This document shows, one piece after another, positions 1-64,000 of a DNA stretch of 64,000 bases; the first letter of the stretch is position 1; every line of letters starts with the position of its first letter. Both the position numbers and the translations under genes were made by a program. The stretch covers positions 23,354,717-23,418,716 of the forward strand of contig CM077828.1 of the NCBI GenBank assembly GCA_039720395.1, read 5' to 3'. The notes below the pieces were generated by a model. It was not told where the DNA came from and did no database searches. It saw nothing but the letters and a program-made list of their open reading frames with translations. The DNA comes from Liquidambar formosana (Eukaryota; Streptophyta; Magnoliopsida; Saxifragales; Altingiaceae).

Positions 1-446
1 TTTATTTGGTTCTTGCAAATCCGATAGTTGAAAACTGATCATGATGTAAAAAAATTGTATCCTCTTAAATTAACTTACAAATTTTATTATTATGTCACTT
101 TTTTCAGATGCCTATTACATTAAAAAAAACATACGGCCTCCTCCTCTTTGATATGGTGAATCGGTTGGCCCTTCCCGCATTTCCATTGCTATAAATTCTC
201 TAGGCTGGGCAGCTAACCATAATCTGACTTTTTAGGCCAAACAAACAAACCCAATAATTTATTCCGTACATTTCGATAATTATTTATTTATTTTTGTTAT
301 TGTGCTACTACATTATTTTACAATAACCTGAATTTGCAAAGGAAAAAAGTTTGTAAAATCTTATTCAAAGTTTCCAAATTGCTCTAAATATTTATGGGTT
401 AATTCTCATAATTTATCCAGCTTCATAAACTCATAAATATATTTTA
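1..446. other. AT-rich spacer, no gene seen
   Basis: AT-rich sequence with no ORF of note and no recognisable transposon ends. It leads up to the MITE that starts at 447. Confidence 0.5.
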
Positions 447-806
447 GGGTAATTGTAGGAAACCCCCTTGAAGTATGGGGGTCAGTAGATAATCCCTTAT
501 ATTTTAATTTTGTCAATGTGTCTCCTAGTTTAGTTGAAAAATAAAACAAATCGTCGATGGCCACCTAATTGGCCATGACGCCAGTGAGGGTTTTAGTTTA
601 TTTTGGACAACACGGGTCCGTTAATGGTATCACGTGTGTAGTCATGTGACTAATTTAATTTTCGTCAAATTTCATCAACAACGAGTGATAGTGGGGCACA
701 TTGACAAAAATTAAAACATAAGAGAAACAGATTGACAAAATTAAAATATAAAGGAGATTATCTGTTGACCGCCTCATACTTCAGAGGGCTTATCTGTAAT
801 TTACCC
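447..806. mobile_element. Mutator-type MITE (360 bp)
   Basis: The two ends are long imperfect inverted repeats of about 85 bp. The left end opens GGGTAATTGTAGG and the right end closes with the complement of GGGTAAATTACAG. Both arms then carry matching stretches for 'gaagtatg' and 'ttatattttaattttgtcaat'-like sequence. The element is flanked by a perfect 9-bp direct repeat, TATATTTTA, at 438-446 and 807-815. A 9-bp target duplication is the hallmark of Mutator superfamily elements. No transposase is encoded, so it is non-autonomous. It lies about 1.5 kb upstream of the SCAPER start codon. Confidence 0.85.
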
Positions 807-2274
807 TATATTTTAAAATAAGCCAAACTGCTGAAACTCAATTTGGGAGTGACTCAAAAAAAAAAGGGGGTTAAAACTCCAATAGCTTGTAAAAACTTAC
901 TTTTGACCTTTTTAATTTTTTTAAACCAAATCCATAAAATAATCAAATTACTTAAGTTCAATTTGAGAATAGCTTGTTAAAAGATTTGCGGGTTTATGGA
1001 TTGGATTCAATCAACGTCATGCTCTGTGTTTGAATTCATTTGGAATTAAACAAGCCATGTTTAAATTTATTTTAAGCACATTAAATTATCAAAGTAAACA
1101 TGAACAATTTATTTCTAGAACCGACTTAACTCATTTATAACTCTACCTCAACTTTTAATCCGATCTAAATATGGATTCACATCAGGATGATGATCAGATA
1201 AGCACGTGCTGATATAACTTATATCAATATTTACATTGGGAGTTATACCTTGAGCATTAATAAGATATAAGTGACATTGGACCAATACAAGGGATACAAC
1301 CCCTAATACATAGTGCTTATATAACTTATATCAACACATGTTGATAAAAACATAACCATTCACATCAAAGCAATCCGATTATAAAGTCTAGATTTGGTGT
1401 TGTCGTGTTTGCAAAATATCAACCCTTAGATGTGCATAGAACAGCACAACATCAAATGTAGAGACCCTCGGTATGGACTCTGCAATGTAGAAAAACTTCT
1501 ATATAACTATGATATGCTTAGGTGATATTACAAGCCAATGAATCCAAGTAAAATGATATTATCAATGTATGTTTTGATCTCATAATTCTACTTTATTTTA
1601 CCCTTATTGGCTTGTTACAATATTTAACCAGTGTCACAGTTACATGATAGACTCACTCCTCGCAACGAGCATGACATGTCGCATAAAGGGACATGTTCGT
1701 CATAAACACAAACCAGGGAGAAATCAGTAAAACGGCACTATCAGGCCATCTTCTTCATTCTCACCGATATAATTCTCAACTCTTTTGACCCTCTCTCTCT
1801 TCCCATTCTCTCTATTACGCCCTCTGTCTACCATAACCCACAATACGAAAACCCTAGAAAAGCCTTTTCCTCTTCGAAACTGTCATACCCACTTCATCCA
1901 TCTCCCACATTTTGTAGGTAGTGTGTGTATATATTTATGTATATGTGTAATGTGTGAGCTGTAATTTCCCGTCAATTGTGGAACCATTTCGTTGAATTTC
2001 GAGTTCCGACCTTTTCCCCTGATTTTCCCATTTCCCAAATGATCCGACAATATTTAATTCTACGGATTACCCAATTCAATTCCATTCTTTGTTACAGTGC
2101 ATGATATGGAAAACTTGCATTACTGCCTAAATTAAACGACTTTTTATACTTTTTCTTTTGAAAATTCAGTTTTTTTTTTTTTGGTTATTTATTTTTATTG
2201 GAGATTTGACACTTTTATTTTATGTAAATTGGATTAATTATGGAAGACAAAATCTGGGTTTTGATTGAATTGTG
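807..2274. other. Spacer and probable promoter/5' UTR of the SCAPER gene
   Basis: Non-coding. At about 1203-1345 two copies of a palindromic GATATAACTTATATC-like motif lie in an arrangement that may be another small MITE (see findings). From about 1780 the sequence becomes CT-rich (ccctctctctcttccc), typical of plant core promoters and 5' UTRs. A 5' UTR intron between about 1917 and 2270 is possible but not demonstrable. The start codon that follows is at 2275. Confidence 0.35.
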
Positions 2275-3583
2275 ATGGAGAACAGTGAGGAAGCAGTGGA
2301 TGATCAGAGCTCGGGATGGTTCGAAGTGAAAAAGGTGTTCTTGTTTTGTGCATTTCTTTGATACCCATATTCGCAATTCTCATAATCTGTTACTTATTTT
2401 ATTGTTTATGTTAATGCTCAGTTTGGTTGCCAGGAAAATGAATGAAAATAAGAGAAATTTTTTTCTTTTTGGTCTTCTGGGGTTTTTGGTTTTTAATTTT
2501 TGATGGGGAAAACTCAACTTGACTGGTCTATCTAGTTTTATAAGGCTTAGTTCAGTGGATTTTATTTTTTTGGATTCTAAATAATCCACAACTTAAGATT
2601 AAAAGTGGACTAGAAATTTCAGAATCTATTGGGATGACTCTAATATTTGGTGGTTTATTGGGTATAGACTAGCTTGAATGAGGCATTTGAGTGAAATGAG
2701 ATGTCAAATTTAAGGAATTTTGGTGTTTATGTATGACAAAGACGGGGTTTTTTCCTTGGTGTCAATCTGGGAAGCTTGGGTTTAGTTGTGATATGGCTTA
2801 AATTTGTTCAATGTTAAGAAATATGTATTGCATAATCATTTGAAGAGGGAGGAAAACTCTGACCATAACATACCTCCTTGCACCTGAAAAATTGTATGAT
2901 TTGTTTTTTGGAAACTCGAGGTTTAAGCTTACTTGTTTGGATGAAGTTCTTTACAATGAAGAGTTAGCAGCATAAGTATGCACCGTTAGATCTGTAATGT
3001 ATACTCCCATATTCCTTAAAGTGGTTGCTGCATATGTGCCATCCTTTGTTTTAGTGATAGTGAAACAGAATATCCTGCCACATGCTAAATAACATGATGG
3101 CACAATCTTTCTACTTTTTATCACCCACATCCTTCTCATTGAAATTTGTTCTATAATCCTCTAGTTCCCACTTTCTTCCACCATCTTTGTGGTCCCTAAT
3201 GTGTCAGTTTCACTGGGAAAAAATAATTAATATGGGGTTGAAATTTCACCCATCTGATTTAGCTCACTTCAATAATGGAAGCTACTGAAGCCCAGACCCT
3301 AGTGCTTAAGGTTTACAAATCAGCATTTGACTTTTGCCCAGCTTGTGAATGTTCCAAGGTAGTGATTACAACAGTGTTTCAGGGAGGGCTTCAAAATCTG
3401 AAGTGTGCCTGAGATTGATTAAAGGAAGGAAAAATATTAGGTATGAATAACGTTGGCTCACTTAGGTAGCAGTGTTTTCATCATCACCTAGTTAATGGTA
3501 TAGGCTGACAAGCACTGCAGGAGTACATGTTTTATCTGTTCTTCTTTTTCATCAAATCATATATGAGTAATATGACTGCCTGA

Positions 3584-3620
<37 letters not shown>

Positions 3621-6600
3621 CATTTGATTTCTCTTGTATGCTGTGCATGTGCTGGCTCATGTTGTGCATGCCTCGGGAAAAAAACTGTTTTTGGTCCTGG
3701 GAATATGTGATGATCTACTTGACTTCATATTTGATGTCATTTGTTATGCTCTTGTTTCTCCATTTACCCTTCCATTTACTTTGAAATGTGTTGTGTTCGG
3801 TATTTTTCCTTTAAAAAATAAAGTATATTAGGTTTAGATTTTTGTGATTATTTCATTTGTAGCTAATAACTTTTCTTGTTATTATAGTGACCTTATATTG
3901 GATCTGTTTAGAATTGATCTATTTATTTAGTGGCATGCACTCAAATCTTTTGTTTTGTTTTTTTTTTTTGTCTATTCTTTTCCAGAAGCATAGAAATAGC
4001 TCAAAGTTTTTTCTACAAGGTTGGGTTGGGGGATTTTCAGGAACACATGCTTCTAAATTTCTGCATAGTCAGCCATCATTGAATGGAAAAAGTGGAAATT
4101 TACATGTATGTCATGGATCCAATCTTCAAAAAACAGGGGGTGATTTTGCCCTACATGGCCAGGGTAGTGTTTCAGAGACTACTTCTGTGTCAGACAAAGA
4201 TGAAAAAGGTGTGTGTTACCATGATAAATGTGTTGTTAATCAAGATAACGAAAGCTCCAAGTCACCTCCATTGAGTGCTGTTGTTACAAATGCTGTTGTT
4301 ACAAATTCTATTAGTAGAGCTGGAGACATTCAAGAAGTCACTCAAAAGGATAAACCTGTTATGGTTCATAAAATCAAGTGGGGTGATCTGGAGGATGATG
4401 CTTTGGCCCTGCATCGTGAAAACACTGTTGGAGCTGAAATTAAGTTTGGTGATATTGGCAATGATAACTTGATGGTCTGCAGATCGCTTGAGAATGCTAA
4501 TGATTTGGTCTCATGTAATTCTTCCTGTAATGAAGCCCTAGGGAACAAATTTGTGGAAACATCTGGAGATCCGGATATTGTTCCTAATCAGATTCTTCCA
4601 TTGTCTTCCAGGGACAAATCTTCTAAAGAGAACTGTAAAGAAGTGAGTGAAATATCTTCAAAAGATGTGGAAGTACCAATTGCGGGTGACCGAATGGTTG
4701 ATCCTGGTGATGATGTTTTAAATTGCAAGGAAACACACCATGAACACATCAAGCTGATTAACGATGACCCTTTGACTATTAATTGTCCATCTGGTCAAGA
4801 GGTTGGGATGATGATGAAACTTGAAGCACCTGATGTTATAACTGAGGTGGCTGATTCAGAACTTTCTAAAGGACCAAAAAGAAATGGGAATTCTAGCGCA
4901 ATGGTGATCTCCCAAGATTCTGAGTTACTTCCTGAAAAGGTTGGTCATGAAACTCGAAGAGAATCAACCATGACAGCCTCTGTTGGGGAGTGTGGGGCTC
5001 CACCAGATAATACAATGAATGATGATGTGTCTAAATCCCAGATTATGAATGTCCTTGGAGGGGGTGATGCAGGTGAAAGTAAAGAAAGATTTAGGCAACG
5101 GCTTTGGTGCTTTCTATTTGAGAATCTTAATAGGGCTGTAGATGAACTTTATCTTCTTTGCGAACTAGAATGTGATTCGGAGCAGATGAAAGAGGCTATT
5201 CTTGTTCTTGAAGAGGCTGCATCTGATTTTAAGGAACTAAATACTAGAGTGGAGGAATTTGAGAATGTGAAGAAGTCCTCTCCTCAATTATTAGATGGGG
5301 TGCCAGTGACCATGAAGACTGATCACCGCAGACCACATGCTCTCTCATGGGAGGTAAGCTTTCTAACCTCTTTTCATTACCTATGGGATGAATGGGCTTC
5401 CACTGCTTGAAATTTGATAAATTGTAGTGAACTCATACTGTGAAAACAGCACAGGCATAATGTACGCAGACATGTGGATCCAACACTTCATATATGGGGC
5501 ACCTTTTAGTGTGTGTGTATGTGTTTTTTTTTGTTTTGTTTTGTTCTGGTTTTTTTCTTTCAGGGTGCTGCTAGTTCATTTTGTTTCTCAGGTCTCTGCT
5601 GTGAATTTTCTAGATGAAATGAAAAAAATTAATGAGGTTTTTATAATATATCAAATATCAAAATTTTTAAGATTAAACTGGCCCTTTTTGCATGTTTTTT
5701 TCATGGAGAAAAGAAAAAATCTTGTGAGATGATAGTGTTTTGTACTTTATTAGAATTCCTGAGATGTATCAACAGTAAAGATGATTTTAAAAATTTTATA
5801 GGAACAAAATATGTTGATTTTAAAAAGTTTAATCCAGTGTTTGATCCCAGCTATCTGGGTTTTGAGAGTGGCAGTTAATGAATATAATTATCTGATTGTC
5901 TGCTTTGTCAATTCTTAAATGATATATTTGTGGCATAAAAATTGCACACACACACAAAAAAAAAAAGAAAAAAAAAATCAATCTGACAGCTAACTATTCA
6001 AAATTATTTTTACATTAAAAATATATATATATATATATTTCAATCTGACGGCCAAGTATGCAAAAATATTTTTAATAAGGTACAAACTAAACATTGGCAT
6101 GTTATTGGTCAAAGTTGATATGGGATAGTATTCAAGCATGACAGAAAGATTTTCCATGTATCTATATATATATATATATATTATATGGAGTAAATTTATC
6201 AGATTCTTCTGTCGAGTATTACACATGTATCTTCATTGCGTCTAGCTCCCTAATGTAATAAATAGTAGTCACTTATGCTGAGTGCAGGTTCGGAGAATGA
6301 CAACATCACCTCACAGAGCAGAAATACTATCTTCATCTCTCGAGGCTTTTAAAAAAATTCAACAAGAAAGAGCTAGCATGCATCAAGCTAATAATGTGGG
6401 AACTTTGGGGCCTGAGTGTCCTAAACACCATCATTTGTCGGGGGATATTCTGAAGAAGTTAGCTGGGGGAAATGATGTGACACAGAATGCTAAAGATTTA
6501 GTGATGAAGCCAAGAAAGCAGAGTGGAGGTTCAGATCTCACTCAGGGGAACTTAAGTGGAGAAAGGCGGAATGTTGAATCAGGCAGGTCCAGCAAAGTAA

Positions 6601-9600
6601 ACTTTGTACAAAATGCACGTGTTGCTCTACATAACTCATCCACTTCTGATCCCAATTCATCTAGGTTATCTCTCAAGGACAATTCTGCTTCTGTTGCTGG
6701 AAAGAGCAAGAGAGAACAACTTGGATTTACATCTGAAATGGAGAAGCTGATTCCTAAGAAAGATAAAATGTTGACAGAAAGTACTGCTGAGAAAAATCCC
6801 AAATCCATGGATCATCTGAAGAGGCAAATTCCTCTCTTGGAGAAAGATAAGGAGAAGAGAAATGCAACTTCATGGAAATCCATGGATGCTTGGAAGGAGA
6901 AGAGGAACTGGGAGGACATACTTGCATCTCCATTCCGTGTTTCTTCTCGTGTTTCACATTCGCCGGGAATGAGCAGGAAAAGTGCTGAGCGCGCACGTAT
7001 TTTGCATGATAAACTAATGTCTCCCGAGAAGAAGAAGAAGACCGCTGTGGATCTGAAAAAGGAAGCGGAAGAAAAGCATGCGCGGGCTATGAGGATCAGA
7101 AGTGAGTTAGAGAATGAGAGAGTTCAAAAGCTTCAGCGTACCTCAGAAAAGTTAAATCGTGTTAATGAATGGCAGACTGTTCGCAGCACGAAGTTGCGAG
7201 AGGGAATGTATGCTCGCCACCAACGTAGTGTATCTCGGCATGAAGCTTTCCTAGCTCAAGTTGTGAGAAGAGCTGGTGATGAAAGCAGTAAAGTTAATGA
7301 GGTTCGTTTCATTACTTCCTAAATGAAGAGAATAAAAAGCTAATTCTGCGTCAGAAACTTCATGATTCAGAGTTGAGGAGAGCTGAAAAACTCCAAGTGA
7401 TAAAATCTAAACAAAAAGAGGATATGGCGAGAGAGGAAGCTGTTTTGGAACGCAGGAAACTCATTGAAGCTGAAAAGTTGCAACGTCTTGCTGAGATACA
7501 GCGGAAAAAGGAAGAGGCTCAAGTGAGAAGGGAAGAGGAACGCAAAGCGTCAAGTGCAGCACGTGAAGCAAAGGCCATAGAACAGCTTCGGAGGAAGGAG
7601 GTAAGGGCCAAAGCCCAGCAAGAGGAAGCTGAACTTCTAGCCTTGAAATTAGCTGAAAGACTTAGGGAAAGTGAACAACGTCGTAAGTTTTACTTGGAGC
7701 AAATAAGGGAGAGAGCTTCTATGGATTTCAGGGATCAATCTTCACCTTTACTGCGCCGTTCTTTGAACAAGGAGAGCCAGGGTAGATCTACCCCAACCAA
7801 CAATGGGGAAGATTATCAAGCAAACAACATCTCAGGTTCAGGAGGTTCAACTCTTGCAACTGACAATGTTTCATTGCAACCTTCTCTGAAACGAAGGATT
7901 AAAAGAATTCGGCAACGGCTTATGGCTCTGAAACATGAATTTCCTGAGACTCCAGTTGTTAATGAAAATGCTGGCATAGGATATAGGACGGCTGTGGGAA
8001 CTGCTAGGGCAAAAATTGGGAGGTGGCTTCAAGAACTTCAAAGACTTCGGCAAGCAAGAAAAGAAGGGGCTGCAAATATAGGACTAATAACTGCTGAAAT
8101 GATAAAGGTACTTATTTTGGACCCTTAGTTTTAGGATCAGATTATAAAGAATTAACCGTATGATTCTGGTGCAATTTTGTGGTTACATTAGCTCGTAAAG
8201 CTTAAATTTTGGTTATGGTAGAAAGTTAAAAATTTCATTTTCATTTTATCTAGTATACGTATTATTTGATTGACCATATTGTAGCCATGCTATTTATGGC
8301 CTCTTCAGTGAATCTGTTGGGATGAAATTCAGAGCTTCAATTTCTTGAACTCAGAATATATCTATCTACAAGGCCTCTGGTTCGTACATTATTCTCTTTG
8401 TTAACTCTTTTGCTAGATCTACAATTCTACTCAGATGGCATTTTATTAATCTATGACTTTTTTCACTATTGAGGGAAAATTTGAGAACGGTGTTTAACTT
8501 TATTTAAACAGGCAACACTTGCTACCTTTATAGTTGTATACTTGTATATCATTTTATGAATATAATATGTTCTTGAATGTGAAGTTTTCATATTAATACT
8601 CCTTGCTCATTCAATGAGAAGTTGGAGAGTATTTAAGTACATTGCATTTTCTTTATTTTATTAATGTTAAAAACTTCAAACAATGTACTCTGTTGGTACA
8701 ACCTTGATTATTACTTTCTTCAATAGTGGCATTCATACCAATTTAACTGGTATAAATAAAAGGTGGATGGTCTTTGCTCTCACTTTGGTGTTCTATTTTT
8801 GGAAATTTTTTTGAAGTCCTCATTTGTTGCTTCTTATCTTGTGTAATGTGTATTAGTTTTTGGAGGGAAAGGACCCAGAGCTGCATGCTTCTCGTCAAGC
8901 TGGTCTGCTTGATTTCATTGCTTCTGCCTTGCCTGCTTCTCACACATCAAAACCTGAAGCTTGCCAGGTGACAATATACCTTTTAAGACTTCTGAGGGTG
9001 GTACTATCTGTGCCTGCAAACAGGAGTTATTTTCTAGCACAGAATCTATTGCCCCCAATCATACCTATGCTGTCAGCAGCGCTTGAGAACTATATCAAGA
9101 TTGCAGTATCTGTAAATGTCCCTGGTAGCACCAGCATGATATCAAGCAGAACAACAGTAGAAAATTTTGAGTCAATCTCTGAAGTATCGGATGGCTTCTT
9201 GTGGACTGTTACTACAATTATTGGTCATATAAGCTCTGATGAACGCCAACTTCAAATGCAGGATGGTTTGCTGGAGCTTGTGATTGCATATCAAGTTATT
9301 CACCGGCTGCGAGATCTTTTTGCTCTCTATGATAGGCCCCAGGTGGAAGGGTCACCATTTCCTTCATCTATTCTCTTAAGTATAAATCTGTTGATGGTTT
9401 TAACATCCAGACCCAGAACCATATCTTCTATTGATTGGGAATCTTTTCCAATTGAGACAGTGACAGAAAAGGAAATCCAGGAAGCTAAGCTTGCAGAGAG
9501 TCTAGATTTTGGATATTCCTCCGTTAATAATTCCTGTGGGGACTATGGACCTCCCTTATCTGTACTAAATGGTAACACAGTTTTACCTCTACCAGATGTA

Positions 9601-12344
9601 CCAGAGGATAGGCCATTAGATGAATCATGTATAATAAATAGAAATGCTGAGCCCGTATCCATGGGCAAGGATTGTGAGAAGGAGCTGACTGATAAGTCAG
9701 TTGAGTTGAATACCATTAATACTAATGTGATAGATACTACAGATGAGTCCCTGAAAAATGTTGATATTTCCAAGTCTCTTTCACCTGGCAAGGATGAGAA
9801 GAGCGTTGTGGATATTGGTATGGAACAAAAGAATGAGAACATACTGGGCTTGAAGCAACCAATAGCATTTCTTCTTTCTGCCATATCTGAAACCGGCATA
9901 GTCAGTCTTCCTTCCCTGTTGACAGCTGTGCTTTTGCAGGCAAACAACAGATTGTCTTCTGAACAGGTAACTCTGCAGCCATCTGCTAATATATTGTTAT
10001 GAAGTTAATGAGTCTAATTTTTTATTGCTGAATGTATTTAGATTTTTATAGACTTTGCTTCTTAGACTCTTTTAAACTTCTCTATGTTAGTCAACTCATC
10101 TTCCCAGTTTGTCTCATATGTGATAATGGAGTTAATTCATAAATATGGATTTTGTTGAGTCGCCACCCTAAGGAGTGCAAAGTTTCTTTTGTTCATTTTA
10201 TAGACTCCCTATAGTTTAGTTTTGGGGATCTTTTGATAGTGCTTGTATATTCCTTATGTACTTGGGTTATACTTCTTTTAATACGATCATTTACTTCATA
10301 AAAAAAATATATGGATTTTTTCTTCTGTAAAATTTTCTTTAATTTTTGTATTGTTTGTGTTTAGGATCACGCATTCTTTCCTTAGGTGAATGTCTATTGT
10401 CCTGGATTTTGTAAATATTTATGATCTGTCCAAATGTATCTTTAGTTATTTATGACCATAAGTGTACAATGTAACATTATACTTCTGTTTCAGGCATCAT
10501 ATATCCTTCCCTCAAATTTTGAAGAAGCAGCAACTGGGGTGCTGAAGGTGTTGAACAATTTGGCTCTTATGGATATTACTCTTATGCAGAAAATGCTAGT
10601 AAGTTTTATTTTACTTATCATGTTGTGTTTTTGGTTGTGGCAGCAAGCTCTTTGAATATTTAGCTTCATTTGATTGCATATATATGCACGTCTGTGATAT
10701 AGATCTCTAAGAACTTAGCACCGATTTAATACCTTGTTCTCCTGAACTGTTCACAGGCTAGGCCGGACTTGAAAATGGAATTTTTCCACTTGATGAGTTT
10801 CCTTCTTTCTCATTGCACTAGCAAGTGGAAAGTAGCTAGTGATCAGGTAATTTTAGGCATGCCACTGCATTTGAATGTGTTTTGACATAAAATAGGCACA
10901 CACACACTATTGGACCTACTTAATGCATGAGCAACAGTTACAAATAGAAGAGTTTCATCTACCGACACCACCACGCATGCATGTCTGTAGAGTAGTGTGA
11001 AACTATACATGATGGATCATTTTCACATTAGATGAAGAAAATAACTTCAAGAGAAGCATTAAACTTGAAATTAAGGTTTAACTTTCTTATTCATATTTGT
11101 AGTTAATAATATAGTTCAATTGTATTTCCACTAAACGATTACAACAAAGGCTCCATCTTTTTTGCCCTTAATAGTAGTTAAGGGAAGTTGTTGTTGCAGT
11201 TACTTTAGGAGTGCAAAGTATTTGAAAAATAATTGGGGGTTGAAAAGTGTTTTCGGGTTAAGGTTTTTTGGGGTGGGCGAGGGGGGGGGTGGGTGTTCAA
11301 ACTTCAAAGTGTAATTTCTTCTTAAATATTTTGTGTACGTTTAGGCTTTTATTCAACTTTTTCACTCCATAAAAATGTGCTCATGCATTTCTTATTATGT
11401 CATCCAAGTCAATTTATAATTTTATTGTTTTCAGTTCTTAACCACAAATAGAGGGGATAAGGATATGTTTGGGTCAAGCTGAGTAGTGCTTTTTGGCTTA
11501 TAATTGCATTATGTCGCGGCTGTAGATGAAAACTCAATACTATTACGTGGGAGCATTTCAACAGGTCTTGCTAAAATTTCGCATGCACTTTGTACAATGT
11601 GTTTCAGGTTGGTCTGCTTCTGCTTGAATCTTTATTGCTTCTTGGTTACTTTGCCTTGTTCCACTCCGGGAATCAAGCTGTTCTTCGATGGGGAAAGACC
11701 CCTACTATCCTTCATAAGGTCAGTGAACCTTTTTAACAAGACTTCGTTCATACGTGAATATATTATTGAGATGATCTAATTGTAAAGCTTGAAGAAAACA
11801 GGTGTGCGATCTGCCTTTTGTGTTCTTCAGTGACCCTGAATTGATGCCAGTATTGGCTGGCACACTAGTTGCTGCCTGCTATGGGTGTGAGCAGAACAAG
11901 GGTGTGGTTCAGCAAGAACTGAGTACAGATATGCTTCTTTCCTTGCTAAGATCTTGCAGGAATGGTTTGCCTACCCTTCGATCCAATCCAACCCTACACC
12001 ATTCCCCCACAGATGATTCTCCTGAATTTAATCAATTGGGTCCTGAATCTAAAAAGCTTCAAGTGGACACCCCTCTGAGATCAAGCCGTTACAATGCAAG
12101 AAGCACTCGGGTTTCTTTGGGAAAGGGTGGTGCTTCAGGAAACAGCACCAGAATAGGCAAGATGAGAAGCCAAAGAGATAGTAAGGCAACAAAAACTTGT
12201 GAAGAATTGGCTCTGAAACTCAACCCACAGGCTTCAGAAACTTCTACTACTTTAATGTTGCACTGTAGATTCCCTGGCAGCTTCATTGATAGAGCAGAGC
12301 AGTTCTTTTCAGCAGGGATCACCACCGTGGGTGATCAAGCATGA
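2275..12344 (+). CDS. SCAPER: Plant SCAPER homologue (S phase cyclin A-associated protein in the ER), one frameshift in exon 3
   Basis: Eight exons with GT-AG borders: 2275-2334, 3986-5353, 6288-8107, 8857-9966, 10494-10598, 10757-10846, 11608-11718 and 11802-12344. The start gives MENSEEAVDDQSSGWFEVKK. Exon 2 ends with the conserved SCAPER N-terminal domain around 5093-5270 (RLWCFLFENLNRAVDELYLL onward). Exon 3 encodes a long Arg/Lys/Glu-rich coiled coil. Exons 4-8 encode the conserved C-terminal region (LLDFIASALPASHTSKPEAC, VPANRSYFLAQNLLPPIIPML). Every exon except exon 3 has a length divisible by three, so all introns are phase 0. Exon 3 is 1820 nt, one base short. The reading frame closes at TAA 7320-7322 and resumes in another frame. 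Without that lesion the protein would be about 1735 residues. In animals SCAPER is an ER-associated cyclin A partner. The plant role is inferred from homology only. The lesion may be a sequencing or assembly error or a real null allele. Confidence 0.9.
3588..3618. repeat. (TC)n microsatellite in SCAPER intron 1
   Basis: An uninterrupted CT/TC dinucleotide run inside the first SCAPER intron. Confidence 0.8.
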
Positions 12345-12958
12345 TTCCAGCCAAGGTAGAACTCTCCTAATTCCCATTTCGAGTGATGACATCTGCTTCG
12401 AAACACATACTGGAGTGTTTTGGAATTGCAGCTAAATCTTTAAAACAGGAAGTAAACTCAATTCTCCGTTCTTAAATTCTCCGCAAGGAGTTCAGTTTGA
12501 GACCACAGCAGATTGGTTTGCAGATGCCCACCATGATCAGGAAGTATTGAATTTTTGTTTTGGGATGTGGTGACTTTTGACAAGGTGTTTGGAGAATCCA
12601 TTTTTCGATGACCATACCTAACAGAGGACTATTTCAAAGAGAGCCCTGTACAATGTAATGACGATATGGCAATATATTTTTATTAAGTCACTATGTAATA
12701 GCGGTTGGATTTTTGTGGGTTTTTTGAGGCAGGCCATAGTAGAGTTCCTATTAACAAGGTGAGTGTCCAAATAGGTATAAATTGAATTCTTTGCAATCAA
12801 TTATAACCAATTATCTCAGTGTGTGCTAGGAAAGGTAATTTAGAGCAAATGAGTCTGACAAAAGTGTCTTAACACGTGCAAGTTTTGCTTTCAAAAGTGA
12901 GGAAATTATGAAATCACTTGCCAAACAATGCAGGAGTACAAAAGCCATAAACCGCCGA
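12345..12958. other. SCAPER 3' UTR and downstream flank; start of the duplicated block
   Basis: Non-coding. Stop TGA is at 12342-12344. From about 12643 the sequence is repeated with small differences at about 44453-44740 (shared 'acaatgtaatgacgatatgg'), immediately upstream of the intact receptor kinase. So the duplicated segment begins at or just after the SCAPER 3' UTR. No canonical AATAAA was found here. Confidence 0.5.
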
Positions 12959-12959
12959 G

Positions 12960-13098
12960 GCTATATTTGTTTAATCAAAATAGAATGGACGAGAATAGAA
13001 TTTGATTCTATATTTAAAATAGTTTGGAGACTATATTTGTTTAATGAGAATGGAATGGATGAGAATAGAATTTGATTCTATATTTAAAATAGTTTGGA
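12960..13098. repeat. Tandem duplication, 69-bp unit, two copies
   Basis: 'ctatatttgtttaat' occurs at 12961 and again at 13030, each followed by nearly the same text down to 'aaaatagtttgga'. Related single copies of this block occur near 33070, 42020 and 44820. Confidence 0.8.
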
Positions 13099-13439
13099 AT
13101 GGAAAAAAATTTGAAATGACTGTCCAAATTTATTATTTGATTTCATTTTCATTTAAATTATCTCATCCAAACGGTAGAATGAATGGAATGTCCATTCCAT
13201 TCAAGCTAAGTAAACATGGCTTAAGGATAACTTAGTTTATTTCGATCCTTATACTTGAGCAAGTAAAAGTGGAAGTGAAAAGTATTCACTGCCAGTTCTT
13301 CTACATGCACTTGGCAAGCCAAAAACAAAAAAAAAAAAAAAAAGTAAAAAAAAAGAAAAAGAAAAAGAAGTCCTCGTACATACAAGAGACCAATTACCAA
13401 CTCGAGTTTTCCCTATAGTTTATGCAATCAAGTAGATGA

Positions 13440-13905
13440 TAAGCCTTATCTAAGATTTTGAAAGCCAAGGATTAGGTTGGACCAAATTTTGTTGATTCAT
13501 ATGATTACATTTTAGTATATACCTTGCCGTCTTTTCACTTTGCCTAACAAAATTGACGCTTCACCGTGGGTGCTCAACTCTTAGGTCCTGTTCTTGCGTG
13601 GGATACCCACTTGCATTCAATAGAATTGGACTCATTTTTTCTTCCACCCAAAAACAAAAAGGCTCAACAATGATTAAATAATTTTTGCGGATAGCCTTAT
13701 TTAAAATTTTGAAGCCAAGGATTAGTTGGACAAAATTTTGTTGATTCTTATGATTACATTTTATTATTATATTATACCGTGGGTGCTCAGTTCTTATGTC
13801 CTCTTGCTGGGTGGGACACCCACTTTCATTCAATAGGATTGGAGTCAATTTTTCTTCCACCCATAAATAAAAAAGCTTAACAATAATTAAATAATTTTTG
13901 CAATT
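13440..13905. repeat. Tandem duplication of about 230-bp spacer unit
   Basis: The segment from 'gccttatctaagattttgaa' (about 13443) to 'aataatttttgcgg' (about 13692) is followed by a diverged second copy from 'agccttatttaaaattttga' (about 13693) to about 13905. Both contain a 'ccgtgggtgctca' and a 'cttccaccca' landmark. The same module recurs upstream of the intact kinase and in the 37-44 kb array. Confidence 0.7.
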
Positions 13906-14689
13906 GAGCTTTATTCATGATTCGTGACACGCTCATGATGAGAGCAGAGGTCATACTGAGAATAGGGCCTTAGGCAAGGAAATTCTATGCTAGATTTGGG
14001 TATTGTTTTTCTAAGTGATAATTTATCACATTTTATAGTAAATAGTTATTCTCTCAGTTCCTAAATTATTGGCCCAATGTATTGAGGGTTATAATTTATG
14101 CTTGACCCAATATACCTCGTAATCCACTAATGTACAGGATACAACCCCCAACGCAGGTGTTGATATATATATATATATATAGAGCTTGAGTCAAATCTTG
14201 AACTATATTTGCCTCAAAAAATGACTCAAATGCAAATTTGTAAAATTATGCTCCAAGAAATAGTTGGAGGTGGAGAGAAAGGTGAATGAGGCAAAAAATT
14301 GGTGCACATGCATTGGAATAGTCAATTTTTTGCGTGATGCATTTTCACAATAGTAATGCATTTTTACACTATAGCAATGCAAAAATGTATATAATTCATT
14401 TAAATGTCTCACATGGTTGAAGATGCTCGAAATTACCTTTTGTGGGATACCATTGAATTCCCCGCCTTAACAAGACACCATGATTTTCAGTTTGAAACAA
14501 GACAAAGGATAGTCATAAGGGAAATCATATTTTCAGTTCTAGTCAAAAGTGAAAATCACTTGCCCCAAACAAAAAAAAAGGGAAATCATATTTCCAGCGT
14601 GATCCAACTTCTATTAAATCCTTCTAGTTTATCGTTAGCCTTTGAACTTTGAACAAGGGAAATCACATTTTCAGCTCTTCCACGTCTCA
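13906..14689. other. Upstream region of the truncated receptor-kinase copy
   Basis: Non-coding. It carries the 'acacgctcatgat' module found at five other sites in the window, a short (AT)n run at about 14163-14181, and a 'ccccgccttaacaagacacc' segment. That segment matches 'cccgccttgacaaggcact' sequences at 38272 and 40912 and the one upstream of the intact kinase at about 45586. Confidence 0.5.
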
Positions 14690-15510
14690 ATGTTCAGGTG
14701 TAAAATGGAGATTCCATCCAGGTATTGATTTACGCATAATATGTTCACTTCTCATGCATATTTTACTACTACTACTCGCTCAAGCCTTCTCAGGAGGAAA
14801 TGAGACAGACAGACAATCTTTGCTTGCTTTCAAGGCTAAGCTAACTGAGGACCCCCTTTGGTATCCTCAGTCTCATGGAATGAATCTACCCACTTCTGCC
14901 GCTGGCCAGGTGTTACATGTGGCCGCCGACACCAGAGGGTGACCATGCTGGACCTACAGTCAGAAAAATTGGTGGGTACCTTATCACCCCACATCGGAAA
15001 TCTCAGTTCTCTAAGAATTTTAAACCTCCAGAACAATGGATTTGACCATGACATCCCTCATAAATTGGGTCGCCTTTCCAGGCTACAAAACTTAACCCTT
15101 GAAAACAACTCATTTGGTGGTGAAATCCCCACCAACATTTCCCGTTGCACTAACCTTGTATTCCTCAGTTTATCTGGAAACTATATAACTGGGAAACTTC
15201 CTACTGAGCTTGGCTCATTATCGATACTCCAAGTGCTTAGGTTAAACGAAAATAATCTCTTAGGAGAGATCCCATCATCTTTTGGAAATCTTTCTTTGCT
15301 TCATCAAATCTATATGACTGAACAATTTGCAGGGGAGCATTCCGAGTACCTTTGGCCGATTGAAGAAGTTAGAACTTCTTTACCTTGGAGCTAACAAACT
15401 ATCTGGTACAAACCTTCCCTCAATATTCAATCTCTCTTCTATTACTCATTTTTCGGTGCCACTAAACCAACTTCATGGGAGTCTTCCCCTTGACCATGAG
15501 TTGACTCTGG
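14690..15510 (+). pseudogene. Truncated LRR-XII receptor kinase pseudogene
   Basis: This is a paralogue of the first third of the receptor kinase at 45781. Alignable parts are the signal peptide ([17 protein letters not shown]), the LRRNT_2 cap ([14 protein letters not shown]) and about six or seven LRRs. Against the intact copy there is an extra base near 14720, giving an early TGA at 14726. There are two more single-base insertions near 14852 and 14871, and a 2-bp loss near 15320. Similarity fades after about 15490 and ends at the LTR at 15511. No continuation (remaining LRRs, transmembrane segment, kinase) was found beyond the transposons. It cannot make a functional receptor. Confidence 0.9.
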
Positions 15511-18237
15511 TGTCACACCCCATTTTTGCACCACTTTACTAGGCCTCATCATTTCATGCATGTTTTTATTTTCTTTTTTAGTTTAGTCACTTACATTAGT
15601 TTTCTAGAGTCACAAGGACAATGAGTATGAATTTTGGTTCAATTCGGAGTTGATCTTGAGGGATAATAAGAGCTTTTGTGACTTGAGGGGCATAATCTTC
15701 TTTTAAGTTCCAAACTTTTCATTTGACCTTGAAATGATCTCCAAATTGTCAATTAGAGTTCATATGGATGCATATGAGGTATTTCTAGGTTCAATTTGAT
15801 GAATCAATGGCTCGGGATTAAAATGGCTCGATGTAGTTCAAGTTGGTTAATTGACCCTTCTTTGGGTTAGCTTAAATTGACTCACAATTACCAACCAAAT
15901 CTTTTCAAATTGACTTTCATTAGTCATCGTTTTATCCCCAAAAGTGTTCTATAAAGTTTAATTTTGATATGGAAAACATTTGGTTTGATCCTATGTGCAT
16001 ACCTATACTTAGCAAAGGTAGAACATAGCGGTTAACCGCATTTGTCAAACCTAACCATGCCCCATGGTTAGTGGTTTTCACCCTAAAATGTTCAAAAATG
16101 TATTCCTCATCGAAACATGGTCATTTTGGTTTTTGTTTCATCAAAATCGGACTTAATTTGCCCCTTGAAACACTTCTAGAAGGAAAGGAGGCAAAATAGG
16201 CAAAAAATCCGAAGTGGGCTCAGGTGACCACCCAGCCCCGGGCGGCTAGCCGCCTGGGCCCAGGTGACTAGCCGCCCAGGCCCTGGTGGTCACCCAAGAG
16301 CACTTTCCTATTAGCTCTTTAACTCCTTGCTGAAGCGGACTCTTACCTATTTTGACGTATTTGGGCTCTTTTGGACGAGTTTCCTTCTAATTTTTGGCAA
16401 CTCATGAGTTACTTAAGCCCCAAGGGGATCTTTAATAGCCCTTGGATTAATTTTTAGATTTTTAATCTCAGCCATTGGTTTATCCTAATTGAAGTCTATA
16501 AATACTCCCTTATGCTTTAGCACAAGGGGAGGCAATTGGAGACAAAGGGGAGCCACTTTATGCATTAAAACCTGAGTGTCTGAGAGAGAATAAGAGAGAG
16601 AGACTTGAAAGAGAGCTAGAAGACCTGCTGTAGCCTTGAAGAGAGCTTGATTCAAGTCATCCACAAGTCAAGAGGAGAGTCTCTACAGCAGTAAGGAAGC
16701 ACTTCTCAATGTAATCTTCTGTTTTATTCAAGCTTAATTTAGGATTCTCTCTTAGGTTAGCTTTATTGCATGCAATGCTTATGATTTCTACCATGGATTG
16801 AGGTTTCTATTAGTTAATACATGTGATAATAATGACGTCCATGATGAGTTTTGCATGTTTTAGAGTCAGTTCATAGGTCTGATTCTAGTGCTTCTGTTGT
16901 CCTTGTTTTAGAATAGCGTCATTGCATGTTAAAATTAGGATTTTTTATCATGTTCTATTGCTTTAGTTAGTTAATATACATGATTTAAGTTCTGTTTAGT
17001 TTGATTTTTAGCATTTTTAGAGTTTGTTTTGTGTATTTTTAAGCATGTTTGTGAGTTTAGGGTTTTTAGTGTCCTTGTTTTAGGTTAGTTTCACACAGCA
17101 TGTTAGTTTAGGCTTTTTTTATTGATTTTTCTTCATAGTTGCTGTATATGTTTTACATATGGAATAACTATGATATTTTTGGATGCATGTTAGTTGATTT
17201 CTAGGGTTTTTATGCATGATATGGTATTAGGATTGTGTTAGAGCTTATATTTATTCGCTGTTTTTTGTTGTTAGCATGATTAGTGGATGATTTTAGGCCT
17301 TAATACTATTCTATCCAGATTTGCATATCATTGTGTTTGCATGATTTTGAGCACGTGTAAGGGCGCAAATAGGTGTGGTAATTGTCCTATGGCAAATAGG
17401 GCTGCCATTGCTTGAAATTGCTAATGTTTGGAGCTATTGCGCTCCGGTAAGTGGGTGTGAAAGTGTCCCAATTCACCTCTCTTCCTTAACTATTTCTCTT
17501 CTCCCTCCTAGGGTTAGTTTTTAATATGAGTTTATGGTCTTAATCAAAGGTTTCCTTAACCAATAAAATTCTGTTTTTTATCAAAGTTTCCATCTTGAGG
17601 AATTCTTTCTAAATTTAAACTTGGTTTATCTATTATATTCAATTCTCTTCCAAATAAGGAAGCCTAGGGTTTTTACCATAGGTTTATATTAGGATATAAC
17701 CCTATTCTATTCGAACTACGTAGACTTTGATCCATGTATTTCGTTGCATGGTACGTAGGCGTTCTTCGTGAGGCTCAAGTCCGTTCTAGGATCCAAGTAT
17801 CTTAGGTTTTTGTATTTTATTTTCTTTTTTATTTTCTGTTTTATCTTGCTTATTATGCATGGATGATTGGATAGAATATATGATATGCATGATGTCTTGT
17901 GATGGTATTTATTGATATTTGTATGGAAAAGATCTTAATTTAGGCCAAACAAACCGAGAGACCGAAAGGGTGACATGGGTGCCTGTAGGCTTTGCCTAAA
18001 ACCTTCCCATGTCATAACTTAGCCACCGAATCCCCGATTTCTTTGATTTCAAAAAAGACTGTTTTTGCCTTTCCTTTTTAAATATGGAGTCATTCAAATT
18101 GTTTTCTTAAAACAAAACTATTTTTAGGGTTTTCCTTGTTTCTTTTAAAAAAATAAGGTGGCGACTCCTTTTCTTTTCTTTTTAAACAAGTACTTTCTTC
18201 TTTTCAACCCTTGTGGGCCCAATTTTCGGGGTTCACA
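15511..18237 (+). mobile_element. Long LTR, probably a solo LTR of a Ty3-type element (LTR-A)
   Basis: It opens TGTCACACCCC and closes GGGGTTCACA, the usual TG...CA ends. Flanking pentamers are TCTGG (15506-15510) and CCTGG (18238-18242), so the target duplication has one mismatch or has decayed. A TATA box (tataaata, 16497-16504) sets the + orientation. Late in the LTR are 'gggtgcctgtaggctttgcc' and 'ggtggcgactcctttt', the same arrangement as in the solo LTR at 25958. Upstream of the TATA box lie palindromes at 16028-16039 (GCGGTTAACCGC) and a GC-rich cluster at 16222-16296. No gag-pol follows it. It ends the kinase pseudogene. Confidence 0.7.
16028..16296. repeat. Palindrome clusters in LTR-A
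   Basis: Cluster 1: GCGGTTAACCGC at 16028-16039, then the inverted pair CTAACCATG/CATGGTTAG around 16051-16071. Cluster 2 (16222-16296): GGTGACCACC, the perfect palindrome GGCGGCTAGCCGCC (16241-16254), GGTGACTAGCCGCC, and GGTGGTCACC. The first and last of these are reverse complements, so the cluster could fold as one large hairpin. The GC content is far above the surrounding LTR. Confidence 0.85.
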
Positions 18238-20744
18238 CCTGGCTTTGTGATTTGCGTGCTTGGATTTCTCTTCGCCTAGGGTTCTTGGCACTGTGTTTGG
18301 TCCGTGGTGGTTGAGGTGGTTTGCCGGTAACTATGACTTGGGTTTTGGCAATTGGGAGTCCTTTGCTTCTCGAAGGGTTCTCGTGTAACACTTTGGGGTT
18401 GCGTTGCCTTCTGCTGCGTCATCAGGTTGGGTTTCTGTGCTGATTTTTTTTCTTTTGTGGAGTTTATTGCGCGTGTAGCCTGTGCTGCGTAATTTCTAGC
18501 TTGTGTGGCTTGGCTGGGCTTGTGCTTTACCTGTCTGTGCTGTGGTTGTGACTTGGGCCTTGATTTGGTCTCGACAGTGGCTTGGCAAATTGATTCATTC
18601 TTTTGACCAAGTGTTGATTCTTTTGTCACTGTGTGGTTGTTGTGGTGCTTTGGATTTTGGTGTTCGTGGGGTTTGATTGTGGTTGCCTGTTGCTTTTGGT
18701 TTGCTGTTGTAGACTTGGGTTGCTTTTTCAGTTGGGCCTTCCCCTTTCTCTGTATGGTTTTGGCCCTTGCTTTTTGGTCTCGTGTACTAGGCTTGGCTAT
18801 TGTGTGCTCGTGGCTTGGCCGGGGTGTTTGATTGGCTTTCGCTTTTTGATTGGACTCTGTCATTGCCTGTGGAACTTGGTTTTTGCTTGTTGTTGGCCTT
18901 GTTTTACCGTCCACCATGTTAGTTGAGCTTGGACTTGTTCTTACTTGGGCTTTGATGGCTGGTGGAGTTGGCCGTATAGCCGTAAACAAGCCAAGAGGAT
19001 TGTCATTGATGATTCCGCTGGTTCTGGTCGTGGTCGTGGCCATGGCCCTGGACAGCCCCCTGCCTCCGACAAAGGCAAAGGAAAGGCCGTGGCTGCCAGG
19101 CCTAGGATGAGGAAACGCTCTACTCGCTCTCCCACTCCTTCTGAGTCATCTGCGAGCTCTAGTGCATATAGTGAGGAGGAGCTTGAGCCCTCATCTGTTG
19201 ATGTTGATGCCTTTATTGATGAGCTTGATTACGGGGCTCCACCCCCTGTAGGTCCAGGGACTGATGTTCTTGCTAACATGGTTATGGACACGTCAGTTGT
19301 TGAGTCCTGGTGGCGTTCTGCTTATCACAAGCAATCCTATCTCTCTCTATACTCCAAGCGACCGGTTTTGGGTGAACATGTTGTTAACCTTGATGGGATT
19401 GGAAATGGTTTTGTCAATATGATTTTTCAGCGGCGTCATTAGTGTCCTATCCTGAATTTGAGGGGCCGTGTTTATTTTCGTTTGGTTCAGCTATTTTATG
19501 CCAACATGTTTCACCAAAATACTAACACTTGGGTGCTTTACTCTCGTGTTTTGGGTGTTGATTTGATCTTTTCTGCTCAGTCTGTTGCCACTTTTCTAGG
19601 TTTACGCTGGGTTCCTGCTCTTAATATCCTGAATGATAAAGTTACTAAGACTTCGGCCATTTCTCTTGTCTATAATACCTTATGTGGTCAGGCTGTGGAG
19701 GTACACGATGCTCTGCGGGTTAGTTTGATGACTGAGAATTATCAAGTACTACACAAGGTTGTGTGCAATACTATCTTTCTGACCACTCATCAGTCCGATG
19801 TCACAATTGAGCGTGCTCACTTTTTTTATGCTCTGGGTACTGGTGGTACAGTGGACTTACCCTCTTTGATCGTTAAGCTTGTGTCCCAGGCTACGACTGT
19901 TATTAATGTGTCGATTGGATTACCGTTTGGGCTGTTGATCTCCAATTTTCTTCTTTCTAAGGGTGTACCTGTTGATATTCAGTCTCGCGTTCCACAGGGT
20001 GAGATTTCTGATATTACTTTGAAATAGAGCCAGGGGCAGCGTCAAGGTAAGCAAGCTCGGGTGACTTCTACCTCCGCTTCTACTATGCCTCCTGTTCCTG
20101 ATTAGTCTGCTCCAGTAAATCCTTCTCCACCGCTTCCTGATCAGTCGGCTCGCATGATAGACTTACTTACTGAGATCCTGGATCGGCTTAGTCGGATTGA
20201 GGATGTTTTGGTTGCCCGAGGTGGCCCGTTGCCTCCTTTGCCGCCTCGGGGTGGTGGTAGTTCTTAGGTTGTATTTTAAGTTCTCTTGCTAGTTTGGTGG
20301 TTTTTGGGTTGTGTTATGGTTGGTCCTTTAGTTGTGGCATTTTGTAGTGTTAGGATTTTCCTCAGGTGTTTTGTTTCCTTTATCCATTCCTGACAAAAAA
20401 GGGGAGATGCCTTGCTATGCTTGCTTATTCTGTTCTGCATGCTGTGATATGCCTATGCTTGCTTTTATGTTCAGCTATGCATGCTATGCTATGATTAGAT
20501 ATGCTTATTATGTATTGTTGTTCTATATGTGATATTATGCTGGGTAGTTGTTGGTATTGTGTGCAGATCACAGGTTAAGCTTTGAGCATTGCAGTTGAGT
20601 GTGATGGGTTGTTTATTTTATTTATTGAGTTGTAAATTTCATAATGAGTTTTAGGACCTATTTAGTTTTGTGGTTTGAGAATAGGTTTTATATCTCATGT
20701 TGAGATTAGGTTGGTTTTGTCACGGAATTGCCAAAGGGGGAGAT
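18238..20744 (+). mobile_element. Internal region of a truncated copia-like element (5' LTR missing)
   Basis: About 700 bp of G+T-rich, A-poor leader precede an ORF with a plant transposon-type domain. The region ends in a polypurine tract, ccaaagggggagat (20731-20744), directly before a 3' LTR that starts TGTAAAGTCC. No matching 5' LTR is present; LTR-A abuts the leader instead. No protease, integrase, reverse transcriptase or RNase H is visible, so the element was non-autonomous or internally deleted. Confidence 0.65.
18945..20267 (+). pseudogene. Transposon-associated ORF (putative plant transposon protein domain) with in-frame stops
   Basis: One reading frame from about 18945 to 20267 is interrupted only by three TAG codons (19440, 20025, 20103). 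The N-terminal part is basic and Ser/Pro-rich (RKRSTRSPTPSES), then acidic. The middle, from about 19458, contains RGRVYFRLVQLFYANM and VDLIFSAQSVATFLGL. These resemble the domain of unknown function called putative plant transposon protein in plant LTR elements. The C-terminus (MIDLLTEILDRLSRIEDVL) is a short amphipathic helix. At 20103 the stop lies in 'cctgattagtc', next to a sister segment 'cctgatcagtc', so that one looks like a C-to-T change of CAG. Domain assignment is from memory. Confidence 0.55.
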
Positions 20745-21831
20745 TGTAAAGTCCATATTCTTAGATTGGCATATTCCGTGGCAAAAGTGGTGTTTGTTAA
20801 GTGTTATTTGTTGATTCAAGATGTTTAAAGCTTCTAAGATTGACTCGAGTGCAGAATTCAAGGCAATGCGACTTACACTCATTGTTAGGTCAGGTAAGTG
20901 TCCATAAAAGCCCGTTTTTAATCGATTCTATTCATTTTAAATCTTGATATGTTCTTTGAATAAAGAGAAAATGTTTTTGAACATGATTTTGAAGCTTTTA
21001 AGCGAAATTCAGGTGCTAGGATCGATCGTGCGCTTTGGAGGATCGATCCTAGGGTGTTCTGGAAAAACAGTTTTGCTACTGTTTTGTAGGATCGATCCTA
21101 GGGTTCTCTGAAAAGATTTTTTGCTTCTGTTTTTTAGGATTGATCCTAGGGTCCTAGAGGATCGATCCTTGCTCGTAAAAATCAGTTTTTAAAATATGTA
21201 AAAATTACCTATTTGACCTTAATTCAAATCCCAGTCTCTTGGGGTGTCTTAGACTCTTTAAATAGGGTTTGTTTTGATACGGAGAGGCAAGCAAGCCTCT
21301 CCCTACTAGGTTTTACAAAGTTCATCTTCTCAAACCTCTCTAGAGCACTTTTACCTAGGTTTTCATACTTATGCTCTAGAGATCTTCAAACCACACCCTA
21401 TTTTCACATCCTTGAATGTTTGTGAGTCCGTTGCGACGGTGATCGAGCTTGCGAGTTCGTGGAAGAAGGAATTGCTATGAAGAAGTTGGTTGCGACCAAA
21501 CCCGTAAAGACGGAGATCGATCATGTGCGGTCATGGGAGTGAAGACTTTTGCTTAAGTCCTGTTGGTCTGTAAGTGTGTTTTGTACTCATTGAGTTCATA
21601 GTGGATTTGCTTCAATTGGACTAGGTCCCGTGGTTTTTCCTTTCTAGGGTTTTCCACGTGAAAATCTTTTGTGCACTCTCTTACATGCTTTTATACTTGC
21701 TATGCGATTGAATTGATTGTGTTAATTGAGATTTTGAGTGTTCATAATTAAAATTGGGTAAGGTTTATAGTAATACCTATTCAACCCCCCTTCTAGGTAT
21801 TGTAGGGTTAATATAACCGGAATTTCAAACA
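20745..21831 (+). mobile_element. 3' LTR of the truncated copia-like element (LTR-B)
   Basis: It is preceded by a polypurine tract, opens TGTAAAGTCC and closes AATTTCAAACA. Near the end is 'attcaacccccc', a string typical of Ty1/copia LTRs. A TATA-like box (tttaaatag, 21257-21265) marks the transcription start area. Five copies of an AGGATCGATCCT palindrome lie just upstream of it. The sequence after 21831 matches a host block at 33807, which confirms this boundary. Confidence 0.8.
21018..21169. repeat. Five AGGATCGATCCT palindromes in LTR-B
   Basis: Copies at about 21018 (right half changed), 21039-21050, 21088-21099, 21136-21147 (one C-to-T change) and 21158-21169. Copies 2-4 are spaced 49 and 48 bp apart, and the intervening DNA is itself a loose repeat (cagttttgctactgtttt). 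Confidence 0.9.
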
Positions 21832-22911
21832 GGTCACCTCTTCGATCTATATTTGATTCGGTTTGGCCCTATGTTTCTCACTTGTTAAGAGTATGAAAAG
21901 GGTGATGATTAGGAGTTCAAGACTGTTTGATTCCGACATTGAGTTAAGATTGCGAAGCCAAATTTTTTGAAGACTTAAAATCCGACAATGTAAACTTGAG
22001 TCCTACAAAAGTGTCTCAGTTCCCCTCCAGTCTTAACACCCTCCAGTTCTCTTCAGTGTGTGGTTCCAGAAGAGACACATTAGTTCAGGCTGATCTAATG
22101 GCTGCAATCGTGCCATGTTATCTAACTCAGTCCTATGCTGGAAAAAATCAAATATCCATGATTTTCAAGCTCATAACGTTTTTACAGAAAAAATTCCACA
22201 AAATACATATTATTGAAAAAAATAAAAATAAAAAAGGCAATGCCTTTAATAGAAAGAATCCTCGCCAATAGTTGTTGAACATCTGGAAAGGGGAGAAGCA
22301 AGCTGAAAACAGTATGGACGAAATAAATCAGAAATGTAAGACTTTATTATATTAATTTTCATTGAAGAGATAAATTTCAAAATGTTAGAATGAGAGCATA
22401 GGTCTTGCTGATCCCAACTTCCTGATAGAAGGAAAGCATATTGGATTTTTTGTTTTTTGTTTTTTTAAATGGTTTTTCGTGCTTTTACTTGGCTCCCCAA
22501 TGCCACATCTATATGGAAAAAGAATGATGATTAAGACTGAGTCTGGGTATGGCTTGGAAGCATGAGAAGTTTTCAACGCAACTTTTTGGATTCCTATAAA
22601 ACACATGTCTATTCATGGCTCCCACATAGTCCCCTGTTTCCCTGCTCCTACGTTAACTGGATTTGCAATATTGGTTGGTTATGAAATGCATGCTCCAATC
22701 TATTTGTGCTCTATTTGTACTACTATGTGGTGTTAATTTCTATTTTGACGCATCACCTTCGGACTAAAAGAAAAAAAGGTTATATAGAATGTACTCTTAT
22801 CAAAGATTCTTATTTTTAAAATTTTTTCATTCAAAACTATATAAAGGGTATTAGAATGTCCTTTGGAATTTGAATTAATCTGTCATATTGAGCATAGAAA
22901 TTAAACTTACA
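21832..22911. repeat. Duplicated non-coding block, copy 1 (partner at 33807-36465)
   Basis: From 'ggtcacctcttcgatctata' onward the sequence follows 33807 with small differences, continuing through 'ggattttttgttttttg' (22444) and 'aactggatttgcaatattgg' (22656). No gene is visible. This copy lacks the solo LTR present in the partner, so it preserves the empty insertion site near 22470. The block runs on into the LINE relic. Confidence 0.8.
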
Positions 22912-23800
22912 TTAACTGATAAAGCAGTGTTGACTAATCAAAAAAACTACTCGTACCAACTCACGTAGCAAATGAGATGGTATGCTGTCATTGCCTTTTG
23001 TACTTATACCCCAATTCATACAAAAATTCCTATGTTTGTCATTGTCACAACTCATAAATTCCTTTAAAGCTAGCTGCCCCAAATCTGACATCGTCAACAA
23101 TGCATTTGCAAACATAATCTTCACTCCTTTAGCAATTTTCCTGTATGCGAGCATTCCTTTCCCTCCGGACATTGTAAATTGTTGAGGTACAAGCAAGCTT
23201 TTTGATAACAGTACAAAATGATTTTCCTTTAAGAGACTGGCCCATAAAAATTCATTCTCCCAGGTGTGTTGGGTGTGATTGATACAGCACAAGGTAAGGA
23301 TTTTACCCCATACTTGGGAAGAGAATCTGCATGAGTAGAACAGGTGATTGCAGCTTTCATGGGGATGGCCACAGAGAACACAGGTGGTATTAGAAGTAAT
23401 ACCCCAGGCAAATAATTTATCCAGTGTTGAGATTCTGCCTTGAAGGTGAGCCATGCAGTGAAGCTATGTTTCTGGATAGCTTTAGGATACCAAATGATCT
23501 TATGCCAGTCAATGTCATGTGCTCTACTTCAAATTGCATTCCAGGTAAAGGAGACGGAGAAGAAACCAGTAGCCGATGGTGACCATAAGATAGAATCTGA
23601 TCTAGATGGGATAGGGGGAGAAATAGGAGCTGACTGGAGTACCAAAAGATCAATGGTGACAGAGAGAGGCCAACACCAGTGCGAGTTGGAAATGATGGTG
23701 CTCACCTTAAACCATAAGATCAATGGCTTTATTTTCTCCTCATATTCAAGTCTTAAACCATGTTTGGCCGCTATACTAAATCTTAAACGTGGTTTCACCT
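22912..23800 (-). pseudogene. LINE (non-LTR retrotransposon) ORF2 C-terminal relic
   Basis: Two frames on the minus strand (23798-23529, then 23454-22912) read as the end of a plant L1-type ORF2. The first includes DSILWSPSATGFFSV. The second starts MAHLQGRISTLDKLFAWGI and has the reverse-transcriptase zinc-binding cysteine pattern CVLCGHPHESCNHLFYSC. Endonuclease and reverse-transcriptase domains are absent and the frame shifts between the two parts, so it is a 5'-truncated fossil. Confidence 0.75.
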
Positions 23801-24119
23801 TCCATGGATGTTTCTCTCACATTTATTCTGCCCTACCTTTAGGTGGATCCATTATTATTCTTGTAATGTGGTGCTTCCTATTTGCAATACGACTAGACTT
23901 TCTTTATATTTTTGGTTTACTATATTTTTCCTCTGATCTTGCTTTCATTTTTTATCAGTTCCTTTGTGGGCACTGGGCAGTAAGGCAGTTTGTCCTTCCT
24001 CTGTTTATGTAAGCCCAATTTTATGCACATTGATGTCATGCATCTTGCTTAGGTCAGTCAGTTTAGAATCTTTGTGTTAATTGCTTATGTTTTTATTCCC
24101 TCAGGAAAAAGGAAAAAAA

Positions 24120-24330
24120 AATTATGGTAAGATCAAGAAATTTCTCTTTATTGGGTACAGTAATGAAACAAAGGGATTGTTATATAAAATCCTAAAAATG
24201 CATTCTCATGAATCATGATCAGTATAGATGTGAATTTCAATGAAAAAGATGCTTGGACTTGGACTGAAATTGATCGACAGGTTCCAATTCACATTGAGGA
24301 AGAAAAAATGGTGGAATTCAAAAATGAAAC
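24120..24330 (+). pseudogene. Copia polyprotein scrap
   Basis: A short stretch reads like the copia segment between integrase and reverse transcriptase, with frame breaks: 'GNETKG'-like and then VNFNEKDAWTWTEI, where copia elements have a 'V.FNE...W.W' motif. Only about 200 bp remain. Confidence 0.5.
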
Positions 24331-24504
24331 CTGCCTTGTGTATATGGTGATTAGGAGATCAAAATTTCTTTATATGTTGTCGGGTTCAACATACATTTGA
24401 TCTACCATTTCTATCCATCCAACTCACGACAACCTTGGAGATGTATCATAGTTTTTAGTTCATTTATGACCATAACTCTGACAATTTTTCTTTTGCAATT
24501 TTAG

Positions 24505-25957
<1,453 letters not shown>

Positions 25958-27255
25958 TGTAGACATCCCATTTTGCACCCGCTGATTGGGATTGGGGACA
26001 CCCTATGATGAGGTTAGTTTATACACTATAACTGGCTTTGGAATACGTCCAAATGAGCCAAAGGAATTGCAACTGACATTTTGGAATAGTGATGCGTACG
26101 CAGGGGCTAATGTGCGTATGCATTTGATTAAGGTGCGTACACACCTTATGTTTCTAGAACCCTTCTTTTCGGGCCTCTTGCCCTCCAGATCAGAACTCTT
26201 TTTAAACAACGTGTTACATCATGCTTAGGACACCTGGATTTCGGGGAAAAGAGGCAGAAACCCTAATCCTACTTCCCATGCCTATATATAACCCACTATG
26301 CACCTAAGAGAGGGGACTTTTGGACTGGAATTAGAGAGAGAGCCATAGAGAGGAGAGAGGAAGCATTAAAGGCTGCAATTCTGGAGGTTCAGAAGGAGAA
26401 ATTCTAAAGCAAGTGAAGTGCATAACCCTGAGGGTATCATCAATATCCTAGCTGTATCATTTATTTACTGAGCATGATGATTCATATTCGATAGAGTGAT
26501 GTTTTTTTATCATGAATGCCATGTTATTTGTATGATAATGATAGCATATCATCACGTAGTGGACTCTCTTCATAAGAGAACCTAGGGTTTCATGCGTATT
26601 TCTGCATAAGCATCATGTAGTGATCGAATTAGGGTTTCATTATGTGGTAATTTACTAGAATATAGGTTTCCTGTGTTAGCATAAAAATGATTTTAGGCAT
26701 TAATCTGTGGAAAATCACATGTATAACTTCTCGTGGTATATGTGTGAGATTCAGAATCTGATATAAATCACCAACTGGTGCGCACGCAATTGTTATATTG
26801 CGTATGCATTATATTATATGCGTACGCAGTAATGTGGTTGCGTACGCACCTAAATTGCTGGCAGACAGTTTCCTTTTCTTTATCGTATTTATTCTGAAAG
26901 TAGGTTAATCTGTATTTTCCTTTTTTTTTATGTTTATCCTGCGTTTCTTACTTCTGTCATGACATCATGGTTTGTGTGCTGCCATTGTTGAATGAGTAGG
27001 GTCAATTTTGATTAGACATTAAAATAATTAAAGCCATTAATCATGTGTGGGGGCCGGTTTCGACCGGGCGTGGCTGGGTGCCTAACACCTTCCCAGCTGC
27101 GTACCCTAGCTCCGAACCTGAATCTCTGGTTATGACGAGTTAGACCCTGCTAGGGTTCACTCGTTCCCATTATTGGGTGGCGACTCCTCTCCGTGTTAGT
27201 CTTTTGAGGCTAATACATATTCTCGAGCTATGTGGTTTAGGACGTGGCGCTCACA
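25958..27255 (+). mobile_element. Solo LTR, probably Ty3-type (LTR-D), with perfect 5-bp target duplication
   Basis: It opens TGTAGACATCCC and closes GGCGCTCACA. The flanks are ATATG (25953-25957) and ATATG (27256-27260), a perfect target duplication. It carries a TATA box at 26283-26291. Near the end are 'gggtgcctaacaccttccca' and 'gggtggcgactcct', the same order of landmarks as in LTR-A, so the two are related families. No internal region is present, so this is a solo LTR left by recombination between two LTRs. Palindromes based on TGCGTACGCA occur in two clusters. Confidence 0.9.
26093..26848. repeat. Seven TGCGTACGCA-type palindromes in LTR-D, two clusters
   Basis: Cluster 1 is upstream of the TATA box: 26093-26102, 26113-26122 (TGCGTATGCA) and 26134-26143 (TGCGTACACA). 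Cluster 2 is downstream and so probably transcribed: 26779-26788 (TGCGCACGCA), 26799-26808 (TGCGTATGCA), 26819-26828 and 26839-26848, the last two perfect. Cluster 2 units are spaced exactly 20 bp apart. Confidence 0.9.
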
Positions 27256-27758
27256 ATATGTTTTTCAAATCAGCCCAATCTCAGAATCCATTGGGTAAAA
27301 TGCCACTGGATTCAACTTAGCCTTTTCTGTATATGTTATGTGGAGAAAGTGAAGCGTAATTAGTATTAACTAAACAGTTTATATTTTCTTAGTAACAATT
27401 CTAGCACATGTTGATGAGACAAGCGATTCTTGGATATAATCTTGAATTTAATAGTCTAAACCAAGTGCAATGCTAGAGTTCTGTTTTTCTCATGCAAGTT
27501 CTTTTCTGCTCTGTTCTATAAGTTGAGTCCCTAATCCTAAAATATTGGGGAAATACTGGTCAGCACCCGCAGGTTTGTAAATTGTAACATGGGTTTCTCA
27601 TGTCACACATTGATGCAGTCAGTTTTTCCTGTGTTTAGTGTCTGTTATTGTTTGCTATGTGTTAGTAGTTGTTTAATTGAATTTGCTTGAACTGTATCTG
27701 TCGATGTGTTCAATCCAGTGTGTTATGTATGGATGGTTTGATAACTTTCTTGAATTAG
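27256..27758. other. BSK pseudogene intron, right part
   Basis: Non-coding sequence between the solo LTR and the second BSK exon fragment. Nothing else is recognisable. Confidence 0.45.
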
Positions 27759-28170
<412 letters not shown>

Positions 28171-28874
28171 TGTTTGCACCCTAAAAATATCAATTTTTAT
28201 TATTATTATTATGTGTTGAATTTTGCAGGACACTTGGCAATTATAAAGAAAATGCAGCACATGTGGCATAAGTTCATCTTTGGAGGTTACAAGAAGACAT
28301 GTGGAGAAATTAGAATGAAGGAGTTAGTACCTGCAAGTTAGTGGGAGTTATTAGTGGTTTTAGGAAGTTATGAGTAGTTTTCTTGTAATTCTATAAATAG
28401 GCTTTGAAGCCTTCATTGTAAATCCCTCTCAATCAATCAAATTATCAATTTTAGACTCCGGTCTCAAGACTCCGGTCTTTATCTTAGGAGTAGTTGGCCC
28501 TTAAGGCATCATAGATGGCCCTTAAGGCAATCTAATTCAAAAATCCAGGAACGTGTGCTCCTTCCTGGTCAAAGGCGTGTGCACCCCTTTGCCATATCAA
28601 TGATATACTTTCAAATGCATGTGGATCGCATATTCAAATCATGGTAATCGGACTTGATCCCATTCAATTTTACCATCCGTGGTGAATAGTGGAATCAACC
28701 CACATTACTCGTTTGAATGATCAAAGGTGGAAATTCTCAGATCACACGGCGAATATGAAGTCCTCTTCGATGAGGCATTCGAACCATTCGCACAAATTGC
28801 CTGAATAAGGCTGGCACGCCCCGCACTCCATTTCGACCTCAAAGTGCCGGTGGGAAATGTTTTTTAGGGAAACA
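28171..28874 (+). repeat. 5' LTR (704 bp)
   Basis: It contains a TATA box (ctataaatag, 28391-28400). It is longer than the 3' LTR by 35 bp because two short segments are present twice (agactccggtct and ggcccttaaggc, around 28455-28530). It has no palindrome array of the kind found in the four other LTRs. Confidence 0.9.
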
Positions 28875-29087
28875 TTTTTGGCACGCCCGGTGGGACGCCG
28901 TGTGATTTATTGTGTTGAAGAAAAAAAAAATTGAAAATGAAAACCATCACAGTTAAATCAAAATTTTGTTGATAGAAAAGCAATCGGTCATTGTGGTTTT
29001 GACTGAATAAACATAGTGGTTTTGTTCTTGCCTGTTGGAATGAAGATAAATGGCCAATGCCCATGCATGACCCACTGTAGAAGAAGC

Positions 29088-29405
29088 CAATATCACTTAT
29101 GCGGAGAGGAGCCAACATCATTCTTTGCATGTTGTGATTTCCATGATTTTATGTGGAGAGAAGCCAACATCAATCTCTACATGACTCTCATGTAGGTTCT
29201 TTTTGTGTGGATTGTGCCAACATCACTTATGCGGAGAGCAGCTAACACCATTCTCTGCATGTTGTGATTTCCATGATTTCATGTGGAGAGAAGCCAACAT
29301 CAATCCCTACATGACTCTCATGTGGACTCTTTTTGTGTGGATTGTGCCAATATCACTTATGCGAAGAGCAGCTAACATCATTCTCTACATATTGTGATTT
29401 CCATT
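29088..29405. repeat. 130-bp tandem repeat, about 2.4 copies, inside the element
   Basis: 'cacttatgcg' recurs at 29094, 29224 and 29354, an exact 130-bp period. Each copy continues with 'agagagcagctaac'-like and 'catgttgtgatttccatg' text. It lies near the start of the internal region, where autonomous elements carry their leader and gag. Confidence 0.85.
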
Positions 29406-30322
29406 GTCTATCAGGTAAGCCAACTATGGTTAAAAGAGTAATATAAAAACCGTGAATGGTTGAATCAAAATAATTCCCACCATGAAATATATTCATGGCA
29501 GGAAGAACAATGGTAAAATTGACCGTGGTTGAACGGTTACATTGATCTGCTAAATCGGCCATGACAAAATGGTTTCATGTTATTTTGTTTGCTAGGGAGT
29601 GTATAGGCCGTATAGGTCACATGCCATAACTGTTATGTTATATTGTGGCAAGATTGACCATGTAAGTGATCAACCATTATTATATAAATATTCAACAATA
29701 GCCAACGGCTTGTGTTGTGATGATCTGTCATGGTTATGTTGATTTTGATAATAAAAAATAAAAAATAAAAAAAGAAAAAAGAAAAGAAATCAACTGCCAA
29801 TGGTTGAATCAATATTACAACCACCATCTAATCCTGTGAGTATAAGTTGCCACAAAAAATCGGGGGGCTAGGCCAAAAGATGGCCAATTAGATGACAAGA
29901 TCAAAGGAAGTGGATAATAACTTCCTCATTTGAAAACGTTAGAAGTGGGAGCGGCTATTGGAACAACCGCCCATTTTTTTTCTCCTCCATGAAAATATAA
30001 ACCGCAGGCCATGGGGCTGAATAGTTTGTTAACTGGGACGGTTATCAAGGTGTCCACAAGATTGAGGCTGATTTAATGGAAACGGTTAAAAGACACAGAG
30101 AGTGGTCTTCTTGTGATAAAAGCAAGCAAATGGTCCAGTTGGCAACAGCTCCGTGGAGAAAGCAAAAGTGAAGGTCGAATCATGAAAAAACACTGCAAAT
30201 ACAAGTGCAAATGAAAATATAAGTCACTGTTCGAGCCTTGTGGCCTTTAATTTTTGTTTTATATAATTTGGCTTTATTGTGGTCCCATCGACCAAAGCCA
30301 ATACGTGGGTAAATTCATATTC

Positions 30323-30356
<34 letters not shown>

Positions 30357-31178
30357 GAGATGAGAGATGAGAACCAATGCATAAATTCTAAAGTTGGGTA
30401 CAAGTTTGACCGGCCAAGTCATTGATTCGGCCTTTACTTTTGTTGTTTTGGTTCTATATAGACACCACGTTTAAATTTATTTCGGCCTGATTAAAACTTT
30501 GTTGGCCGAAGTCATTGTTAGGCCAATCCCATTCTTTGGTTGAAGCTTGAATTTGAACTTCTATACTGGTTCAGGAATGATCAAAGATTGTAAAGTAGTG
30601 TATTACTTGGTGTAGTTTCTTGACGGGTTTCAAAATGTCATATATGCCCAACTATGCTTACACTAACCCAAAAATGGGCTTTAGATTTGTTGGTCATTTC
30701 TTGTTTGGCCGAATTCGTGTATTAGCCGAAGTCTCCTACGTGTAGGCATCCCTTTCACTTTGCTCTTTTTTGGTTGATTACATGTGGTAACATTATTTTA
30801 GTGAAATCGACCTAAAAAAAAAAAAAAAGATAAAAGATTCGGCCAATAGCTTTGTTTTGGCCTATGGTTTTTTCTTTAATACCACTCATGAGAGAGCACT
30901 AAAAAAGATCAATTGGAAGTGTTCTACATGTGATAATTCGGCCTCAATGTTAATAGTAAAATGAACCAAGATTGGCTACTTAGCCAAAAGAAAAACTCAA
31001 TTCGGCCTATAGCCTTGTTGGCCGTAATCATTACTTGCCCAAGTCGATCACTTTTGGCCTATAGTTTGTTGATGTTCGATCTATATGATGACCAAAAAAT
31101 TATAATAATAAAAATAAATTACGGCTCTTTAACAATTTCGGTCATCAATTCCTCATTTTCAAAGAGCCGGGGGGGCTA

Positions 31179-31847
31179 TGTTTGCACCCTAAAAATATTA
31201 ATTTTTATTATTATTATTATGTGTTGAATTTTGCAGGACACTTGGCAATTATAAAGAAAATGCAGCACATGTGGCATAAGTTCATCTTTGGAGGTTACAA
31301 GAAGACATGTGGAGAAATTAGAATGAAGGAGTTAGTACCTGCAAGTTAGTGGGAGTTATTAGTGGTTTTAGGAAGTTATGAGTAGTTTTCTTGTAATTCT
31401 ATAAATAGGCTTTGAAGCCTTCATTGTAAATCCCTCTCAATCAATCAAATTATCAATTTTAGACTCCGGTCTTTATCTTAGGAGTAGTTGGCCCTTAAGG
31501 CAATCTAATTCAAAAATCCAGGAACGTGTGCTCCTTCCTGGTCAAAGGCGTGTGCACCCCTTTGCCATATCAATGATATACTTTCAAATGCATGTGGATC
31601 GCATATTCAAATCGTGGTAATCGGACTTGATCCCATTCAATTTTACCATCCGTGGTGAATAGTGGAATCAACCCACATTACTCGTTTGAATGATCAAAGG
31701 TGGAAATTCTCAGATCACACGGCGAATATGAAGTCCTCTTCGATGAGGCATTCGAACCATTCGCACAAATTGCCTGAATAAGGCTGGCACGCCCCGCACT
31801 CCATTTCGACCTCAAAGTGCCGGTGGGAAATGTTTTTTAGGGAAACA
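31179..31847 (+). repeat. 3' LTR (669 bp)
   Basis: It is nearly identical to the 5' LTR, with one copy each of the two short segments that are doubled there. It is followed by CCTTC, the second target-site copy. Confidence 0.9.
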
Positions 31848-32900
31848 CCTTCATATCTCTGTTGTAATAATTTCAGGCCACATCTTAGATAAATTTTGAC
31901 ATTGAACCATCCCCAAGTTATTAAATTGTATCCCCAATAAATTACATTGCACCCCAAATTTGTTGGTTTCTCTTTTGCTCACAGCAACTTATTGGGTTCA
32001 TGGAAATGAAATCACTCCATTTCCTTCCGCACAGCATAACAAATGAATCCAATTTTTAATTTTTTATACCATTTGAATTAGATATTTTCATTGAACATAC
32101 CAATTTCTAGATAGCAGAAAATGCCTGCAAAGAAGAGAAATTAGAATGGATAGGGAAGCATCACCAATAAATTTTAAACCATCCTCAAATATTTTCTTCC
32201 ATGTTCATGAATTTTAAGTTGGATAGCTATTTCTGAAAGAACCTAAAACCTACACTTTACCCCAATCCTTGTACATTAAACACAAAACCCTAAATCCTAA
32301 ACCTTGAAACCTAAATCCAAGTCGAGGTGAAAGCAAATGCATTTTATTTGTTCAAGAGCTAGTGATACATATTTATACTATATTGACCTTTTGATATCGT
32401 TGTAACTTGGCCAACGAATTTAAGAGGAGGTGGATCTTTCTTTGTGAGAAAGGTTTTAAATGTTAGAGGATGATGATATGTATAACTTGTACGTATCAAC
32501 ATGCTAAGGGGCAATTTATGCTATAGCTGCAAATTGAGATACTGGCCACCCACAAGGTTTTGTCCAAATCTTATTAGGGTTTTGAAAATTTTGCCTGAGA
32601 TTTAATCACACTAGGGATTTGTTTCAGTATAATGGAGAAAAATATCAACACACTATCGTTACCTTTCATAGCTTAATTTAGTTATGTGGAAAAAAAATTT
32701 TGATTGATTAGGATGTGTTTATGATGTGAGTTGAAATAACCCCTTACATTAGTGTTATTTTGCGTGATGTTTATAAAAAATAGGTTTATACTCCCTCTGT
32801 GCCATAAAGATAGGCCAAGTTTGACAAAACCGAACACCCCTACTCAATCCTCTCCTTGAATCAGATTAGCTTGATAAACATCAACTTTTTTTTTTTTTGG
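31848..32900. other. Spacer
   Basis: Non-coding AT-rich sequence. A 'tactccctctgtgcc' string near 32791 resembles a Stowaway MITE end, but the opposite end was not found. From about 32900 the sequence joins the duplicated spacer family. Confidence 0.4.
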
Positions 32901-33806
32901 CTACATTGATAAACAGCTATTACTAAAAGCATGTTTTAGCCAATGTTTGGCTCTGGATGGATGAGTGTGGGCCTAACACGTGCAAGTTTTGCTTTCAAAA
33001 GTGAGATAGAAATTATGAAATCGCTAGCCAAACAATGGCATAAGTACAAAAGGCATAGACCCCTTAGGCCATATTTGTTTAATTGGAATGAAATGGATGA
33101 GAATTAAATTTGATTCCATAGTTAAAATAGTCTGGAATAGAAAGAAATTTAAAATGATTGTCTAAACTTGCTATTTGATTTCATTTCTATTTAAATTACC
33201 TCCTCCAAATACGCTGTTTACAATTAATTGAATGTGATTTCATTCCATCCATTTATTCCAGCTAAACAAACATAGCTTAAGAATAACTTAGTTTGTTTTA
33301 GTCCCTCTAACTCTGGAAGTAAAAATGGAAGTGGAAAGTTTTCACTTCAACTCCTTCTACATGCAAGAGACCAATCACCAACTCAAATTTTCCCTACAGA
33401 TTATGTAATCAAGTGGACGATAGCCTTATTTAAGATTTTGAAGCCAAGAAATAGTTGGACCAAATTTTGTTGATTCTTCAAGCCTAAAACGGACCAAATT
33501 TCGTTTTTTTTTTTTTTTTCTTTTTATTTGTTAGTTTAGTGCTGTAAACTTGTTTACTAAATGAAGTTCTGTCTTAACCCCAAAAAAAACGAAGAAGATG
33601 CATTTTTTTTTTTTTATTCTTATGATTACATTTAATTATATATATTGTACCATCTTTTAATTAGCTGTCTTTTTAGCACTTTACAAGTCCTCAATAATTT
33701 TTGGAAGCTAGAGATGATGGATGTCTATTATGGGACCTCTTAGATCAAAAATTTTGTAAAGAGCAAAGACTTCAAAGAAAAAGCTAACATGGACAGATCC
33801 TCTTGG
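32901..33806. repeat. Duplicated spacer module (copies near 12835, 41840 and 44700)
   Basis: 'ctacattgataaacagctat' and 'cctaacacgtgcaagttttg' with the following 500-600 bp are shared with 41841-42215. The second half is also shared with 12870-13480 and 44725-45240. It has T and A runs and no ORF. Confidence 0.75.
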
Positions 33807-34320
33807 TCACCTCTTCGATTTATATTCGATCCGGTTTCACCCTATGTTTCTCACTTGTTAGTTCTGGCGCAGTGATCTAATGGCTGAAATCGTGCCACGT
33901 TGTCTAACTCAGACCTTTGCTGAAAAAGCTCAACATATGTTTGAATGTCGTGAACAATAAATCAGATATCCATGATTTTCAAGCTCATAACGTTTTTACG
34001 GAAAAAATTCCACAAAATACAGGGCTACATATTATTGAAAAAATAAAAATATAAATATAAATAAAAAAGGTAATGCCCTTAATTAGAAGAATCCTCGCCC
34101 ATAGTTGTTGAAGGTCTGGAATTAAAGGGGAGAAGAAAGCTGAAAACAGTATATATGGACGGTATAAATCAGAAATGTAAGACTTCACTAAATTAATTTT
34201 CATTGAAGATCGAGATAAATTTCAAAATGTTAGAATGAGAGCATAGGTATAACAGTGCGTCTTGTTGATCCCAACTACCTGATAGAAGGAAAGCAGATTG
34301 GATTTTTTTTTTCTTTAAAC

Positions 34321-35603
34321 TGTTGTCCCAAGTAAACAACCCTAGAGGGGGGGTGAATAGGGTTATTTGCCAATTAAAAAAAATATGATAGCAAACTAAA
34401 ATCAGGTTATAGCAAATAGAGGTATCTCAATAATAAACAGTAACGAGAATAAGAGAGAGAGAATGCAAACACAAGATTTAACGAGGTTCAGCCTTCCCGC
34501 CTACGTCCTCGCCTCAAGAGCTCGCTTGAGGATTCACCAATCCACTATCACTCTCCTTCAAGGTGGAGCAGCAAACCTTTACAAATCAAGTGCTTTCAAT
34601 CCAACACTTGTTCAGCCACACTTCTTCAAGTGCAAAGAATGGGGTTATCACCAACCCTTGATTACAAGTTTGTAGAGATAAGATGTGTCTACAAAGAAAC
34701 TCTCTTTAAGAGTGAATAACACAGAAATTAAAGCTCAGCTCTCTTCTAATTGATTGCTCAATGAATGCTCTTAATGAATTTAGGGCTAGAAGAATGAAAA
34801 CAATGAATTCTCTTGTATTGATCCTCATAAATGCATTTGAATCATTGTTTATATAGGCATTAGGCATAATATGACCGTTTGGTGCAATAAATGCCGGGAA
34901 AGAGCCGTTTGGTGGCATTTAATGCCTCAACAACCTTTCAAAAACTAGCCGTTGGAGTTCTGAGATCGCACAATCAGTCGACTGAATACTCAATTCAGTC
35001 CACTGATTTGCTAAATCAGTCGACTGAATTGGGAATTCAGTGGACTGATTTGAGCAGAATCAAAAGACAGGAGCAGGTGACCTCTTCTGCTTAAATGAGT
35101 CGACTGATTTGGGAAATGAGTCGACTGAAATGGGCAGAAATGAATTATAATGGATATTTTACAAATTTAAATCGATCGAGTTCATTTGTATCAACTTATG
35201 CCTTGTTCAAGTGATGAATTAAGTTTACCCAAGGATCCTAAGGTCCATCTAGGTCAAGGGAGTGATCATTTTGAGCAATCAAGTACATCAAAAACCTAAT
35301 AACCTCACTCATAACTATTTAAGTATCTTCATTGACGATGCTAGCTTGGTCTTGAGTGATCGTAGGTCTTTTGCATGCTTTCTATGCTCGTATGCTTTTG
35401 TGCTTGATTATCCTTGATATCATAAGCATGTGTGCTTTGAGTTCCATGATATGCATATATCTTTATGCTTCTTTTGGATCCATATGCTCGAGTACCTAGC
35501 TTTGATTATAATCTTGACAAATAAACCATTAGTACTTACATCGATCCTTTGTTATCATCAAAATCTCGGATATGCCCTTGGTTATATAACCTTGGGGCCA
35601 ACA
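34321..35603 (-). mobile_element. Solo LTR, copia-like (LTR-C), with perfect 5-bp target duplication
   Basis: On the minus strand it opens TGTTGGCCCCAAGG and closes TTGGGACAACA. The flanks are TAAAC at 34316-34320 and TAAAC at 35604-35608. Near the end it has a 'cacccccc' string like LTR-B. A TATA box lies on the minus strand at about 34848-34856. Six TCAGTCGACTGA-type palindromes lie upstream of it in the minus orientation. The paralogous block near 22470 lacks it, so it inserted after the duplication. Confidence 0.93.
34974..35128. repeat. Six TCAGTCGACTGA-type palindromes in LTR-C
   Basis: Copies at 34974-34985, 34995-35006 (TCAGTCCACTGA), 35016-35027, 35037-35048 (TCAGTGGACTGA), 35096-35107 (TGAGTCGACTGA) and 35117-35128 (TGAGTCGACTGA). 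The first four are exactly 21 bp apart, and the last two are also 21 bp apart. Confidence 0.9.
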
Positions 35604-36584
35604 TAAACGGTAAAAGAAGTTTTAATGATTAATTGATAGAGAAAATTCAGTCTTGATATGGCATGGAAGCATGAGAAGTCCACAATGCAACTCCTTGGAT
35701 TCTTAACATGTCCCAAAGAAGTGAGAAATAGTACATAAAATTGCTAAGCACACCACACATACTCCAAAAAAAAAGGTCTAAGCCCTAATTTTATTTTTAT
35801 GGTCTATTCACATTATATGGTGTCAATTTTGGTTTAAGAAGCCTATCACATACTCTTGAAAAAAATTGTACAATAGCTATATATTTATAAGGAATTTGAA
35901 TGTCCAAACTATGTAGTTTTGAGCTTTTTATTATTATTTTTCCTAAATTAAAAACAAAAAAAATAAAAATGATGAAAGACCATTAGTAGTCCTTGAGTAA
36001 TGGTAGATATGTGATAAGACTCTTACATCAAACGTTTTGATTCATCCTAATTTGGACTAGTCGGTAGTGGAATCCAAAAGAATCCATCTTTTTAGATTGT
36101 CAGGGCATAAAAGATCTTTAATTGCTCCCTTGTTAACCGGATTTGCAATATTGGTTGGTTAATTATGAAATGCATGCTCTATTTGTACTATACTACTATA
36201 TGGTGTTAATTTCTATTCTGACGCGTCATGTTCAGACTAAAAAAAGGAAAGGTTATAAAGAATGTACTCTTATCAAAGATTCTTATTTTTAAAATTTTTT
36301 CATTCAAAACTATATAAAGGGTATTAGAATGTCCATTGGAACTTGAATTAATCTGCCATATTGAGCATAAAAACTTACGTTAACTGATAAAACGGTATTG
36401 ACTAATCAAAAAACACTACTCGTACCAACTCACATAGCAAATGAGATGTTACAATGTCATTTAATTTGTTTATTTTTTGATTAGTCAATACCACATTATC
36501 AATTAATGTAAGTTGGTGCACAAGGGTAGAGCTAGTGCAAAGTTTAAAGGAAAATGAGGTTTGGATTTGAGATTTTCATAGGGG

Positions 36585-38750
36585 TTAATAGATAACATCT
36601 AGAGAAAATTTATGATATCCACACAAAAAATAGGGTAACGTATCTTAAGTGGTCACATTTTATGGTAAATAATTATATTTTTGGTATTTTTGGTAAGTAG
36701 GTATATTTTTGGGTACCCCAAATGTATCATGGAATTTCTCTAAATTCTAGTGGGACATTTATGCTAGAATAGCGCTGTTTGATTAAATTTTGGTTTGTTG
36801 TTTGTTTTGTTTTAGCTTTTTTTAGAAAGGGAGAAAAGGAATAAGAGAGAAATGTAAACATTAGGCTAATTGTATTACTGTGTTCAAATTTTATTGTGTT
36901 AATTCACTTTGATGTGCCAGTTACGAGCTCTGAAAACTCAATTCAAGTTTGACATGTCAATTACGAGCTCTTAAACTTTTTAGATACGTAAACTTTAGGT
37001 CAGTTGTGGAAAAAATTGTACTAGTCTCAGAACCACTGGCATAACATTAGAGTCCACCATTCCATCTTTAATTGATTTGGGACCACTTGACCACTATTTG
37101 GACTTCATTTAAGCAAGACAATGTAGCTAGTTTTTGGCATGGAAGCCTGGCTAGTCCTAGGGCTTGTTTGGAAACATCAAAAACTGAATCAGATTGAATC
37201 TGATATATAATTATTATATGTTTTTAAATAAATCAAGTCACAATTGGTTTGAAAAAAGTTGTGTTTATGCTATAATTAGAACAAAACTGAACTGATTAGC
37301 AGGAAAATAAGAATTACCAAATAGTATAAAATCAAAACTGATCAAATTTATTCTCAACTGGTCAAATTTTCAAGTTCGCCAAATAGCTTCTAGCATATCT
37401 TTGTTCATGGCTCCCACATGGCCCCTTATTTCCACACTAGCACTGGTTCTTCCGATCCAATTCATCCACTGCAAGTCCAATACTGTCGGTGTCTAACAAT
37501 TAATGTGGCTCTCCCTCATCTTTTGCCCTAACAAAATTGACTCTTCAACGAGGCTGCTTAAGCCCGTAACATCCTATTCCTACGTGGGATACGGGATACC
37601 CACTTGCATCCATTAGGTTTGGACTCACTTTTTCTTCCACGTTCCATTTTTTTTTTTTAATGCTTAACAATAATTAAATATTTTTTGCAATTGAGCTTTA
37701 TACATCATTTGTGACATGCTCATGATCATGGCTTATACTGAGAATAGGGCTTCACAGGGAAATTCTATGGTAATTTTGGATGCCATATTCTTAAGTGATA
37801 ATTGAGCATATTTTGTGGTAAGTGATTATATTTGTGATAATTTTAAGTCTCATTAATGACCGTTTATTATAAAATATGACTTGCGTTATTACTTATTACA
37901 AATGAAACAACTTACCACAAAATGTGATTAATTAGTTCGTTTGTCCTACTTTGTTTAATAACAATTTTTATTTTGGGAAATCCCAAAATATATTTTCATT
38001 GTTAAAACTTAAAAGTCAAGACAAAAGGTTACTTTACTTTACCAATATACTCCTTTCTATATTCAAAATTACAATTACTTTAATTATAAAACAAAATAAA
38101 ATAAAAAGATAAAGATGAAAAGTTAATGAATTACATGATAATGCATTAAATAGCTTATTGATGTTAAATATGTGTGCTTAATCAAATGATTCAAACAATT
38201 TGAAACAGAATGAATATCACTCACTCGAAGATAAGATACCCAAATTTCTATGTGGATAACATTAAATTCCCGCCTTGACAAGGCACTATCGTCTTCAATT
38301 GAATCAAGAAAAGAAGATTCAGAGGACAGAGAACAAATTGGATGACCCACCACCTTGGAATGAATAGCACTCATTGTAAGGCTTCTTTCTGTTTGTTAGT
38401 TTGGTGCTGTAATGTTGTTTTCTATCAGTGAAGTTCTGTCTTATCCCAAAAAAAAAAAAAAAAGAAAGAAGAAAAGAAATTTCTGTTGATTCTTATTATT
38501 ATATTTTATTATAGTGTACCTTGCTCGTTTAATCCATTTTAGGAGGAGGGTATACCACCGTTGGCGTGGTTGTAGGAGTCGTAGCCATCTGGCCCCTTTG
38601 CCCGACAAAAATGACTCTTCATGTGGGTGTTCAATTATTATGTTCTAATCCAGCTTGGGATACCAACTTGCATCCAATCGGACTATTTTTTATTCCACTT
38701 TGAAAAAAAAATAAATAAATAAGCTTAACAATAATTAAATATTTTTTTCC
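36585..38750. repeat. Kinase-upstream spacer repeat, copy R1
   Basis: First of three long related copies. Landmarks are 'gcgctgtttgattaaatttt' (36772), 'atgcttaacaataattaaat' (37660), 'cccgccttgacaaggcact' (38272) and 'aggcttctttctgtttgtta' (38379). The last part resembles the DNA before the intact kinase at about 45440-45600. It is non-coding; a 251-bp open frame on the minus strand at 38123-38374 is discussed in findings. Confidence 0.8.
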
Positions 38751-39229
38751 AATTGAGCTTAATATATGATTCGTAACACGCTCATGCTCGGAGCTTAGAC
38801 TGAGAATAGCGCCTTAACAGGGAAATTTTATGATAGCTTTGGGTATCGTATTTTTAAGTGATAATTGAACACATTTTATGATAAGTGGTCTTATATGTAA
38901 TAATCCTAAGTCTTATTTATGACCACTTATCACAAGATGTGACTTAGGATTACTACAAATGTAACAATTTATTACAAAATGTGATCAATTAGTCCCTCTA
39001 TATTATTTTGTTTGATAATAATATCTATTTTGAAAAATCCCAAAATATTTGTTTATTGATAAAAGTCAAGACAAAATGTTATTTCACTTTCTCAATGTAT
39101 TCTTTTTATATTTAAATTTATAATTACTTTAATTATAACACAAAATAAAATAGAAAGACAAAATTTAAAAGTTAAAATTAATAAATCACATGAAAATACA
39201 TTAAATAACTTATCTTAATATGCGTGCAT
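38751..39229. repeat. Extra copy of the 'tatcataagatgtgac' sub-module
   Basis: A diverged partial copy of the 37730-38110 part of R1, with the same order of 'aagtgataattg', 'gatcaattagtcc' and 'attactttaattataa' landmarks. It was probably left by unequal exchange inside the array. Confidence 0.6.
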
Positions 39230-41035
39230 AATCTGGAGAAAATTTATGACATCCACACAAAAAATAGGATAATGTATCTTAAGTGGTCACATTTTGTGGT
39301 AAATAATTATATTTTTGGTATTTTTGGCAAGTAGGTATATTTGTGGTCCATTTGGGTATAATACCCCAAATGCATTATAGAATTTCTCTAAAGTCTGATG
39401 GGACATTTCTGCTAGAATAGTGCTGTTTGATTAAATTTTGGTTTGTTGTTGATTTTGTTTTAGCTTTTTTTAGAAAGGGAGAAAAGGAGTAAGAGAGAAA
39501 TGTAAACTTTAGGCCAATTGTATTATTGTATTCAAATTTTACTGCATTAATTCACTTTGATGTGTCAATTACGAGCTCTGAAAACTCAATTCAAGTTTGA
39601 CATGTCAATTACAAGCTCTTAAACTTTTTAGATACATAAACTTTTGGTCAGTTGTGGAAAAAATTGTTCTAGTCTCAAAATCACTGACGTAACATCAGAG
39701 TCCACAATTCCATCTTTAATTGATTTGGGACCACTTGACCACTATTTCGGGCGCTTCATTTAAGCAGGACAATGTAGCTAGTTTTTGGCATGGAAGCATG
39801 GCTAGTCCAAGGGCTTGTTTGGAAACTTCAAAAACTAAATCAGATTGGGTCTGGTACATAACTATTATCTGTTTTTAAATAAACTAAGTCACAGTTGCTT
39901 TGAAAAAAACTGTGTTTATGCTATATTTTCATAACAAAATTAAACTGATTAGCAGGAAAATGAGAATCATCAAATAGAGTAAAATCAAAATTGGCCAAAT
40001 TTATCCTCAGCTGGTCAAATTTTCAAGTTTGCCAAACAGCCCCTAACATGTCTTTGTTCATGGCTCCCACATGGCCCCTTATTTCCACACTAGCACTGGT
40101 TCTTCCTGTTCAATTCATCCACTTATTGCATGTCCAATACTGTATAGTGTCTAACAATTAATGTGGCCCTCCCTCATCTTTTGCCCGACAAAGTTGACTC
40201 TTCAACGAGGTTGCTCAAGCCCGTAACGTCCTATTCTTGCGTGGGATACGGGATACCCACTTGCATCCATTAGGATTGGACTCATTTTTTCTTCCACGTT
40301 CTTTTTTCTTTTCTTTTTTTTTTTTTAATGCTTAACAATAATTAAATATTTTTTGCAATTGAGTTTTATACATGATTCATGACACGCTCATGATCACAGC
40401 TTATACTAAAAACAGTGCCTTAACAGGGAAATTCTATGGTAATTTTGGTTACCATACTCTTAAGTGATAATTGATCATATTTTGTAGTAAGTGATGATAA
40501 TCCTAAGTCTCATTAACGACCACTTATCACAAAATATGACATTATTACAAATGTAACAACTTATCACAAAATGTGATCAATTTGTTCCAATTAATGTCCT
40601 ACGTTGTTTGATAACAATTTCTATCTTGAGAAATCCAAAAATATTTGTCAATTATTAAAAGTCAAGACAAAAAGTTATTTTCCCAATGTACTCCTTTTTA
40701 TATGAAATATTATAATTACTTTAATTATAACACAAAATAAAATAAAAGGATAAAGATGAAAAGTTAATGAGTTACATGATAATGCATTAAATAGCTTATC
40801 AATCATAATATGCGTGCTTAATCAAAATGATTCAAACAATTTGAAACAGAATGAATATCACTCACTCGAAGATAAGATACCCAAATTTCTATGCGGATAC
40901 CATTAAATTCCCGCCTTGACAAGGCACTGTCGTTGTCAGTTGAATCAAGAAAAGAAGATTCAGAGGATGGAGATCGAACAAATTGGATGATCCACCACAT
41001 TGGACTTGTCCAATCATCTATTCCTTCAACTTAAC
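39230..41035. repeat. Kinase-upstream spacer repeat, copy R2
   Basis: Second long copy, with 'gtgctgtttgattaaatttt' (39420), 'atgcttaacaataattaaat' (40328) and 'cccgccttgacaaggcact' (40912). It runs directly into the gene-less kinase unit. Confidence 0.8.
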
Positions 41036-41790
41036 TAATGGGGTGGAGAAAAATTTGTGTGAGATCACCTTGATCCCATCTTCTATCAGCTCTTTAATTC
41101 AATTACTTTTGTGACAGTTGTCCATTATGCTAGCTTGACTCTTTTTGAAAATATACTGTTAACAAGTTTATATATCAAGAGGTTCGACACCCGACTAATC
41201 TCGTGAGCACATACAATCCTTCCGTCCCATATGCACAAGACAATTACAGGATAAAGTGCATAAGGAAAACATTGAGGGGGAGTGGTTTGGATGATCTTAC
41301 TATATTTACATGTTTTATTATTGTTTACTACTATTAACATTTCATAATTTGCAAATGCTCACCAGGTGAAAAAATTGTTATAGTTAAATAAATTATTCAG
41401 AATGTCATAGACAAATAGTTACTGGATTTGTAGCTTACAGACTATCCATTTAATCTGAATTGCATATGCCCTCCACTCAACCAATTAAGGCCACAAGTAC
41501 TCAACAGGTATGTACTATGACCCACCCACCACCTCGGACTTGTCCTTCAATTCAATTAATGGAGTGGAGAAAAATTTGTGTCACCCGTAATCCCATAGTT
41601 CTATCGATGGAAATGAAGATTTACTGTCACGTGTTTGGCTTGATTATAGAAGATATTCGGATGGAAGCTACCAGTTGTTTGGCAAGGCAATATGGTAGCC
41701 CTTGGCCTGATTTTGGGACTTGAATGGAGGCCCCTGCTTGTGGGAAAGATCATTTTTTTTATTGGATTTCATTCTCTGTGTTTCTTGACT
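41036..41790. repeat. Kinase unit without the gene (upstream flank joined to 3' flank)
   Basis: 41006-41095 matches the immediate upstream flank of the intact kinase (45635-45712; 'tgtgagatcacctt' and 'cccatcttctatca'). From about 41262 the sequence matches the intact kinase's 3' flank (49930-50365; 'aaataaattattcagaatgt'). No LRR or kinase coding sequence lies between. It preserves the empty site for the viral insertion at about 41777-41787 (gtgtttcttg). Confidence 0.8.
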
Positions 41791-41840
41791 CTTGCTATAT
41801 ATATTTGCTTGATCAATTTTTTTTTTTTTTTTTTGTTTGT

Positions 41841-42264
41841 CTACATTGATAAACAGCTATTACTAAAAGCATATTTTAGCCATTGTTTGGCTTGGGATGG
41901 ATGAGTGTGGCCCTAACACGTGCAAGTTTTTCTTTCAAAAGTGATGGAAATTACAAAATTGCTAGCCAAATGATGCGTAAGTACACTCAAGTACAAAAGG
42001 CATAAACCCCTAAGGTATGTTCGAATGAAAGATGAGAATAGAATTTGATTCCATACTCAAAGTAGTTTGGAATGAAAAGATATTTGAAATGACTATCCAA
42101 ACTTTCTGTTTGATTTCTTTCTCATTTAAATTATCTCATCCAAATACACTATTTGCAACGAATTGAAATGTGATTTCATTCCAACTAAACAAACATAGCC
42201 TAAGAATAACTTAGGCCCTATTTGGCTAAGCTTTTAGGTGGTCCAAAATCACTTTTGAAGCCTA
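41841..42264. repeat. Duplicated spacer module, third copy
   Basis: Shares 'acattgataaacagctatta' and 'cctaacacgtgcaag' with 32901, and overlaps in part with 12870 and 44725. Confidence 0.7.
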
Positions 42265-43881
42265 AGAATTTCTCTAAAGTTTGATGGGACATTTCTGCTA
42301 GAATAGCGCTGTTTGATTAAATTTTGGTTTGTTGTTTGTTTTGTTTTAGCTTTTTCTAGAAAGGGAGAAGAGGAGTAAGAGAGAAATGTAAACTTTAGGC
42401 TAATTGTATTATTGTATTCAAATTTTTGTTGTGTTAATTCACTTTAATGTGTCAATTACGAACTCTGAAAACTCAATTCAAGTTTGACATGTCAATTACG
42501 AGCTCTAAAAACTTTTAGATACGTAAACTTCAGGTCAGTTGTGGAAAAAATTGTACTAGTCTTAGAACCACTGGAATAACATTAGAGGCCACCATTCTAT
42601 CTTTAACTGATTTGGGACCACTTGACCACTATTTTGGGCACTTCGTTTAAGAATGACAATGTAGCTAGTTTTTGGCATGGAAACCTGGCTAGTCCTAGGG
42701 CTTGTTTGGAAACTTCAAAAATTGAATCAGATTGAGTCTGATATATAATTATTATATGTTTTTAAATAAATCAATTCACAGTTGGTTTGAAAAAAGTTGT
42801 GTTTCTGCTATCATCAGAACAAAACTGAACTGATTAGTAGGAAAATAAGAATTACCAAATAGTATAAAATCAAAACTAATCAAATTTATTCTCAATTGGT
42901 CAAATTTTCAAGTTTGCCAAACAGCTTCTAGCATGTCTTTGTTCGTAGCTCCCACATGGCCCCTTATTTCCACACTGGCACTGGTTCTTCTGGTCCAATT
43001 CATCCACTTATTGCGGGTCCAATACTGTCAGTGTCTAACAATTAATGTGGCTCTCCCTCATCTTTTGCCCTGACAAAATTAACTCTTCAACCAGGCTGCT
43101 CAAGCCTGTAACGTCCTATTCTTGCGTGGGATACGGGATACCCACTTGCATCCATTAGGATTGGACTCACTTTTTCTTCCACATTTTTTTTTAATGCTTA
43201 AAAATAATTAAATATTTTTTTTTGCAATTGAGCTTTATACATCATTCGTGACACGCTCATGATCACGGCTTATACTGAGAATAGTGCTTAACAGGGAAAT
43301 TCTATGGTAATTTTGGATGTGGTATTCTTAAGTGATAATTGATCATATTTTGTATTAAGTGATCATATTTGTGATAATTCTAAGTCTCATTAATGACTGT
43401 TTATCATAAAATATGACTTGGGTTATTACTTGTTACAAATGTAACAATTTACTACAAAATGTGATCAATTAGTTCCTCTGTCCTACTTTGTTTGATAACA
43501 ATTTCTATTTTGAGAAATCTCAAAATATAGTTTCATTGTTAAAACTTAAAAGTCAAGACAAAAGGTTATTTTACTTTCCCAATATACTCCTTTCTATATT
43601 CAAAATTACAATTACTTTAATTATAATACAAAATAAAATAAAAGGATAAAGATGAAAAGTTAATGAATTATATGATAATGCATTAAATAGCTCATCGATG
43701 TTAAATATGTGTGCTTAATCACATGATTGAAACAATTTGAAACGGAATGAGTATCACTCACTCCAGGATAACCCACTACCTTGGAATGAATATCACTCAT
43801 TGTAAGGCTTCTTTCTATTTGTTACTTTGGTGCTGCAATGTTGTTTTCTATCAGTGAAGTTGTGTCTTATCCCAACAACAA

Positions 43882-43932
<51 letters not shown>

Positions 43933-44450
43933 CCGTTGATTCTTATTTAGGAGGAGGGTGTACCACCGTTGGCTTAGTTGTAGGAGTCGTAGCCGTCTGG
44001 TCCCTTTGCCCGACAAAAATGACTCTTCACGTGGGTGTTCAATTATTATGTTCTAATCCATCTTGGAATACCAACTTGCATCCAATTGGACTATTTTTTA
44101 TTCCACTTTTAAAATGAAAAAATAAAAAAAGCTTAACAATAATTAAATATTTTTTGCAATTGAGCTTAATACATGATTCATGAGACATTGATGATCAGAG
44201 CTTATACTAAAAATAGTGCTTAGTAGGAAATTCAATGGTAGTTTTGGATATCGTATTATTAAGTGATAATTGATCATATTTTTTGGTAATCTTAAGTCTC
44301 ATTTATGACCATTTATCATGAAATATGACATTGGTTATTACAAATGTAACAACTCATTTTGTGGTAATCCTAAGTCTCTTTCTCAATGTATTCTTCCTAT
44401 ATTTAAAATTACAATTACTTAATTATAACACAAAATAAAATAAAAGGATA
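42265..44450. repeat. Kinase-upstream spacer repeat, copy R3
   Basis: Third long copy, from 'aagaatttctctaaagtttg' (42266) through 'gcgctgtttgattaaatttt' (42306) and 'aggcttctttctatttgtta' (43805). It contains an (AT)n microsatellite at about 43886-43930, and a sixth copy of the 'gcttaacaataattaaat' module follows at about 44131. Non-coding. Confidence 0.8.
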
Positions 44451-45334
44451 ATGAGCCCGGAACAATGTAATGACGATATGGAAATATATTTTTATTAAAA
44501 GTCACTATGTAATAGCAGTTGTATTTTTGTGGGTTTTTTGAGGTAGGCCATATAGTAGAGTTCCTATTCACAAGGTGAGTGTCCAAATAGGTATAAATTG
44601 AATTCCTTGCAATCAATTAAAACCAATTTTCCATGAAAAAATAAAATAAAAATAAAAGAAGACCAATTCTCTCAGTGAGTGCAAGGAAAGGTAATTTATA
44701 GCAAATGAGTCTGATGAAAGTGTCCTAACACGTGCAATTTTTGCTTTCAAAAGTGAGATAGAGATTACGAAAATGTTAGGCAAACGATGGTGTAACTACA
44801 AAAGGCATAAACCCCCGAAGCCATATTTGTTTAGTTGGACTGGAATGGATGAGAATAAAATTTAATTTCATACTTAAAGTAGTCTTGAACGAAAAGGGAT
44901 TTAAAATGATTATCTAAACTTTTTGTTTGATTTCATTCCCATTTAAATTACCTCATCCAAATACACTGTTCGCAATAAATTAGAATATGATTTTATTACA
45001 TCCATCTCATTCTAGCTAAACAAACATAGTTTAAGAATAACTTTGTTTTAGTCTTGAGCTATAACTCAGGAAGTAAAAGTGGAAGTGGAAAGTATTCACT
45101 TCCACTCCTTCTACACGCAAGAGACTAATCACCAACTCAAATATTCCCTACAGATTATGTAATCAAGTGGATGATAGCCTTATTAAAGATTTTGAAGCCA
45201 AGAAATAGTTGGACCAAATTTTGTTGATTCCGCAAGCATAAAGCTGACCAAATTTTGTGATTTTTTTTTTATAAATTTTTTTGGTGCTGTAATCTTGTTT
45301 TCTATCAATGAAGTTCTGTCTTATCCCCAACAAA

Positions 45335-45389
<55 letters not shown>

Positions 45390-45780
45390 ATTCTTATGAT
45401 TAAATTTTATTATATTGTACCTTGCTTGTTTAATCCATTTTAGGAGGAGGGTATACCACGGATGGCTTGGTCGTAGGAGTCGTAGCCGTCTTTTTTTTAT
45501 AAAAGGAGTCGTAGCCGTCTTGCCCGACAAAATTAACTCTTCAACGTGGCTGCTCAAGGCCATAACGTCCTATGACCATTAAATTCCCGCCTTGACAAGG
45601 TACTATGACCCACCACCTTGGACTTACCCAATCATCCAATCCTTCAATTTAATTAATTGGTGGAGAAAAATTTCTGTGAGATCACCTTTATCCCATCTTC
45701 TATCAACTCCTTCTAGTGTACTGTTAGCCTTTGAAGTTTGAACAAAGGAAATCATATATTTTCAGCTCTTCCAAATCTCA
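44451..45780. repeat. Duplicate of the SCAPER 3' flank plus kinase upstream region
   Basis: 44453-44740 copies 12643-12870 from just after the SCAPER gene. 44725-45240 copies 12870-13480. An (AT)n run follows at about 45343-45381. 45580-45780 is the immediate upstream region of the kinase and matches 14640-14689 ('gaaatcatatattttcagctc' style text). Confidence 0.8.
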
Positions 45781-48700
45781 ATGTTCAGGTGTAAAATGGA
45801 GATTCCTACAGGTATGGATTTACGCATAATATCTTTACTTCTCATGCATATTTTACTACTACTCGCTCAAGGTTTCTCAATGTATGGAGGAAATGAGACA
45901 GACAGACAATCTTTGCTTGCTTTCAAGGCTAAGCTAACTGAGGACCCCCTTGGTATCCTCAGCTCATGGAACGAATCTACCCACTTCTGCCGTTGGCCAG
46001 GCGTCACATGTGGCCGCCGGCACCAGAGGGTGACCATGCTGGACCTACAGTCACAAAAATTGGTAGGTACCTTATCACCCCACATTGGAAACCTCAGTTT
46101 TCTTAGGATTTTAAACCTCCAGAACAATGGATTCAACCATGACATCCCTCAAGAATTGGGTCGCCTTTTCAGGCTACAAAAATTAATCCTTGAAAACAAC
46201 TCATTTGGTGGTGAAATCCCCACCAACATTTCCCGTTGCACTAACCTTGTATTCCTCAGTTTAACTGGAAACAATCTGACTGGGAAACTTCCTACTGAGC
46301 TTGGTACATTATCGATACTCCAAGTGCTTAGCTTATACAAAAATAATCTCATAGGAGAGATCCCACCATCTTTTGGAAATCTTTCTTTGCTTCATAAAAT
46401 CGAAATGACTCGGAACAATTTGCAGGGAAGCATTCCGAGTACCTTTGGCCGATTGAAGAAGTTAGAAATTCTTCAACTTGGAGTAAACAAACTATCTGGT
46501 ACAATCCCTCCCTCAATATTCAATCTCTCTTCTATTAATCATTTTTCGACGCCAGAAAACCAACTTCATGGGAGTCTTCCTCCTGACTTAGGCCTCACTC
46601 TCCCCAAACTCATTAAGCTCAATCTATTTGACAACCAATTCACTGGACTCATTCCAAATACCATCTCCAATGCCTCTGGTCTAATGTTTATTGGCATGGG
46701 TAAAAACAACTTTACCGGGAAGGTGCCTACTTTGGCAAGCCCACATCATCTTTGGTGGCTAGAAATTGATGGGAATAATCTTGGAAATGCTGAAGATGAT
46801 GATTTGAATTTTCTCTCTTCTCTTCGTAACTGCACCGATTTAAAAATGTTGGCTCTAGCTGACAACAATTTAGGTGGGGTGCTGCCCGAATTTATAAGCA
46901 ACTTCTCGACAAAGATCTGGTTTATGGCACTTGGAGGAAATCAAATACGAGGAAGCATTCCTAGTGGGATTGGAAACATCATCAGCCTAGGGACACTAGG
47001 CATGGAATTAAACCAATTGACTGGTACGATACCAAGCTCAGTTGGTAAACTACAAAAACTAAAGCTTCTTTATGTCGGTGGAAACAAACTCTCGGGGAGT
47101 ATCCCGTCTTCTCTGGGAAATCTAACTTCATTAGTCGAAATCGATTTGGGATCGAACAATTTACAGGGAAGGATACCATCAAGTCTGGGAGATTGTCGAA
47201 ATTTGCTATTGATGATTCTCACTCGAAACAACCTTAGTGGTACCATACCCAAAGAAGTACTTAGTGTCTCTTCCTTGTCTATAATTCTCGGCTTATCTGA
47301 AAACCATTTGACAGGCTCAATTCCTTGGGAAGTTGGAAAATTGGGAAATCTTGGCATCCTGGATGTTTCGAAAAACAAATTATCTGGTGAAATTCCAAGT
47401 AGTTTTGGTAGTTGCAGAGTCTTGGAGAGTTTATATTTGGAGGGTAACTTTTTTCAAGGGACAATTCCTCCATCTTTCAGCTCTTTGAGAGGTCTTCAAA
47501 ATTTAGATCTTTCTCGCAACAATTTATCTGGCCAAATTCCAAAATATTTGGAAGGCTTTGCCTTGAAGAATTTGAATTTGTCCTTCAATGATTTCGAGGG
47601 TGATGTGCCTATACAAGGAGTCTTCAAGAATGCAAGTGCAATTTCAATAACTGGAAATAGGAAGCTTTGTGGAGGTATACCTCAATTAAACTTGCCGACA
47701 TGCCCTTCCAATGAGCCTAAGAAGCAGAGATTGTCATTTAAGGTGAAATTACTTATCACATTAGTCGGGGGACTTCTTGGACTAACCTTGATGTTGTCCT
47801 TTTTTATTCTTTATCAATCAAGATTAAGAAAAACAAGAAAGGTGCCTCCTAGATCAAGTTCAAAAGAAATTAACTCCCTTCTAAGAGTGTCCTATGGAGA
47901 TCTCTTTAATGCAACTGATGGGTTCTCTTCGGCTAATTTGATTGGTGTTGGTAGTTTTGGATCGGTGTATAAAGGAATTCTTCCTCGGGAAGAAACAGTT
48001 GTTGCAATGAAAGTACTCAACCTTCAACGAAAGGGAGCTTACAAAAGTTTCATGGCCGAATGTGAAGCCTTGAGAAATATTAGGCATCGGAATCTTGTCA
48101 AGGTATTAACCGCATGTTCAAGTGTTGATTTCCAAGGTAATGATTTTAAGGCTCTAATTTATGAGTTCATGGTCAATGGGAGCCTAGAAGACTGGTTACA
48201 TCCAATACATAGAGAAGAAGAAGCACAAGAGCAAAGATACTTAAATCTTCTTCAGAGAATTAACATTGCCATAGATGTGGCTAGTGCATTGGATTATCTA
48301 CATCATCATTGTGAAGTGCCAATAGTTCATTGCGATTTGAAGCCAAGTAACATTCTTATGGACAATGACATGATTGCTCATGTAGCTGATTTTGGCTTAG
48401 CAAGATTCTATGTAGAAGCCAATCAAACTAGCTAGCTCTCTTGGAATTAAAGGCTCTATCGGCTATGCTGCTCCAGGTAACTCTCTTTTATATTTTCCCC
48501 TTAGTTTTAACTTTTTGGTTGACTTTTCAAGGATTAATTAAATTATACTTGCTAAATGAATGCCATGCTAAGTTTTTATTTTTTTTTATTTTTTTTATTT
48601 AAAGAAGAGGATTACAGAGATAAAACCTCCTATCATCCCAACCAGGTTGGCACGAAGCTTCCCAATCCTCTGCTATTAGTCCTGAGTATTATTAATAGGA

Positions 48701-49802
48701 AAAGAAAGAAAAGTAATAACAAGAAAAAAATTGCAATAAATTATAGCATCAATATGAGTAATTTTTCCTTTTACTATTTAAATTATAACTCAATTTCTTG
48801 TTTTGACCATATATTATTTGGTAGTCAAATTCATTTTCTTTCTAACTGGATTGGGAGTAATTGAACTATAAACGTTTTGCTTTTTATATTTTCATATTAT
48901 GATATAGATAACGGATAGATTCCTTATCATAGGGGAGAGCAATTGCAACCACAAAAAATCCTAAGCTCCCCCCATGTATTTTAAATTTTGTAAGGTTTTA
49001 TGAAAAATATAAAAAGTTTTCAAGAAAACTGGACGCATAGTCCACTAGAAAACATTATTTGGAACAACTTTGTAGAAGAAAGGTTTTTCAAAATCTGTCA
49101 TTTAAGTTGATTTTTTGACCATTTTTAATGAAATTTTTTGTGAAAACGAAACAAAAACTGTAAATGGCTTAAAAAGTCCACTTAAATGATAGATTTTGGA
49201 AAAAATTTCTTCTACAAAATTGTTCAAAATATTTTTTTCTAGTGGAGTATGCGGCAATTTTCATGAAAACTTTTTATATTTCCATTAAACCTTGAAAATT
49301 TTAAAATTAGTGGGGGGTGCTTAGGAATTTTTGTGAGGGCAATAGCCTCCCACTTATCATATTATTTTGTTATAAAACTACTAATCACAACATGTACGTG
49401 TGAATTGTAGAGTATGGTATAGGTAATGAGGTGTCAACTTATGGCGATGTGTACAGCTATGGCATCCTCTTGTTAGAGATGTTTACTGGGAAAAGACCAA
49501 CTGATGGCATTTTAAGAGACGGTTTGAACCTTCATAGCTTTGTGACAATGGCTTGGCCTGAAAAAGTGGTGGAAATTGCAGATCCAATTCTTCTTCAAAG
49601 AAACAACGTCAATGAGGAAATCACCCAAACCACTCACAATATGATGCAAGTGAGAAATGACAAAATTGAGGAGTGCTTGACTTCATTTGTTAGAATTGGA
49701 TTAGCATGTTCTGTAGAGTCACCAAGAGAACGAATGGATATTAGCAATGCTGCGGCGGAGTTGCACCTGATTAAGGACAATCTTATGGGAATCAGGGTGT
49801 GA
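45781..49802 (+). CDS. LRR-XII receptor-like kinase, frameshifted in the activation segment
   Basis: Two exons: 45781-48476 and 49411-49802, with a phase-1 intron (CCA G|AG). The signal peptide probably starts at the second or third Met ([19 protein letters not shown], 45814). Next come the LRRNT_2 cap (CRWPGVTC), about 20 LRRs of the N.L.G.IP type, a transmembrane helix at residues 654-679, and a kinase domain. Kinase motifs seen: [26 protein letters not shown] (HCD, so non-RD) and DFG. Non-RD class XII kinases include pattern receptors such as EFR and Xa21. After residue 884 a 2-bp loss or 1-bp gain gives TAG at 48433-48435. The correct frame resumes before the splice site, and exon 2 is intact ([18 protein letters not shown] to the end). 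As read, the kinase is cut between DFG and APE. This may be a pseudogene or a sequence error. Confidence 0.9.
48575..48775. repeat. Dispersed repeat fragment in the kinase intron
   Basis: A T/A-rich stretch followed by 'aagaggattacagagat' and 'cccaaccaggttggcac'. The second string is shared with about 25650, and an 'aagaggacttcaagcatca' relative is at about 62504. It may be a SINE or LINE tail; the class is not determined. Confidence 0.35.
48932..49352. mobile_element. Mutator-type MITE (421 bp) in the kinase intron
   Basis: Nearly the whole element is one long inverted repeat. Left: gggagagcaattgcaaccac. Right: the complement of gggaggctattgccctcac. The arms continue inward ('aaatataaaaagttttca' and 'tttgtagaagaaa' are mirrored) to a centre near 49140. 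The 9-bp direct repeat CTTATCATA flanks it at 48923-48931 and 49353-49361. It could form a hairpin with arms of about 200 bp in the pre-mRNA. Confidence 0.88.
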
Positions 49803-50365
49803 AGAGCATCCGATCAGTATGTAAAGCCCCTATTTTAGTTTACTACTTTGGGGAAAAAAAAAAAAAGGTTATGTTTCATTGGTGGGGCTCAAGGGGCAGA
49901 TATATAGAAGTGTTTTATCATAGTGATGGCATTGAGGGGAGTGATCAGACTGATCTTACTATATATACATGTTTTATTATTGTTACTACTATTAACTTTG
50001 GTTCAATATTTTCATAGTTTGCAAATGCTCACCATGAAGAAAAACTATTTTAGTTAAATAAATTATTCAGAATGTCATAGACAAATAGTTACAGGATTTG
50101 TAGCTTTTAATCTGATGCGTGATCGAAGTGCATATGCCCTCCACTCGACCAAATAAGGCCACAAGTACTCTAGGTATGTACTATGACCCACCCACGACCT
50201 TGGACATGTCCTTCAATTCAACTAATGGAGTGGAAAAAATTGTGTCACCAATTGTTTGGCAAGGCAATATGGTAGCCCTTGGCCTGATTTTGGAACTTGG
50301 ATGGAGGAGGTCCCAGCATGTGGGAAAGAGCATTTTTTACTGGATTTGATTCTTTGTGTTTCTTG
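49803..50365. repeat. 3' flank of the kinase, interrupted by the viral insertion
   Basis: It matches 41262-41787 from the gene-less unit ('gcatatgccctccactc' at 50129 and 41461). The match breaks at 50366 and resumes at 61717, bracketing the endogenous virus. Confidence 0.8.
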
Positions 50366-50582
50366 GGGCCTTTTCCTTATGTATGGTCATTGACCAACCT
50401 TTTTCAAAAGATATGGCAAAAAGAAACTTAATTCCTTTTATAAGTTTTGAAAATTAAAAGTAGACCCAATAGATTTATAAATTCAAAGCCTTAAACCAAA
50501 AAGTCTTATAAAATTTTAGTTTAAGATACAGAATTTAAGACTTTTCAATAGAGACCTTAGAAACCTCACGATCCTTAAAGAT

Positions 50583-50594
50583 TGGTATCAGAGC
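50583..50594 (+). promoter_or_regulatory. Viral minus-strand primer-binding site (tRNA-iMet)
   Basis: TGGTATCAGAGC is the complement of the 3' end of plant initiator tRNA-Met, the primer site used by caulimovirids. It lies about 110 bp before the first degenerate ORF. It is not a tRNA gene; no cloverleaf is present. Confidence 0.85.
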
Positions 50595-50696
50595 CTCGTT
50601 TGAAGAACAAATAAATCTGGCTTTATGTTGTTATATTCTAAGATTAGAAATTTAGACCAAAGTAATCTAGAATATTTAACTATACCCCAAGACGAT

Positions 50697-52080
50697 GAAT
50701 ATTTGTTGATTTAATAATCAACCTGGATGTAATCATTTAAACCATATGGACACCAGAGAAGTAGGAAATAAACAAGTTGTAGCAGCTATTTTAAATAAGA
50801 TCAATAGTAGACTCTAAACAGTGGAATACATTAGCTCAAGTTAATATAATAGATATTGTTAAAGAAATAGATATTGTTAATAAAAGAACAATAATTTAAA
50901 TACAGATTTAGAAGATTTTGATAATCAAATACCATTAGACTTAAGTGAAGTTCTTGAGACAATCTTAGAAAATTCTAAGAAAATTTTAGAAAAAGAAGAC
51001 TTGCTAGAAGTTATAGTCAAGAGAATTATAAGAGAAGAGTTTAAATAGATCGAGACTATAAGAGAAATAAAAAGTAATATAGAACATATTAAGAAAGTTC
51101 TTGGAAGCTGAAAAATGGATATAAATCTTTGGAAATTTAGCAATGCTGAACCTGTAAGATATCCACCTTCACAAACCTTGGAAGACATCATTAAAGAAAT
51201 TAATAGACTTTCTGAGGAAGATAGAGAATGGGTTAAGTGAACTACTCAACAGCAATCAGAAATGACTAGAGATATTGTCCGAGGAGGAAATTGGATCGCA
51301 TCTAGATTAGTAATAATGTTCTAACAACTTAATAAATTTGAGACAGACATAAAAAAAATGATTTAGAAGCAAACGTAAAGGACTCCATGATCTTTATACA
51401 TACTTTACAGACTTTCATCAAAAGTTAGCCAAAGAATTAAAGAGACAAGATGAAAATAGACGTTCAAAAGGAAATCTAATTAGAAAAATAATAGAAAAAA
51501 GTAATAATGATTATAAAGATATTAATGAAAATTTAATACATACTCTTGAAGAATTTGTTAAAGTATTTAGTTAACAAGAAAACTTGAATAAAGAATACAT
51601 TGACAAAGCGTTCAGTTAAAAACCTCCGAGCAAAGGAATCTAGACTTAAAACAAATCATAGGAAATATGATTAATGAAATAGAAAATCAAAGGATTGATT
51701 TAGACCATGGATATAAAGTAATCCAACAAGACTTAATAAATTTAAAAGACCAACAAAAGAAAATAGATGAAGAAAATAAAACTGTAAAAATTAAAAATGA
51801 TTGAAATAATAAAAGATGGTTAGACACTATATATTCAAAGATAAACGAAGAATCTAAGACCATTCAAAAGATAATATCATCAACTCCAAAGAATAATGAT
51901 AAAATATTAGAAATTCAAAGACTAATAAATGAATTTAAGACTGAAACTCTATCTAATATAGAAAAAATAAATCTATCATCTTGCAAGCTCAATTTAGAAG
52001 ATATAAAATCTCTGGAAAAACCAATAGAAAATTAGAGGACCAATTCTAGAAACACTAGAATTATAAATGATGGAAAAGAC
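50697..52080 (+). pseudogene. Viral 5' ORF(s), Lys/Glu-rich, heavily interrupted
   Basis: Short open pieces separated by stops and frame changes, rich in K, E, I and N, with coiled-coil character. One piece begins at 51117 (MDINLWKFSN). Several caulimovirid genera have a small ORF and a virion-associated coiled-coil protein at this position, but no family motif is clear enough to name one. Confidence 0.45.
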
Positions 52081-52137
52081 AGAACTTTAAGCTTCAAATC
52101 AGAAGAGACGACTTTAGGAGAAACTAGATTCTTAATA

Positions 52138-52887
52138 ATGAAAAGATTAAAAAGAGAGACCGTTAACTTACGTTTTCAATTCAAAGAAAAAGCATATCCA
52201 ACAAAATCTCTAAATTGGAAAGAATTTAGAGAGGTTGATTGGAAAACTACTCAAGACTACTTTAAAAGAGGAGAATTACCTCCTATGAGATATGCTAACA
52301 TCTTTATAGAAGGATATAGACCTAAGGGTCCTACTTATGATATTACAAGTTATAGTCAACTTATATGAGTAACACAAAAGACAGAAAAGATTCAAATTTT
52401 TCCTAATGAATGGATTGAAAGAAAAGGCCTAAAACAAGGATACCCATTCATAACGATTGGGTTATTTCAAGCTAGAATCCAAGGATTACATAAGCCTTCA
52501 GATGGATTATTAATCATAAAAAGTCTTACAGAAGAAAGATGGACTAACTTTCATCAAAAACTTATTAGATTAGCTCAGTTACAATTTGCAAACAATCTAG
52601 CTTACTTCAATGTAATTCTTGGATTTACAAGCCCAATTGAAGCAGCTAGTAATATTAAACTTTGTGTAACTACAAAGGGTTACGAAGGATTTAATACGAG
52701 ATATGGAAATATGACAATACACTATCAGATGTGTGTCATGTTCCACCAAAAAGATAGTCACGAAATGATTTCTGAAATAGCTAGAGGTCGAATTAATGAA
52801 CAGATCTTAGTCAAAGATAGTCAACACGACCATAATGTTACCTATGGTGTGAGAAATACAGGAGAAATGTTTAATAACCTTTAAGAC
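52138..52887 (+). pseudogene. Viral movement-protein-like region
   Basis: An open frame from 52138 meets TGA at 52366 and continues readable to about 52883. It lies directly upstream of the coat-protein region, as in caulimovirid polyproteins. Recognisable parts are the hydrophobic segment around 52441-52500 (GYPFITIGLFQARIQGL) and 'YGVRNTGEMF' near 52850. Assignment as 30K-type movement protein rests on position and general pattern. Confidence 0.5.
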
Positions 52888-53123
52888 TTATGGACTTTTG
52901 AAAAAGTATCTCCAAAAGAGCTAATACAACCACACATAAAGTATCTACATGAAGATCCTGAAACTGGAATACAAATGGATAAACCAAAATATGTAGACAA
53001 AAAAAAAAAACTTGAAACTATAAGCCAAACAGCTCAACGTTTCCTTTTTAGTTGCTTTGAAGAAGGAGAATCCTCTAGAGCAACACAGCACCAGCGTAGT
53101 GGTAAACATAGTATAGATTCAAA

Positions 53124-54714
53124 ATGTCTCATAGTATAGACCTAGAAGCACAACCTGATGAAGAAAAAGAAAGAAAAGCAAAGATTAGATCAAAAATTAA
53201 AATACAAAACCTTGGAAAAAGCCCTACAAAAGACGAAGAAAGAATTTTTAATTCATATATGAGAAGGACAAGGTCTAGTAAATTTTACACGTTTCGACTA
53301 GAGACACCCTTAAATGTAGACAAAAATGGGAAGAATTAGGAAGAGCTAAGACCCTAGAAGAAGCCCTAGAAGCCTTAAATATAGAGAAACCAATAAAACA
53401 AAGGGTAGAAATTACTCTAGAAGAAAAAGAAGAAGTAAAAGATATAAAACCAATTAGATGACAAGTAGAGTAACTAGAATCATCGAATTACGAATCTTAT
53501 AAAGATACAATAAATATTCCTAAATATCAAAAGACAATTACCACTAAACCAAGCTTTGTAAAAGGACTACCTACGAGAGAAAGAGAATATTATGAAGTAA
53601 GGCATATGACTAAAGAAGTCATAAATCCTTTAGGCATGTACTTAAATTTAGACAATGTACAAGACAAGACTAAAGCTCTCTCAGAATGGAGAGATCAAAT
53701 GAACATTTTTTGCAGCAAATCTAGACTGGACATCACAATCATGCCACGACTATGCAGAACAATCCCTTAGAGGAAATGTTAAGAATCACTTAAAAAATTT
53801 AAAAGAAAATCAAAATCCTGAAATAAAAGAACAGTTAGAAGCATGGAAAGAAAAATACGCTCAAAGTAGAACAGTTAATGGATATATAGAATTATTTGAG
53901 AAAGAATTTATTGGATATAACTACTTAACTAAAGCCTCAGAAAAAGAGACAACGAGAGTAAAATTAAGCTTACTAAGCATTTGTCAGATTAATAAAATTA
54001 TAGAATATTCAAATGAGTTTCAAACTTATTAGGATTGGGAAGGTTATAATAAAGAAAAGGCAGACAATTTAGGAGAAAGAATAAACTTTGCCATAGATTA
54101 TATAGAAGAAAAGAAGCTTAAGATTAGAGAAAATGAACTTATTAATTATGAGTTTAAACATCTACCCTCTATAAAAGATCAAAGAGGCATTCCTCCTACG
54201 CAATGGGGATGTGGAAGAAGCCCTAAATATTCTCCTAGAAAATTCCAAAAAAGAAGAAATAAGGAAATAACATTTCCAAAAAAGAGATATAGATTTAAAA
54301 AATCTAGAACCTTTAAAACTAAAGCTCCAGAAGAAAGGAAAGAATGGAGACGAAAAGGAAGATACTTTAAGAGAAATAAATCAAAGAAAAGAAAGATTCC
54401 AAACTATAGGAAAGAGAAGATTGATAAAAAAATCTAAAGTAGAATGTTGGACATGTGGAGAGAAAAATCACATAGCCCCTAACAGTCCAAAGAAGACTAA
54501 AGAAAGAAGAAGAGTAAATGTAATCAATGCAATTCTTGAAGAAGCAGATAAAAGAGACTTAGATATATTATATGAGACTAAAGAAGAAGAATTTCTAGAC
54601 AATAATTCAATTATTAGCATTGAAACTACAGAAACATGGAAAGAAGAAATAACTGAAAGATTAGAAGAATTAGAAATATCTGAAGATGAAATAGAAGAAG
54701 ATAGTTCTGAGTAA
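53124..54714 (+). pseudogene. Viral coat-protein region with damaged zinc knuckle
   Basis: Lys/Arg- and Glu-rich coding sequence with several frame breaks (open at 53124-53339, later pieces, then 54421-54714). At 54445 it has C-x2-C-x4-H, but the final cysteine codon of the CCHC knuckle is AGT (54484-54486), a serine. A strongly acidic tail follows, a common coat-protein feature. TAA ends the piece at 54712. Confidence 0.65.
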
Positions 54715-54942
54715 GAAAATTTTGACGAGCCTAAAATCTATGATAGTATAATGCTAATGTTTAGAAGAGAAACACTTGCAGAAATATTACTAGAAGAAAG
54801 GCAATATGAAAACCTTGAAGGAGAAGAGTTCATCTGTAGACCATGAAAATGGAAAGCAGAAAATGAATTCATTTTTCAAGATGTAGAAAAAGATAGACAA
54901 CCATTATGTTTAAGAAGTAATAAGAATAAATGTCAATTTGAT

Positions 54943-55911
54943 ATGAAAATTTCAAAGAGCAATTTTATCTGTGAATATGGTGGTTATGGAACAAAAAATA
55001 AACAATTTCAAGTCTATTTTGATTGTCCATTACACTATCATGAAAACTGTTTTCTCATTATGATAGAAAAATTTAGAGGATATAGCGATAGACAAAAGGT
55101 AGAAGAAAAACTTAAAGACTTCTATAAAGAAATAGAATATGCTAAAAGTCAAAGACAAGACAATGAAAATATACAGGAGCAAATAAGACGTTTAGAAAAA
55201 GGAAAAAATAAGATAGAAGAAATATCAGAAGAATCTAGTGATGAAGAACATTATCAAATCCCTATACAAGACAACTTAAAAAACAAAGGAATCAAAATTA
55301 ATTATCGCCAAAGACAAAGAGAAAAAGGAAAAATTTTATATACAGAATTAAACATAGAGCAACAAGATTTTAAAAAGACTCTAGCAGCATATTCGGACAC
55401 GGGAAGTACCGAATCAATGGTTAAGAAAGGAGTATTTCCAGATAATTTCATCAAAAAAGCATGTATACCAATCAAAGGAATTATAATAGATGGAACAGTC
55501 GTGAGTTTTGATCAGGTAACTACTCCTTTCAAAATCCAATTTGGAAAAGAAATCATTAGACATCAATTTTGGTTAGTAAAAGATTATACTTTTAATAGTG
55601 ACATACTATTAGGCAACGACTTTTTCTTGAAATATGAGCCTATATTTCTTAGCACTTCAGAAATAAAAAGTTCAATAGACCAAGAATTAGATACTTCTTT
55701 AATAGTTATGAGTGAGATTGAAGTTATTAAAAAACAGATCACCAAAGAAATACAACATTTATACCCTCAAAATCAAAGTCCGAGCAACAAGTGTGGTGAG
55801 GATATAAAAGATGAAAAAATAGAATTAGACGATTACAAAATTTCACTAGAACAGGAAATAGAACCTTTAAAGAAAAAATGCACTTGCCCAGATGGAAGAT
55901 GTTATAAATAG
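54943..55911 (+). pseudogene. Viral aspartic protease region
   Basis: The longest open piece of the virus, 322 codons. The active-site triad DTG is at 55396-55404 (residue 152, context YSDTGSTES). It is preceded by a coiled-coil-like acidic linker and followed by a typical 'DILLGNDFFLKYEPI' flap-region motif near 55605. It shares a frame with 54421-54714, and the two are separated by stops at 54712 and 54844. In caulimovirids this protease precedes the reverse transcriptase in one polyprotein. Confidence 0.8.
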
Positions 55912-55959
55912 ATAAATAAAATTCAAAAAGAAATAAACGAAAATTTTATTCTCCAACAA

Positions 55960-56880
55960 GTGTTAGAAGATAAAAAAAGAAAAGCAAAACATAACAAACT
56001 ACAAGAAATTAAAAACCTAATAAAACCTGCTTTGGGAACAAATCCAATAGCAACGTGGGAAAAAGATAAAGCAGAATGTGTTATCATACCCTTAGACCCA
56101 GATAGGATTGTTAATAGTAAACCAATAGCCTATAGTCATAAGGATAGACAAGAATTTATTAAGCAAATAGATGAGTTACTTTTACTCAAACTAATAAGAC
56201 CAAGTGTTAGTCTCCAACTCTTCGTAATAGTCCTGCATTCTTTATCGAAAATCATGCAGAAATTCTTAGAAAAAAGAAAATTATGGTCATAGACTACAGA
56301 GAATTAAATAAGAATTGTCAATTCAACTCCTATAAGATTCCAAATAAAGACATGTTAATAAACGTGATAGAAGGAAAAAATTGGTTTTCAAAGTTTGACT
56401 GTAAATCAGGCTTTTGGCAAATCAAGATGAACCAAAACAGTATCCCATGGACGACATTCTCAACCCCTCAAGGTAAGTATGAATGGTTAGTCATGCCATT
56501 TGGATATAAAAATGCTCCACGAGTATTTCAAAGACGAATGGATGATATATTTAGAGTTCATTCAGAATATTGTCTAGTATATAGATGATGTCCTTGTAGC
56601 AAATACAACTGAAGACGAACACTATAATCATTGTAGAAGTATAATGAAAAAATTTATTAAACATAGGTTAATTATTAGTGAAAGCAAGATGGTTCTTAAA
56701 TGAAATGAAATAGATTTTCTCGGTTTACATATCAAAGCAGGAAATATTAAGTTTCAAGACCATATTACGAGAAAGCTATTAGATTTCTTAGAAGACATTA
56801 AAACTAGAAAAGAGTTACAAAGCCTTTTAGGAATACTCAATTGTGCTGCTGACTTCTTAAAAGGAATAGCTCCAAAAGAA
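55960..56880 (+). pseudogene. Viral reverse transcriptase region
   Basis: The frame continues after a stop at 55909. The fingers/palm motifs are in 56283-56588 (MVIDYRELNK, FSKFDCKSGFWQIKM, MPFGYKNAPRVFQRRMDD). The YxDD catalytic box at about 56575-56590 is broken by a 2-bp loss that shifts the frame. A second frame change lies upstream near 56200-56280, and TGA occurs at 56701. The polymerase cannot be made from this copy. Confidence 0.85.
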
Positions 56881-56959
56881 CGAGTTTAACCACAAAATTA
56901 AAAGGAAAAGAGATTACAAATCCTTTTAAATGGACAGACTACGATAAGAAAGTGATTAG

Positions 56960-57400
56960 AGAAATAAAAGAAGTACAGAAAATTCCTCCATTAGACTTGC
57001 CAAATGCTGAAGATTACTTTATAATGGAAATAGATGCGTCTCAACATCAATGGGGCGTTATTTATTACGCAATCTGTTCTAAGACACAAAGTTGAAAGCT
57101 ATGCAGATATAGATCCGGAACTTCCATCCCAGCCGAGACTAATTACACTGCTCATAAGCGAGAAGTTTTAGCAGTTATTCGAAGAATAGAAAGATATGTC
57201 ATCTTTCTAAAGCCAAAAACCTTGACATTAATAACAGGTTCTTCTTATGTTAAAAATTTTAAAAATTTAGACTATTCAAAGACAAGATCTCAATGACTAA
57301 TTAGATAGCAAATCTATTTGAATGAATTTAGTTTTATAGTAGAGCACAAAAAAAAAAGGAAAGATGATGTTGTTCCTGATATATTAAGTTGAGACAAGAG
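56960..57400 (+). pseudogene. Viral RNase H region
   Basis: Starts around 56990 with the first catalytic aspartate context MEIDASQHQWG (57024-57056). It continues to a 'VLAVIRRIERYVIFLKPK' segment near 57167-57220 with frame breaks. Stops include one at 57390. Its position directly after the reverse transcriptase is as expected. Confidence 0.7.
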
Positions 57401-57419
57401 ATTTATTACAAATTGCTTC

Positions 57420-58684
57420 ACTAATTCGCATTGTTTTATGATGAGAACAGAAATGGAGAAAAAGACCATACGCGACAAAGAACGCAGATTCAACAGACTT
57501 AGCCCTATAGCCAGCACCTCCTATGGCTTCAGGAATTCAAATCCTGAAAAAATTAAAAAGACGGAAGAAGAAGACCAATTCAAACAAAGAAGACCTATAC
57601 TCTAGGAATTAGAAGAAATCATATTCCCTCCAGAAAAAGATTAGCAAGACGTAATAAGACTCAAATTCATAATCGGGGGATTATTTTATCCATGATTTGA
57701 TAGACGAAAACATTTTCCAGACCTTGAAAAATGGAGACACGAGTTTATAGACAAAGAACTCATGATGGGAGATGCATTGTGGTAGTTTTATGCCAATACA
57801 ATACATGCCACGTTCAGACAGACTCTAGTCTCAGCTCTTCGCTATATGCGAAATGTTAGACTCGAAAAAGAAGGAGAAGGTAATCTTCTAGATCTTGAAG
57901 ATGACTCTAGCATAGCTAGTAGATATCCTGATGAATACTTCAAGAAACCTAAGACGAACTTCATCAAAGATTCAAAAGACTTCCTACTATTTCTTATGCA
58001 GAAGTAGTTCAGACAAAAGATTTAGACCATAGAACTTAAAAAAAGAAGTACGGCAAAATTAACTACCTTGTTAACTATAAGATAACAATATTTCATGAAC
58101 CGTGTCCTATTTTGCAAGAAGAAATTCATGATATTTAGAGTTATTTTAATTGCTTCTCTCAAGACATTATGCCAGAAGGTAAACACCCTGTAAGAGGCGT
58201 CTGTCCAGAATGGTCGATGGGGTATGTTTATTGTGCAGATGGAAACAAAGATGTTAAAAGATTTATGTTCGAAAATGGATTAATTGCTTTAATTAAAGTT
58301 AATAAATCCATAGCAAAAGTAGATTTTCTTGAAGACGAAGTACTTAGTCAATTAATGGTGATGGAAAACGATACTCTATTTTATATCAAAGTATTTTATT
58401 TAGGAAAGGTACCATTAGGAGATAATCAGATTTCGAGTTTTCACTTACTCAGGATCTTAGCAGATGATATTGATCCAGATTTCAATAATAATTATAAACC
58501 AAGGGTTATCTTTGATAATGACTTAATTAGACAAAGGATGGAGATAATAGACCAAATTACAGAAACATTACAAGAAAGACCTGCTTACTGGTACACTGCT
58601 TACCAAAGCAATAAATATCTCATGCAGTTCTCAAAACCTTATGGTAAAGAGATAGAGATAGAAAAGTATGAAAGGAATCGATAG
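57420..58684 (+). pseudogene. Viral 3' ORF of unknown function
   Basis: Readable pieces follow RNase H, with stops at several points in 57600-58140. The last 171 codons are open from 58169 to 58684 (starts MPEGKHPVRGVCPEW, ends near EIEKYERNR). The sequence is rich in charged residues and has no motif I recognise. In some genera this position holds a translation transactivator or an ORF 4 product, but I see no evidence to choose either. Confidence 0.5.
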
Positions 58685-58968
58685 ACCTCGATAGACTTAC
58701 CAATGGGTCTCCCCGAGGTAGCATGCCTAGCACTAAAGACAAAAAGAATCAGAAAAAGAATAATTAAAATCAATGACCTGCAAGAAAAGACAAAAGAAAA
58801 AAAATCTGCTTTCTGAAAAGCAAGATAATACTTTGCAGACCCCACGTGAAGAAAGAAGAGAGAAGCATGTAAAAAATTCAAACCAAAGGACACCATCCAA
58901 CTCATCGAAGGACGATGGAGAATCTTAAGAAGATGAGGATCCTAGAGCATTTGATGCTGAAAGACCTC

Positions 58969-59199
58969 TATAAAAGGATAAGAAGAAGAAGTGAGCCGGC
59001 AAGAGTCATCCTAGTTCCAGCTTTGTTCAAGCATTAGAAACTTAGTTCTTTTTTGTATTGAACCCCTTCTTTCTAATATTGTAATCTTTGAGTGTAGTCG
59101 TATATGCTAGATTAGTTATGTTCTAAGTCTACTCTAGTCCCTATAGGAGTAAGCTATATCATATGTATGTGTGTACCTAAGTTCCTTCACTGAAATAAA
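58969..59199 (+). promoter_or_regulatory. Viral promoter TATA box and poly(A) signal
   Basis: TATAAAAGG at 58969-58977 is followed by AATAAA at 59194-59199. A TATA box a little over 200 bp before a poly(A) signal is the usual caulimovirid arrangement for producing a terminally redundant pregenomic RNA. The stretch after it, to about 59540, is non-coding and leader-like. Confidence 0.65.
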
Positions 59200-59540
59200 A
59201 GTTTGTTTCATCCAACCTACGTTTCTATCAATATGTTCTGTTGCCTTTTGCTCTTAGACCATTTACTCTACTTTGGCCATAGTGAGCTGTTGATTGCCTT
59301 TATCTAGTTGCTAGTTATCCAATCAGCCGTGTGCAAGCATTGTAGTGTTAAGACCCTTTAGATTCTTGAAAGCAAATCTGTAAGGCGAAGACGAGTCCAC
59401 AACGAGGATCAGACGCGAACATAGGCAAGGAAAAGAAAAGAAAAAGAAGCGGAAGCTGCAGTGGACCATACCCACTCGGCATAGTAAACTTTTACATACT
59501 TATATTTGATATATGCTGAAACTAGGGGACACTTTAATTT

Positions 59541-59945
59541 ATGAATTGTATCTTTAAGGCTTGTGAATCTGAATCATCTACACCCAATACAATTAATAGT
59601 TTAAAAGAAGTTGTAAAAGAGGTATTAAAAAAGGGAGAAAAATACGATTATTATCCATATTTCAATAAAGAACTATTATACCTTAGAAAGACCTACTCTA
59701 AGCTTAGACATTATCCCACACCTGAAGTTTATGCTGAAATTCATTGTAGAGAATATATTCTAATAGACCATTGGAGAAATCTTAGAGTTAACTGCCAATT
59801 AGCTATAGAAATAGCAAAAACCCTTTTAGAAAATGATGGAGATGAAACTGACAAACAACAAAATAATGCTTCTATTCATCCAGCAAACATGATTACAAAG
59901 AGAAATCTGAAGAAATACAGAAAAGTAGGCTATTTGGGAGCCTAG
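59541..59945 (+). pseudogene. Viral ORF of unknown function, 3' part replaced by inserted DNA
   Basis: 134 codons starting MNCIFKACESES, with a Lys/Glu-rich, Tyr-rich body. From about 59847 (tgacaaacaac) the coding text appears to come from an inserted LTR-like sequence, so the true C-terminus is lost. No known domain was recognised. It lies after the promoter and leader, where a first viral ORF would be. Confidence 0.45.
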
Positions 59946-60157
59946 AAAGAGCAGGATAATGCTCTTTACAGAGAAAGAATTCTGTTTACAAAGAGAAATT
60001 ATCAGAAAACTGCTTCTAACAGCTAAAACAAGTCCTATTTATAGGAATCTAACCAACTAACAACTTGTAACCACTTCTAACAACTTCTAACTAACTAGTA
60101 ACTAACTCAAACTAACAAGTAACTAACTATAGAAGCTTCTATAACATACTAATACTG
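59847..60157 (-). mobile_element. Possible small solo LTR (TRIM-like) inside the virus
   Basis: The + strand runs from TGACAAACAACAAAA to ATACTGGACA, giving TG...CA ends. On the minus strand a TATA box (ctataaatagg) lies near 60041, followed by text typical of LTR 3' parts. The middle is rich in AACTAACT. No clear target duplication was found, so the exact ends are uncertain. Confidence 0.35.
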
Positions 60158-60173
60158 GACAGTATACTATAGT

Positions 60174-61556
60174 ATGCATCAATATGATAATTCAAGCACA
60201 TCAAAAAGTGCTGAAAAAAGACTCGAAAATTTTGTTAAAAGACATCAAATATCTATAGACAATATCACCCCAGAAGAAGTAGCAAAGATAATAGAAGACC
60301 AGTGGTTTAAACAGACCAAGTGGAACTTACAAGAAAAAAATTTTAAATTATTTAGACTAGATCTTAAGATTATTAATAAAAAAAACTTAGAGAAAAGAAA
60401 TTACCAATATACTCTAGTACGCTACTTAGCTTATGAGTGTATTGCCAGAATATAATCATTATGAAGAGAGGATTTGACCTTGACATCTCTAGGCATAGTA
60501 CGATACCTAGCTTTGACATAGATAACATATCATATTTACTCAACCTTAGAGGAGCTTATAACTACCTTACATCTATTTTAGAGTGGATAAAGCAGATAAG
60601 ACAATAGAGGCTATCTAAAATAGCTTAAGATTATCCAGAAACTATTGAAGCAATAAATAGACTACATTTTAGTTTAGGAAGAGTAGAGAGACTAATTAGA
60701 TTTATAAAAAAGAAAAGAATCTCCTTAACTTATCAAAGATTTGAAAAATTCTAGATTTTAGTATTAGTCAAGCTATAGACAACTTATTCCGTAATAAGTT
60801 TTCGATTTTATCGACCCTTTCTGATGTAGCATACAAAGAATTAGATTCAATAAGAGATATATTAATTTTACATCCAATTCGAGAATTTCATCAATATATT
60901 AACTAGCATACTAGTATTAAAAGACTTTTAATTGAAATATATAATTTTCCTAGAAAGCCTTTAAGTTTGCAACAAATTATAAATTTCAGTTAAATAGTAT
61001 ATGAGCATTTTTCTAGACTTTGTTCATTATTTAAGAACTAAAATAGACCCAAAAATTGATAGACTTAGTAAATAAATCAATATTAACAAAGAAGTAGAGA
61101 TAAAACATCTCTTAGAAAAGGTTGAAACCTTTACTTATTTAGACCACATAATTAATTGGCTCTGCACAGTCCAAAGAAGACTAACAGAGATAAGTAGAAT
61201 AGAAGATAAAGACGAAATCCTTAATATTCGTAACGAAATTCGCAGAAATATAAATCTAATAGTTTTTATAAGAAGAAAAAGAATTTGTCAGACTAATGAA
61301 AAGATTAAATCTATACCAAATTTTAATCTTAACCAAGCAAGAAACGATTTAGAACTAAAAAGACATTGGATATTAGGAATTCTATCAAATTATGGAGATG
61401 ACGAATTAGACTTAATAAGAAACGATTGGATTTTAATATCTATTCATCAATTTAACAGAAAACTAAAAAAAAAGTATAATTTAGATAGACCTCTCATTAT
61501 TATAAACGATTCTCCAAGCAAATCCCTTACTTTACAAGAAGTATTTGTGCAACAAT
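60174..61556 (+). pseudogene. Viral ORF series of unknown function
   Basis: Readable coding-type DNA with stops: 60174-60455 is open (MHQYDNSSTSKSAEKRLENF), another piece starts at about 60462, and a further Lys/Asn-rich piece ends at about 61556 (LTLQEVFVQQ). The base composition is like the rest of the virus. No motif was recognised. Together with 59541-59945 it makes about 2 kb of coding sequence downstream of the viral promoter. Confidence 0.4.
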
Positions 61557-61726
61557 AAAATATAAACAAGACTTGGGGCCATTTTAGAAATAATAGAAGT
61601 TATAAACCATTTTAGAAAAACTGTTTACCATAAAACTGGAAATAAGTTTTATTTTACTACAACTTTTGAAATAAGTGTGTAAACCACCATAGAATAGGAA
61701 ACGATAGGAAATGATCCGTGTTTCTT

Positions 61727-62654
61727 GACTCTAGTTATATATATTGGGATTTCTATACTGTGAATTGTAGGTTATAAGGTACATTGCACCAATTCACCCC
61801 AGGTACAAATACAAACCCCCATACATGATATTGATATAACTTATATCAACATGTTCTTACCAGGGACTATATGCATATATATATCTAGATAATTTCTCAT
61901 CCAAACGAAAAAATAAAATAAAAATAAAAAGGAAAGGGAAATGCCAAACCTGCCATTCTCACTTTACTCCATCCCGTTTGACTTGTGATATAGGTGATAT
62001 GGTATTATAAAAATAAATAATAAAAAAAGATATCGGTGATGTCCTCCATTTTATACAAGTCTTATCCCATCTACATTTGTTCCCCTAGTCTCTAAAATCT
62101 ACTTCATTATAGTAAGTTCTTGAGTTGAAAATGTACCTGTATCTCAATGGAAATCTATCGATTTCATAATTGAATCCCTGAAAAGCAAGAACAGAAGGTA
62201 TTGCAGATTCAGTCCAGTGTCACTTAAAATTTCGGATGCTGGATGAAACTACACTGTTTAAAAATGCCAATCATGCTGATATAGTGAGATGCAATGGTCG
62301 TTCTTGTACCATCAGATGGGCCTTTGCTTTTAGATTTAGCAAACCTCTCATAGCATTCAATCCCGACCAGCCTCAAATTGTTAATGCAGTTCAAAATATG
62401 CCATTGAACAAGCCAGGGTGAATCTAAATAAAGCAAAAAGATACAAAGGAAGACCTTCCTCAATCCTCCCTTTTTTTTTTTCCCTTCTTTTTTTTAACGA
62501 AAAAAGAGGACTTCAAGCATCATAAAGCAACCTAGCATCCTCAATCCTCCTTCAACAGACTAGGTATCAAGGCATATATTCCAAAAACCTATTTATCTCA
62601 TTAAATAGCATCAAATGCTTGAAATACACATACTTCTCTTCAAAAAAGGGAATT
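61727..62654. other. Spacer after the viral insertion
   Basis: It begins with kinase 3'-flank sequence (actctagttatatatatt). At about 61780-61860 there is a segment related to 1260-1345 and 14100-14165 that ends in a palindromic 'gatataacttatatc'. Overlapping open frames on both strands at 62224-62463 have no recognisable protein features. Confidence 0.4.
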
Positions 62655-63107
62655 TTAAGCTACATGATACAGCATGGAACCAAGGGTATGAGGCAAAAGA
62701 GGCAAAGATGGCATGGATTCTTTCTTCTTCTTTTTTTCTTCTTGGATAACAAGGAAACCTTTGGGCAAACCTTGGCCCAAGTAACACCCCACAATCCACA
62801 CGGACAAGGGAAGACCAAGGCCCATGAGAACTATGGAAACCTTGTTTGGGTGGCCCACAAGGGATAGAGTTGAACTCGCTTCCTGAGGCATGGTCCCTTG
62901 CCAACTGAGGTAACCCTTAGGGTTAGATGGCATGAATGCTACTTGTGGATGCTTCTTCATCCTTCTCAAACTAATGAGCTTTAGAGGACTTCTCCAAGTC
63001 TTCACTTCCAGTACTAGAGCTTTTACCCCAGAGTATGCACTTCCAGGAACCTTGATCAAAAGCTCATCCTCAACTAAGTTCTCTTCTATTTCCAAATGCC
63101 CTTCATC
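62655..63107 (-). CDS. Possible last exon of an unidentified minus-strand gene
   Basis: On the minus strand a good acceptor (ttaattacag) precedes an open frame from 63107 to the stop at 62655. It begins DEGHLEIEENLVEDELLIKV and continues with a basic stretch (LISLRRMKKHPQ). No domain was recognised. The lower half is hydrophobic and ends in low-complexity lysines, so the true exon may be shorter: a GT donor is possible near 63032. A poly(A) signal was not identified. Confidence 0.25.
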   Translation of the reverse strand, partial: DEGHLEIEENLVEDELLIKVPGSAYSGVKALVLEVKTWRSPLKLISLRRMKKHPQVAFMPSNPKGYLSWQGTMPQEASSTLSLVGHPNKVSIVLMGLGLPLSVWIVGCYLGQGLPKGFLVIQEEKKKKKESMPSLPLLPHTLGSMLYHVA

Positions 63108-63842
63108 CTGTAATTAAATGGGGCAATCAGCTGTATTACCTTCAGTGGACCAGAAGAGAATACAATATGAGAGCTTCCTAGTTTATAAACAGACGGGAAC
63201 AAAGGATCCATAACTGTACTCCATGAATTTTATCACTAATGGGAGGATAACTCAAATTAATAAAGGGGAAAAGATAAAAATGAATTCTTAATACTTGCTT
63301 AAGCCTTGAAAGAATAAAACACCATGCTATTGAAAAACTCAGATTTAGTACTAAAACTCAAAATGCTTGAGTAGTTTACACGATAGCTTCGAATTCGGCC
63401 AATAAACTTGGCTAACAAAACCTGCAAGATGATAAACAGTGTGATAGTGAAAAAGTGTGATAGCTTTTGATCTGCCACTCATATTGACTGCAGGTTCCCT
63501 AAGGCACACATAGTGCAAACTGCTAACGTGATGACATCTAAAGTCCAATATATGGTACACCTTTGGAATTAGGAGTTCCACCAAAGAGCATATATCCATC
63601 AAACAATTCTGAGTTCCCAACTATGTGATCAACACTGGTTCCTGAAAATTACTTCATCCAATAGTCATGACCATCAATTACTAGATGGTAGGCACTCAGC
63701 AAATCCCTATCAGTCATATGCATCTAAGCCATGCTAAGGTACAAAATTCCATTTAAAGCACAACAAACTCAAAGCACTGTTACAACTACTACTCTCCTAA
63801 AAGGCAAAAAGAAGCAGCTTTGCTAGGAGAAACAAAATATAC
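63108..63842. other. Possible intron or spacer on the right edge
   Basis: Non-coding on the + strand. A minus-strand open frame at 63351-63620 shows no protein-like pattern. Confidence 0.3.
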
Positions 63843-64000
63843 CATTAAATTAGCGTCATTCCCTTCCATGTTCTGACCATTTTTTAGGTTGCTTATGATG
63901 ACTTTAAGTTGCTTCTTAGCCTTGGCCCTTGCTGAGCGTCGTTCAGCACATTGTGCTGCAGTAACATCCAAAAGACAAGCCACACAAAGGGTCCTCATGT
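63843..64000 (-). CDS. Possible exon of an unidentified minus-strand gene, cut by the window edge
   Basis: The minus strand is open from the window edge to a possible donor (ATG|GTATAT) at 63842. It encodes TAAQCAERRSARAKAKKQLK, a basic, alpha-helix-forming segment, followed by NGQNMEGNDANLM. No family was recognised. It may belong to the same gene as 62655-63107. Confidence 0.3.

Follow-up and report, generated by a model that had tools for sequence, protein, structure and literature searches.

Four families of long terminal repeats (LTRs) in Liquidambar formosana, named here A to D, each carry an array of short palindromes (boxes) of a family-specific type upstream of a TATA-like sequence, and neighbouring boxes are mostly 20–22 bp apart in all four. 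The arrays are real at family level in A, B, C and D. One LTR of each family lies in the window, i.e. the whole 64,000-nucleotide stretch analysed (contig CM077828.1, positions 23,354,717 to 23,418,716), and the families were followed in the genome (718 Mb, 370 contigs); all results come from this one genome.

LTR-A is a solo LTR on the forward strand (15511–18237), flanked by TCTGG and CCTGG (4/5 match). Its four boxes (16223–16294; GGTGACCACC, GGCGGCTAGCCGCC, GGTGACTAGCCGCC and GGTGGTCACC) have centre-to-centre steps of 20, 22 and 20 bp; exact GGCGGCTAGCCGCC is present once, at 16241, with a two-mismatch copy at 16263. The outer boxes GGTGACCACC (16223) and GGTGGTCACC (16285) are each non-palindromic and are exact reverse complements of each other. 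The TATA-like sequence is at 16497–16502 (forward strand). LTR-B (20745–21831, forward strand), immediately preceded by a polypurine tract, belongs to a truncated Ty1/copia element as its 3' LTR. Its five boxes of the AGGATCGATCCT type, three of them exact (21018–21169), are separated by steps of 21, 49, 48 and 22 bp, and are followed on the same strand by the TATA-like TTTAAATA (21257–21264), which differs from TATAAA.

LTR-D, a solo LTR on the forward strand (25958–27255) with the target duplication ATATG, has three boxes of the TGCGTACGCA type, one of them exact (26093–26143; steps 20 and 21), upstream of a TATA-like sequence at 26283–26288. LTR-C is a solo LTR on the reverse strand (34321–35603; target duplication GTTTA), with six boxes of the TCAGTCGACTGA type, two exact (34974–35128; steps 21, 21, 21, 59 and 21), and a TATA-like sequence at 34850–34855, both on that strand. 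Two of its inner boxes are asymmetric, boxes 1 and 2 have the same orientation, and the boxes TCAGTCCACTGA and TCAGTGGACTGA are exact reverse complements of each other.

The initial annotation placed all arrays at one promoter-proximal position, 90–200 bp before the TATA box. They do lie upstream of TATA-like sites, in a zone common to all four LTRs, but measured from box centres the range is about 93–270 bp, and the description is incomplete for LTR-D, which has a second array 3' of the TATA box. In the window, the TATA box is followed after about 490 bp by this array of four boxes (26779–26848, forward strand; steps 20, 20 and 20), and at least four boxes were present at the matching place in 16 of 20 D sequences, the window copy included. 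Neither this array nor the 20–22 bp spacing was part of the initial annotation.

Palindromes as such are not enriched in the window: those of at least 10 bp with at least four G/C numbered 33, as compared with a shuffle mean of 29.45 (maximum of 20 shuffles, 39), and window-wide enrichment was therefore rejected. Arrays behaved otherwise under the same kind of control. A detector that calls three or more mutually similar near-palindromes found four of them (B, C, D upstream and the second D array), and none in any of 40 shuffles (20 of the whole window, 20 by blocks). It found none in the fifth LTR (28171), in keeping with the initial annotation. In a local test with an arm length of 5, the number of shuffles out of 2000 that reached the observed count was 0 for B, 14 for C, 22 for A (one of the two palindromes counted being CCTGGGCCCAGG, which lies between boxes), 155 for D upstream and 57 for D downstream. 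The coordinates initially given for arrays in four LTRs were correct, but the detector missed that of LTR-A in the window; this copy is too degraded to be convincing by itself, and the A array holds at family level.

Genome-wide, the exact motif far exceeded the same motif reversed: 4279 versus 0 occurrences for A, 1396 versus 34 for B, 1454 versus 16 for C and 16267 versus 109 for D. To avoid a choice based on the motif, LTR copies were fetched by the neighbouring TATA-side sequence. From 40 scored places each, 30 copies were kept for A (2892 candidates), 30 for B (1037 candidates) and 19 for C (1867 candidates); the 19 D copies came from 41 matches, 40 of 346 candidates having been scored. 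Boxes were present at the equivalent place in 28/30 A, 30/30 B, 19/19 C and 20/20 D copies (the last with the window copy), which supports, in the sampled copies, the proposal of one palindrome type per family. Box-like words were concentrated there, with 102 in the array zone of A loci as compared with 51 across 89,470 other bases, and 189 in that of B loci as compared with 63 across 89,155 other bases. The number of boxes per LTR varied (5–10 in B, 0–4 in A, 4 or 6 in C), and a unit of about 70 bp was tandemly repeated in some B copies. Of the A copies, 22 had four boxes; in one of these, L025, the first box was displaced by 47 bp.

The four LTRs have no sequence in common except one 45-nt match between A and D (E 0.028). 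Elsewhere in the genome, a polyprotein with integrase before RVT_2 lies between paired B LTRs (L112) and between paired C LTRs (L090), which makes both families Ty1/copia. For A, a TTTGGCGACTCC pattern directly after the LTR end was found at 1040 + 1115 = 2155 genome places (reversed control, 0 + 0), and three A arrays sit 1959–1991 bp from such junctions; we take TTTGGCGACTCC to be a primer site of the tRNA-Arg type, as in Ogre/Retand, and not of the tRNA-Met type. On the basis of this primer-site junction alone, LTR-A is probably Ty3/gypsy of the Ogre/Retand kind. A single 1.3-kb piece from within an A element contained no pol ORF, and among the 101 candidates scored, of 9511, in a search with the LTR-D reverse transcriptase, none was seen by eye inside an A element, as judged against the A junctions listed on C1–C2.

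A pair of D LTRs encloses RVT_1, RT_RNaseH and RVT_3, then Integrase_H2C2 and rve. The Ogre/Retand order is reverse transcriptase, RNase H, second RNase H (aRH) and integrase (PMC6317226), and D is thus Ty3/gypsy of the Ogre/Retand (Tat) type. At least two superfamilies therefore carry arrays, as initially proposed. Two Ty1/copia families with one certain and one probable Ty3/gypsy family may amount to only two lineages, and the four would then not be independent of one another.

The initial annotation knew of no accepted explanation for such a layout. However, element-specific palindromic motifs that recur 5' of the TATA box were described in 13 Sireviruses, called Sirevirus-specific, and proposed to act in transcriptional control (Bousios 2010, PMC2829016). 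The comparison set, as far as the accessible text goes, was Ty1/copia. There are at least eight motif copies per element, more of them upstream of ENV, and 12 of the 13 published motifs have a CGG–CCG core (PMC2829016). All four families resemble these motifs in having family-specific palindromes, several per LTR, 5' of the TATA box, and B and C do so as Ty1/copia elements with palindromes clustered there. By eye on Table 3 of that paper, the A core CGGCTAGCCG fits the Citrus motif CGGCTWRCCG; also by eye, C has GTCGAC in common with the Vitis motif and B has ATCGAT in common with Tnd-1. Unlike most Sirevirus motifs, AGGATCGATCCT of B and TCAGTCGACTGA of C lack the CGG–CCG core, as does Tnd-1. 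Further marks of the lineage are the primer-binding site TATCAGAGC and, at about 21 bp from the 3' end of the LTR, a C-rich signal (PMC2829016). A C-rich run was seen by eye near the ends of both LTR-B and LTR-C.

In contrast with the Sirevirus-specific claim, the array-bearing D family is Ty3/gypsy, and the restriction of palindrome arrays to Sireviruses therefore fails. No step between boxes was found in the accessible text of Bousios 2010 (PMC2829016), and a limited open-access literature, considered by title and abstract opening, yielded no report of a Ty3/gypsy case, of box spacing or of palindromes in LTR promoters, which is not proof of absence. The basic layout was thus already known; the extension to Ty3/gypsy, a two-turn spacing grid and a concerted change of box arms are new.

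In the sampled copies, the centre-to-centre step was 19–22 bp in 70/74 A intervals, 20–23 bp in 92/159 B intervals (64 more, between pairs, being 45–52 bp), 20–21 bp in 72/91 C intervals (the other 19 being 59 bp), 20–21 bp in all 38 upstream D intervals and 19–21 bp in 51/59 downstream D intervals. The same steps appeared among exact sites not selected for lying in LTRs, i.e. the first 50 sites listed per motif in the genome scans: 7/7 at 22 bp for A, 17/34 at 21–22 bp for B, 10/27 at 20–21 bp for C and 25/33 at 19–21 bp for D. Two turns of B-DNA measure about 21 bp, so that the boxes within a pair face one way. The steps between pairs (48–49 bp in B and 59 bp in C) are not whole numbers of helical turns, and the pair or short run, rather than the whole array, therefore looks like the unit.

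In A, B and D, conservation is higher in the boxes than in the intervening spacers; the comparison covered these three families because the C copies were too alike (99–100%). For boxes, spacers and outside sequence, respectively, mean pairwise column identity was 0.916, 0.841 and 0.874 for A (27 copies, leaving out L017, L020 and L025), 0.962, 0.817 and 0.889 for B (27 copies, leaving out L046, L049 and L056; the aligned piece takes in just five boxes of the reference copy), and 0.892, 0.653 and 0.854 for D. The 136 D boxes held 96 changes; 66 of these were C-to-T or G-to-A at CpG, which would be the mark expected of methylated DNA; the D boxes have thus been kept despite fast-decaying CpGs.

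The three B copies left out (L046, L049 and L056, of 30) form a sister group in which the six-box grid is kept. L049 and L056 lie 10.8 kb apart on one contig and are probably the two LTRs of one element, so that the group represents two elements, not three. Relative to the majority among the remaining 27 copies, the proportion of changed cells in the sister copies was 23/28 in the arms (positions 2 and 11), 3/120 in the 8-bp core, 97/270 in the spacers and 110/567 outside. The arms were thus re-tuned in all boxes, with core and spacing grid unchanged, and the palindrome replacement against a better-kept background foreseen in the initial annotation was found. In an unselected listing of CGATCGATCG sites from the genome scan, 16 of 20 close intervals were at 21–23 or 48–49 bp; the genome total of 2586, as compared with 1797 for the reversed control, is not a clear enrichment.

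Symmetry, constraint confined to boxes, the two-turn step and concerted arm change around a fixed core together point to sites for dimers, and from these features of the sequence we lean, with modest confidence, towards a role of the boxes in docking DNA-binding proteins that act as dimers and sit next to one another; these would probably be transcription factors of the host. The boxes would be cis-acting sites in the U3 of LTR promoters, each palindrome taking one symmetric dimer; in a pair or short run spaced by about two helical turns, neighbouring dimers on one face of the DNA would assist each other's binding and increase transcription from the downstream TATA box. A box number that varies from copy to copy is as for enhancer repeats. 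Each family would use different half-sites, most likely for different kinds of host transcription factor, and this difference makes host factors the simpler source. We take AGCCGCC of A to resemble the ERF GCC-box half-site and GTAC of D to resemble the SBP/SPL core. A precedent for a host factor at an LTR is the heat-response element of ONSEN, bound by HSFA2 (PMC3907296); it too is a symmetric site for a host factor within the LTR promoter of a plant element, but is a single short element for a trimeric factor, without an array of 10–14 bp palindromes. Observations that argue against dimer sites are the equally regular D array 3' of the TATA box, a location not required for an upstream activator, the non-integral steps between pairs in B and C, the folding of self-complementary boxes described below, and the asymmetry of the outer A boxes and of two inner C boxes.

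By analogy with VANC, the boxes might instead be a self-recognition tag, bound by an element-encoded protein that lifts the silencing of its own family, boxes and reader changing together; we consider this unlikely. The VANC targets of VANDAL form tandem repeats that differ from one related element to another, their units changing together (Hosaka 2017, PMC5735166), as the sister B boxes do, and the LTR boxes are similarly short motifs repeated in non-coding DNA that differ between relatives. However, VANDAL is a DNA transposon, its motifs (such as YAGTATTAC) are non-palindromic, and the reader is known for VANC (PMC5735166). An extra ORF does exist upstream of LTR-B, with a PF20167 (Transposase_32) stretch at 19443–20024 (forward strand; E 3.7e-18), and the antisense TRP28 of Retand is thought able to bind DNA (PMC11963269); on the other side, the three other-strand pieces of the D element that were examined showed no extra domain, and PF20167 is a candidate reader only, with a model pLDDT of 32.9. 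This model, built from a five-sequence alignment, was uninformative and was rejected as a clue to the reader.

A role of the boxes in RNA has a similarly low probability. The genomic RNA carries U3 in its 3' part, where boxes could pair into miRNA-like hairpins that feed or dodge silencing. All five arrays fold strongly relative to shuffles (z of −8.2 for A, −5.4 for B, −7.8 for C, and −4.1 and −5.7 for D, one sequence each), the reverse-complementary outer boxes of A and the boxes TCAGTCCACTGA and TCAGTGGACTGA of C could pair, and maize Sirevirus palindromes are small-RNA hotspots, a 2016 follow-up by Bousios tying the motifs to small RNAs (PMC10760457, PMC5311732). However, such folding follows from the self-complementarity of the boxes alone, C boxes 1 and 2 are in one orientation, and the step between boxes, which a hairpin would not require to be fixed, is maintained although the spacers are the part that varies fastest. 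Lastly, boxes spread by slippage or recombination within LTRs, without use, would fit the varying box number of A and B and the tandem B unit of about 70 bp, but are very unlikely, as duplication would copy spacers too, yet boxes are kept and spacers are not, and sister B altered the arms in all boxes while keeping the cores.

To return to boxes as dimer-docking sites, a wider proposal, to which we assign little probability, is that both superfamilies reached one promoter code: a two-turn grid of symmetric boxes, read by diversifying dimeric proteins, possibly element-encoded anti-silencing proteins, with half-sites drifting by family. The box would then be a re-tunable family address that keeps its core and grid.

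In conclusion, palindrome arrays upstream of LTR promoters are no peculiarity of Sireviruses, and the rule of their spacing points to proteins bound next to one another along the helix. The main and sister LTR-B groups provide a natural before-and-after pair for how a mobile element changes its switching factor, and what reads the boxes is now a directly testable question.

LTR-D, of the Ty3/gypsy Ogre/Retand kind, carries a second palindrome array, which lies 3' of the TATA box (26779–26848) and is arranged in 20-bp steps. At least four boxes (short palindromes) were present at the matching downstream place in 16 of the 20 D sequences examined, the window copy included. When the array detector was run on the window, no palindrome array was found in the fifth LTR element (28171–31847). 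This element has a pair of near-identical LTRs, with about 3.0 kb between the copies, and contains an internal tandem duplication of 130 bp.

The extra-ORF stretch with the Transposase_32 domain (PF20167; 19443–20024), located 5' of LTR-B, has four relatives, one of them from Liquidambar formosana. By eye, the long ORF at 45742–48435 reads as a leucine-rich-repeat receptor kinase, and in the ORF at 54847–55911 an aspartic protease motif of retroviral type can be made out, together with cysteines resembling those of a zinc finger. LTR-A seems to have inserted near 15510, into a stretch related to the receptor-kinase-like ORF.

Positions 22091–22909 and 33873–36382 form a duplicated stretch, with pieces 80–95% alike; by eye, just one copy holds LTR-C (34321–35603). 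Elsewhere in the genome, paired C LTRs are spaced by about 8437 bp, and B pairs are also present (for example, G000:C1:48212338-48223167, in assembly G000, contig C1). Among the matches listed, family B copies are 88–92% alike. Family C has amplified recently, since its LTRs, among the matches listed, are 99–100% identical genome-wide.
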